Assembly (NCBI RefSeq): GCF_910592395.1
Contig: NC_088311.1
Span: forward strand, 4,280,501-4,344,500
Reading direction: 5' to 3'
From: Lineus longissimus
Lineage: Eukaryota > Nemertea > Pilidiophora > Heteronemertea > Lineidae
DNA length: 64,000 bases
Part shown: one piece after another, positions 1-64,000 of the stretch
How the letters are laid out: each line of letters starts with the position of its first letter
Numbering within the stretch: the stretch's first letter is position 1
Program-made: the position numbers and the translations under genes
The notes under the pieces: generated by a model
What the model was told of the DNA's origin: nothing
Seen by the model: only the letters and a program-made list of their open reading frames with translations
Database searches by the model: none

Positions 1-100
1 TTCAAAGAATCATCCCTGCACTTATAAAAAATAAACCTTCCTTTTTAGTGCTGGAAGATACTGCAACCTTACTTGAAACCTTTGGCTGCGCAACACTTAC

Positions 101-3100
101 TATCTTTTCCACCTTCAGTTTGCTTTGCATTGGTACCATTCCCTTCTGAAAGAAAAGATGTAACCAGGCATGAACTACATTACAGTCATTAGATTATTCG
201 ACGAGTCATAAATATTACGGGAATGCATCATCATTACCTGTGTTCAGTGTGGAATTTCCCGTGCTGACCGTCGAAATATCAGTGGTCGCTGCAGTCGACA
301 GTTGCTTCGTCGTAGTAGCGCGTTGTTCCTTGGTCGTAAAGTTAAGAGTTGGAGTAACGCCCGCCGTAGTACTTTCATGGGAGTTGTCAGTTGTTGGCGT
401 TCTTGTCGAAAAACGGCCACTCGTTACGGTTGCTGTGGAATTGGGTTCAACGGTGACAACTTTAATAGGTGAAGAAGTGGTTTCAGAAGCAGTGGTATTT
501 AAAATCCACTCTGTAGAAGGTACAGATGTTGTGCCTTCCTTTATAGCTGCGCTGGTGGAAGTTGATTCCGGGGACGTTGTGGGTGAAGTGGGTGTTGTCG
601 TTGTTGTTTGTGTTGCTATTGGTGTTACTGTTACTGTAGTCGTTGTCGTTGTCGTTACAGGTTTGACTGGCGGCGAAGTTGGTACTGAAAAAAAGGTTGA
701 AATCTCGCTTCATACTCACGTCTAACATTCGTATCACACAGACGGGTTTAGCTTTACAATCCGTGCGAGTCTATTAAACTGACAATATGGATTATTTGGT
801 AAATTTGACCAGTACTGTTTTAGACACACGCTTCAGAAGCGGCTAGTTAGATTTTCTGTCATTTTACCTAAATCCCTGCCATACCATTTCAGGCCATTGC
901 CTGCATCAAAACTCTATCGGGCTCCTCAGTATTCTCAATGAGACTGAGAGACCATAATTATTCGCAAGTAAAGTTTAAGTCCCTTAAACCTTAATGCAAA
1001 GCTGAATAAATACACGCCGGTCATCCTACCTGGAGCAAAGAGGCAACCTTGTGTTACATTAACACTCCACTCCTTAGTTTCTGTGCAGCGTGCCTCCTTT
1101 TGTTTGACCGACCAATCTTCGTCGAAGAAGAAGCCAGGCCTGCACTCCACCGTTACGACGTTCCCATAGGCATGACCCACCCAATCTGCATCCGCGTTAG
1201 TGAGGTTGTCAAGAGTGGGGCAGCGAACCCCTGCAGAAAATGAAAATAGTTTTGCATAATTCAGTGATCGTTGAAATTGCGATATGGTGATTGCTCCAAC
1301 CGATTATTGGTTCTGGTGTCATGTTTTGTGCACTATTTTTACGGGCACTGTATCAGCGTTTTCATGTTATTCGATGAAAAAAATGTAGATGCACCCTTAA
1401 GTCTATTTCACAAAAAATGGACACTTACTGGGGCAGCCAAAGATGACTACAGACCATTTACCAGTTGGCAAACAAACAGCTGTCTTGTCAACCGTCATTA
1501 TGGCCTCGTGACCCTTGTCACACGTTATGTTCGCTTGACCGCCAATCATCAGACTGTCATAAGTCACATTGACGCCATATACGTTTGGTATTGGACACGT
1601 GATAACTGCAAAGAAGACGTGATTATTAGGAACGAATACCTGATAACTGAGAAAAAGAAGTGAACATCACAATTGAGCAAAATCGCCAACAGTAAGGCCT
1701 TGAATTAGCAGTTTAGTGTAACGGAGTCAAAGCGCAGTTCATTCCACGAAAAAAGGCATTTTTGAGGTACCTAAAAATTGGTGGGGAGGCAAAACACCAC
1801 TGATACTGATAGGCCTACCTCTTAATGCAGTTCATTCTACAAAAAGTTATAACATGGCATCGAAGCTCAGACTAAAATTGTTCATTAAATAGCAATATTG
1901 TCCGCGATATACGAACTACGTTACACCTATAGTTTTTGCCCCTACCTTCACAAAACAGCTCTGGTCCACTCCACGACCCAGTTTCCAAACACTCCCTCTT
2001 CCCATCCGTACTGTTGACCAATCGGTACCCACTCTTGCAGGTGTACGTCACCACCGCTTGGTATTCGCGGTCGACATTTTGAATGTCACCGTTCAAGGGG
2101 GATGTCAGAGCCGGACATCTCACCACTAAAATGGTCAAAGAACATTTTACCATCCGCAAAAGTGTATTGTTTCCACAATCTCAAAGGAGGATTGTGTTAT
2201 ACTGTAATTAAATGGCACAAATGTATTTTTTGAAGATTCAGCTTTCTCAAAAACCTATGTGTGATATTTTTCAAATTTGATGAAGCTCACCGTCACATGT
2301 GGGTAATCTTCCGCTCCAGATACCATCAGCCTGACAGGTGATGTTAACGGGCCCGTTCAAAGTGTAGCCCTTGTTACACTCGAAGGCAAGTACCGAGTTG
2401 GTAGTCGATCCATCCCCTATGACTTGGCCAAACGTGGGGTCACCAATCTCTTGGCAGCCTATGCTTTCACTAACTGAAAAAAGTGCGAATCGTGTAAGGC
2501 AATATTGACATAAAGCTCTTGCGAACATTCCCACCTCAAGATTGGAGCATTGTATTCAATATGCACAAAGAGTAACGGTCACGAAGGCCTCCTATTTCAG
2601 TCGTTAACGAAAAAGCATGTCGTTCTCGGAATGTAAAAATTGTTGCTTACACTGGCACACTGGTGTCGTCCCATTCCAAGTGCCATCCTTTTGACAAACC
2701 CGGACAGATTCGCCCACCAGGTAGAAATTTTCATCGCAAGTGAAGATAGCTTTACTCCCGATTGCCTCACTGTCAAATTTAACACTGCCATACTGCGGTC
2801 CGCCAAGCCTGGGACACTTGATTTCTGAAGAGAAAAATACATTCAATATTTGTATGCCAGCGAGAATGCATGAGAAAACTGTGTTGCATTGTGTCAAAGG
2901 CGCGATTGCGAGAACGCGCGCGTCCCGGATTTGTAAGATTCAAGCTAAATCGCACTCCCAGTCGGTGAAAACCTACCCAGAGCCTTAGAAATGCTTGTGA
3001 TGTACTTGCGGCGAACTTGCGATGGTGATGCGATGATCCTGCGGCCGTTTTTGTAACTGAATATTCAACGGAATAATATTCCGCTAGCAGCAGTTTTGCC

Positions 3101-6100
3101 GATTACGATGTATTATGCTCAAAAACGCAGATGCAGCTCCTTGTCGACTGGTGGTGATCAGAAATTGTATTGACCACACCTCATCGCAAGACCGTCGTAA
3201 GAAATCGGAATGATGGTCATGGCTTCCCTGCTTGTCTAATGGATGTCATTCCAGAGCAGAGCAAATCACGTTTTCTCCGACTTTTTCTCGCAGATCTGTA
3301 GGTAACTGGTACGTAGTAACCGAAAGTGGAAAAAGGTTTTAGAAAACTTGTGCTCGTTGAGCAAGAACATGATTCATTTGGACTGCGCGTTTCAAACCTC
3401 CAGTCATATAAATACACTATCTCCCGGCGTCGTCTTCTTTTCAAGATAATGCTCAGTGTAAGGAACCGACAAATATTGTCCAAAATGTGTGATGACGCCG
3501 GCATTCTGCACCCGATACTTACGAATACAGGTTGGCCTCGGTGCCTCGGTCACCTGGTGCCATTTCTTGTCACTTGCACAGGTCAAGGCCAACTCGTCCA
3601 GGCCATTACTGTACCTGTAGCCATCATTGCAGCGGAACTTGGCAATGTAGTTTTCGTTGTAGAGAGCTTGCGGGTTGGTGTGTGTTCCATATGTAGCGTT
3701 GGCGGGTAGGTCACTCTTCTTGCATCCCAAGACTGTAGTCAACAGAATGATATCGGCGCTTATATATCGTTACCAAAGGCAATAGCGGATTTTTAATCCT
3801 CCTGGGAAGCCAATCATGCTCGTGAGCACTTCGGATTGATCAAATAATATAAATATAGGTAAACTTTGGAATCTTGCTACAAGTATCCGTTGTTGTAATG
3901 AGACGCAACGTCTCATAAAATCTTTTTTAAACATTGTTTTCGTTTGTACATGATCGTCCTTGTCGGTGCTTGAGAAACACGAAGATAAATACATCTGTGT
4001 GACCCCTACAATACTATTGTCAAGTTTAGACTTGGACATGGGAACAACAAAGAAATGACGAATTGTGTATTATGTCATAGTGTTCCCCATCATTGTTCCC
4101 CATCAGATTGAAGCCCTGTGTGCCTCCTAGGCACAGAAAGGATTGAGTAAGAATTACACAGTGGAGGAACATATAAACGCATCAGAAATTCACAGGGTGT
4201 CCTAGATGATCGGGACAGATATCTATTGCTTGTGTAACACGACTCCGCGTATTGTAAAAATGTTCACGTTCAACTCACCAGTAAACTGAATCCTGAATCC
4301 AACTGCTCTGTTCCGGGACCAGAAAACGACGTTGCTGTTTCCCAGTGTGTCCATCACCATATTGAGTATATCCTTCTCACAGAATTTTTTTGAGTTTTCA
4401 CCTGCATATTCTGTTAAATTTGAAATTGTGAGGTACGCTTTTCTGCAGCTGGCTCCAAGTTCGAATGAATACACCTACAGAAGATAAAATGCAATCCTAA
4501 AAAATACTATTCCGAGAAGAAACTGCCTGCACTTCCCGCGATATTTGCCAGCGCTCTTCTACAGTATGTGATCATGGTGATATAAAATGTTAGTAACTCT
4601 TCCTGTGCGCAACTGTTAGCTAGCATTGATTTCCAAGATGACCGCTGGAAGGCCAGGTCACTTGGCAAAAAGGAAAAATAGAGAGGTACATATATCATTG
4701 ACTCAACTTTCAATAGCCCCAGCTGTTACGAAACATGCTCCGCCAACAGACAACAGTTCAGCAGACGACTCAGATGCCACGCGGCAGGGATAACCTCGGT
4801 TCACCATTCAGCTGAGCAGCTGAAAGAACATATATTTGTTGTTTTGTGTATCTATCGACAGCATAATTACCTTGAACAAAATGTGCTGCCCTGGGGGGAC
4901 GATGACTTGCCACTTGCAGTTGTTGTCAACGGGATAGAATAATGGGTACTTCGGGCTGACGATGTCACTCTCTTCTACGTCTTCATATGTTCCATTACAA
5001 ATTGGGATTCCTTGATGAATATAGAATTGTTTGGCGATAAGTGTCGACGACAATGGAGGGGTGAGGGACCGTTTTGCGTAGGAATTCTTTAACTTATGGC
5101 GTATATTGAGGAACATTCCGGTGATTTTGTGTGCTCGTCTCTATGGCCGTTTAAGTAATTCCAAAGCTCCTGCGGTCAAGATCGGAAAAGTGAAAATGCA
5201 GTTGCACAACATTTATAATTTGTGTTGCTTTCCAACACAACAGTTGCAAAAACATAATGTGCTGCTTCCAAACACGCGGCCAGCCACCGTTCGAGGCCTC
5301 CGCGGGAAGGCCCTCCAGTCAATGCTGGCTCGGACGTGGGGTCCTCGAAGAAAATACATGTACAGTGGAACCCCGGTCGGCGACCACCCCGCTATGACGA
5401 CCAATCGCCGGCCCCGGTGTAATGTTTTTGAGTGTTTCTGTTTTTGAGTGTTTCCCCTCATTGTTTGGGAACGCTCAAAAATAGATTGACGAGTTTTTCT
5501 GTGTATCCCCCTTATTGAAAAGTCATGGTCTCTCTAGCTGCCTATTGTTTGGAAACACTGACACATGGGAAACAACCACAGATGTTACACCGGTTTGCTC
5601 TCTAATTACCATAACAAGGCCCCCGGCTCAAAATGAAGAAACATCATCAGCCCCAAAAAAATTGGCTTTGAAAATTTTTCAGAATTAATTTTGGCGGGAA
5701 AACTTAATCATGCATTTTGTCCCCGGATTTTCAACTTCACTAACACGACCACCCCGGTGACGCGACCATTCAACATAGGTCCCATGAGTGGTCGTGTTAC
5801 CGAGGTTCCACTGTTCAAATGTAAGGACGTAGAAATAAGATTTACATGTACATACCTTCTATAAGGAACTCAAATCCTTTACCATTTCCGTTCGTACCAT
5901 CGAAGGCGATGCATACCTCCAAACCTGGACTAAACACTGTGGCTTGCTTTGGTTGATAAATCCCTGAGTATCGTCTTAATTCCCAACCTTTGCAATCAGT
6001 GCCATTGGCAGCCCCTTCGGCGATTGTGACGCTATCTCTTTCAGTTAAGGACAACGTTTTCAGAGCGACCCGAGGACGAAGACCAGTACCGAACTTGAAG

Positions 6101-8021
6101 CTTTTCGCCATCTTGCTGCCAGGTGGATACACGGACGGGTAGTTTGGTGATGTGAATGTCTCACCCGCTGAAATTACGAATAAAAAAGATAAATCAACCA
6201 CGTCATTTGCAATAAAGGAGGTCCTTCTGAAGGCAATGTTCGCATTTTATTACACATTTTTCATGTAAAATAAGAAATAAACATGCCATAAATTAGCCAT
6301 GAATATAAATATAAACATGAAATGAGTACAGCTATGTTATCACAGCAGCCAGTGCAAAAAATCCGGCAAGTAAATTCTATCTATATCATTATCTACGCTA
6401 CAGCATTGCTTAAAGCGGATGATAGCCCTGTTTTCTTAAACTACAATGTCAAACAAAAATGTGCAAAACGAATAGAACGGGGACGTGTTTGGAGAAGGAG
6501 GACGCTTTTGCACAAAGTCTTCAACATATTAAGATGGGGAGGGTCCACCTGACCTTGACATAAAATTTGCAAATTGCACTGGACATCATCACTTTCTGCG
6601 CTGCGAATCCATGCGATTTTGAGATTTGCGATGTCACTGATCAACATCTGAAATGTCCCTCTACGAGATCAAATTTAATGGTGATTAAAATCTAGCACCA
6701 GTGCACTCATCGTATTATCAAGTATGTATCCATACTTGGTGTTATCAAATGTCAACACGCCAGATCAATGGCAGGTTATCATCACTTTAACACCTTTGGT
6801 CATTAGCCCATTAAAATTCAACTGACAAGTGTCTTGTGTATACATTAATCCAGTGATAAACATATGCACTGACCGCGAATCGATACTAAGAAGTATCAAA
6901 CGACATGGTAGTAGTAGTAGTAGTAGTAGTAATTTTATTGCTCAATCTAACAAGATAGACAATGCAACAGTAGAACACACAATGATACACAAATTAACGT
7001 TACATGAATGTACAAGACGGAGACCGGTGAAATTGTTCGGAAGCTCTTGGAGTGAACAGAACGTTGGAGTAGATAGAACGTTCTATTTACTCCAAGGGAA
7101 GCCATACAATAATTTACAATAATATTGTTAAATACTATCTAGTACCAGTAGGCCTAGTCAGAAAGAATCGATCTATCCTGTGACTAACTAGAATACCGAG
7201 TAGAATTTTTGAGAACTAGAATTATTAGGTAGGATTCTTGAGTGCTCTTTTATTGAGACAGGCTATGATAAAATTGATAACAGATTTACCAATTTCTGAG
7301 TCCCCGTGATTGTATGACATAAGAAAGGAGAATTCAAACGTTCTCTCAGTGACAATACTTCCATTTAGATGGGGAGTTTTCAAAAGCCTGTGGATCGTTT
7401 GTGTGTGTCTAAATATACGGGGTGGCGGAAGATCTATAGGACTGATACAAAGTCACTTTGATTAGAAGATGGATTTTATCTTATGTTTATGATACACTGT
7501 AGTAGTAGGGCTTTCATCATCAGAGGCCTACTACTATAAAACAGACTACAATTTTAATTTTTGTTATACATGTAGGAGGTGAATAAAAGAGCTTGGAAAG
7601 TCCGACTCCCTGTGTTAAGATGTCTTAATCGGTTCAAATGTTGAACGTCAATCTCGGTAAAGGTCCATTCTACTAATCCCCGATATGCAAGAAATTCGAA
7701 CACTTTCTATTTCTATGTACATTAGAAACATATTCAATTTATAAAATGGATTTTTTCGGACGTTTTTTCATGCTCACTGTCTTCACATGAACGGGTTTTT
7801 GGGACAGTGGTGAGTTAACGAAAGGGATTAGAGGCATGTGTCAACCAGAGTGATTTGGAACGTAAATGCTCTGAAAATCATATTCTCTCATGATCTATAG
7901 TAATATTTGATTTTACAGTCTGTCATAGGTAGCCCCCGATGCCTTAGCCTGAGTACTTACCCACGTAACCACTGGTGACTAACACAACCAGGGCAAACGA
8001 CAGAGCGCGAAGGGCCACCAT
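101..8021 (-). CDS. CUB-CUB-CCPx6-mucin receptor, copy A (exons 1-12; 3' end off window)
   Basis: This is the duplicate of the complete gene at 13660-22205. Exons from 5' to 3' on the minus strand are 7961-8021 (signal peptide), 5856-6167 (CUB1), 4871-5010 and 4279-4474 (CUB2), 3523-3732, 2651-2824, 2291-2473, 1946-2125, 1429-1605 and 1030-1230 (six sushi/CCP domains), 238-684 (Thr/Ser-rich stalk) and 101-145. Every exon has exactly the length of its copy B partner and keeps the frame, so the gene looks functional. The transmembrane and cytoplasmic exons should lie left of base 1. The CUB exons differ from copy B at 22 codons, all replacements, whereas the sushi exons are almost unchanged. 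A 172-bp element inserted in intron 2 is absent from copy B. The plus-strand open frame across the stalk exon (240-725) is an antisense shadow. Confidence 0.9.
5363..5813. mobile_element. Inverted-repeat element (MITE-like) in CUB receptor intron 2, copy A
   Basis: The element begins CAGTGGAACCCCGGT (5363-5377) and ends ACCGAGGTTCCACTG (5799-5813), giving 15-bp imperfect terminal inverted repeats. It has no coding capacity. The copy B partner is 19723-19997. It was present before the segmental duplication. Only the copy A version was later interrupted by a 172-bp insertion. Confidence 0.6.
5418..5589. mobile_element. Nested 172-bp insertion with 4-bp target duplication
   Basis: This sequence is absent from copy B, where one CCGG marks the empty site. 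In copy A it is flanked by CCGG at 5414-5417 and 5590-5593. Its ends are TGTAA and TTACA. The left half folds on itself (GAGTGTTTCCC against GGGAACGCTC). The empty-site comparison makes it a clear insertion after the duplication. Confidence 0.75.
6906..6932. repeat. (GTA)n microsatellite, copy A
   Basis: About eight GTA/TAG triplets in CUB receptor intron 1, also present in copy B near 21091-21117. Confidence 0.8.
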
Positions 8022-8507
8022 GTCCGCTGTCTGCGGTAGCCGTGTAGAAAGATCCAGACTGTCCGAAGTGCTGATTAATTAATTCGATGATTGCGCATGC
8101 GTCTGAACATGACTCGGTGCTCCACTTCCATGGTGATCTCTTGGCTAATCTCAATTGGTCAAGTACCAGATATGATATATGTTGTGGCAGGCACAAAGTG
8201 GAAAAATAACTATGAAAATATTTGTTGTCTAATCTATAAGGAAATTTGTTAATCCCATTTAGAACAAAATGTCAATAACAAGATGAACATGATGTCTACA
8301 AACACTTATATATCAACCGAAAACAAACAATTTTTATTGTTTAGCACTAAAATGTCTGTAATAAATATTTTTACATGACACGGTAGGTTTCCAACATCGA
8401 CCCACGTTAAGATGTTGGTATAGACAAACATGAGGCTAGCCGCCCCGGAAAGTCCACAGACGAATACATGTACTTTCATTCTTGCTTGGCCAATTTGAGG
8501 GTAGTTG

Positions 8508-9835
8508 CTATATCGTTCCGGGTAAATCGTCGTAGATCACTGAAGAAAGATGCTGACAATTTTCATACGTTGGGTTACTCATTGTGGCCCCGCAATCTTC
8601 ACCAGCGTTTCCTGCAAGGACAAAAATACGAGATGATATGCCACGGCAACACTGCGTTAGGCCCAATTGAGTTTTGATAAGTAAAATTCACCCGCTGACG
8701 TGGTTGGCGCCTTTTGAGGGTAGGACATGATACTACTCTGCACTGAGGCCCTTCGATCATTATTCTAATTTCAAAACAATAGTCCGGACTTGTTAATTTA
8801 CTGATAATTCCTACCTTTGCTTGTCGAGCAGGCAGCGCCATTCTGTCTTAACACTAAACCGATGACAAGAGAAACACCTACTGCCATTAGTACCACAACA
8901 ACGATTACAGAAATGATAATATTGTAACCCGAGTGTGGCTCCGAAGATGCTGGAACAATTCCTGGAAGGTAAGATGCGGAAATATTAAGAACCCGAGTAA
9001 CAGTAAACAAACATGTAATCAAGATTGACAAATAAATCATTGCTTATTCGTGGACAGATTTTTAAAAACTGTTGATCAAGGCATCCGATTTCAAAAGAAG
9101 CTTAATTACTCTTCATGCAGTCAGCAATTTGGTCCCCATCTAGTCGGAGTCACCGTTGCTCGGCCTCGCTATAAAGTGATGCAGCTTACCCGTTCGATTT
9201 ACAATATTCGGCCACTTTACTGTCGGTGGTATCGTGTACGATGAAATGGTTCGCGTCTTGGTTGTCTTATCACGTGGTTTAATTGTGATGTTATGACGCA
9301 CTGGGGCTGGCCTGTTGATTACCGTACATGTAGTTGAGGTTTTCAATATCTCTGAGATGTAGGTAGGATCTGGTGGCACTAAAGGTAGAAATGAGGATTC
9401 AAATTTTAAAAGCGTGAGGATACGTATTACGTTGAATTTCAATCAAATTTTAAACAAGCTTTATTTAGCACATTACGCATATCTATGAGCATACGGGTTT
9501 ACTATAAAACGACCGAGAGAAAACCTATTTGCACGTACACTTACATGTACTTGGCAACTTCGTCGAGAATATTTTTCTGCATGTTTTGCTTATTGTGGAG
9601 CCAACATTCGTGGTAATGGTGACTGTATACGCGATTCCGGGGACCAGCCCTTTCAGAGTCGCCCGCGAGGTCCGTACTACTTTCTTCCTCCCAATGGAAC
9701 CTGTGATTGCTGCCTCTTGGCTCGTCTCCACAACATAGTAGTCCAAGTTGCCAGTCACCGGTTTCCAGCTAATGTCCGCACTTGTTGCTGTGATCCTTCT
9801 AAAGTTTATTGTCGCCGGGTCAACGGACTGTGGCC
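8508..9835 (-). pseudogene. 5'-truncated duplicate of FN3 receptor gene (exons 3-6 only)
   Basis: Exons 9545-9835 (second FN3 domain), 9190-9378 (Thr-rich stalk), 8815-8961 (transmembrane) and 8508-8611 (cytoplasmic tail, stop) match copy B exon for exon in length and frame. The copy has no counterpart of exons 1 and 2, because homology with copy B ends at 10153, just before the end of exon 2. Without a signal peptide or original promoter it would not make the normal receptor. A new upstream exon remains possible, since the remaining exons have no stop or frameshift. It differs from copy B at about seven replacement codons (for example N/K, I/K, I/T in the FN3 domain). Confidence 0.75.
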
Positions 9836-10358
9836 CTGAAGGTATTTCATATATATAATAGTTGCCTTTGAAATTTTATAGAAGAAAAAAGATTGGGTTA
9901 TTCGCCAAGCCATGGACCTACCAAATGGATGGTAGTGCAATCGTGAGCAATATCAGTACCAACAGAATATTATATGTAAGAGTGGGTAAGACTGTTACCC
10001 CTTCTGTTGACTTTTTGATTTTGTAGCGACACGTACGAACAGCAACAATAAACATCTCGCGGGCCTGCGAGTTGCAAGAAAACAAAATTCTACAGCTGAA
10101 ACCTTTGATCGCCTTCGCTTTCTTTTCTCCCGTGTGCGTTGAGCCTGTAGGCAATAAGGCAATAATCAATCATTAGGAAAACGCATAGCCAGATATTCAA
10201 TCATTAGGACTGCCTGAGACGTACAAGCTAAAATAAAATTGTTCTATCGGTAATTGGACAAGTAAGATAGATTTTTCTTAGATGTGAACAAAGGCGAATT
10301 TTCTCGAATGAGAAGGGCCGAAGCAGTAGTTATTCTAATTTCCTTTTTTTAAATTTAG

Positions 10359-12805
10359 ATCCTGAAGTTTGGAAGACCCTGGATAATATGGTCTTTAGTG
10401 GTGAGGCATGCGGTGTAGAAGTACGCATGGACGTTTTCGAGAAGATCGGTGCATTCGGAAACCAGAAATGCGACCGTGAGTAGGCTTATGGTATAAGTTA
10501 CCCAGACCCCTCATGACCGCGTTGATAAAGGGAGACAATGCGCATGGGTTGGTCGGGGCAGAGATTGGGCGCTCGCTTTGTTTGACTTAAGTAATAGCAA
10601 ATAATCGTTGTAACATTTTGAAAAGACTTCGATTCACCACGCACGAGATAGAATAGCCACTTTGCTCCTGCATATAACTTGTGACTCTTCAACAAACACT
10701 AAAAACCGTCCAAGCTTGACTTGTGTTCAATGATGGGGGGGGGGGGGGGGGGGGGGTGATGGTAGGAAACATTTCACTCTGATTTAGCTTTCCTATAGAG
10801 GGAACAGTCAGAAACGGAGAGCTCAAATTATTATCTAAATATGCATAACGTTGTTTCCCGTGCGCAGATGGATGCAACCTGGGTGCCATTGAAGCCAGCC
10901 TTCAAGCAAGCTGGGACAAGAGTCAGCCCTTCTTTGATTTCCTCAACGACTGGCTCGAGAACTCGATCAGCCCATGGAGCCTCAAGAACCCAAGTTGCAC
11001 GTAAGAGATCATCTCAAAATTGATTAAGAGAGATGAATATTTTCATCTGAGGAAAAGGGTCAGCAATTTCCATGCCAAACTTTGTTGTTGTTTTTCACTC
11101 TTCTCGCATCATAAATGACATGAAAAGTTTAACCAAAGAAGGTATTCTTTTAAATTTCAAAAGGATACGTTGATCAAAGTTACCTTCAAGTAAAGCCCTG
11201 AATGATCTTCCTACTAGTTATCATGAAGACTAAGTATCTCCTAATTTCCTTCCCAATTGTTTTATATCTTGCTTTAGTTAGATATATACATGACTGTATG
11301 TGTACCACAAGCTTGTATTTTTTTAAGAAATGGAAACAACCGGCAATACTTTGAGCGTGCGTCTTAATCACCCGGAAGTTTATTGACCATAAGGTCTTTT
11401 TAAATCGAATTTTCAGCGAGATTGTTGAGCCCGCCATCATTGCCGTTAGAGACGCCGTTGTAAACTCTGGTAACTGCAAACCAAAAGCACTCGCCGTTTT
11501 CCTCGACGGCGGCTATGGCCTCTTCGAAAAGGACGATCTGGGTATTGAAAGTAGTGCTTACAGCCGCTGCAATAGTTTCAGGCATCACAGTGAATGTACG
11601 TAAAATCATTTTCCTGTACCACATCATCGGTTTTGGGGCAGTGTAGCCATAAGATAACAAATCTGTGATTCGTGTGTCCTAGCAATCGCACTAAATGGAA
11701 ACCTACGCCGAATTCATTACCCGGCACTCGAATATCGGCGTCCGCGCAGTCGCGGTTTGCATCTATAATACAACAGTGGTGCGTCCGAATTAACAATACA
11801 AAACTCGAAAGCATGTCATGCCGGAGGTCGTTGGATGTTAGTCGCTACATTCTCTATTTTTCAACCAATTTCGAAAATAAAGTACATGCTCGCCATAACA
11901 AAGACTCTACAGGCGTTATGAAGTTGCAATTTTGCGTCAAATCGTGTGCAGCGTGTAAACCTACCCGTACTCAGCCAGGGAACTAATACGGAGCCATTAA
12001 AACATTTCATGAGAGAAAGAATCAGAAGAACTGGGCACTTTTTATGCAATACTTGTTTAAATTCGTTCCTTCTTTGCTACTGATGGTGATGTATTGCTCC
12101 CCATATAGCACCCCTATTTAAGGAAGCGATTCAAAGCAATGTCATACTAACCTTGTACCTTTTTAATTCTTTCTTCAGTTTTTAAGAGCCACTACAGACA
12201 GTGGCCAACAGGTAAGTATTGTTTCGACAAGTTAGATGTTCCCGGTCTTAGATTTATCCAGGTCTCTCGCTCTCAGAAATAAAGGTTTTTGAGCTTTTGA
12301 GAAACATTTTTAGGATTAACGGCCAACACAAATATGCACTCTGTTAGAGGCTTTTAATTTCATTGAAAAATCTTTGCGGGTGCGCATTTTTGTTGGCTGA
12401 AACCCCAGGTCAAAAACCTTTTTTCTGTGATTGTTGGCCTTCGGCCTGTTTGATACAGACACTCCAGCTAGGTAGACAGACCGTATAGGTATGATGTCTT
12501 ATCCAGCCTAGCCGAGGGTTCTCCTCATCTAAAGTCGCAAATGACTTTGATGTCCAGGTTTCTTAACTTGGTTGTACTTTATCAAAAAATGATGAACGGG
12601 AGTATTATAGTATACAAGTTGCATCGTAGCAGTTACGGGTGCTTATTTGGAGAGAACTGAATCGTTATACACATTCACATTTTTTGGTATTAACAGAAAA
12701 ATTATTACAAATGGCAATTTCCCCGTCTTTTTTTCAGACGCCCATGGCATTGCTCAGGTTATCATGAGCAACATGCTAGTAGTAGGAATAGAGAGAACAT
12801 CGTAA
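10359..12805 (+). CDS. Gene X: unrecognised protein, 3' exons only (5' end cut by duplication junction)
   Basis: Five plus-strand exons with good splice sites and matching phases end in a TAA: 10359-10475, 10868-11000, 11417-11595, 12179-12211, 12738-12805. They encode about 176 residues, starting in mid-protein (PEVWKTLDNMVF...) and ending NMLVVGIERTS. Six cysteines are spread along the piece (GEACG, QKCD, HGCN, PSCT, NCKP, SRCN), which would suit an extracellular domain, but no family is recognised. The first exon opens with an acceptor and no upstream coding exon is visible before 10154, where copy A ends. The missing 5' exons probably lay outside the duplicated unit, so this copy is likely truncated; a complete copy is predicted left of the window. 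A polyA signal lies at 13389-13394. Confidence 0.6.
10735..10756 (+). repeat. Poly-G tract (22 G)
   Basis: An uninterrupted run of 22 G lies in the first intron of the gene X fragment. It could form a G-quadruplex and is a likely site of length error. Confidence 0.9.
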
Positions 12806-13659
12806 CAGATCTCGATTTCCGACCTTGGTGTGAATCACTAATCAACTGAATAACATTCGTTCGGCTTAATAAAACGTGTCAGTCTTACTTTCTTTGTGCA
12901 AAAGACGTGGCAGTTTTAACAGCCATAATGGAATCCGGCCTTTGGAATCAAAATAAAGCCTATATCGGGAGATCTGCCTCTCGAAGAATGGCACCCGATG
13001 CGTATATAGGCGATTACCGGGGTATGCGAATGAACAGAGAGGAGGATGAGAGAGTGATTTCCAAGAAACTGATCTGTGCAGTAAGGAGACTGGGTACACG
13101 TGCCAATGCATGTACACGTATGTTCTGTAAGACCTGTAGAACTCGGTATCCTTTCAGTCACTTTGTGAACAACAACCCGGTCCACCTGGCTCTAGCCTAT
13201 TCTAAGTAGGCTTTTCAACACAGTTGAATAAGTTCCAATTGATTTTATGCAAATTGTATTGTTTTTCGTTCTTTCTGTATCTATATATGGAATACACTTG
13301 ACCTACTGGTATGATTGGTATATCAACGTATTTTCTTCACCTCCACTGATTTACTTTTGAAAGGTAGTTGGAAATATTGTACAATATAAATAAAATGAGC
13401 AGCAACATGTTTTGGTGATGAAATGTTTTATTAAATGATTGTAACATTATATAGCTAACAAAGATACCAATCTTAACTCACCCGGCCCCATTAATTTCTG
13501 ATGATATTTTTCAAGGCGAAATATGAAGAATGAATGAAATACTAATTTTCAAAATCTATACCTTTTGTTAAGTTGTATAGAGAATCCTTCGATCTGCTTG
13601 GATATTATCACCGTAATCTTACTTCCTCTGTATTTTTTCACTGGCGAATTAGTTTTTCT
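12806..13659. other. Convergent 3' ends of gene X and CUB/CCP receptor
   Basis: This 850-bp interval carries AATAAA signals for both strands (12869-12874 and 13389-13394 plus; 13427-13432 minus). The open frames of 83-100 codons here overlap each other on both strands and show no domain, so I treat them as UTR noise. Confidence 0.5.
13427..13432 (-). terminator. Polyadenylation signal AATAAA, CUB/CCP receptor copy B
   Basis: A minus-strand AATAAA lies about 230 nt past the stop codon of the receptor gene. The plus-strand gene X ends nearby with its own AATAAA at 13389-13394, so the two convergent 3' UTRs probably abut or overlap. Confidence 0.45.
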
Positions 13660-16600
13660 TTAATTATTGAAACTTGCTTGGTGTGCATCAATAGCCCGTT
13701 CATTATCCCCTGGGGTCACGTTGACCGAGTCCAGGTCATACAGTTGATTCTCGAAGGCACCACCATCATTCGTCAATCTCTCACTCGGAACTGCGTTACT
13801 GTAATTCAAAGCGCCGGTAAATGTAGAACTGAATTTACTGTTACAAACATTATAACACGCAAGAGAAAATGAGTATTTGTTTTTATTGCAAATTCTACAA
13901 TCAAAATCTCAGTTGTAACGTTTTCACTAACCAAGCTATAATCTGAGATGCCATACCAAGCCTAGGAGGTCCCGCGACGGTTAATGACCTTATACTTGAT
14001 ACTGTCATACTGGAGTATCCGGCCATTATTTTACTTGATTCTGAAGTCCTCACAATTCATCACTCGTACCAATATACTTACGATTTCCTAATGTACCAAA
14101 TGGCAACCACGACCAATACAATCACAAGTAACGCACAGCCAACGCCAATGCCAATGTATTCACCACTCTCTGCAAGGAAAATGCACATAACACACGGTAA
14201 ACTCAGCCGTAAATACTTAGATTTTATGAATAAATGGTCTTGTTGTTTATATTATTTTAGCCGTTGTTTATAGGTAGGTCTCAACTTGATGCCTATCTCA
14301 GGATGAGACTCTGGGTATAATATTTGAGCATCTACAGGATCATATATCTTAACCTGAATCGAGCAACACGTTTTCTAAGAATCATCCCTGCACTTATAAA
14401 AAATAAACCTTCCTTCTTAGTGCTGGAAGATACTGCAACTTTACTTGAAACCTTTGGCTGCGCAACACTTACTATCTTTTCCACCTTCAGTTTGCTTTGC
14501 ATTGGTACCATTCCCTTCTGAAAGAAAAGATGTAACCAGGCATGAACTACATTACAGTCATTAGATTATTCGACGAGTCATAAATATTACGGGAATGCAT
14601 CATCATTACCTGTGTTCAGTGTGGAATTTCCCGTGCTGACCGTCGAAATATCAGTGGTCGCTGCAGTCGACAGTTGCTTCGTCGTAGTAGCGCGTGGTTC
14701 CTTGGTCGTAAAGTTAAGAGTTGGAGTAACGCCCGCCGTAGTACTTTCATGGGAGTTGTCAGTTGTTGGCGTTCTTGTCGAAAAACGGCCACTCGTTACG
14801 GTTGCTGTGGAATTGGGTTCAACGGTGACAACTTTAATAGGTGAAGAAGTGGTTTCAGAAGCAGTGGTATTTAAAATCCACTCTGTAGAAGGTACAGATG
14901 TTGTGCCTTCCTTTATAGCTGCGCTGGTGGAAGTTGATTCCGGGGACGTTGTGGGTGAAGTGGGTGTTGTCGTTGTTGTTTGTGTTGCTATCGATGTTAC
15001 TGTTACTGTAGTCGTTGTCGTTGTCGTTACGGGTTTGACTGGCGGCGAAGTTGGTACTGAAAAAAAAGGTTGAAATCTTGCTTCATACTCACGTCTAACA
15101 TTCGTATCACACAGACGGGTTTAGCTTTACAATCCGTGCGAGTCTAATAAAGTGACAATATGGATTATTTGGTAAATTTGACCAGTACTGTTTTAGACAC
15201 ACGCTTCAGAAGCGGCTAGTTAGATTTTCTGTCATTTTACCTAAATCCCTGCCATACCATTTCAGGCCATTGCCTGCATCAAAACTCTATCGGCCTCCTC
15301 AGTATTCTCAATGAGACTGAGAGACCATAATTATTCGCAAGTAAAGTTTAAGTCCCTTAAACCTTAATGCAAAGCTGAATAAATACACGCCGGTCATCCT
15401 ACCTGGAGCAAAGAGGCAACCTTGTGTTACATTAACACTCCACTCCTTAGTTTCTGTGCAGCGTGCCTCCTTTTGTTTGACCGACCAATCTTCGTCGAAG
15501 AAGAAGCCAGGCCTGCACTCCACCGTTACGACGTTCCCATAGGCATGACCCACCCAATCTGCATCCGCGTTAGTGAGGTTGTCAAGAGTGGGGCAGCGAA
15601 CCCCTGCAGAAAATTAAAATAGTTTTGCATAATTCAGTGATCGTTGAAATTGCGATATGGTGATTGCTCCAACCGATTAGTGGTTCTGGTGTCATGTTTT
15701 GTGCACTATTTTTACGGGCACTGTATCAGCGTTTTGCATGTTATTCGATGAAAAAAATGTAGATGCACCCTTAAGTCTATTTCACAAAAAATGGACACTT
15801 ACTGGGGCAGCCAAAGATGACTACAGACCATTTACCAGTTGGCAAACAAACAGCTGTCTTGTCAACCGTCATTATGGCCTCGTGACCCTTGTCACACGTT
15901 ATGTTCGCTTGACCGCCAATCATCAGACTGTCATAAGTCACATTGACGCCATATACGTTTGGTATTGGACACGTGATAACTGCAAAGAAGACGTGATTAT
16001 TAGGAACGAATACCTGATAACTGAGAAAAAGAAGTGAACATCACAATTGAGCAAAATCGCCAACAGTAAGGCCTTGAATTAGCAGTTTAGTGTAACGGAG
16101 TCAAAGCGCAGTTCATTCAACGAAAAAAGGCATTTTAAAAATTGGTGGGGAGGCAAAACACCACTGATACTGATAGGCCTACCTCTTAATGCAGTTCATT
16201 CTACAAAAAGTTATAACATGGCATCGAAGCTCAGACTAAAATTGTTCATTAAATAGCAATAGCAATATTGTCCGCGATATACGAACTACGTTACACCTAT
16301 AGTTTTTGCCCCTACCTTCACAAAACAGCTCTGGTCCACTCCACGACCCAGTTTCCAAACACTCCCTCTTCCCATCCGTACTGTTGACCAATCGGTACCC
16401 ACTCTTGCAGGTGTACGTCACCACCGCTTGGTATTCGCGGTCGACATTTTGAATGTCACCGTTCAAGGGGGCTGTCAGAGCCGGACATCTCACCACTAAA
16501 ATGGTCAAAGAACATTTTTCCATCCGCAAAAGTGTATTGTTTCCACAATCTCAAAGGAGGATTGTGTTATACTGTAATTAAATGGCACAAATGTATTTTT

Positions 16601-19600
16601 TGAAGATTCAGCTTTCTCAAAAACCTATGTGTGATATTTTTCAAATTTGATGAAGCTCACCGTCACATGTGGGTAATCTTCCGCTCCAGATACCATCAGC
16701 CTGACAGGTGATGTTAACGGGCCCGTTCAAAGTGTAGCCCTTGTTACACTCGAAGGCAAGTACCGAGTTGGTAGTCGATCCATCCCCTATGACTTGGCCA
16801 AACGTGGGGTCACCAATCTCTTGGCAGCCTATGCTTTCACTAACTGAAAAAAGTGCGAATCGTGTAAGGCAATATTGACATAAAGCTCTTGCGAACATTC
16901 CCACCTCAAGATTGGAGCATTGTATTCAATATGCACAAAGAGTAACGGTCACGAAGGCCTCCTATTTCAGTCGTTAACGAAAGAGCATGTCGTTCTCGGA
17001 ATGTAAAAATTGTTGCTTACACTGGCACACTGGTGTCGTCCCATTCCAAGTGCCTTCCTTTTGACAAACCCGGACAGATTCGCCCACCAGGTAGAAATTT
17101 TCATCGCAAGTGAAGATAGCTTTACTCCCGATTGCCTCACTGTCAAATTTAACACTGCCATACTGCGGTCCGCCAAGCCTGGGACACTTGATTTCTGAAG
17201 AGAAAAATACATTCAATATTTGTATGCCAGCGAGAATGCATGAGAAAACTGTGTTGCATTGTGTCAAAGGCGCGATTGCGAGAACGCGCGCGTCCCGGAT
17301 TTGTAAGATTCAAGCTAAATCGCACTCCCAGTCGGTGAAAACCTACCCAGAGACTTAGAAATGCTTGTGATGTACTTGCGGCGAACTTGCGATGGTGATG
17401 CGATGATCCTGCGGCCGTTTTTGTAACTGAATATTCAACGGAATAATATTCCGCTAGCAGCAGTTTTGCCGATTACGATGTATTATGCTCAAAAACGCAG
17501 ATGCAGCTCCTTGTCGACTGGTGGTGATCAGAAATTGTATTGACCACACCTCATCGCAAGACCGTCGTAAGAAATCGGAATGATGGTCATGGCTTCCCTG
17601 CTTGTCTAATGGATGTCATTCCAGAGCAGAGCAAATCACGTTTTCTCCGACTTTTTCTCGCAGATCTGTAGGTAACTGGTACGTAGTAACCGAAAGTGGA
17701 AAAAGGTTATAGAAAACTTGTGCTCGTTGAGCAAGAACATGATTCATTTTCAAACCTCCAGTCATATAAATACACTATCTCCCGGCGTCGTCTTCTTTTC
17801 AAGATAATGCTCAGTGTAAGGAACCGACAAATATTGTCCAAAATGTGTGATGACGCCGGCATTCTGCACCCGATACTTACGAATACAGGTTGGCCTCGGT
17901 GCCTCGGTCACCTGGTGCCATTTCTTGTCACTTGCACAGGTCAAGGCCAACTCGTCCAGGTCATTACTGTACCTGTAGCCATCATTGCAGCGGAACTTGG
18001 CAATGTAGTTTTCGTTGTAGAGAGCTTGCGGGTTGGTGTGTGTTCCATATGTAGCGTTGGCGGGTAGGTCACTCTTCTTGCATCCCAAGACTGTAGTCAA
18101 CAGAATGATATCGGCGCTTATATATCGTTACCAAAGGCAATAGCGGATTTGTAATCCTCCTGGGAAGCCAATCATGCTCGTAAGAGCTTCGGATTGATCA
18201 AATAATATAAATATAGGTAAACTTTGGAATCTTGCTACAAGTATCCGTTGTTGTAATGAGACGCAATGTCTCATAAAATCTTTTTTAAACATTGTTTTCG
18301 TTTGTACATGATCGTCCTTGTCGGTGCTTGAGAAACACGAAGATAAATACATCTGTGTGACCCCTACAATACTATTGTCAAGTTGAGACTTGGACATGGG
18401 AACAACAAAGAAATGACGAATTGTGTATTATGTCATAGTGTTCCCCATCATTGTTCCCCATCAGATTGAAGCCTTGTGTGCCTCCTAGGCACAGAAAGGA
18501 TTGAGTAAGAATTACACAGTGGAGGAACATATAAACGCATCAGAAATTCGCAGGGTGTCCTAGATGATTGGAACAGATATAAGTATTGCTTGTATAACAC
18601 GACTGCGTGTATTGTAAAAATGTTCATGTTCAACTCACCAGTAAACTGAATCCTGAATCCAAGTCCCTCTTTCCGGGACCAGAAAACGACGTTGCTGTTT
18701 CCCAGTGTGTCCATCACCATATTGAATATATCCTTCTCACAGAATTTTTTTGAGTTTTCACCTGCATATTCTGTTAAATTTGAAATTGTGAGGTACGCAT
18801 TTCTGCAGCTGGTTCCAAGGTTGAATGAATACACCTACAGGAGATAAAATGCAATCCTAAAAAATACTATTCCGAGAAGAAACTGCCTGCACTTCCCGCG
18901 ATATTTGCCAGCGCTCTTCTACAGTATGTGATCATGGTGATATAAAATGTTAGTAACTCTTCCTGTGCGCAACTGTTAGCTAGCATTGATTTCCAAGATG
19001 ACCGCTGGAAGGCCAGGTCACTTGGCAAAAAGGAAAAATAGAGAGGTACATATATCATTGACTCAACTTTCAATAGTCCCAGCTGTTACGAAACATGCTC
19101 CGCCAAAGGACAACAGTTCAGCAGACGACTCAGATGCCACGCGGCAGGGATAACCTCGGCTCACCATTCAGCTGAGTAGCTGAAAGAACATATATTTGTT
19201 GTTTTGTGTATCTATCGACAGCATAATTACCTTGAACGAAATGTGCTGCCCTGGGGGGACGATGATTTGCCACTTGCAGTTGTTGTCAACGGGAGAGTAT
19301 AATGGGTAGTTCGGGCTGATGATGTCACTCTCTTCTACGTCTTCATATGTTCCATTACAAATTGGGATTCCTTGATGAATATAGAATTGTTTGGCGATAA
19401 GTGTCGACGACAATGGAGGGGTGAGGGACCGTTTTGCGAGGGAATTATTTAACTTATGGCGTATATTGAGGAACATTCCGGTGATTTTGTGTGCTCGTCT
19501 CCATGGCCGTTTAAGTAATGCCAAAGCTCCTGCGGTCAAGATCGGAAAAGTGAAAATGCAGTTGCACAACATTTATAATTTGTGTTGCTTTCCAACACAA

Positions 19601-22205
19601 CAGTTGCAAAAACATAATGTGCTGCTTCCAAACACGCGGCCAGCCACCGTTCGAGGCCTCCGCGGGAAGGCCCTCCAGTCAATGCTGGGTCGGACGTGGT
19701 GTCCTCGAAGAAAATGCATGTACAGTGGAACCCCGGTCGGCGACCACCCCGCTATGACGACCAATCGCCGGTCCCGGTTTGCTCTCTAGTTACCATAACA
19801 AGGCCCCCGGCTCAAAATGAAGAAACATCATCAGCCCCAAAAAAATTGGCTTTGAAAATTTTTCAGAATTAATTTTGGCGGGAAAACTTAATCATGCAAT
19901 TTGTCCCCGGATTTTCAACTTCACTTACACGACCACCCCGGTGACGCGACCATTCAACATAGGTCCCATGAGTGGTCGTGTTACCGAGGTTCCACTGTTC
20001 AAATGTAAGGACGTAGAAATAAGATTTACATGTACATACCTTCTATAAGGAACTCAAATCCTTTACCATTTCCGTTCGTACCATCGAAGGCGATGCATAC
20101 CTCCAAACCTGCACTAAACACTGTGTCTTGCTTTGGTTGATAAAACCATGAGTATCGTTTTAATTCCAAACCTTTGCAATCAATGCCATTGGCAGCCCCT
20201 TCGGCGATTGTGACGCTATCTCTTTCAGTTAAGGACAACGTTTTCAGAGCGACCCGAGGACGAAGACCAGTACCGAACTTGAAGCTTTTCGCCACCTTGC
20301 TGCCAGGTGGATACACGGACGGGTAGTTTGGTGATGTGAATGTCTCACCCGCTGAAATTACGAATAAAAAATATAAATCAACCACGTCATTTGCAATAAA
20401 GGAGGTCCTTCTGAAGGCAATGTTCGTATTTTATCACACATTTTTCATGTAAAATAAGAAATAAACATGCCATAAATTAGCCATGAATATAAATATAAAC
20501 ATGAAATGAGTACAGCTATGTTATCACAGCAGCCAGTGCAAAAAATCCGGCAAGTAAATTCTATCTATATCATTATCTACGCTACAGCATTGCTTAAAGC
20601 GGATGATAGCCCTGTTTTCTTAAACTACAATGTCAAACAAAAATGTGCAAAACGAATAGAACGGGGACGTGTTTGGAGAAGGAGGACGCTTTTGCACAAA
20701 GTCTTCAACATATTAAGATGGGGAGGGTCCACCTGACCTTGAAATAAAATTTGCAAATTGCACTGAACATCATCACTTTCTGCGCTGCGAATCCATGCGA
20801 TTTTGAGATTTGCGATGTCACTGATCAACATCTGAAATGTCCCTCTACGAGATCAAATTTAATTGTGATTAAAATCTAGCACCAGTGCACTCATCGTATT
20901 ATCAAGTATGTATCCATACTTGGTGTTATCAAATGTCAACACGCCAGATCAATGGCAGGTTATCATCACTTTAACACCTTTGGTCATTAGCCCATTAAAA
21001 TTCAACTGACAAGTGTCTTGTGTATACATTAATCCAGTGATAAACATATGCACTGACCGCGAATCGATACTAAGAAGTATCAAACGACATGGTAGTAGTA
21101 GTAGTAGTAGTAGTAATTTTATTGCTCAATCTAACAAGATAGACAGTGCACAGTAGAACACACAATGATACACAAATTAACGTTACATGAATGTACAAGA
21201 CGGAGACCGGTGAAATTGTTCGGAAGCTCTTGGAGTGAACAGAACGTTGGAGTAGATAGAACGTTCTATTTACTCCAAGGGAAGCCATACAATAATTTAC
21301 AATAATATTGTTAAATACTATCTAGTACCAGTAGGCCTAGTCAGAAAGAATCGATCTATCCTGTGACTAACTAGAATACCGGGTAGAATTTTTGAGAACT
21401 AGAATTATTAGGTAGGATTCTTGAGTGCTCTTTTATTGAGACAGGCTATGATAAAATTGATAACAGATTTACCAATTTCTGAGTCCCCGTGATTGTATGA
21501 CATAAGAAAGGAGAATTCAAACGTTCTCTCAGTGACAATACTTCCATTTAGATGGGGAGTTTTCAAAAGCCTGTGGATCGTTTGTGTGTGTCTAAATATA
21601 CGGGGTGGCGGAAGATCTATAGGACTGATACAAAGTCACTTTGATAAGAAGATGGATTTTATCTTATGTTTATGATACACTGTAGTAGTAGGGCTTTCAT
21701 CATCAGAGGCCTACTACTATAAAACAGACTACAATTTTAATTTTTGTTATACATGTAGGAGGTGAATAAAAGAGCTTGGAAAGTCCGACTCCCTGTGTTA
21801 AGATGTCTTAATCGGTTCAAATGTTGAACGTCAATCTCGGTAAAGGTCCATTCTACTAATCCCCGATATGCAAGAAATTCGAACACTTTCTATTTCTATG
21901 TACATTAGAAACATATTCAATTTATAAAATGGATTTTTTTCGGACGTTTTTTCATGCTCACTGTCTTCACATGAACGGGTTTTTGGGACAGTGGTGAGTT
22001 AACGAAAGGGATTAGAGGCATTTGTCAACCAGAGTGATTTGGAACGAAAATGCTCTGAAAATCATATTCTCTCATGATCTATAGTAATATTTGATTTTAC
22101 AGTCTGTCATAGGTAGCCCCCGATGCCTTAGCCTGAGTACTTACCCACGTAACCACTGGTGACTAACACAACCAGGGCAAACGACAGAGCGCGAAGGGCC
22201 ACCAT
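13660..22205 (-). CDS. CUB-CUB-CCPx6-mucin-stalk type I membrane receptor, copy B (complete)
   Basis: Fourteen exons join to exactly 2553 nt (850 aa): 22145-22205, 20040-20351, 19231-19370, 18639-18834, 17881-18090, 17021-17194, 16661-16843, 16316-16495, 15803-15979, 15403-15603, 14610-15056, 14473-14517, 14082-14169, 13660-13798. All junctions have GT-AG and matching phase. The order is signal peptide (1-19, MVALRALSFALVV...), CUB1 (about 22-124), CUB2 (125-236), six CCP modules of about 60 residues (237-611), a Thr/Ser/Pro stalk likely to be O-glycosylated (612-760), a hydrophobic segment IGIGVGCALLVIVLVVVAIW near 780-800, and a 46-residue tail with AFENQLYDLDSV. CUB and CCP domains usually bind proteins or glycans outside the cell, so a surface recognition receptor is inferred; the ligand is unknown. 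It starts only 567 bp downstream of the FN3 gene's stop. Confidence 0.93.
19723..19997. mobile_element. Inverted-repeat element (MITE-like), copy B partner
   Basis: Same terminal repeats as 5363-5813, but without the nested insertion. The empty site has a single CCGG at 19774-19777. Non-autonomous, no open frame of note. Confidence 0.6.
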
Positions 22206-22771
22206 GTCCGCTGTCTGCGGTAGCCGTGTAGAAAGATCCAGACTGTCCGAAGTGCTGATTAATTAATTCGATGATTGCGCATGCGTCTGAACATGACTCG
22301 GTGCTCCACTTCCATGGTGATCTCTTGGCTAATCTCAATTGGTCAAGTACCAGATATGATATATGTTGTGGCAGGCACAAAGTGGAAAAATAACTATGAA
22401 AATATCTGTTGTCTAATCCATAATGAAATTTTTTAATCCCATTTAGAACAAAATGTCAATAACAAGATGAACATGATGTCCACATTCTCCTATCGTTGAT
22501 GATAACGTGTAACTGATTATCTTAAACATACCTATGTAGAAACGGAACAAACACTTATATATCAACCGAAAAAAAACAATTGTTGAACATGCTTTTTTTA
22601 TTGTTTAGCACTAAAATGTCTGTAATAAATATTTTTACATGACACGGTAGGTTTCCAACATAGACCCACGTTAAGATGTTGGTATAGACAAACAAGTGGC
22701 TAGCCGCCCCGGAAAGTCCACAGACGAATACATGTACTTTCATTCTTGCTTGGCCAATTTGAGGGTAGTTG
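22206..22771 (-). promoter_or_regulatory. Short intergenic interval: FN3 3' UTR plus CUB/CCP receptor promoter
   Basis: Only 566 bp separate the FN3 gene's stop from the next gene's ATG (486 bp at 8022-8507 in copy A). The interval must hold the first gene's 3' UTR and any promoter of the second. No clear TATA box was found. Copy B has about 65 bp near 22480-22548 that copy A lacks. Confidence 0.35.
22597..22602 (-). terminator. Polyadenylation signal AATAAA, FN3 receptor copy B
   Basis: A minus-strand AATAAA lies about 170 nt beyond the stop codon at 22772. The equivalent site in copy A is 8333-8338. It separates the FN3 gene from the CUB/CCP gene that starts about 390 nt further on. Confidence 0.5.
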
Positions 22772-25259
22772 CTATATCGTTCCGGGTAAATCGTCGTAGA
22801 TCACTGAAGAAAGATGCTGACAATTTTCATACGTTGGGTTACTCATTGTGGCCCCGCAATCTTCACCAGCGTTTCCTGCAAGGCAAAAATACGAGATGAT
22901 ATGCCACGGCAACACTGCGTTAGGCCCAATTGAGTTTTGATTAGTAAAATTCACCCGCTGCCGTGGTTGGCGTCTTTTGAGGGTAGGACATGACACTACT
23001 TTGCACCGTGACGCCCTTCGATCATTATTCTAATTTCAAAGCAATAGTGCGGACTTTTAATTTACTGATAACTCCTACCTTTGCTTGTCCAGCAGGCAGC
23101 GCCATTCTGTCTTAACACTAAACCGATGACAAGAGAAACACCTACTGCCATTAGTACCACAACAACGGTTACAGAAATGATAATATTGTAACCCGAGTGT
23201 GGCTCCGAAGATGCTGGAACTATTCCTGGAAGGTAAGATGCGGAACAATTAAGAGCCCGAGCAACAGTAAAACAAACATGTAATCAAGATTGACAAATAA
23301 ATCATTGCTTATTCGTGGACAGATTTATAAAAACTGTTGATCAAGGCATCCGATTTCAAAAGAAGCTTAATTACTCTTCATGGAGTCAGCAATTTGGTCC
23401 CCATCTATAGTCGGAGTCACCGTTGCTCCGCCTCGCTATAAAGTGATGCAGCTTACCTGTTCGATTTACAATATTCGGCCACTTTACTGTCGGTGGTATC
23501 GTGTACGATGAAATGGTTCGTGGCTTGGTTGTCTTATCACGTGGTTTAATTGTGATGTTATGACGCACTGAGGCTGGCCTGTTGATTACCGTACATGTAG
23601 TTGAGGTTTTCAATATCTCTGAGATGTGGGTTGGTTCTGGTGGCACTAAAGGTAGAAATGAGGATTCAGATTTTAAAAGCGTGAGGATACGTATTACGTT
23701 GAATTTCAATCAAATTTTAAAAAAGCTTTATTTAGCACATTACGCATATCTATGAGCATACGGACTTACTATAAAACGACCGAGAGAAAACCTATTTGCA
23801 CGTACACTTACATGTACTTGGCAACTTCGTCGAGAATGTTTTTCTGCATGTTTTGCTTTTTGTCGAGCCAACTTTCGTGGTAATGGTGACTGTATACGCG
23901 ATTCCGGGGACCAGCCCTTTCAGAGTCGCCCGCGAGGTCCGTACTACTTTCTTCCTCCCAATGGAACCTGTGATTGCTGCCTCTTGGCTCGTCTCCACAA
24001 CATAGTAGTCCAAGTTGCCAGTCACCGGTTTCCAGCTTATGTCCGCACTTGTTGCTGTGATCCTTCTAAAGTTTATTGTCGCCGGGTCAACGGACTGTGG
24101 CCCTGAAGGTATTTCATATATATAATAGTTGCCTTTGAAATTTTATAGAAGAAAAAAGATTGGGTTATTCGCCAAGCCATGGACCTACCAAATGGATGGT
24201 AGTGCAATCGTGAGCAATATCAGTACCAACAGAATATTATATGTAAGAGTGGGTAAGACTGTTACCCCTTCTGTTGACTTTTTGATTTTGTAGCGACACG
24301 TACGAACAGCAATAATAAACATCTCGCCGGCCTGCGAGTTGCAAGAAAACAAAATTCTACAGCTGAAACCTTTGATCGCCTTCGCTTTCTTTTCTCCCGT
24401 GTGCGTTGAGCCTGTAGGCCTACTTACTGGCGTAGAATCCTGTCGATGTCACCAAGCTTTCATGAGCCCCCCTCACGACCATAACTTCCACCACATACCA
24501 ATAACCGGGTATAAGCTTCGTGATAGAAACGTCGAGGTCGGGAGATATGGATGCTATGATGCTTGGGTGCACCTTTGCCCCACTTCCCATCGGCGTTATT
24601 TGGATTCTGTAAAATTCGAAGTTTCCCGCTAGTCTGCTCCATGAGACCTTTGCTGTTGTCGTTGTAACGTAATCTATCCCGATATACATGTGTCCTACTT
24701 TCCACAATTCTGGAAGATCTTCGGATGTGTAATCATAGGTCGGAGCTGCAAGAGAATAGAGGAGTGAAATACTGTTTGTAGATCCCCTGACGAAAGATAA
24801 TTTTTTTACCAAGTGTCCATGAAGGTGCGGCGGCAATCTACACACTTCAGTATTCAGTTCACACATTGTATCACCTGCAACCCTTGAAAATGTATTCTCA
24901 ATTTATTCATGCATTAAGGGATTACAGCTGACGATGCGTGAGTTGGCTCCCTGGAAAAGCACGTATTCTACGCCTATCGATCACTAGACCTTCAATAAAA
25001 CGTGTTCATGCGTCTATCTCTTTTTACCTTTTATGAAACTACACGTAATGTCAGATGTCCTTTAAAGTGACAGCACTATAATTCTAAAACCAACGCATTA
25101 TCCAACTGATGTCCCACAGGCTGATTTCAGGGCTTTCTCAAAATTGTTAGCCTACATCTTAATTTTTATTAGTAAATAATGTAGTGTGCACTTACCAGCT
25201 CCAACTGGAAACAACGATAAGTTGAGAACAAAAGACACGATGATGAACCAGTGTTCCAT
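22772..25259 (-). CDS. FN3-domain type I receptor with tyrosine-motif tail (complete)
   Basis: Six exons join to 1113 nt (370 aa): 25196-25259, 24428-24745, 23812-24102, 23457-23645, 23079-23225, 22772-22875, all phase 1 and in frame. A signal peptide (1-21, MEHWFIIVSFVLNLSLFPVG) is followed by two fibronectin type III domains (about 22-127 and 128-224; the core W, L and Y of the fold are visible), a Thr-rich stalk (225-287), one transmembrane helix (about 301-323) and a 40-residue tail. The tail holds NPTY (349-352), YENC (352-355) and VIYDDL (361-366). These resemble a PTB/endocytosis NPxY, a Grb2-type YxN and an ITIM (V/I/L-x-Y-x-x-L) respectively. A cell-surface signalling or adhesion receptor is inferred; I recognise no named orthologue. 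The gene lies directly upstream of the CUB/CCP receptor in the same orientation. Confidence 0.9.
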
Positions 25260-26129
25260 TGCTTTGCAATTTCGTGATTTACGTTGAACCTTCTTGGAGA
25301 AGGTGCTATTTACAAGTAATAGTACCTCCGTTGTTGTAATAGATATACTTAAACATGATTCATTCACCACATATTCGATTTCCGTTGAGAGTAGCATGAC
25401 CAAATTACTAATACATGTACATGTATTGAAACGTTGGAGCTAATTTACGGAACGAATCGTGATTTTCGATGTAATCAGATAAATTACACTAATTTTCGCA
25501 GAATCACATCAACTTTTTTAATGAATCAATGATGAAAAAGACCAATATGTATCTAAAGAACCAGTCACTAAGGTAATATGGCTTTGTGATCGGATCACAT
25601 GCATATTTGTCATTCATAATCATCTTCGGTCCTCATGAAAGGTCCACTTATGTCCAACGTAACCAAGAAGCTCCCGTGTCCTAGTGGATATGGCATTGGC
25701 CTAACAAACCAGAGTCCCCGGTTCGAATCATGCTGCTGTCACTTATTTTAATTTTCTTTCCGTAATTTTTATTATCACTTCTGTGTGAATATGTTTTGTT
25801 TCATTTACCATGAAAAAAACCAACTTCAATCAAAAATAACTGACAATATCATACATCATGCATCATGCATCAATATTCTTAAAACAGGGTTGGCATAGCT
25901 CTGGACAGGGAATCTGGCACAAATTCAAATCACTTCCAGAATTCACGCACCCACCCAAGTTCATTGGAACATATCAGAATGTTTGTCAATATTTCGATAA
26001 CTCCGCTGAAATGTACTGGGAGCATTGGAGCGGTCACAACCAGAAGATCGGGATATGACCACTTCAACAATTTTTCACCTCGGAGCTTCACTTGCATCGA
26101 CTTGGGGTGTTTCCAGCCATTTGTCTATA
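25260..26129. other. Intergenic, no gene seen
   Basis: This stretch lies upstream of the FN3 receptor start and must include its promoter. Apart from the tRNA-like piece at 25670-25742 and TACATGTACATGTA-type palindromes near 25412-25427, I see no supported feature. Confidence 0.5.
25670..25742 (+). other. Degenerate tRNA-Val(AAC)-like sequence or SINE head
   Basis: A box-like TGTCCTAGTGGAT and a B box GGTTCGAATC are spaced as in a tRNA, with a CCTAACA anticodon-loop-like heptamer (AAC) between them. The T-stem 3' half and the acceptor 3' half do not pair, and a T-rich stretch follows. It is therefore better read as a tRNA-derived SINE head or pseudo-tRNA than a working tRNA. Confidence 0.45.
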
Positions 26130-26636
26130 AGCGCGCAACCGCGGCAAAAACAGCCCAAGTGGTTGTGTAGTCATTATGCACTGGACTATGGCAACCGCGG
26201 CGAAAAGCCCCAGTGCGCCTGTCATTATGCACTGAACTAAGGCAACCAAGGCGAAAAGCCCAAGTGCGTCTGTCAATATGCACTGAACTAAGGCAACCAA
26301 GGCGAAAAGCCCAATTGCGTCTGTCATTATGCACTGACCTAAGGCAACCGCGGCGAAAAGCCCAAGTGCGACTCTCATGCACTGACCTAAGGCAACCAAT
26401 GCGAAAAGCCGAAGTGCGTCTGTCATTATGCACTGAACTAAGGCAACCACGGCGAAAAGCCCCAGTGCGTCTGTCATTATGCACTGAACTAAGGCAACCA
26501 CTTCGAAAAGCCCAAGTGCGTCTGTCATTATATTGCACTGAACTGAGGCAACCACGGCGAAAAGCCCAAGTGCGTCTGTCATTATGCACTGAACTGAGGC
26601 AACCACGCCGAAAAGCCTGAGTGGGTCTGTCACTTG
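26130..26636. repeat. 51-bp minisatellite, about 10 copies
   Basis: The unit is recognisable by GCGAAAAGCCCAAGTGCGTC followed by TGTCATTATGCACTGAACTA and AGGCAACCAC. GAAAAGCC recurs at 26202, 26253, 26304, 26355, 26403, 26454, 26505, 26559 and 26610, so the spacing is 51 bp with one 48 and one 54. Because 51 is 17 codons and both variants are also multiples of three, long open frames appear in three frames (one plus, two minus). No start context, splice signal or known domain supports a protein. Confidence 0.9.
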
Positions 26637-27138
26637 GCACATGCAAAGGCGCCTCATATTGTCCCTGTCGGCAATTATGATTCCCACTTCCCCTGAAAGC
26701 ATTATTATTCATGCTGATGGCATTCAACGTGTTGGACGCATTCATACCATGAAGGAATTGTTCGGTTTGTTGGGATTACAAAATTCAATACCACACTGGA
26801 AGGTTCTTTTGTGCTTGAATAGGCGCAGTGTATAGGGTCGTGGGCTTGTATAGAAACACGTAACACTAACAGGGAATAGAATTGACCGTGCTCGAGCGAG
26901 ACTCGTCACGAGCTTGGACTGCGTTTGGGCGAAATTACCCTTCACTTACACAGATAATTCTTAAGACTAGTTTTCATGACATGGGCATACCGCATCAAGT
27001 CCAAGAGGGAGATATCGTGGCCAAATTCTGTGTCTTTATCAGTGGAACTGTAATGTGTGTTTAATGTAAAATTTCCAAATTTCAATTTGACCACCTGTGA
27101 CGTTTGGAATTTACGGACCTTCGGCATTCCCCACAAAT

Positions 27139-30100
27139 ATGGCGACCATGGAGGATTATTATTACCCACCCAACTCCGGACAAGTCGAAAGTCCGGTTGT
27201 GCCAGTGTTTTTCGACCCTGGTACTACGATTGAAAAGTGTTATAGGTGTAAAGAAAGTGTGTACCATGTGGAGAAAATAGGGCCTATAAACGGGATGCTG
27301 TGGCACAGGGGCTGCTTCAAATGTTCAACCTGCGGACGGCAACTCACTGTCAAAACTTTCTACACTGACAGCAGTTCAGCTGACGACAAGGAAATTTACT
27401 GCTCCTCCCATGCGCCTAATTCACACGGGTCGCACGTAGATTATGAGGCCATGGGTATCAAACACGGGGTTGGGTCGCAGTTCAGGGTAAGGGAGAGCAA
27501 AAAGTTCCACAACGAACAAATACGTGGAACAGACCCCGGGAGAGGGGCTGCTTATGATACTGATGCAATGACGATACGGAGAGCTCTAAATGCCCCAAAG
27601 TTGCAACCGGGCAAGCATTTTTATTCCGAACCAGGAATGTACGGTAACCAAGAAGATGTACAGATACAAGGGGCGTTACGGGCGCAACAGCTCTCACGAG
27701 TCCAACGGCAAGCCGTCGAGAAACATCACTTTCCAGTTTACGCGGTAAGTCTACTGCCAAAGGATACAATTTGCGAAGGATGATGTGTCATTGTCCTCAC
27801 GCGTTTCTACAGATTTGTATGTTGACGTTATCGTATGTTACCGGTCTCTTCTACTCCCCCCCCCCCCCCCCCCACGGGTCAATAACTCCACTCGGTTATG
27901 GTTTGGTAAGGCTTCATGACAAAGGCCTACACCAAAGAAAGACCACTGGCACTGTAATTAGAAAATATAGTGACTTTGCAGGAACCAGGAACCAGGAACA
28001 GGCCTAGCCACATTGGTCAGACTGTGCCCTGACACGTGAATGCTCTAATTGTAAAGGTTGACATAAGAGAACAAACTTTGCAAATAAAGAAGACAAAAAA
28101 GATCCATTTTTTTAAAGTTTGATACTGCCTTACATGTTGGACATATATCTTTTGTTCTTTTCAATTTACCCCTATCCAAATAGGACAATATTCTGTTGTC
28201 TACTTTCCCCGCAGTTTTCTTTTAATTCAGTTATATTGGCTAATCAGACTTCCCACACGTAGGGGCTGCGAAACCGCCCTAATTACAAATAAATGCAAAT
28301 CGTAATCGAACGGTTACCAGATTCCATATCATCTGATTGCATTCTTCAGAGCTACACAACGTTATTTCTGTAAGATGAAACATAAAAGAATCGTCTGGGT
28401 CACACTGGTTCATAACTCATTTCGGTGTAGGTTATAGTAGGCCTACAATCATTTGGCGTCTGATCACCTGATAATGAGTTTAACGATGCTTGTATATTGA
28501 TCGTCCCAGGGCAGGTCGTCATTAAACGCATCTGGCTCCAAACACAATACCAATGCAGGTGTCAAAGCTGCACCCTGACAGTATCTACATCCGTGCAGCA
28601 GTATGAAGAAGTCTTCTTTGCTGGTTATAACTTGCATGTATTTCGTTTCAAAGATTTAATTCCGTGTCTCAGTAAAGGTTACCAGGAAAATATTAGAGGG
28701 GTTCAGATTTTGATACGAACACGAGGTGACGCATATACAGTGTTGCCAGTTGTTAGAAATGCAATCAAACATTATACCTTTAACTGTGCCTTGAAATGCT
28801 TATACAAAAGGATCAACTTGACGTGATGACGTCAACAAAATGATAGAAATCACCTCGTTCCCGTAATCGAATAAAAATCTGAATTTTGCTATTATATATT
28901 TCACCACGGGTGAATCAAAATTGTTTGTTGGTCATACCTTGGGTTACAAATACAAAGGACTTCGTCATTAAATGAATTGTACCAGTGCATTGCAGTAGAC
29001 ACTGCTAATATACTCTATGCAACAACTTTATGCTGCTATTAGTGCTTAACATGCTAAACATGCAGTAGTGGACTTGCATGATCAAGATGGTTATAAAGGT
29101 CGACAACCAGCCAGTGCTGCGTGTGTTAAGGGCAAGAGTAAATCAACCACAGGTACCAGAGTCCAAGATCAATAAAATACCGTTAATATGTAATAACACT
29201 GGTATGGCCTATAGTGAAGACGATGAAGTTGATGTGTGCAGAATTTTTATTGAATTTCTATTGTTTTTGCGATGGTTGGCAGATACATGCATATACAGTG
29301 CGTACAAACTCACTACCAGATTGATATCCTTAATGATAGTCGAATGGTTTTAACGAAGATTGATAGATGTTATTATAGAATGTAGTTGAATTATGAGATA
29401 GACAGCTCCAGTCGGCTCGTACCATGCCAGGTGTTACTATAGATTCTATACTGTCATACTGTCATGGAACAGTTTGCCTGCACTTAATCATGGCATACAT
29501 GTACTGTACAAATAACATTTATATACCACAGGTTTTCCATATATTCTGGTTATTCAAAAATGATTGTGTTTTGAACACTCTGTAATCTTACATGGAACCA
29601 TACCAATACTCACGAGTTTTATATGGAGCTAAAAGTGATTTTACATACATAGAATTCAGTAATATGCCATAATATAGCCTTTCAACTTGGCTTAGATTAC
29701 CAGACCCTACTTTATTCTATATAGGCTTATATCCCCCTCTTAGTACCCATTCCAAAATGGTTGTGTGATGCCTGTGTCGAATGGTGGCATACAGGAACAA
29801 AAAACTACCCCCTGACGATACATGCTGATTAAATACTTGACCCATTAAAAGCGAGTCGAAAGCAAAAAAAATTCAGCACCATAAACCTGAAATATGCATG
29901 CTATGTTTATGCGTTTCTTTTCTCACGAGAACTCCAAAGCGATGAAATGAAAACTTCAGAATCAAGGGCCAGTTAATCAATACGGTCCATTTTGCCACAG
30001 AAATTCTATACCTGTGATCACGGAGTCCGTGATTTAAAAAAAGGCCTCTTCGAAAATAAAGTAATCAGAACATTAACCAGGGGGCCTTGTCCATCAGTGT

Positions 30101-33100
30101 GTCCTCTGGGCAATACTTTGACATTTAGGGCGTTGAGGATGTCTGGTGTTTTTTTAGATTTTCAAAACGGACTGTGCTAAATTCCTCACACACCCTGACA
30201 TCAGACCAATGTTGGGGCACGAGTCGCCCTTGTTTGAAGCTCTATAATCAATCACCACCAAGTCTTTTCTGTACCAACGGGCTTTCAAACTACATGTAGT
30301 TACTCGTCGGAATGCCATGCGTGTACACAGTCACTAAAGAAATAGAACACCAACATGTCTTGTATTTGTCCGGCAATAGGAAGCCAGATTAAATATTTTA
30401 AAAATCACCCTGCAGGCAAGATGGGTATTGGCGTACTGCAAGTAATTATTCACCATTCCTTCTCTGGCCATGGGCGACAGTAACTTTATATCATGTACAT
30501 GGAGCATTGAAACATTCTATCCCTACGTAACTCAAATATGCCCAGTCGATTTGTAGCAACAAGAACTATTTGCTTTACTATTCTGACATTTTCATTATTT
30601 GTTCGAACACTTTGGCTATGGTGCCTTCCGATGTACCATGTCTGAACACGAATTTTGTGGAACCAACATGTGGGCAACCCCGGTGTGCATTTCTTTGAGT
30701 ATGGTTCATAAGAAATACCAACGAAGAAATAACAAAGCTCAAAATTGATAACTCAATTAAGACATCAATTGTTGCTGTCGGTACTGAAACCATTTTCGTC
30801 TTCTCAGTGCTTATAAACTTCCAACTTTGGTGAGGGTATGCCAAATGGTCCTCAAGCTATTGGCTTTTCAATTAGACATGTTCGGAGAGCATTAATGCAT
30901 TGTTTAGCAAACAAATCAATGAGAGCCGGTTATGATACAAGCAAACAGGCCGATGTACTCCGCAAATATGAAAAAGTTGTGTGCTACGATATTCACACGA
31001 TAAGACCGTATATTTACGTTACGTGTATGATCCATAGTATCCTCCTTTCAAGTCGGGCTTGGGGGGGGGGGCGCAACTGGCATTACTTAATCGTGGTGTT
31101 AATGATGGTTATCATATGAAGTTACTTTCAGAAATAGTGAATCAGGAACAGGCGAGCAAATGTCATATCACAGTTTAGCCCAACTCAGTATAATCTTTCC
31201 ACTTCCAGCAAAAGAAAAAAGAGATTCTTGTCACCGCTCAAAAACAACTAGAAGCGAAGCATCGGCTCGAGGAGGATAAACTCTTCCTGGAGTTTCAGGA
31301 GGAGAGGACCGAAGAAACGAAGAAGGTAGACAAGGAGGTTGATGAAGAATGGGAAGTCAAGCTAAAGGAACTAACGAAGAAGTTCGACAAGGAAATCTCG
31401 AAGAAGAAAACCAAGAAGTCATCGGACGACAAGAAGGTAAACCATGGGTTGACGACTGAGTCGTTTTTCGTTTTGAGAAGTAAATTGGCTAACAGGTTTC
31501 CGAACCCTAAGTACGAAGGTTTGTGTTGTCATGAAGTCCTGCGCGAATTCATTTACTCGACACTTGTAACCGTTCAAATCCAGCTTCTTTGTTTCAACAC
31601 TTCTTCAAACGATGAAACAAGTCAAGGACGTCAACTGTTGCCGTTGTTTAACTTTTAAAATTACCCGTGTTGCATCAGGCACAAAAGTGTACACAGTATG
31701 TTGAAATGAAATCATTGATGTGAAAAGCTATTTGTAGAGTCTGAAGAGGCCCTCCATCCCACACAAGTTTGTTAACATAGCTGTTAATGCAAATACACTA
31801 TGATGGCACTACGTGTTTCAAAATATATGTGACACTTTCGATTTTGAATATTTCCTTTAGTCAGTACACTGCCCTAATTACGGGACTTAAAATATTTCAG
31901 GCATAATAGAATCCCTTGTCCCCCAGGACACTCTATCCCAGTACAATTTGTCCTATTACACCGGTTCGGGCTGGCGAAACATTTCGTCAGCTCTTACATT
32001 AGATTTCCAACATGACAGCCATTTTCGTTTTTACAGTACATGACTATACAATTTCAAAAAGAGAAGGAAGACCTCGAGAAGACAATGACCTTGAAGAAGA
32101 CGAAGAAGCGAGAATACGCGACCTTAAAACTGATAGAAATGGAGCAGCAGGCGACCTCAACCATGGTGAAAAAACAGAGCAAGCAGATGTTGGGTCTGGT
32201 GGCGGCAAAGCAGAAGGAATTGCAGAAGGAGCTCGAGAAAGAATTGGAGAAGGAGGTCCCAGCTGATCAGGTAATTATAGAAAATATGAAAATAGACACA
32301 ATTGTATCGGCACAAGTGTTGCGGTTATGTTGAATTAAGCGCTCAGTTGTTTCCACTTGACTTTGAAAGTCAACAATATGTTTGCACTGATTAGATGACT
32401 TCAAACTAAACTTGACATGAAAATACTAGAAATGTGCTGCTGCATGCAGAAAATAAAACCTTATTTTCCCATGCCCTCTTGAGCCTACTTGATTTTGTAG
32501 AGTGAAGATCATATAAAATTAGCAATGCTGCGACCAACAAAAAGGTTTGCTGGCGGTCGTGGCTACTCTATGTCTACCTCTTCAACACTAAACACCCTAC
32601 TCGCCAGTCGCTGATACGAATCATCTCTCAAAGGTTGACGGTGACATCACCAAAGAAGCGCCCCCTGTAGTCACACCAAAGAAGCACCAGCAGAATGGTA
32701 CCAACATCTTTATGCCGGTCACCGATGACGACGAAACCGTGGCTCCGACCCCGAAACCTCCAAGTTGCAGCAAGAGGGAGTTGTATGCTGATCCTGCAGT
32801 GTTTGAAGAGTTGGACGAACGAGTTTTTAATGTAAGTCAAAGTTCCTAAGAATTTGCATTGCGAGAATTAAACAGAAAACCTCTCTCAAATTGAGATGAT
32901 GTGTAGCAACCTAATGAAACTTAAGATTTTAAACAATATTCGAACTGGCATATAAACGGATAAGGAATACGCAATCGAATTAAACTTAAACAGTGCCCCA
33001 TTAACATTTATGATATTCGGTAAGTCATCGGGGTTGATGTTTAACAAAGTGATAACCGAGTTCAATTATTTCAGATATTGCATGACCAGGAAATGAAGGT

Positions 33101-36100
33101 ATGAGAAGACTTCTAGCGAAGTTATAGATGGATTCAATATTTCATATTTCAGTCAATGTGTTAGCTGTTAGTTCTGCATTCATTCTTTTTCATCCAACTC
33201 AATCCGCCGGCCAACCATATTTATCATGTTTATGCAATTGTAAACCAAGGGAATATTCTGTGACAGCTGTATCCTACGCAATAGGCATATATGAAGTAAA
33301 CATTTTTTTAAAAAAAATTTATAATGCTTCCTTTGACAGTATTGCAAACTGAGCTCTTTAGTCCGTCTTATATTGCTCGTGTAGATTGTCGCAAAATGAT
33401 CTTCGATGGCCCATCCATGGCCTCAAGGAACCTTTGTGAAGTGTAGCACTTCAAAAGAAACTATGCCAGACAATTCGCTTCCACCCTTACGTGAACGCTC
33501 ATGTGGAGAAGCTATATACATTTAGGGTGCGGGAAGAGTTACCTTAAAATCATCGGCGAGATTGACTCAACTGCGGGATGTTTAACTGCAGTTTATCACA
33601 GGCGCCCAAAAAAATATTCACCAACATCTACAGTTGTCAACAATTTTTCCCTTGGTTCATGTGTGTTCATGGAATTCTGCTTTGTTTGGCGTTGCTTCAC
33701 GTGTCCTTGTGGAGAACATAAATTTACTCTCCGTCCTTGTCAATTTTCCATTCCTTGGCTTACAGATTGCTGAGAATGAACAACAAACATTCACCGAACT
33801 CGTAGATCAACTGACAGAAAACTGTACAAGCGACCTTGAGAAAGTGAGGTAAGTCGGGAATTTCATTGTGCGATCCATGCTCATGTCTTTGTTTTGCTAT
33901 CCTGACAGGTCATTTCATGATCATTGCTCAAAAGTAGTATTGTATTACCAAATTTCTCTTCCTTGTTTAATAACAGTTGACCGTCCCCTTAGAAAACGCA
34001 GAGAGTACTCATACTGAAGTAAAAGGAAACCCGAAAGTGTAAAACCAGCAATTCCGAATGCTGCCTTGCGTATTGATATGAAAGTGGTTGCTCTATATAT
34101 TAGCGTTCTTCGAACATATTGAAGGTCTTTTAATCTTGGGCGTTGTTATAATTTAGCGACTGGTGTAAACTCAGTGATCTTGTTGGCGAAGGTTTCAGTC
34201 TCAGCTACCCATCCCTCTGCCCGTGGTCGAAATAATTATACAATAACTTATGATGATTTATCGATGCTGTGTATTTTTTTACATGTGACAACATACTAGA
34301 CGGCTTCTTTACTTTTCAGGGCAATATTCCGTTGGATTACCGTGAAAGACTTGAATATGATGGACTTCGATTCTAAGGGAGAGCAGCAGGATACGCCACT
34401 CGGCCTTATGCGTGGTATCAAGTTTGGAACAGAGACATATCATGTGCTCTTCATGCGACTGTGCAGGTAAATGTCTAAATAAAAAAGTCCCTTGTTTGAT
34501 AACCTGATCGAGAGGGAACGTCCAAAGAACCTAAACGGCAACGTAATGATACAAACATATTATTGGCCTAAAATTCCGACAATGTATCCAACAATGATGA
34601 TGTATCATGCATGAGGTGATCAATATATATAGCTCTACGTTGACAATATTTAACTTAAAATTTTCGTTTCCAGTTATGCTGGTCTTCACTGTGTGGAGGT
34701 TAAAGGTCATTCCAAGAGCGTTGGGTATGAGCCAGGGATGAAGATTCGGGAGAACACCTTCTTGAATACTTGGAACGCTGTCAACGTTGATGGAGACTGG
34801 AGGATGGTGCAGTGTAACTGGGGTGCAAGGTACATTGCTTTAGACTTATTTAGACTCTTTATCCACAATCGAAGTGTTTATTTGTTTTGGCGTTAATTGT
34901 TTTGGGAACAATTTTTCTTTAAATAGATCTGCTCCTTTAATCTATGAAACACGTCCGAGTAAAATCTTTATATTCTTATCTTTGTGCAAAGTATGATTTG
35001 TTTGGTGAAATTCGTTGGGGTTCGATATGTTCATCAGTACCCACAGTTACTGTTCCCCCTTTGCAATTGCAGGCATCTCGTCCTAAACAAGGATTCCAAC
35101 CAGCCCGCCCAGCGTTCCAAGAAAAAGAGCGACAAGATCCGCTACCAATACGACGAGCACTACTTCTTGACTGACCCCTGTGATTTCATTCTCGAATTCT
35201 GGCCTTTTGAATCCGAATGGCAATGTCTCGAGAAACCTATATCAAAGGAGCAGTTCGAGGCTCTACCATTTGTGAGGTATGTTCAAATATCCATGTCAAC
35301 TTCAAAATTTAGACTTGGATCCAAATACATCTACCTTCTTCTCAAGTATTCTCTGTTGAAACAGCGGCCCTACACACATGGTGTTTGCGCTCTCCATCCC
35401 TTTTGCTGTTGCTTGTTAAATTCTATGCAGCAGTTTTCGGTTGACAACATTTGGCCTGGTGTCCTTTCTGAGTGCATCTGCTGCAATCTGCTGCGTGTGT
35501 AGCGAGGTCAGATTGGAACACAACTTGATCTGCCTTGTAAATTTATCCTTCCTGTGGTTTCGGGCATGACTTTGGTTCAACTGATCCATTATGGGACATG
35601 CTTGTGATAATGACCTTCCGCGTTTTTCATTCCAGATCCATATTCTTTCACTATCGCATGCAGCTGGAGACGGGCACCAAAGCTGTGGTGTTCGCCGACG
35701 AGAAGGGAGGCACCCAGCTGAAGATCCGCATCACACCTGATCTAGTCAAAGATATTGTGTTCCACTACCAGCTCAGATTCGCAGACGAACACAGGCGGGA
35801 ACTCAAGGAATACAAAGGAACCAAACTGGAGCGATTCGTCTACCAAACCACCGTTGATAACCACATAGTATTTAGTATCCATCTTCCGACAACCGGTGAC
35901 TATTTCTTAGAGGTTTTTGCAAACAAAATCGATGATACTAACCGAATCAGTGATGATCCTAATGCCCCTATGATGCCCTTCCGCCTCAAGTGCGCCTGCA
36001 AATTCCGCCTGATTTGTCGAAAGATGGTAGGCAAGATGCATCCATTACCTAATTGTGCCACTGGTGAATGGGGTCCACTGAAAGCAATCCGCCATTTTGA

Positions 36101-37064
36101 GCTTCAACCATTGACACACGAAACTGGCGTTGTGAATGAAGATAACGAGATGGAGATCAAACTTGGTGTAACCCGTCCTTTACAGTTCCTGGCCAAGCTC
36201 CACTGTAATGGCATCAACGAACATTTGCTTGATGATTTTGTTGAATTAGAAGCTGCTGAGGATGTTTTGACAATCAAAGTCAAACCTCCACAACCTGGTC
36301 AGTATGGCCTTGACATCTTTGCCAGGCCCGAAGGTGCTACTGATGAAAACGTCACCCTAGCACACGCGTGTAAGTACTTGATTAACTGCTCGCATGTGGA
36401 CAACCCATCAGCTCTACCAACCCCTGAGGCACCAAGCCCGAGCAAGATGACCAAGGACAAGTGGGGGCCGATGGCAGCCTTTGCAATCCTTGGGCTCAAG
36501 GCGACTTCACACCCTGAACCAAGAATCCGCACTACCACCAAGGATCCTTTAGTTGTGGAGATTTCCTTTAAGTTCCCTGTCCTTCTTGCTTATCATTTGC
36601 TCAGAGAACAAGATGAAGACCATCACGAGAATGTCAGCATTCATGTCAATGAGGAGAAAAAAGTGGCACGCTTCACCATCACTTTGACTAAGCCTGGAAA
36701 CTACTTATTCGCGCTGTACGCCAAGGAGAAAAAGAATTCCGAGAAGAACATGGCTAATATATACAACTACATGATCTCGCATATGACCGATTCATCTCAC
36801 TCACCTGCTTCATCTGCTTCTTCGACCAACAGCCGTAGTCAACCACAGCCTCAGAGGCACCCTTCTGATGACAAAAAACGTTCATCGGAAGAACATAGGC
36901 GACCTTCGGGAGACCCTCAAAGGCGTCCCTCGGGAGACCCACAAAGGCGTCCCTCGGGAGAACCTCAAAGGCGCCCTGAAGAGAGAAAAGATTCAAAACA
37001 GGAATCTAAAGACAGTAACTCTAAGAGCAAAGGAATGTTTTCACGATTCTCAAAGAAAAGCTAG
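27139..37064 (+). CDS. Hillarin/KY-like LIM-transglutaminase-like protein
   Basis: Exons 27139-27744, 31209-31436, 32037-32270, about 32634-32831, 33075-33098 (24-nt candidate microexon), 33766-33848, 34320-34466, 34674-34829, 35073-35276 and 35636-37064 sum to 3309 nt (1102 aa), in frame. The N-terminal LIM domain (34-93) shows CYRC, HRGC, CSTC and the final C-x2-H. Charged coiled-coil segments (about 203-356) precede a transglutaminase-like domain with the RAIFRWIT and LCSYAGL blocks. KY-type repeats fill the large last exon, and the tail carries RRPSGDPQ repeats. The family includes fly hillarin and vertebrate KY, cytoskeletal or septin-linked proteins. Cys506 is kept, but the usual HxWN and D-x-TWG read NTWN (538) and QCNWG (553), so peptidase activity is doubtful. 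The start ATG has an AAATATGG context. The exon 4 acceptor is uncertain. Confidence 0.88.
27745..31208 (+). other. Hillarin intron 1 (3.5 kb)
   Basis: No exon of the gene could be found here. It contains a poly-C run at about 27858-27874. The short open frames in it have neither domain nor splice support. Confidence 0.5.
36896..36979 (+). repeat. 24-bp in-frame coding repeat (RRPSGDPQ)
   Basis: The last hillarin exon contains three consecutive RRPSGDPQ/RRPSGEPQ octapeptides plus a partial RRPEE unit, encoded by a 24-bp repeat. Each RRPS fits the basophilic kinase consensus R-R-x-S. Confidence 0.85.
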
Positions 37065-39558
37065 ATACTGATCAAAAAGATTAAATCTGATCAAAAAGAT
37101 TGCGATCCTTTCCCCTCTGCACAATCTGTGTTTTTGGCAAAGTTGGAGAAATCATTGATAGTCCCAGGTAACTGGTCACGCCACCGTTCTCTGCTTTTGT
37201 GCGGCGATTAACCCTCACATCGAATTGGGATACGTCGAACAGACCTGTTTGTGGATAGCTGTTGTCATTAGGGGAAGAAGTTTCTTGGGTCTGTGGTGAA
37301 CCTCAAGTTCGCCTTTAAATCAATGTGGAGTCGGGGTTGAACTGAGACCCACTGCGTTCGGACATGTTGGTGTCAACTTGTCTTGTTGCAGTTAAATTGT
37401 GTTGGTGTGAGAGGAGAAAGCGGAGCTGAAGATCATAACCAGCTCTGAACCATAAAATGAAGATTCTTGGTCATGCATGATCGTAACCCAGGTCTTGCTA
37501 ATCCTCTCTTGCGCCATCACTAGTTAGGTGTAAAGTTTGTGGAAGGTATTGTGGTGTAAATATCGAGTAATCTTGGAATAAAAAAGCTGCGCTACATGGC
37601 AATTGGGTTTTCCAAGCCGATTTTTGGTTCAGGAACCAACATTTGTGATGTTTATCGTGATGTGCAAAAAGCATTTTTAGCATCTCGATTTTACCGAAGG
37701 AATAGTGATATTGTTCATTTATATCAACACGACTTTGTAATTTTTTGAACATTTTTGTATGCTATAATCATAAAGTTATGATGTAAATAGGGCATTATCC
37801 ACATGTTCAAGGCAGTAGGCCAACTGCAAAAGTTTTTAATTACCTTTCTGGTATTTGATATGGCATCATGCACAGAAAAATTGTATGCGTCGTTCGTTTA
37901 TTCATTAAGCACTTCTCAAACGAGCCATTTCCTTCGATTATGATCACATGCAACAAAGATGTCTTGTTTTGCTGCGATCAATATCATCCACTTTTCTTAT
38001 TTGATTATCTGTTTGTATGATGAGGAGTTAAAACACCACTCGCTCGTATTAACCTTGCGTGATTTTAAAGCAAGGTGTGGCCGATTTTGTGTATATATCA
38101 TTTCAGTACCCTCAGCATCAGCTTGAAGATCACGCAGTGAAGCTCCGTGATAACTAGTCCAAAGATATTTTCTAACACGTATTGTAACTTATATTTCTAT
38201 ACATGTACAACGTAACAAGGGGGAAACGTGGTCGTAGCTGCGACGAGGATTAGCTAAATGGGGTGGGGAGGGGGGGTCTGGTCATGCAGTCCTGGATTAT
38301 ATGGCAACTTTAACGATTCGGTGCATTTAAAAAGCGGCACAGTAGGTGCCTATTTAATATTTCTAGTGTTGGTGATAATTACCCCAATCAAGGTATCTGA
38401 CGTACACTTCGCTTGAAAGCGACCAGGTTGTCCTAAAGTAGTGATCCTCAATACATTTTGTATATACCGTATCATCTAAGTTTTCTAGACTCCCGTCAAC
38501 TCCCGTCCAAGTCCAATCAAAAGCTGAACTGCTGTTAACCGTCAAAACATCATCTAATAGCTTTAGCTGAGACAACACCATTTCGTTGTTTGGCTCAAAC
38601 ACATGATGTGAATATTTCATTTTATAGAGAAGATTGATATATCAATGGCGCCTTGTGTATTCCACTGTAATCTGTTCATACGGGTGACATTATTTGTAAC
38701 ATTCCATCATTATATCAAAATAAACTAACTAATCATCAAGTATGGCGTACTATTTCATTTATCCCGAGATGTTTTAAAAAAATTGCCGGTGTAACAGCCT
38801 TGATGCCCCCCCCCCCCCCCCCCCATCCTGGAAGTCTTCCTCCCTCTTCATCGGTGGTGACTGCTTAAGATAAGATTGTATAATGACTTGTGACGCTCAG
38901 TACTTCGGAGATTGAAACTCCAAAATAGAACCCTTCGTTCCAGGACAATGTATCCCAGGACATTTACACCGGAAACGCCTTGCATCTGCAAGCACAAAAT
39001 GACATACTTCTAGCTGCAAAACGAGGCTTTGGACCGACCATCGGCTCATTGGAAAATGGTTGACCATTTAAACCAATACGCTCCAACCAGTTTTGGCAAC
39101 AACGACAGTGCCAACATCACTGAGACGGCCATTGACACCCATGTACTCTGCTCAACACTGGAAACCACCATTGCGTTTACCATTGGAAATACCACTTCAA
39201 CGCTCGTCAATGCACTTTGTTCGTCATCATTGAAAACACATGCATTAAGGCTACCAGGAAAACATCGTTCTCCACTGGTAAAAGTCTTTCCTCGAAATCG
39301 AAAATGAGTTCTTATGAATTACCATCCATATAAACCTTTCGTAATATAAGATCTTTGTCAAGCGTTCTTTATTTTCATTTTGTACTTGTTGAAAACATGA
39401 CAAAAATAGTTATACTAAAAGAATATAAATAACCTCATCCAATGATCTGAATATAACAACATGAATATATGCTAAATGCCAGTTGCAGATTAACTACTCA
39501 ACGCGGCTAAAAAGCAATCTCTTCTCGCCGACAAGCTCTGGACATAGTTAATGAGAAA
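37065..39558. other. Hillarin 3' UTR and intergenic DNA
   Basis: A plus-strand AATAAA near 37577 is a candidate hillarin polyA signal. A poly-C run lies at 38807-38824. The open frame at 39029-39307 (92 codons, Thr/Asn-rich) has no recognisable domain and no splice link to the GPCR. No other gene is supported. Confidence 0.45.
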
Positions 39559-40569
39559 ATGTATAACCAGAACGAAATTATGACGGAGCCGTCACCAGTT
39601 GCAAACGAGGAAGCTATGAGACTCATAGACACATTCTTGGATATCAACAGAAACTACTTGATTCCGATCACTGTAGTCTGCGGCGCCGTCAGCAACATTT
39701 TTGTCTTGATTGTGCTATCGTCGCCGCAGTACAGGCGACACGTCAGCTGTCTCTACCTCAGAGTCCTTGCAATTCTTGACACAGTGATAGTCATAGGTGT
39801 CGGGATTACCCTCTCGGAAGTCTTAATGGGCATATTGATTTCAAATCTCGGTGATCCATTTTGCGCCATAGTGAGTTTCGCATCGAATTTTGCACCAGAG
39901 TTGTCGTCTTGGGCCGTAATTGCAATCTCTTTTACAAGATTTGTGGCTGTTGTCTTCCCGTTGAAGGCGGCCTCTTGGACAACATTCAGGGCAGCAAAGA
40001 TTTACCTTGCCGTCACAACTGTAGTATTCTTCGTGTTGGCCTTACCCGACCTGATTTATAACCGTGTTCCAGGAAAAGATGACCTTGCAATTGGTTTTGA
40101 GTGTAGCCTGATGGTGTCTCCGCGTTTATACGTCATGTATGAGACGGTTCACTCCGTTTTATCTTATCTTTTACCTCTACCATTACTTGCATTTCTTAAC
40201 GCCTGCATCGTCGGCAAACTCCGCATACGCAAGAAAACCAAATCAGAGTTGGTCGGTTTAGGTAACAATGACAACCTGGAAGAGACTATGATCATCACCA
40301 TGGTAACGCTTGTAACCTTGACCTTCTTGGTCCTGGCCACGCCTTATGTTATTCAGTTTACCGTTTGGTATATTTATGGCTTGTTCTATCAACTGAGTGT
40401 TTCACAAATAAAACTACGGGCACTGTCTTATGCGATAACGACCGATTTTTATGCAATAAGCTGCTCAATCAACTTCTTCCTTTACTTCATTTCGTGTAAG
40501 AGATTCAGAACTGATTTTACAAACATTTTTCATAAATGTCCGAAAGAGACAAAACGTCGGAAAGGATAG
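39559..40569 (+). CDS. Intronless rhodopsin-family (class A) GPCR, orphan
   Basis: A single uninterrupted frame encodes 336 aa with seven hydrophobic segments. Visible class A marks are N46 in GAVSN (TM1), D74 in LAILD (TM2), C102 before TM3 paired with the Cys of GFECSL in loop 2, a proline in TM6 (ATPYV), and a basic C-terminal helix (CKRFRTDF). The DRY motif at the end of TM3 reads TRF (126-128) and the TM7 NPxxY reads NFFLY. These deviations occur in lineage-expanded invertebrate receptors related to peptide receptors. The ligand is unknown. The start could be Met1 (39559) or Met8 (39580). Confidence 0.88.
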   Translation: MYNQNEIMTEPSPVANEEAMRLIDTFLDINRNYLIPITVVCGAVSNIFVLIVLSSPQYRRHVSCLYLRVLAILDTVIVIGVGITLSEVLMGILISNLGDPFCAIVSFASNFAPELSSWAVIAISFTRFVAVVFPLKAASWTTFRAAKIYLAVTTVVFFVLALPDLIYNRVPGKDDLAIGFECSLMVSPRLYVMYETVHSVLSYLLPLPLLAFLNACIVGKLRIRKKTKSELVGLGNNDNLEETMIITMVTLVTLTFLVLATPYVIQFTVWYIYGLFYQLSVSQIKLRALSYAITTDFYAISCSINFFLYFISCKRFRTDFTNIFHKCPKETKRRKG

Positions 40570-41232
40570 GAAGATAAGATGCGTGTATACCAGTTACGTC
40601 GTTATACAATCTACGGATATTAAACCAACATTGTAGGCCCCTATATCGATTCTCAGAGTTACCATCTTATCTCAAAGTATAGAGTATAAGGCAGTGCAGC
40701 GACATTGGAAACACCATCGTTCGTCATCCTGATCGTCTCACCTCTCCTCATGGTATACCAATCCTCGAAAATCCAGAGTCAGACGTATCCTCCACCATCC
40801 CCTCGCACACGATATACTGCGTGTTCGGTCTGAGGTTCATGATGCGGTATACCGGGCAACGGGAGGAGGCCGTTCCACTGCGTCCGGAGTGTCATATCAC
40901 ATATATATCTTTAGTCGCTGTAGGCCTATTTACATATGAAACATCATATCCAAGAGTAGCTTTAGTCATTGAAATGAATGAAAATACTGTAGTCTTTAGT
41001 GACATCGAAAGAAGCGTAAATTGCATCTCTTACAGTTTCGTTAGGGGCCTACAGCGATGCCCGTCGACTAATCGTGCAGCCCTACGAATTCGTCACAGTC
41101 CAAAAGGAGCTGAGATTCATAGGCTAGGCTATAGGCCTATATGACGCAATGGACTGCCACGGGAGTCTCATGTGTACCGGTATATACCCATGTTCCCCCA
41201 GGGGACCCTTAAATTTCGTTACAAAAGAATCC

Positions 41233-41490
41233 ATACCTACATTACGGTATCGGTTACTGAAATTTGGTGCCAGTCCCGCAAAAATTTTGCAGCGCCATCT
41301 CTAGGCAAAGGCTCACACCGAATTCCTGTTTGACATCGATTCGTGTGGTATTGGTCTATACCTACATTACGGTATCGGTTACTGAAATTATTTACAGTGG
41401 TGCCAGTCCCACAAAAATTTCGCAGCGCCATCTCTAGGCAATGGATCGCACCGAATTTCTGTTGGACATCGATTCGTATTAAACATTTGC
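41233..41490. repeat. Tandem duplication of about 125 bp, two copies
   Basis: The block beginning CCTACATTACGGTATCGGTT occurs at about 41236 and again at about 41361. Both copies run on through GCAGCGCCATCTCTAGGCAA to GACATCGATTCGT. They differ by several substitutions and a short insertion (TTTACAGT). Confidence 0.85.
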
Positions 41491-41642
41491 GGCGATCCTG
41501 ATTTAACATTTTTGGCACAAATGATATGAGACTAAATACTCACTTACTTCTATTTTAACTGTCGTATTTTGTCTTTATTCTTTAACATTCTTCAGATTTC
41601 ATTTGGGATATATAATAGCATAGCCGTCGACTCGACCTTTTC

Positions 41643-41656
41643 AAAATGGCGGAGAA
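41643..41656 (+). promoter_or_regulatory. YY1-like site AAAATGGCGG upstream of HBS1
   Basis: AAAATGGCGG matches the YY1 core (AAnATGGCGG), often found near start sites of housekeeping genes. It precedes the HBS1 ATG (41739) by about 95 bp, in agreement with that start. Confidence 0.4.
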
Positions 41657-41738
41657 AATTTCTGGATTTGTTCATTCTTTCTTAAAAACAAACTTAGAAT
41701 TTTATATTCACTAATCAATTTGACGAGCCATATCCGCC

Positions 41739-44700
41739 ATGTCTCGACACAGGAATGTCCGCTCTATGAATATAGCGGATGGTCAGTATCTTGTATTGGT
41801 CTATATTGTTTATACAGTTCTTTGAAAAATGTCAAAATCCGTACTCAAAAAGACTCTTTTTCGTAGACATACAATACAGTACACAGACAGACCTAATATG
41901 TAAAGTCAAGAACTTAGTGAGCCCCCCTTTAGGTCGGGGGAGCTCCCCCGAACCCCCCTACGAGCATATGTTAAGTGCAAGCTCTAACAACTACTGCTGT
42001 TACAATGGGGGGACACCCCCCAAACCCCCCTCCGTCGACATAGGTTTTTACCAGTGCGTTGGGGGGAAGCTCCCCCCAAACCCCCCCGGTGGACAGTCAA
42101 CTAGCCCTTCTGTGTCATACTGCTGGAGGGGGGGTGCGATGGGACCATCCATATAGTTCCTTCCGACACATTTTTGTTTCGGTAATGTAATACATTGTGA
42201 TTGTCCTTATTCACGGGAATCGGGCGTTTCCAGTGATATACGACACAAATAGGTTGTCCTCATGCATTCACTTTGGAAACGCATTTTAAAATAGATGTTA
42301 CGTCCTGTTAATCGGGCACGTCATCATCGCGTACATTTGGGAAAAACTCCCTAACGAGACCGGAGCAGACGGCTGAAAGTAGTTTAATTATTGGCCGCTA
42401 GGGTGCAGAATGTCGCTCACCCGAATTTTTCACGCAACTTTTGCTAAATAGAGCTAGTTCTAGTTTGTAATTCATTTTGATACTTCAGATTTGGGCAGAA
42501 GACCAATATAACTTAGTCGTCAGTGTGGTTTTAAGCTGGAAAAACGTATTTGTTTTTCTTAAAGTGCCTTTTTTGGACGGGTGTGTGCGATTGTTTTGTT
42601 TTTATGTCACGTGACCTCCATCATGTCGACACAAAATTGAAATAAACCACCCTTTTCTGTCATTATTTAGGACGGATATTTCTCTAATAAAAATATTAAT
42701 ATAATTGGCCATTTTCTTAGGCATATGATGTAGCGAATTCCCATGAAGATTTAAATTAATTTCAACAAATGGGATAGCAACCACCACCGGAAGATCGCGG
42801 AGAAATCGGTAAACTCAACGGAGTTAATTCAGAAAAATACCAAAAAAAATTGTTTGTAGGATATACAATCTCTCTTTATTTCTCATCATTCATTTACATT
42901 ATCTACTCCCGCACACACGTGTATCTTAAGAGCCCCTCCTAAAGGGGGGCTTACTACAACTAGCATAGACCCAGTGTTACTTAAGTGACAGTCTTAAGCC
43001 CCAGGGCCAGGAGTCGGAGATACAACATTGATTTGAAACTGAAAGCCAGAATGAGACCATGGCATACTCGTACCCATACATGCCATAAAAAATGCTCATC
43101 ATGTCAATCAAACTCCGCGTCTCGTCAGAACAGGAGATTGAAATCTGACAGAAAATGGCTATGCGCCTGATAGTCATAATTATTATCTCATTTAGAGCAG
43201 GTTGCATGGTCAAGACAAATACAGATTGACACTTCAGTCATTATTGACTGTCAACAAGCTACTTATTATAAGGAATGTGTTCTGATTCAGTCTCTAGCTT
43301 CAGGCCCATCATACTCCCATATGTGCATACTTCATGCTTCTTTTTCCTCCAATTTCAGAATATGATTATGACGATGTGTATGGACATTCTGTGGAGGATG
43401 ATTATTGTATTTCCCCTGGAACTGGTAGGCTTTAAAATGTTACAAAAAAACAGCCTTTTGTGATTTGTTGACTTTCCTGAGTTATTGCTTCATGTTTAGA
43501 AAAGTTGCTGCCTGACTTTATAAATAATGACAGTGGAGTTCATGCATTGTGTTTTGAAACTCCGGCAACAATGAATGTACAGACCTTGAATGATTGATGT
43601 GGCGTGAAACTGGATACCTCACTCACTCCTGCAACATGACATTTCTAATCTATGTCAACACCACTGGATACAAAAACATCCAATTAGGTTCATTGTAGTT
43701 TGTTTCTTCCAATAATTCGACCTGTCAGTTGGGTTAGAATCCACCTCGTAGTTGCACATAAGCAATTCTTTGAAATGACACAGAAATGAATAAGGCTTCT
43801 CTTATTATATCTTTCAGCTGCCCAGTTCACCTTCAACAGGGACAGTGGTCATAATCTGGCCTCCTTCATTGGTCAGCCAGAGATTCCTGAGGAGGGTGAA
43901 GGAGACCTAGAGTCTGACAGTGAACATGAAGTGCTTAATGATTCAGGAAATTATAGACGGCCTGTTCTAAATGAATTTGACCAAGGTTAGGCGAAGACTG
44001 ATTTGTAAATCAGCACTTATTGGCTATAAGAAATAAACAGTACCTATGTATCGTGATTTGAAGCAAACATTCTGAATGTGAAGGCAAAATGTGTGTCTGC
44101 TAAGACTTCACACTAAAATCCACTCTGTTTCTTTAAATTGCTTTGGCCTGACTAAAGGCAAATTCAAAGGAGCTGATGTCATATTTGCCTGTATTGAAGA
44201 GTTGTATTGAACTCCATTTGAAATCAATATGAAATTTGCTTGGGGTGTTTGATCTTTTATGATTTATTCTTCTTTCTTGACTTCAGCACGCCTCAATTCT
44301 TGTCTTGAAGAAGTCCGCAATGTGGTTGGCGATTCTACCCCTGAACACATTCTTGTTGACACAATCATAAAGACTGATTTCAATTATGAAGTTGCCTTAG
44401 ATACCCTCTTTAATAAGCAAGGTAATTTGATATTCTTGTTGACACCATCCTAAAGAATGATTTCAATTCTGATGTTGCGTTAGATACCATCTTTGATAAG
44501 CAAGGTACATGGAATTTAGTTATTGTTCTCATTTTACAAACAAAGTGCCTACTGCTTTTCAATTCAGAGAATAAACCCACTGAAGCTCCTAAACCACAGA
44601 GGGAACCGCGGCCTAACAGGAGAAATAAAGGTGAGCATTGAAATCGAGACATTGAGCATACTTGTAAATTATAGATTATCAATGATAAGAGGCTGGAGTA

Positions 44701-47700
44701 TCTTGCTTGTTCTTTTATAACTAAGTTACTTTTCCTCAGTGCTTTCTATTTTTTGGTGATCACGTGATGAATACTTTAAACCCCTTCATTTTCGTAGAAC
44801 CTGTACCCAGTATAATGGTCAGTGGTATTCAATTTGCTTATTCATTGTCTCCTCTTTCTCTTCCAATTCCTGCTGCCTGCGGCATCGATTTGCCATCGGA
44901 TACCAAATCTTCGTATCAAACCTATCGCCGTCCGGTATTGTATGAACCTTTTGTCTCCATTGGTAAGGTAAGATGACGATTGTGGTGAAGACTCTGACCC
45001 TGATATCTCATTCCCAACACAAAAAGTAGACCATGGTGTGAAACCTCCGCCAGGGCTGGGAAAAGCAGCTAAAATCAAAATTAGTAATCCACCGCCTGGG
45101 TTCAAAAAAATTGAAAAAAATGCCCCACCTACTTTCAAAAATCCTAATTTATTGACTGAATTTTTTCCAAAATCAAACCCTTGCCCTCTTTTACCTGAAA
45201 ATCGTGGTGAAATTTCGGATTCTATTTGTGCTGAGGGAAATGAAGGTGCTCTGTCAGTTTCTGGTGCTGTGCAATCCTCCCTGGCAGAGCTAAATACGAA
45301 TCGTGACAGTCGAGAGAACAGTGTAGATCAAAAACAGAATAACAGACAAAGCAAAGGAGGAACCATTTTGAAATTAGGCATCTCTGGGACAGATTTAATA
45401 GATGCTTCTTCTGATTCAAATCAAATGACATTATCAAGGGACCAAAAGACTTTGGAATTGGATATTGGTTCATCTCCACCAGTAAAAAGTGGACTTTCGT
45501 TAAGTGAGTTAGCCCAGGGTGTGAAAAGCAGCTCGGGAAAGCTACCGGTAAGCTGTAATCGTCCACTGTTAACTTCAGGAATATCCTTGGCAAACTTAGC
45601 ACAACAGCAAAGTGTCAATTCTGGCATTCCTAACTTGAACAGTACTGGTAGTAGTGCACAAAATGTGGCAGCTTTTTCTTCTTGTTCTACTGGATTAGGA
45701 TTGACTTCCAGCAACACAAAATTTATATCACTAGCAGCTCTGGCTGAGGAGCATAGTGGTGGGACGCAGCATTCCGGAAGTAGCCTGTCTTCAGGACCTC
45801 CCAGAGGAATAAGTTTGGCAGCACTCGCACAAAAACATGGGACCACAGACAAGCCATTTGAGACAACGTTTAAGGGATTGAGATTAGATGAGTCTGGCAG
45901 AGATGACACATCAGATACCAGTACTTGTGACAGCTCAGAAAAGCGCAAGGCAGAGGCAAAGAGCATTCCATTTCTCAAGTCTATGCAGTCGTTGAAGCTC
46001 ACACCACCGTCCAGTGGCTTCTCTCTTGCTGATCTGGCTTCTAACCACCAGACGTCTAGTCATGGGGGAATGATGCTGCCTTCTCAGGGCATGTCACTTG
46101 CAGATCTTGCTTCCCAACACCAGACATCCAACTCTCGGGGAATGATGCCTTCATCACAGGCCATGTCACTTGCAGATCTGGCTTCCAAACACCAGATGTC
46201 TAATTCGGGAGGAATGGTGCACTCATCTCCGGGAATGTCACTTGCAGATCTTTCTTCCAGACACCTGACGCCTAACTTGGGTGCAAAACCAAAAGACTTG
46301 CCTGGCCTACATCTCTCTGTATCCCAACGAACAAACCCTACCAAGCATGCGCGTCCAAGCCCAATGGATGTAGATGCACCACCCACCGATTCAAATCTAA
46401 CTGACTCCCTTAGTGGACATCGACCCACCTCTCAGGAACAAATCAAAATTCCAAAAGAAATACTCCGGAAACCTTCCCTTTTTGCAACAATTTTGTGTTC
46501 AAAATCTCAAACAAGGCAGCTAACACCAATTGAGGCTAGGCTGTTTAAAAGAGATCCGTCCCATTCTGTGTTTTCTTACACGCGGCAAACGTCGCTCAAA
46601 AAGAAGGTGACAGATTCACAAAATGATTTGAAACCTTTTGGCTTTTTGACGCCATCACCAGACGACATTGTCAAGAACAGACAAAAGGCTGCATTTACCA
46701 GGGGCAAAGATAGTAAGTTGTATTCACTTGATATTCAAAGGTCAATCTACCATGTCTACTGAACCTGTGGGTTGCTGCTCCTGGTTGCTTCCAAGAGAGG
46801 TTTCAGTGGCGACCATGCAGAAGTCTTTTGATATAGCGACACTATCGATGCAAGAATTAGATAGACTGGCCTCAAGATTACCGGTACATGGACCTCTAAT
46901 CTGATGTCCAAGTGAACTTTTTGTGGTAACTCTTTCTTCCTTGAATATTTTAGGTGCTGGCTTCAACCCTGACTTCAAACTCGACCCACACCCAGTGAGT
47001 GCCAGAAATCACGATGCCACCTCAAGTCCAGTACGAGCGGGAAACACCAATGCTGTCTCAGATAATATCGCTAGAATGACTTTCTCAAATGGAAAGAAGA
47101 AAACTACTACTGGTTTTGAAGCAGTAGTTGACGGTGGAACAATGCAAAAACGCTCAGGCGAAAGTGAAAAATTCCATGATTTGTCAGACATTGTTGATGT
47201 TCCTATGGAGGCGGCTTCAAGGAGTCCGTTGTCAGTGAAAAAGTCCAGCAGCAATGGCGTGACGCAGAAAAGTTCTTCAGATAGTGTTCTCCTGACACCG
47301 GCCAAAAGCTCTTCAAAGTGAGTAGGGAAATTCATGCGTGGGAATTTTACCTTATTCATCATAGTGATTAAATATATTGGTTTATAGTTACATTGGTTCT
47401 TCATCTGAATAATGTATGGGAATGGTTCCTCTTGGCTTTATAATTTTGATTTAAAACATTTAACCTCCTGAATTTGATCTCAGCACAAATTTGCTTCACT
47501 TAATTTAAACCATTAACTTACACTTGGTGCTTGTTGCAGGCAGAATTAATTTTGCAGGTGCATTTATACTTTTGGTAAAATAATTCAGGGAAAGCAGGGT
47601 TCATCTGGGAGTCCATGGGTGGTAAACTTCTTGTTTTCAAATTTCATTGTAAGACCTCCCAGTATGTCTTCTCTTCTTCGTAAATTGTATGTCATGATGA

Positions 47701-50700
47701 TATTTCTTCCAGACCAGTATCCCCTCCCCAGTCGAGAGGTTCTGTTAATACAGAACGTCGAGGGTCTGTTAATTACACTCCTGAGCGGAGAGGGTGAGAG
47801 ACATTCTAACATGCTTTGCATGTACATACTCATACTAGCTGGATTTGGTTTCGTTTTACTCTTTGAGGACTGGTGCTAGTTAAAAAATCCAGGAAATATC
47901 ATTTTAGCCCTAAAAAACAACCAAAACACAAAAGAAACCATGAAGTGATCAGTAGGTTGTGTCAGTTGTTTCTGCATCGCTTTTCGAAACACTTTCTCCG
48001 CCCAGCACTGAGTCAGTCCTCAAGGGTAAAAGCTGTTCATGTTATGTGCTGACTATCACTAATTGATTGTCCTGTTAAATATTGCTTGACTTTTTGAAAT
48101 CAGTCCTCCAAATGACCCACATGGCTTGGTTGTATGAAGTCTTTTTGCTAAAGCAGTCCCTGAAGAAGATATTGTAAAGGTACATGTACATGTGTGCACT
48201 TGTCAGGTTACATTTGTACATGTATCAAATGTCCAGTTAATGTGGTGAATGGTTCCATCTTTGGATCTCTGTACTCCTGTACATGTACCGCAGTCTTTGT
48301 ACATGTACATGTACCACAGTCTTTGTACATGTACATGTACCACAGTCTTTGTACATGTACATGTAGCCGTGTTTGTTGGGTTATCAATTTATTGTTCATG
48401 TTAGAAATTCTAATCTGTTTTGATTATTAAATTCGTTACTTAGTTTAGGTCTTAGAAAAGAAAAGAAGGACGTTTCCTTTGTATTGTGGGGCCTCCATTG
48501 ACAGATGCCTCACCTTGAATATCACAAAGACTGCCTTCTTTCATGACTTTATGCATAACCTCTCTAATCAAGATGCCACTCTAGCAAGGCTTGAATTGCG
48601 TGTGGAATTTTTTTCTAGCTCTTGGCATGCTCGGTCTATGAATAGCATGAACATTGACCTACTCGTGGCATTTGGAGACCCAATGAAGGAATCAGAAACT
48701 ATATTGGTTTCGTGAAAAGTCTTTCTACAGTGTAATGCAATGTACGATGTCAGTATTAAAGAGTTGGTATCACTGGAACATAGCATGATCTTTTATGTGA
48801 TTATTACATCTATCCTGTTCCAGATCCAAACAAATCGAGAGGGTTGACATCCAAAAAGAATTAGATAAAAGAAAAGGTGGAAAGGATTTGATAAACTTAG
48901 TTGTGATAGGTAAGAAAAAAATTGTGATGATCGGGCTTCAGTCTTCCTGAAATTTCAAGTCGTGACCAAAACAGCCTTGCATCACAAGCAAAAATCAGCA
49001 TTGGCGATAAGCATTAGTTTGACCATTGGCAGCGCACGATGGTTAATAGGCATTTCCCCTTCCTGGCCACCGAAATCCCATGCCCAAGATGTCCCTTTTA
49101 AGAGAAGTCCTACTGCTTTTTCTCAACTTCATTTTCTTCTTGCAGGCCATGTAGATGCAGGAAAGAGTACGCTGATGGGACATGTGCTATATCAGCTTGG
49201 CTTTGTTGGGAAGAGAGCTATGCACAAGTATGAACAGGAGTCGAAAAAGATGGGAAAGGCATCTTTTGCTTATGCCTGGGTGCTAGATGAGACGGAAGAG
49301 GAAAGGTAAGAAAACGTTTTATATCCATTTTGATGTCTAGTTCTTGCTTTGCCTGGTTGTCGCGTACATGTCATGGCTGACTGACTATCAACACTAGCAA
49401 AGGCAGTAGTCTTTCTGTTTGTTTTGTCCCAGTTCAGCTGGTTGACAGGGGAAATGTGACGATGTCAGGTCACTTCAGATCTTAGTCTTTGAAAAAACTT
49501 ACTTTACTTGCATGTACAGGACACGCGGTGTGACAATGGACGTTGCTCAAACTCGTTTCCAAACTGACACGAAAATGGTGACACTCTTGGACGCTCCAGG
49601 TCACAAAGATTTCATCCCAAATATGATTACTGGTGCTGCTCAGGCCGACGTTGCCATTCTCGTAGTCAATGCAACGAAGGGCGAGTTCGAGACTGGCTTC
49701 GAGATGGGTGGACAGACGCGTGAACATGCTCTCCTGGTGCGGTCATTAGGTAGGTATTAAACTCAATACTCAACTCTCACATTGCCAATTCTGTCCATAT
49801 TGGATCCCAATACTGTTTGAGGGTTTTTATTTATTTTAAACGAAACAACTCCTGGGGTGTGATTCAGAGGGGAAGAATCGCAAAGCCCCATCTGTCCTTA
49901 GTGATGATGGAGCTGTTGGGCTGAGTGTGGAGGTGGTAGTTCAGATTGCTTGTCATAGTATCATGCCTAGGAATGCAGGTTTGTGCAGCGATGACCTCCT
50001 TTGGGTTGTGTGGCTTTCTAGCCAGTCACAGGAAAATTTCGGTATCTTTGTGTACTTGCTATTATAGGCTATTGCTCTGAGGGGATTGGTATGGATGTGG
50101 GGATAGGGATTTGATTCCGAGTGCTAATATTGTGCATATATTGTTGCAGGTGTTTCCCAGATTGCTGTTGCCATCAATAAAATGGATACCGTCGGCTGGG
50201 ATCAAGGGCGTTATAATGAAATAGTTAAAAAACTAGGCCAGTTTTTAAAACAGGCGGGTTTCAAAGAAGCTGATTTATCTTTTGTGCCATGTAGCGGACT
50301 GAATGGTGAAAACCTCACAGAGTGTAAAGATCCTGTTCTAAAATCTTGGTACAGCGGTCCGACACTTATTCAACAAATAGGTAAGGTTTACAGACAGATA
50401 ATTGCTTTGTTGTCAGTATACTCTAAACTCGTGCAAATACTGAACGAAAACATCCTATCATGAGCTCAAGACTTGATATGTCCACTCCATCCATTGCAGA
50501 CAAATTCCGAGCCCCAGATCGTCCAATGGATAGGCCTTTTAGGATGTGTGTGGCAGATATTTTCAAGGGCATGGGCAGTGGGTTTACTGTGACGGGGAAA
50601 ATCGAAGCTGGAAGTGTTCAGTGTGGAGATCGTATACTTGCCATGCCAATAGGAGAACCTGCTACAGTCAAAGGTTGGTCTTCGTTGAATTTTCTCTGAA

Positions 50701-52405
50701 GTTTTGCTGGTGCTGTGAAACTTCTGTTGGGGAGTTGGGCACAAAACTCTCTCACAAACCATCCCTGCTCTTGCAAACCACATGTAGAGAAATAAAAACA
50801 AATTGATATGTTTGATTTGGTTGTAAACATTTCCACTATGAGTTAAAATCACTTCTTAGCTGTAAATCTGGAAATGGAGAGTATATCAAAGACGAGTCAT
50901 CTATACGTATTGAGAAATGACTATAGTTCCCTGTTCTCTTCTAAACTATGAAAGTGTCTGACCCCGACACCACGAACTAGTAAAGAATTGTTGAAAAGTC
51001 TGTTGTCTTTGGTGTAAAACCATGTATGCACTATTGCTTTATTTGAACTTTGCAGGTATTGCCTTGGATGAAGAAGTAGTACCATGTGCCGTGGCTGGAG
51101 ATTATACCTCACTTACAATTACTGGCATCGACCAGGACAGAGTGAACGTTGGCTCTATTTTATGTGATGTCGTTACACCTATTCAGGCCACCACCAGGAT
51201 TCAAGCCAGAGTAGTGATTTTCAACATTGACGTGCCTCTCACTAAAGGCTTCCCAGTAAGTCTGATTCTTATATTGAGTTGAGGACTGAGTGAGTCAACG
51301 AGAACATTTTTTGACTTTGTAAAGAATATTGGGCAAATGAAAGTAGGAGGAAACTGGAGACCCCAGAGGAAACCTCGGCTGACGAAGAGAGTCCCCGTTA
51401 ATGTGTACCCAATCCTGGACACCAGAGGTGACAGGCCTTGATGTTTCCACTGCACATCTCAGATAGCCCTAGTGAATTTCAGGCAAAACCCTAACCCTGT
51501 GCTGGTGTCGACTATCAGTAATGTAAGTTCTGATGTCTGATACATTATTTTGCAGGTTGTGTTCCATTATCAGACAATAACGGAACAGGCACACATCAAG
51601 AAACTCATCAGTCAACTTCACAAGAGTACTGGCGAAGTGATTAAAAAGAGACCAAGGTAAGATCCACTGATCCAGACCAAGATTCTCAACTGGAACATGA
51701 GCAAACAGTATCTGTGTCGCACAGGATAAAACTGGAGTCTGAGGAGGACACCTGCATGCATTGATGTTACCCTATCACAGTCCTCTCCAAAGTGGATCAT
51801 AAATGTCAATGACTACATGTGCTACTGGGTAAATGTTTACATGTGCTACTGGGTAAATGTTTTCATTGCCTCCTCTTTTTAGATGTCTGGTCAAAAATTC
51901 TAATGCTGTGATAGAAATCGAGTTGAGTCGGCCAATTTGTGTTGAACTCTACAAGGACTATAAGGATCTGGGTCGCTTCATGTTACGATACGGTGGTTCG
52001 ACGATAGCAGCTGGACTTGTCACTGAGGTAGGTATTCTATGTCCGTGGTCAGCCTCTGATGGTGATTGACAGCAAAATCCGTAACTTATTGAGCAATGTG
52101 ATAATTAAGAATATACAATAAGCACCCAAGTGCAATTTCCAAGTAAGCCGAACTGGGGTGATTGGTCGTTGGCCAGGACACTCATGTCACCACAACATTT
52201 AAGTCCCTGTGCAGAAAAACACTTGAGACTTGACAGTTTTCAAAGAACCCTTTCAGACTCTTCATTGTTTGACAAACTGGTATCTCACTCTGTGAACGTA
52301 TGATTTGTACATCATAACAGAAAGCCATCAAGTATTTACTCTCTGCCTACTAAATGATACTCTGTATTTCAGATTCTGCCAGGCAAATCCAAACAGACGG
52401 AATGA
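41739..52405 (+). CDS. HBS1L: HBS1-like translational GTPase with SKI7-like cassette exon
   Basis: Seventeen exons sum to 4020 nt (1339 aa), in frame: 41739-41781, 43359-43424, 43818-43985, 44287-44421, 44568-44630, 44973-46712, 46954-47317, 47713-47793, 48824-48909, 49146-49305, 49520-49749, 50150-50380, 50500-50673, 51056-51255, 51556-51656, 51883-52027, 52373-52405. The start MSRHRNVRS and [13 protein letters not shown] are typical of HBS1, followed by the HBS1 N-terminal domain (93-137) and a disordered region. The GTPase is EF1A-like: GHVDAGKST (G1), RGVTM (G2), DAPGH (G3), NKMD (G4), then two beta-barrel domains. HBS1 with Pelota rescues stalled ribosomes in the cytosol. Exon 6 (580 codons) is phase 1-1, so it can be skipped in frame, and it resembles the SKI7 isoform exon of vertebrate HBS1L. 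Its acceptor at 44973 is less certain than the other sites. Confidence 0.9.
41921..42135. repeat. G/C-run palindrome cluster in HBS1 intron 1
   Basis: Three units of the form G5-6, short loop, C5-6, AA, C6-7 occur at 41936, 42006 and 42061, the first being the perfect palindrome GGGGGAGCTCCCCC. A G8 run follows at 42127. The open frame across it is compositional. Confidence 0.75.
44345..44506 (+). repeat. Partial tandem duplication of HBS1 exon 4 and its donor
   Basis: The last 75 bases of exon 4 (from ATTCTTGTTGACAC through AATAAGCAAG) recur immediately downstream at about 44432-44506, ending GATAAGCAAG|GTACAT. The second copy is still open in the sense frame ([20 protein letters not shown]) but has no acceptor, and it is out of frame when read through from the first. 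Confidence 0.85.
44973..46712 (+). CDS. HBS1L: SKI7-like cassette exon of HBS1L (exon 6)
   Basis: This 1740-nt exon is symmetric (phase 1 to phase 1). It encodes low-complexity sequence with eight spaced motifs of the form S-L-[SA]-x-L-[AS] (near 45490, 45575, 45718, 45803, 46015, 46087, 46159 and 46222), the last four within SLADLASxHQ-type repeats. At 46466-46498 it has [11 protein letters not shown], close to the R/K-x3-F-x3-L exosome-binding motif described for human HBS1LV3/SKI7. At 46652-46672 it has PSPDDIV, a conserved HBS1/SKI7 motif. In vertebrates the SKI7 function comes from an alternative HBS1L isoform that joins exosome and SKI complex; that this exon does so here is inference. 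Confidence 0.7.
48180..48366. repeat. TACATGTA-rich 26-bp minisatellite in HBS1 intron 8
   Basis: The unit CAGTCTTTGTACATGTACAT plus GTACCA starts at 48291, 48317 and 48343, an exact 26-bp period. The GTACATGTACATGTAC core is a perfect palindrome, and further copies flank the array. Confidence 0.85.
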
Positions 52406-53199
52406 GGACTTGATGTGTTCAAGAGTGACTGTGCTACAGCCTACAGGGTCTGTCAACGTCTTGGTGGAAGAGGTGGTGGGCTCAAAACTTCTGATATTCT
52501 TGAGAGACTTCAAGTCAGAACTGGTTGTGCTTCCAAAGTGTTTAAATATGTATTTATTATGATTTTACTTTGAAGATGACGCTTGAAGCTAGTGTCGTTT
52601 GGGTGGCTCTCCATTATTTGTGCAAGTTGTACAGGATATTATTCACGTAAATTATGTACATTTCACACATCTTGCCAAAACTAGGTTTGCTTGGCTCTTC
52701 ACTTGTCCAATGTAATGGATGGCCCCTAAAACCTCACCCAAAGCTATAACTTACAGCCAAGTGTTGGAGTACCTGTAATTCATTGGATAGCACAAGCAGT
52801 ATTGCACATGTACATGTATGGACTACAAGACCTGCATTATCTCAGCATTGGACTTAGACCGTAGCTGTCCTTGTGTTGAACTGTGTAGTACTCAAAAGAT
52901 TAGGTTTCATCGTTACACAATCCTGTATCTCCGTTGATGGTAAACACATTTGTACTAAGTACAAATCAGATACCCCTTGGAGGCTTTCCTGTGTTGACTG
53001 TTTCACTCTCCTTTAAACTAAAAACCCTCCACATGAATGACTATGGTATGAACACACTGAAGCTACACTCTGTTGTACGAGTGGCTCCAAATGAAGAATG
53101 CCTGTATGTATTGAAGAAAATAAACAAATTCATGAAATGATCCCGTTGTTCTCTGTTGTTGTTTTGTTCAGAGAGAAAAGCTGTGGGAGTGCCATCACA
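52406..53199 (+). other. HBS1 3' UTR / downstream region
   Basis: No coding feature is supported. A plus-strand AATAAA at about 53119 is a candidate polyA signal. Confidence 0.4.
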
Positions 53200-55835
53200 T
53201 TGGGTAACCCTGTCACGAGACAAAATGGTGCCAGGCATTCCAATTGTCCTTGCAAACACGGTGAGGGAGCGATAAGATCGTCAAAACCAGACCAAGAGGG
53301 TCCTGGCTGTCCCAATACTTGCTAACGCTGAGGATGAGATGAAAGTTGCTACCAGCTGACCAAGCAGGAGCCGTCTCATCCAAACTTGTCCCCAACAAGG
53401 TGCCAAGACTCTAGAGTGGCACCATGCCAACAAGTGTACAAAGATGAGACTCGCAACAAAACCAAATGGTACCTGTCCTTGCCAACATGGTGGAAGGAAT
53501 GAGACTCTTCGCAAGAGCGAATTGGCCGTCTTGTCAACACCGTCTCATGAAGACTGTCACAACCGGACCGAATGGGACCTGCTGCACTGTCCCACCATCC
53601 TGCAAACGTTGTATGTATGAGAGATTAGACAGTTACAACCAGTACGAATGTGAGGTGACAACTCGGCCGTCTTGATATCATTGTAAGGGAGATATAAGAC
53701 CGAATTGGTCTTGGCTGCTCCAACGTGTCGCCATGAGACTGCCACAACCAAGCCAAACCTGCCAACTCCACTATCCCGCCAACAACGGGAGAGCGATGAG
53801 ATCGACAGCCACACGGCGTGATCTAGAGTGATGGGAATGTCAACATCAGACAAAATAATCACTGACTACTCCATGCCGACTGCCTTACCAATATAGTGAA
53901 AGAGGTGGACCAGCTGACCAAGCCAGGACACGGTTGGCTATTCTAACGTGTGTCACCGAGACAGTGAGAGCGACGAGATTGTCACAACCATACGCAGTGG
54001 GACCTTGGTGCCCCTTCATCTTGCCAACACTGAGGGAGATGGGCCTGTCACAATCAGACAAAATCTTCCCAGACTTTTCTTGCAGCCTTTCCAACACAGT
54101 GAGGGAGGTAGAAGAGTCACAACCTGGTGACGGAGAGATTAGAATGTCATAGCCATACCGAATTGGTCAGGGCAGTTCATCCACCGTCTTGCCAGCACCG
54201 TCTAGCTAACTATCCCACCATCTTGCCAACACTGTACATGTACGAGAGATGAGGCAGTTACAACCACACCGAATGTGACGTGACAGCTCCGCCGTCTTGA
54301 TATCATGGTGAGAGAGATAATACTATCACAACTATACCGAATTGGTCCTTGGTGCTCCAACGTGTCGCCAACACGGTGAGACGAATCGAGCAAGGCAGCT
54401 CCATCATCTGCTAACACGGTGATGGATATGACGCTGCTTCAACAAGACCAAATTATTCACCGTCTTGTCATCACGTTGAGAAAGATAAGACGACTAGACT
54501 GTCACAAATCACTTCGAATGGGACCTGCGGGCTGCCCATACATCCTGTCAATACAGCGAGAGAGATGGGACTGTCTCAATCAGACGAAATCATCCCTCAC
54601 TGCTCCACAGCCTTTCCACCACAGTGAGAGAGGTGGAACAGTCTCGACCAACAGACCGAACGAGGCATGACTGCCATGTGTCGCCGACATAGAGGAACAG
54701 ATTGGACTACCACAACTATTAAAGGCATTGGCATCTCCACCGTCTTACCCACGAGAGATATCGTACCGTCACAACAAGACCAAATGGGACCTGGCTTCCC
54801 CACCGTCCTTGCCAACAGGGTGAGAGCGACACGACTGTCACAAACAGACTGAGTGGGACATGGATTCCCAATCATCTTGGTAACAGAGTATTAGAAGGCT
54901 GAATGAAGCAGTCAGAACGAGCTGACCCAACAAGGAAGGACTTGACTGCTCTACGTGTCGCTGTGATGGTTAGAGAGATGATACTGACACAACCATATCG
55001 AACGGCAATTGTCGGCTCATCCGTATTGCGCCACCATGCTGAGAGAGGGAGAAGACTGTCACAACCAGACCAAAAATGAGGCCTTTCCACCACACTGCCA
55101 GAGATGATATTGCCACGATCAGACCAAATCTGCCAAGGCAGATAAGACTGTCATAGCCTAGCTGCACAATCATCTTGCCAACATTGTACATGTACGTCTT
55201 GAAGAGAGAGCTAACACCTTCGATACCAGACCAAATGAGGAATGGTTTACCCACCGTCTTGTCAACGCGAATCGGCCGTGGCATCTCCACCGTCTTTGCC
55301 ATTAGCGGACCGAACCAGGGCCTGTCTGCTCCAACGTGTCACCGACACGGTGCGATAGATGAGACTGCCACAACCACACCAAATTGCTCATGGGAGCACA
55401 ACCATTTGCCAACACACCGAGAAGATGAGACTGTCGCAACCTGATCATCGAATGGGAATTGGCATGTGCACTACCTTGCATTCAGCACGATGAGAGAGAT
55501 AAGACCATCACAACCTGATCAAATGGGACGTCTTGCCAAAACGCTGAGAGAGATGATATTTTCATAACCAATCCAAATCGGCCATTGCAGCTCCACCCTC
55601 TTGCGATCATGGTGAGACAGATAAGGTTGTCACAGACAGACCAAATGACACCTGCTTTTCCACCTTCCAGCCAACACGGTGGAATGAACAAGTCGGTCAC
55701 AACCAGACTGGGCTGGAGCTGGCTGCCCCACACTCTTGCCAACACGGTGAGAGGGATGAAACAAACGGCTGACCAAACAAGTATTACCAGGGGTTGGCTG
55801 CTCCAACCCGTCGCCAATGCGACGATAGAGAACAA
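53200..55835 (+). repeat. Degenerate satellite array, unit about 68 bp, forward orientation
   Basis: The whole stretch is built from diverged copies of a unit containing CACGGTGAGAGAGATGAGAC, TGTCACAACCAGACCAAATG and GGACCTGGCTGCTCCACCGT, then CTTGCCAA. Spacing is irregular, roughly 65-100 bp. The many 60-100-codon open frames on both strands have no common reading frame and are not genes. Confidence 0.85.
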
Positions 55836-56039
55836 AAAAGTATAAGATCTTTGATACTGATTCCATCAAGATGGAACAATCGATTTTTGAGATTTGCAAA
55901 ATAAATGCAAGAGAATGGGACGCACTGTATAACCTTGAGGACAAAATGTTTTGCCAATCTTACAGTAGAACACACCTGCCAGTATGCTGCATGTAAGCTG
56001 CCTTCTCATGAACTATGGTGCGGGGTGAGACAGTGGAGC

Positions 56040-56450
56040 TGCTAGGCCTCATTCAGTCTGGGTAACAGTGGCTGTCCCTTCTGGGTGATAATAATTATGG
56101 AGGTGCCCGGCCTGATTTGGTCTTGTTCTGATTGTCCCAGCCTTATCTTTCTGACCGTGTTGGTAAGACGGCGGGGCAGCTGGCCATATTCCATTCGGTC
56201 AGGTTGAGATTATCTCAGCTCTCGTCTGGTTGTGACAGTCTCATCTCGCAGACGTCGATTGGCAGGACTGTGGAGCTGGCAATTTCTATTTGGTCTGGTT
56301 GTGACAGTCTCAACTCTCTCACCACGATGGCAAGACGATGGAGCTGCCTGTTGCATTTAGTCTGGTTGTGACAGTCTCATCTCGCAGACGTCGATTAGCA
56401 GGACTGTGGAGCTGGCTATTCCTCAGTGTCTTTTTCTCTCACCGTTTTCG
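56040..56450 (-). repeat. Same satellite, inverted orientation
   Basis: Here the unit runs on the minus strand (CTGGTTGTGACAGTCTCATC, ACTCTCTCACCACGATGGCAAG, GACGATGGAGCTG). A spacer of about 200 bp (55836-56039) separates it from the forward array, giving a large imperfect inverted repeat. Confidence 0.8.
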
Positions 56451-57381
56451 CAAAATGGCAGAAAGGCAACATTTGGCTTGGTTGTGCATGAACTACGTCA
56501 GGTACAACTAGTTGAGACAATTTCCAAAGCGGTCTCCCAATGTGATGGGTTGTGACATTGTCTCTGTAAGTCACAACATGCACTGGACATGGTTTCTCAG
56601 CGAGTCAAGGAGTCTCATGAAATTTCCAGGATGGTGTGGACACAAGCTCATGTTTATAAAGGCCTTCAACCATGTCTCATCAGATTTCCAAGCTGGTGTG
56701 ACAGGAAAATCTGTCCAAGGGACAAATTATTTTATCACATGCTTTTTTTTTTCTTATCAGTAAAGATGCGAAAAACCCAATTATCTTTGTAACAATATCA
56801 TTTATTGAAATATTACTGTCAACCCATCACAAAAATAATTAAAAGTAAACAATTTGTTGCCATCTTTCACCCAGTGATTCTTTATTACGGAATGATCAGT
56901 ATATCAGCTTTGCTGCCATTATACCTGTAATGATAGCATAATCAACCATAAACCACAATTCCAGTGACTATACGCCCTGATATTCTGCCAAAAATCATTG
57001 GAATGCACATGGCTTAGGGCACTTGGCATAATATTGAAAGGGTGTAAAGTTTTGGCTTTTAATGGCAAACAATCAAAATCTTTCACTTGAAAAGACAATC
57101 AATGCATTACATGTATCTTACATCTCAGGCCCATAGTAATGTAAAAGGGTTCACAAGGATCAAGGTTTGTTCAGAAAGGACATCCATTCTGTACTGCTGA
57201 AGTGGTGCAGTTACAGGTACATATCCATTACATCTCCTACATTAGCCAAGGCCTCTCAGCCCTCTCAACTGACATTTAACTCATGTGGAAAGACAAGCTC
57301 TATCCATTCATTATTAGTTGTAAATCAAACTCAAATCTGTTTGGGAAAATCAGCTTTCTTTGTAAATGACTGTCACATCTG
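56451..57381. other. RIDA 3' flank, no gene seen
   Basis: AT-rich sequence holding several minus-strand AATAAA hexamers (for example near 56803), consistent with a RIDA 3' UTR. No other coding unit could be supported. Confidence 0.4.
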
Positions 57382-58663
57382 TTACTGGTCTTGTATGTCC
57401 CCTACGATTGCAACAGCCTCTATCTCAACTTTTCCAAGCTGAAAATAATAAAATCATAATCAGTACAACGATGCAGATCTGCACAAGATGCAAACACAAT
57501 CATTCTGGTCACAAAAACATAAAGTTCAGTTCAAAAGTTGCCGTTACATTCTAATGCATGGTTCAAAGATCAAATTCATTTTATTAGATATTTTCCATTT
57601 TCAAAATGTCCGTATTGAAGTATCATGTTTTGCCAACATCCATGATAGAAATTTATATTGACAAGAAGAAAAAAGTACAATGATCCTACCTTTGGTAGTG
57701 CCGCACACTGAAAGGCAGCTCGAGCAGGATATGGTACTTTGAAAACTGTAAAAGAAATTGAACAAAATACATAACAAGGGTATCCAGATAATAGCCAACT
57801 GTGAACTGGGAGCAAAACAATGAAACTTTGTCAAATAGAAATTTTACCATAGCTGGCCTTCCCTGTACACTAATTCTTTTAGCAATCTTTGAGCCATCAT
57901 TTATTTTAAGCCAAATAAACTTGAGTTATTTCTTCAATGGTAGGCTTTCAGTGATAAACTAACAAACATGTGAGAAAGGACAGTGACAAATCCGAATTCT
58001 CAAGCAATTTAAGCTGTAGACAGATGCAAATATTTGACTCACATCCTGCATATATATCATTCACTGCCTTGTAGTCATTCAAATCTGCCAAGAGAATTGT
58101 TGTTTTCACCACTACAAAAAAGAGAAAACATTGATCTTGAATGATCAACAGCTTTTTATGTTTTTAGATTACATAAACATACACGTACCAGGTACCTTTA
58201 GCAGTATAGTAAATGTTACTTTGATTTACATGGCAAACAGCACACATTTGTACTTGCGGGTAGGTATTATTTATACAGAACCATACATGTTCTTTCAGGC
58301 AATATCAGAAGTGTGGCGACATCACATTTACCCTGGTTGTAAGATGAACCTGCAGCCTCAAGTATCGCTCCCATATTTGTAAGCGCCTGCTTGGTCTGCT
58401 CAGCAACATCGTCACTAATGAAGTCCATAGTTTCAGGATTGAGACCCAGCTGACCAGAGATGTAGAGGGTCTCATTCACTTGGACTGCCTGACTGAAAAT
58501 AAAATGGGAGCATTGATTTGGATTTTGCGATTAACCTTGGACGAAACAGCTAACAGGGTGGTCGTTTTTGGCGGTTTTGACAGAAACAGGCAAATTACCT
58601 GTATGGTCCAATGGCAGCTGGGGCCTTTGCAGAGGCAATAACACGACGAATTATGCCTGCCAT
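57382..58663 (-). CDS. RIDA: RIDA, 2-iminobutanoate/2-iminopropanoate deaminase
   Basis: Five exons join to 408 nt (135 aa, the usual family length): 58599-58663, 58332-58492, 58043-58111, 57690-57745, 57382-57438, with all phases consistent. RidA/UK114 proteins hydrolyse reactive enamine/imine intermediates released by PLP enzymes, in cytosol or mitochondria, as trimers. Visible marks are IGPYSQAV near the N-terminus, YISGQLGLNPET, the VVKTTILLADLNDY block, the substrate-binding arginine in YPARAAFQ (the Arg105-107 position of the family) and the C-terminal VEIEAVAI. The start MAGIIRRVIASAKAPAAIGP matches the usual N-terminus. The gene converges on HBS1L across the satellite region. Confidence 0.95.
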
Positions 58664-60918
58664 CCCTAAATCGTTTGAAAAAAGATGTTTAGGTAGCACA
58701 AACTTTCGGCAAAATTGGCAACTTTTGGTATTCAGCAACGCACAGAAGTACCAATACGAAGCGCCACCTCAAGGAAATTGACGACACTAAACGTCCGCAT
58801 GAAGACAATCCGAGACTAGGTTGTGACTTCAGTTACATCATGGAAGTTGTGTTTCCAGGCTGGATTAAGGACTTTTGGACAGGGTCTGATCGAAGAGGGT
58901 CTGATCGAAGGGGGCGTTGGGTCTGAACCCAGCTCCTGATCTCAATTTCAGTCGTCACAGGGGCTGGGGGTGCATCCCCAATAGCAGCAGATGAGAACTC
59001 AAGACTTTGTAGTTTACATAAATAATACTGAGATCCAACCTGCCAAATTCTCCACCCCTCAGGCACAGACCAGGCTCTGCCATCCCCGGTTATAGCTTTA
59101 CTTCACTGAAGGCAATGAACAGACAAATTCATAAAATAAGCAACACCAAGGCCAATGGTACAGTTGTGATGTTACAGGAAATACCAGTCCATTGTTATAG
59201 GTTATTTAGGGGTAGCAAGTGCCCATACTGCATGTAAGTGGCCAAGGTAACCAATTGAGGATGGACGTTATCCTGGCGAATTGGAATTAACCACCCAAAA
59301 TGACAAAGAAGCTGGTCAATGGACTGTGTCTTCCTGTGATACATACATACAACAAGGATCCCATTGCCTACAGTGAGCATGATTATTTATTCTATCACAG
59401 AGAAAATAAGCATGAATATTATGTACATGATTCAAAATCTCAAATCCATTATCTAATAAGAATCAGAGCTCTGCTCTATTGCATGATTCTGTGAACACAG
59501 AACACATTGGTATTACTGGAAGAATTGGAACTATAGGCAAGGAAAACTATAGGCTGAAGCCAGGTAGGTCAGACAGATAAACGCTTACAGCACGGGATTT
59601 TGACAACATTTTAGCTCCACCCTTGAGGGTTTTGTAACACAGACTCTCTACCTCAGGTTCCATTCCTCAATGAAACATGACCCAATCCCTTATTCAACTG
59701 TGGATATTTATCAATTGAGACCAATTTGACCACCTGTAACTTGTCAGGAGCAAATTAAGTTAATTCATCTTGCTCTTGTCTATAGTCCCCTTGTAAGAAG
59801 AGTACATAGGCTACACAGCCGGAGGAAACCTTGCTTGTTTGCTCCCTTCACCCTGAGCGAGGATGAGGAGCAAATTAATTAAGTCCAGCCCGGATTTTCT
59901 CAGGATGGAGCTCACAAAGCCTAACAGTGTCTCCAAAGTGTTCACAACTAAATATTTTTTAAATGAAGACCAGCTCACGAAAGCCATCACAGTTCTATAA
60001 TCACATTTTCTACAACTACATATACATGTATATACATCATATTTTATATAACCTTCACGATCCTGACGTGATTGCCATTTTTACTATGAACAAATCTTTG
60101 GCACTTATTATTCTGTCATCTATATTAACCTTCCAAAATGATTAGCAAGAGCTTGATCAAAAGACGAGAATTTTCTTAACAAGATTGGATGCACTGAAAG
60201 ATTGGGAGAAAATCTTATCACGAAATCACTGTCTTGATTGACCGGCATCTATATTCTCCTTTTCAAAGACAATATCAGGCACCATCTCATGCCCTTCTTA
60301 TACTCTGACATAAGACACACTGTCAAGGCACCATCTTAACACAACAGACAAAAGGTCTCCCCTTAATTGCCATCATGACATGCCCAATTATAACATTCAA
60401 ACCTTAATGAGCAACGGAATAGGTCACGCAAAGTTTAACCCCCTATCGCCAATCTTAATCACATGCTGCTCTTGAATTCCTTTATAACATGACCAATTCA
60501 ATCCAATGAATAATTGAATACATAACATAAGTAAAAGTACGATATCAGAAGAATAAAGACTTGATAAAGAATCTTTAATAATTCTTGACTGAATGCATCC
60601 AATGCCAGTCTCAACTCCAGTAGAATTTGTCCAAATATATTATCAAAATTATGCCCATCATATTAAATGTTGATACACTACACAAGTATGATTAACCTAT
60701 AGTACTTGCTTACACTCTTAACTCACTATATAACTGACATTGTAACAACTATAGTCCCAAAATTATGCTCTTTGTACACAATGATTTGGATTTTTATAAA
60801 AGTTATGAAAACTGTCCCAATCCGTTATATTGTAAGCTATTCAGAACTGTGTTTTTGGGTGTAGAAACTCGGGAACCTTAACACTGCAAGATGAGTGTAG
60901 AATAACATGATAAGCTGA
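58664..60918. other. Intergenic between RIDA and TBC1D2-like gene
   Basis: This holds the RIDA upstream region and the 3' UTR of the TBC gene. A short direct repeat (GGTCTGATCGAAG twice) lies near 58885-58912. No open frame in it has domain or splice support. Confidence 0.4.
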
Positions 60919-63760
60919 TCAGTCAAGGTCATCATCGCTCCAGAATTCTCGGCGATCTGACGGAATTTCCCGATTTTTGAAGTCTTCTCTGATGGCATCC
61001 AGTTCCTCAAGCTCATGCTGAAAATGAAGAATAGGAAAATGAATGTAACCCGTAATGAAGACCTTCATTGTATGGTTGATGAAGGGATCAGGCGGGATCA
61101 TAAGGGCCATTTAACATCAGGAAGTACGCAAGGATAACTTTCACCTACCTTGATGACTAGGGTACTACCAACTGTAAACCATTTAGGATGACGATCTTAA
61201 GTCTCGGCACCACAGATTCACACAAAAACTTTTGAAAGATTCAAATGCTCTTGTGCTGCATAGAAAAAGTTTATCCAACACTTTTAAACACCGATACCTT
61301 TTCCTAACTGCCATGCCCAGATTCCTGTTCCTGTACAACCTCCACTCCTCATGCATCCTACGTACATGTACCTAATTATGTATAATTGAGCTCTCCACAG
61401 TCTTCACAGAGGCTCTCTGAGGTGTGGGGTGACGGCTACAAAGCATGGAACAAGATCTGGACCTGTAGGGGAACTCAGCAGTGGCCCAGCTTGCAACTGA
61501 AACCCTGAACTCTCAATGCATTCATGAGGTAACCTCTCTACCACTATGCCAATTTTTCTAACCACCCTCCTGCACCATAACAAAAGATCTCAGGATTTTG
61601 GCATATTTTGAAATTACCAATTGTATCCATCTATTTTCTTGGTTTCTAAGAAATAAAAACACAAATTAACACGCAAGATATTATAGAACGCTTTTGTGTT
61701 TTCTAACTATAATTGCAGTGGAGTCAAACACTCAACCATTTTAAACAACAATCAATTTCTCAAGTACCTCTGCCTCTCTGACAATGACACTTTTTGCCCC
61801 CAATACAATACAATGGCAATGAAATTTAGTACATTTCGGCAAACTCACTGGCATTTTTATGCATGTTTTATAGACCTACCTTGACCTGAAGCAGATAATA
61901 TGACCGCTTCGTGTTGATACTCTTCATAGGGAATGGATTTAAGTCATGGAAAGCAATCTGAAAGATCAAAACAGCAGTGTCAGATAAGTCATGGGAACAA
62001 TGAGCACAGTGAGTGAAACTAGACACTTAAAGCTAGGTTCATATTGAGTTCACGTTGTCACTTCTAACTTGTCACTTCAAGTCATTTCCGAAGAGGGAGC
62101 CACATATAAATTGAAAGTAATATTCCCTTTCTCCCTAATACATTGTCATATTTTTAAGTCAGAGTCAAAGAATGACCATGTTTGTAACATGTGACATATG
62201 AAATGTGAAATGTCTCCATGTCAATCACATGTAAATCGACCAAATGCGCACAGGAATTTATGCTGTCATGTGTTTCATCCCTGGTTGGACAATTTTCTCA
62301 CGTGGTGTCCTGAGGTCTTACCTGTGATAATCTCCTGCAATCCAGCATCGTCTCCCCTAATACCCTGAGGTATTTATGTATCGCCATGTGGTCCTTCAAC
62401 GCCAAGATGTCCTCTTCAGCATACTTGAAAAACGCAATGGCAAAACGGAATAGCACCTTAGTACCCTCGTAAAGAAAATCATCCCAAATTCTAAGGAACG
62501 TCTCCACAGGAATGTTGTCCACAAACACTGTCAGGAACCAGTTGAATGTAAATAGTGACATGTCGACTTCATAGCTATCGAGATGGGCGTAAAAACGAGG
62601 CAGCTTCTCACTTATAAGGTCCTTCAGCACCCTCTGAAACAGGAGAACAATTTGATTAGGCCCCATCATAAAAATATTAGTTTATCATCAATGGACACAT
62701 AATTTTTTCCGCCTGCAACAACTTTTAAAATCTTCAAATCGATATGTTTCATTAAACTTAACATTTCAGGAAAAGTTTTTTTCAAGTGACTTACGAATTA
62801 CTACCTATCAAGAGAAACAGCTCCTGAACAAGTTCTCACCTGATCAGCTTGTGAAGCAATGAGTGTCTTGCTGTAGTAGTCTTGTGGCATGATGAAGTCA
62901 ACGATACACACCAAGCACCAGAAGGCATCCTCCTCGTTCAGGAAGAGAAGTGCGATAGCCACCAAGCGATTCAAGCCCTAGAAAAGAGATTTGGAAACTT
63001 GGAAGAGACCGCAAAATCTCAACGCACATATCACATGGGAGTGTGAATTGGGTTGTGTTGTTGTTTCAGATGGCACTCTCTGTTACATGAGGAGGGACAT
63101 ATTTATGGAAACATCTTTCAGGTGTCGTTTCTAGTCATTTGAACCTTGGCCTTCATGTCATGTAGGACTCGAGTGTGGGCCAGAGAGGGACTCTGGGGTC
63201 TCAAGAAGGTACAGCTAAAGCCGTATGAAGTTGAGCTTACCTGGCAGTATCCAACCACAGGATTGTGACAACTGTAGGCCTGTAGGATTCTCCGTAACCT
63301 GGGTATACCTTCTCCTTGGAGACTCTCGTAATGTTTGTTATTGGGCAAGGTCCTCAACAAGTCAAGCTCAATCTGAAAATATGTTGATAATGTCTGAAAA
63401 TGTTCAACACTGCCGTGGCCCAAATCACATGCTGACAAGACATAACCTAATCTGCCCCTAAAATATCAGTTGCAGTTCTACACTTCTTAGTTTCGAGGGG
63501 AAGGTCTTGGCTAATACATAATCACTATGAACTGGCCATCCTTGACATCCGTGACACAACAATTAAGAAAGACAGAATGGAAAGAGTGATATGGAGACTA
63601 TCATTGACTCAGAGTTCCATTGAGTCTCAAGTAATATGAGAATGTTACCTGTTTGGCAGCAGGATTGTACCTCTTGATTCCTCCTTTCGTCGACAGGAGA
63701 TCACAGTAGTAAGATGGGCCAACAATCTCCCGCATCTTACCGACTCTGAAGTTTATCACG
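60919..63760 (-). CDS. TBC1D2/TBC1D2B-like Rab GTPase-activating protein, C-terminal exons (partial)
   Basis: Six minus-strand exons, all in frame: 63649-63760, 63241-63372, 62840-62977, 62322-62633, 61880-61957, 60919-61017 (stop). They encode the TBC domain and tail: NPAAKQIELDLLRTLPNN, the NPVVGYCQGLNRLVAIALLF core carrying the glutamine-finger YCQ motif, MPQDYYSKTLIASQADQ, TFNWFLTVF and IWDDFLYEGTKVLFRFA. These match the TBC1D2/TBC1D2B (Armus) group, GAPs acting on Rab7-type Rabs in endosome and autophagosome traffic. The IxxDxxR catalytic arginine would lie in an earlier exon, off the right edge with the PH and coiled-coil parts. The tail is acidic (EFWSDDDLD). Exons 62322-62633, 62840-62977, 63241-63372 and the last two are phase 0 at both ends. 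Confidence 0.92.
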
Positions 63761-64000
63761 CTGAAACAGACAACAGAAACTTTAGACTAGAAAGGCTTTT
63801 AGAACCAATATGTCAAAATGCAGCTGTTTCCCACCAGGCACTTGCACAACCTAGGCACCCAGTACACCGAATCGCAAGGCAATCAAAGTAGAGCAACTTG
63901 TACTAGGTTAAGTACGATGTATCTGTATTGGGTATCAAACTCACAATGTATGGATTATCAGCACCAGACACCTTTTGCCACCAGACCACATTGCCAATTT

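Follow-up and report, generated by a model that had tools for sequence, protein, structure and literature searches.

Replacement-only differences between the CUB domains of a duplicated cell-surface receptor in Lineus longissimus: a candidate case of diversifying selection

The duplicated locus and its genes

The window (the whole stretch of DNA analysed, 64,000 nucleotides of contig NC_088311.1) contains two neighbouring, near-identical copies, A and B, of an animal cell-surface receptor gene. Each copy lies in a larger repeated unit; unit A probably continues left past the window edge and, if the repeat is simple, positions 10153–14372 of unit B would match the sequence found there. The units differ by a 176-base insertion in A and by 65 and 15 extra bases in B. 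Self-comparison of the window revealed no third copy, the window is free of N, and scans of it for Rfam families (at gathering thresholds) and tRNAs were empty. The features are as follows.

1–10152: unit A, the part within the window; aligns to 14373–24419 at 97.4–98.9%
10153–24419: unit B; matches A over 14373–24419; bounded sharply at 10152 and 24419
7961–8021, minus strand: signal-peptide exon, copy A; identical to copy B
22145–22205, minus strand: signal-peptide exon, copy B; ATG, hydrophobic stretch, GTAAGT donor
5856–6167, minus strand: CUB1 exon, copy A; 8 codons unlike B, all replacements
20040–20351, minus strand: CUB1 exon, copy B
4871–5010, minus strand: first CUB2 exon, copy A; 6 codons unlike B, all replacements
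19231–19370, minus strand: first CUB2 exon, copy B
4279–4474, minus strand: second CUB2 exon, copy A; 8 codons unlike B, all replacements; holds the NRAV/KEGL cluster
18639–18834, minus strand: second CUB2 exon, copy B
1030–3732, minus strand: six CCP exons, copy A (3523–3732, 2651–2824, 2291–2473, 1946–2125, 1429–1605, 1030–1230); 3 replacement and 0 silent differences
15403–18090, minus strand: six CCP exons, copy B
238–684, minus strand: Ser/Thr-rich stalk exon, copy A; 2 replacement and 2 silent differences
14610–15056, minus strand: Ser/Thr-rich stalk exon, copy B
14082–14517, minus strand: linker (14473–14517) and transmembrane (14082–14169) exons, copy B
13660–13828, minus strand: cytoplasmic-tail exon, copy B; runs to the stop codon
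22772–25259, minus strand: second receptor gene; signal peptide, two FN3 domains, linker, membrane helix, tail with VIYDDL and NPTY
8508–9865, minus strand: FN3 receptor in copy A, 3' four exons only (FN3-2, linker, transmembrane, tail); control region
3793–6251: island of high A/B divergence over both CUB domains (two-state segmentation)

Copy B encodes a complete receptor of 860 residues, composed of a signal peptide, two CUB domains, six CCP modules, a Ser/Thr stalk, a membrane helix and a tail. Exon coordinates agreed in both copies with those of the original prediction, GT-AG splice sites were confirmed, and frames are open in the 10 compared exons of A and in all 14 of B. From the hydropathy and splice sites of copy B, whose signal peptide is followed by a single membrane helix and a tail, a type I membrane receptor is predicted; the membrane and tail exons of copy A fall beyond the window, and the prediction applies to copy B only. 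The tail of copy B has one YxN, and no ITIM-type or YxxI/L/V match was found in it. Spliced CUB2 matches Pfam CUB above the cut-off (E 1.2e-10 in A and 1.9e-10 in B); CUB1, which was assigned to the CUB fold, fell below it in A (E 0.13), with no match listed in B. Sushi modules were recognized in six stretches (E 2.6e-46 for the whole protein), and no Ig domain was listed when the complete protein was scanned against Pfam up to an E of 1.

The neighbouring gene encodes the FN3 receptor, whose tail motif VIYDDL is ITIM-like. Further Pfam scans covered the three minus-strand frames of 10101–14600, 24350–27000 and 6168–8700 (nine translations, stops read as X); only FN3 scored above the cut-off, and DUF753 appeared as a weak sub-threshold match. 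In the CUB receptor the introns that follow the stalk exon and the linker exon are phase 1, as are those on either side of the FN3-2, linker and transmembrane exons of the FN3 gene.

Differences between the CUB exons

The comparison rests on one pair of copies from one genome and, as two sequences without an outgroup are available, changes cannot be assigned to A or to B. The copies differ, as originally counted, at 8 codons in CUB1 and 14 in CUB2, through 25 nucleotide changes, and all 22 codons change the residue. The accompanying count of 25 replacement and no silent changes is corrected to 24:1 when Nei-Gojobori pathways are followed, because the AGA/GAG pair needs three steps. In the codon alignment that had been proposed as a check, dN between A and B is 0.0475 and dS 0.0072 (Fisher p 0.025, or 0.0026 if counted as 25:0). 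The differences are also clustered, as had been noticed: seven of the eight in CUB1 lie within 25 residues (56–80; P 0.0033 in 20,000 random placements), and 6 of the 25 nucleotide changes occupy 8 bases at the NRAV/KEGL site (A 4303–4310). This last cluster can be aligned as compensating -1 and +1 indels plus two substitutions, so the 25 changes are not independent events.

An NGT sequon in CUB1 of copy A is lost in B, and the positions of the changes were compared along the secondary-structure string only. By BLOSUM62 the replacements are not uniformly radical; 6 of the 22 score 1 to 3, 9 score 0 and 7 are negative. The CCP exons, for which about three differing codons had been reported, have exactly three across all six exons, each a replacement.

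Comparison with neutral expectation

The spectrum of noncoding changes gives a neutral silent share of 0.2501. With this share the improbability first put forward for the pattern (0.75 to the 25th power) is reproduced at 0.00075 (0.0007), but it is less extreme with fewer independent events: the probability of no silent change is 0.0018 for 22 events and 0.0075 for 17, the latter figure resulting from hand-set merging of the clustered CUB changes, with the FN3 changes not merged likewise. At the local intron rate about 2.9 silent changes would be expected at 140 sites (P(0) 0.057); taken alone, the zero is only mildly unexpected at that rate.

Replacement divergence in the CUB exons, 4.75% (24/505), exceeds the local noncoding divergence of 2.05% (33/1610), with a one-sided p of 0.0016. 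How strong this excess is depends on the treatment of clustered changes: it weakens without the NRAV/KEGL cluster (19/495, one-sided p 0.022) and further after full merging (17/495, one-sided p 0.059, two-sided 0.09). Block resampling of the noncoding sites in the two divergent blocks, assuming a replacement share of 75%, yielded at least 19 replacements and no silent change with a probability of 0.0005–0.0007; for at least 17 replacements, again without a silent change, the probability was 0.0012–0.0019. The total of changes alone is not extreme, as 5.4% of 648-site noncoding windows in the divergent blocks reach 25, and resampling of noncoding sites from these blocks gave 25 or more with P 0.025–0.047.

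The strongest alternative to selection is that the island has simply not been homogenized since the duplication, that the CUB domains are almost free of constraint, and that the lack of silent change reflects luck together with multi-base events. Such an account draws on the marginal excess left at about 17 events, on the raised divergence of the island introns, and on the CUB exons having been picked after the pattern was noticed. It is opposed by the rarity under block resampling of so many replacements without a silent change, even at 17 or more, and by the silent changes that do occur in other exons of the unit; on balance it seems rather unlikely.

The divergence island and the control gene

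Divergence between A and B forms a clear mosaic of low and high blocks. Two-state segmentation, with rates and switch probability set by hand, places the edges of the island at 3793 and 6251, bracketing the CUB exons, and noncoding sites alone give the same edges. Noncoding divergence within these 2.5 kb is 2.2% (36/1635); it is about 2% in the introns around the CUB exons, as against 0.4–0.65% in the flanks. The introns next to CUB2 are raised, but the level of about 4% once given for them was not borne out: average divergence is 1.5% (6/396) in the intron separating the two CUB2 exons and 2.75% (15/545) and 1.8% (12/669) in those to either side, with 250-base bins reaching 3.6% at 4000 and, partly within exon, 5.2% at 4250. 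Since the introns are raised too, the CUB exons sit inside an island. The block around the CCP exons is quiet in its noncoding sites as well (14/2198, 0.64%), and visible constraint on the CCP exons relative to CUB was rejected, their noncoding surroundings being equally quiet.

A second divergent block, around the FN3 gene, serves as a control. Its noncoding divergence is 2.65% (31/1168, or 31/1192 with slightly different edges), and its four exons differ by 9 replacement and 6 silent changes, the tail exon being identical in A and B. Equal divergence here goes without a bias towards replacements, so selection is not required for an island to exist. The CUB ratio of 24:1 differs from the FN3 ratio of 9:6 (Fisher p 0.007; p 0.0055 with the CUB changes merged to 17:0) and from that of the other coding sequence counted (14:8; p 0.008, or 0.006 with CUB merged). 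A general lack of silent change in the coding sequence of the unit was considered and rejected, there being six such changes in FN3 and two in the stalk.

Interpretation

Diversifying selection on the CUB domains is the best reading, and a moderately supported one. The gene for the putative type I receptor would have been carried along when some 14 kb were duplicated in tandem, giving two genes, presumably, and not two alleles. Much of the unit may then have stayed similar, or become similar again, with gene conversion as the probable means; across the N-terminal CUB domains, divergence would have been retained or built up in an island of 2.5 kb. Inside the island amino-acid changes would have been favoured, leaving 22 residues different with almost no silent change, in the outermost and presumably ligand-binding part of the protein. 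The replacement-only changes suggest selection for different binding faces. To this scenario as a whole a probability of roughly 0.42 is assigned.

Copies A and B could also be two haplotypes of one locus placed end to end by the assembly (a heterotype false duplication), an error reported to occur chiefly in regions of haplotype divergence (PMC9516828). The abrupt junction at 10152/10153 and the single repeat end at 24419 have the layout that overlapping haplotype contigs would leave if concatenated, the alternation of 0.4% and 2.5% divergence resembles that of recombining haplotypes, and the FN3 copy in A is without its 5' exons, as if from a cut contig. On the other hand, no N occurs in the window and a true tandem duplication yields an identical layout; the inserted bases in A and B fit either reading. 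Such a mis-assembly is judged unlikely.

The CUB variants of one copy could have come by gene conversion from a further paralogue, a third and more divergent one. This would account for the sharp edges of the island and for six changes in 8 bases, but is improbable, as such a donor would normally bring proportionate silent and intron differences and no third copy is present in the window; with dN above the intron level and dS near zero, selection would be needed even with this donor.

Given the phase 1 introns, the orphan FN3-TM-ITIM half, which has an open frame and lies downstream of the complete CUB receptor, could splice onto it in frame. There is a slim chance that the locus is a young paired-receptor recognition cluster, in which a diversifying CUB-CCP receptor was duplicated together with a 3' FN3 half and a chimera with a diversified head and an inhibitory tail could form.

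The pair of duplicates is a well-defined candidate that falls short of a demonstration. If the pattern is confirmed in more individuals, it would define a recognition receptor with an N-terminal CUB pair as its variable part. It would also be a clean example from nature of how selection keeps duplicates distinct in a single binding module despite conversion between them. Should the copies be alleles, the surface receptor would instead carry a polymorphism unusually rich in replacements.

Comparison with known systems

The proteins C1s, MASP, cubilin, PCPE-1, CR1, CR2 and factor H, found in the PDB, have module types in common with this receptor, and the match is by module only; to our knowledge none of them has two N-terminal CUB domains followed by six CCP modules. 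Diversifying selection on CUB domains in tandem receptors was not found in the titles and abstract beginnings of the matches listed, a search with subscription papers outside its scope.

Fester and the fester co-receptor (FcoR) of Botryllus are described likewise as membrane receptors that lie side by side, have sushi domains, ITIM motifs in a tail and variable ectodomains (PMC12065747). Those ectodomains combine Ig domains with a sushi domain, whereas that of the present receptor is CUB-CUB-CCPx6 and the locus has CUB, six CCP and FN3 modules. Ciona vCRL1, a variable complement-receptor-like protein, is a highly polymorphic sushi-domain protein; CUB is unmentioned in the description given of it, and in the present receptor it is the CCP modules that are quiet. 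It was found not to act in self/nonself recognition at fertilization (PMC9265791). A role of CUB domains in recognition is already known from sea-urchin EBR1, a species-specific gamete-recognition receptor likewise with repeated CUB domains; EBR1 is described as belonging to the ADAMTS family, with thrombospondin repeats and a mass of about 350 kDa (PMC9265791), whereas the present receptor is 860 residues long and has CCP modules and a stalk.

Duplicates that are similar overall but strongly divergent in one part are also reported for human red/green opsins, gibbon L/M opsins and copepod GOT1, where the pattern is read as selection against homogenization (PMC3924837, PMC3213168, PMC3728101). 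Those studies draw on several species, individuals or populations, as against one pair of copies here, and in the gibbon opsins exons exceed introns, whereas here the island introns are raised too. A peak of divergence between converting duplicates is regarded as a signature of the targets of selection (PMC3924837).

Layout of the duplication

The window (64 kb, G+C 41.9%, zero N) is animal DNA with genes broken up into extracellular modules. Neighbouring open frames, as recognised in their translations, presumably encode a LIM/hillarin-type protein, a rhodopsin-type GPCR, an HBS1-type GTPase and a TBC protein. An open frame with repeated SLADLASxHQ-type blocks (44972-46762) lies upstream of the GTPase exons, which we take to resemble an HBS1 gene, and a minisatellite whose repeat unit measures some 51-56 bases, open in several frames, occupies 26135-26632.

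In a self-comparison of the window, positions 1-10152 match 14373-24419 at 97.4-98.9% identity, and the identity between units A (1-10152) and B (10153-24419) breaks off sharply at 10152 and 24419. A simple tandem repeat of ~14.3 kb, the left end of unit A lying beyond the window, would explain both the alignment and the sharp ends. Two haplotype contigs placed end to end fit this layout equally well as a true tandem duplication; such false duplications are reported chiefly where haplotypes diverge (PMC9516828). Copy B carries the CUB receptor gene in full. In copy A but not in B, an intron contains an insertion of ~176 bases (5414-5589) bounded by short terminal inverted repeats (CGGTGTAA), with flanking matches that overlap by 5 bases; it resembles a small non-autonomous DNA transposon.

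Codon divergence of the CUB exons

The codon alignment of the two copies took in ten exons, CUB1 through the stalk, with steps and sites counted by Nei-Gojobori; the signal-peptide exon carries no A/B change. Twenty-two CUB codons differ, with 24 replacement steps and 1 silent step (505.2 replacement and 139.8 silent sites); the CCP exons show 3 and 0 (879 and 246 sites), and the stalk 2 and 2 (320 and 127 sites). The alignment bears out the original prediction that all 22 differing CUB codons alter the residue. Its count of 25 replacements in 25 nucleotide changes holds with the AGA/GAG codon taken as one block, but becomes 24:1 by pathway counting, the lone silent step being a pathway average over that codon.

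With the 89 changes in the noncoding part of the duplication as neutral spectrum, the expected silent share of non-stop changes in CUB codons is 25.0%. The predicted chance of below 0.001 for finding no silent change is reached if 25 changes are independent (0.00075; at most one silent, 0.007). They are not all independent, because tract 4303-4310, in the second CUB2 exon, can be aligned with one base lost, one gained and two substitutions instead of six ungapped substitutions. The probability is 0.0018 for 22 changes and 0.0075 for the 17 events left after merging this tract and three doublets (neighbouring or within-codon).

CUB replacement divergence exceeds local noncoding divergence (33/1610), with one-sided p values of 0.0016 for the full count, 0.022 with the tract left out and 0.059 after merging (two-sided 0.0023, 0.031 and 0.090). 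Block resampling from noncoding sites of both divergent blocks gave 0.0012-0.0019 for at least 17 replacements with zero silent changes, and, for total changes, 0.025-0.047 for at least 25 and 0.08-0.12 for at least 22. The CUB exons were picked after the pattern had been seen, so all these values flatter the claim, and its support is read as moderate.

Seven of the eight CUB1 changes fall within residues 56-80 of 103 (P 0.0033), surrounding strand 61-67 of the predicted model, and T56I in copy B abolishes the only N-glycosylation sequon of CUB1. CUB2 changes fall into three groups (residues 17-25, 51-58 and 101-104), with singles at 35, 44 and 83. The 22 replacements are a mix, not uniformly radical (BLOSUM62: 6 score 1 to 3, 9 score 0, 7 negative).

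The FN3 receptor gene as control

The neighbouring FN3 receptor gene provides control coding sequence:

22772-25259, minus strand: FN3 receptor, complete gene model of 380 residues (signal peptide, FN3, FN3, linker, membrane helix, tail)
8508-9865, minus strand: orphan copy A of this gene, only the last four exons, open, phase 1

The tail holds an ITIM-type match (VIYDDL) and an NPTY motif, and all five introns are phase 1. The complete CUB receptor ends ~3.8 kb upstream of the orphan half; an in-frame chimeric transcript of the two would be possible in principle. Immediately downstream of the FN3 gene, copy B (22482-22595) has 65 + 15 bases more than copy A (8297-8331).

The four shared exons differ by 9 replacement and 6 silent changes. 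The CUB ratio departs from this (p 0.007 for 24:1, 0.0055 for 17:0) and from all other counted coding sequence (14:8; p 0.008 and 0.006 respectively), and the replacement bias is therefore specific to the CUB exons, not duplication-wide.

Mosaic of divergence

Two-state segmentation, with rates set by hand at 0.5% and 2.6%, returned four blocks, identical whether all sites or only noncoding sites were used.

Segmentation blocks and their noncoding divergence (copy A positions).
1-3792: 0.64%
3793-6251: 2.2%
6252-8221: 0.41%
8222-10152: 2.65%

The richest 400-site noncoding window holds 17 changes, a number reached in 1 of 2000 permutations. The CUB exons thus lie within an island of elevated intron divergence as well, and the low divergence of the CCP exons matches that of their block. 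The block of the FN3 exons diverges slightly more than that of the CUB exons, and it shows that replacement bias need not accompany a divergent block. Such a mosaic would be expected from gene conversion between duplicates or from recombination between haplotypes.

Interpretation and comparison with known systems

The CUB observation as a whole stands, with its count and improbability corrected. Of the readings considered, diversifying selection acting on the CUB module ranks first, at a probability of about 0.4. Divergence peaks are treated as a selection signature in gene-converting duplicates in a review (PMC3924837), and related patterns are reported for gibbon opsins (PMC3213168) and copepod GOT1 (PMC3728101). 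An ITIM-like FN3 receptor so close to the CUB receptor is reminiscent of the fester/FcoR pairs in Botryllus (PMC12065747), whose domains are unlike those here and place the present genes outside the group. A precedent for CUB domains in gamete recognition is EBR1 (PMC9265791).
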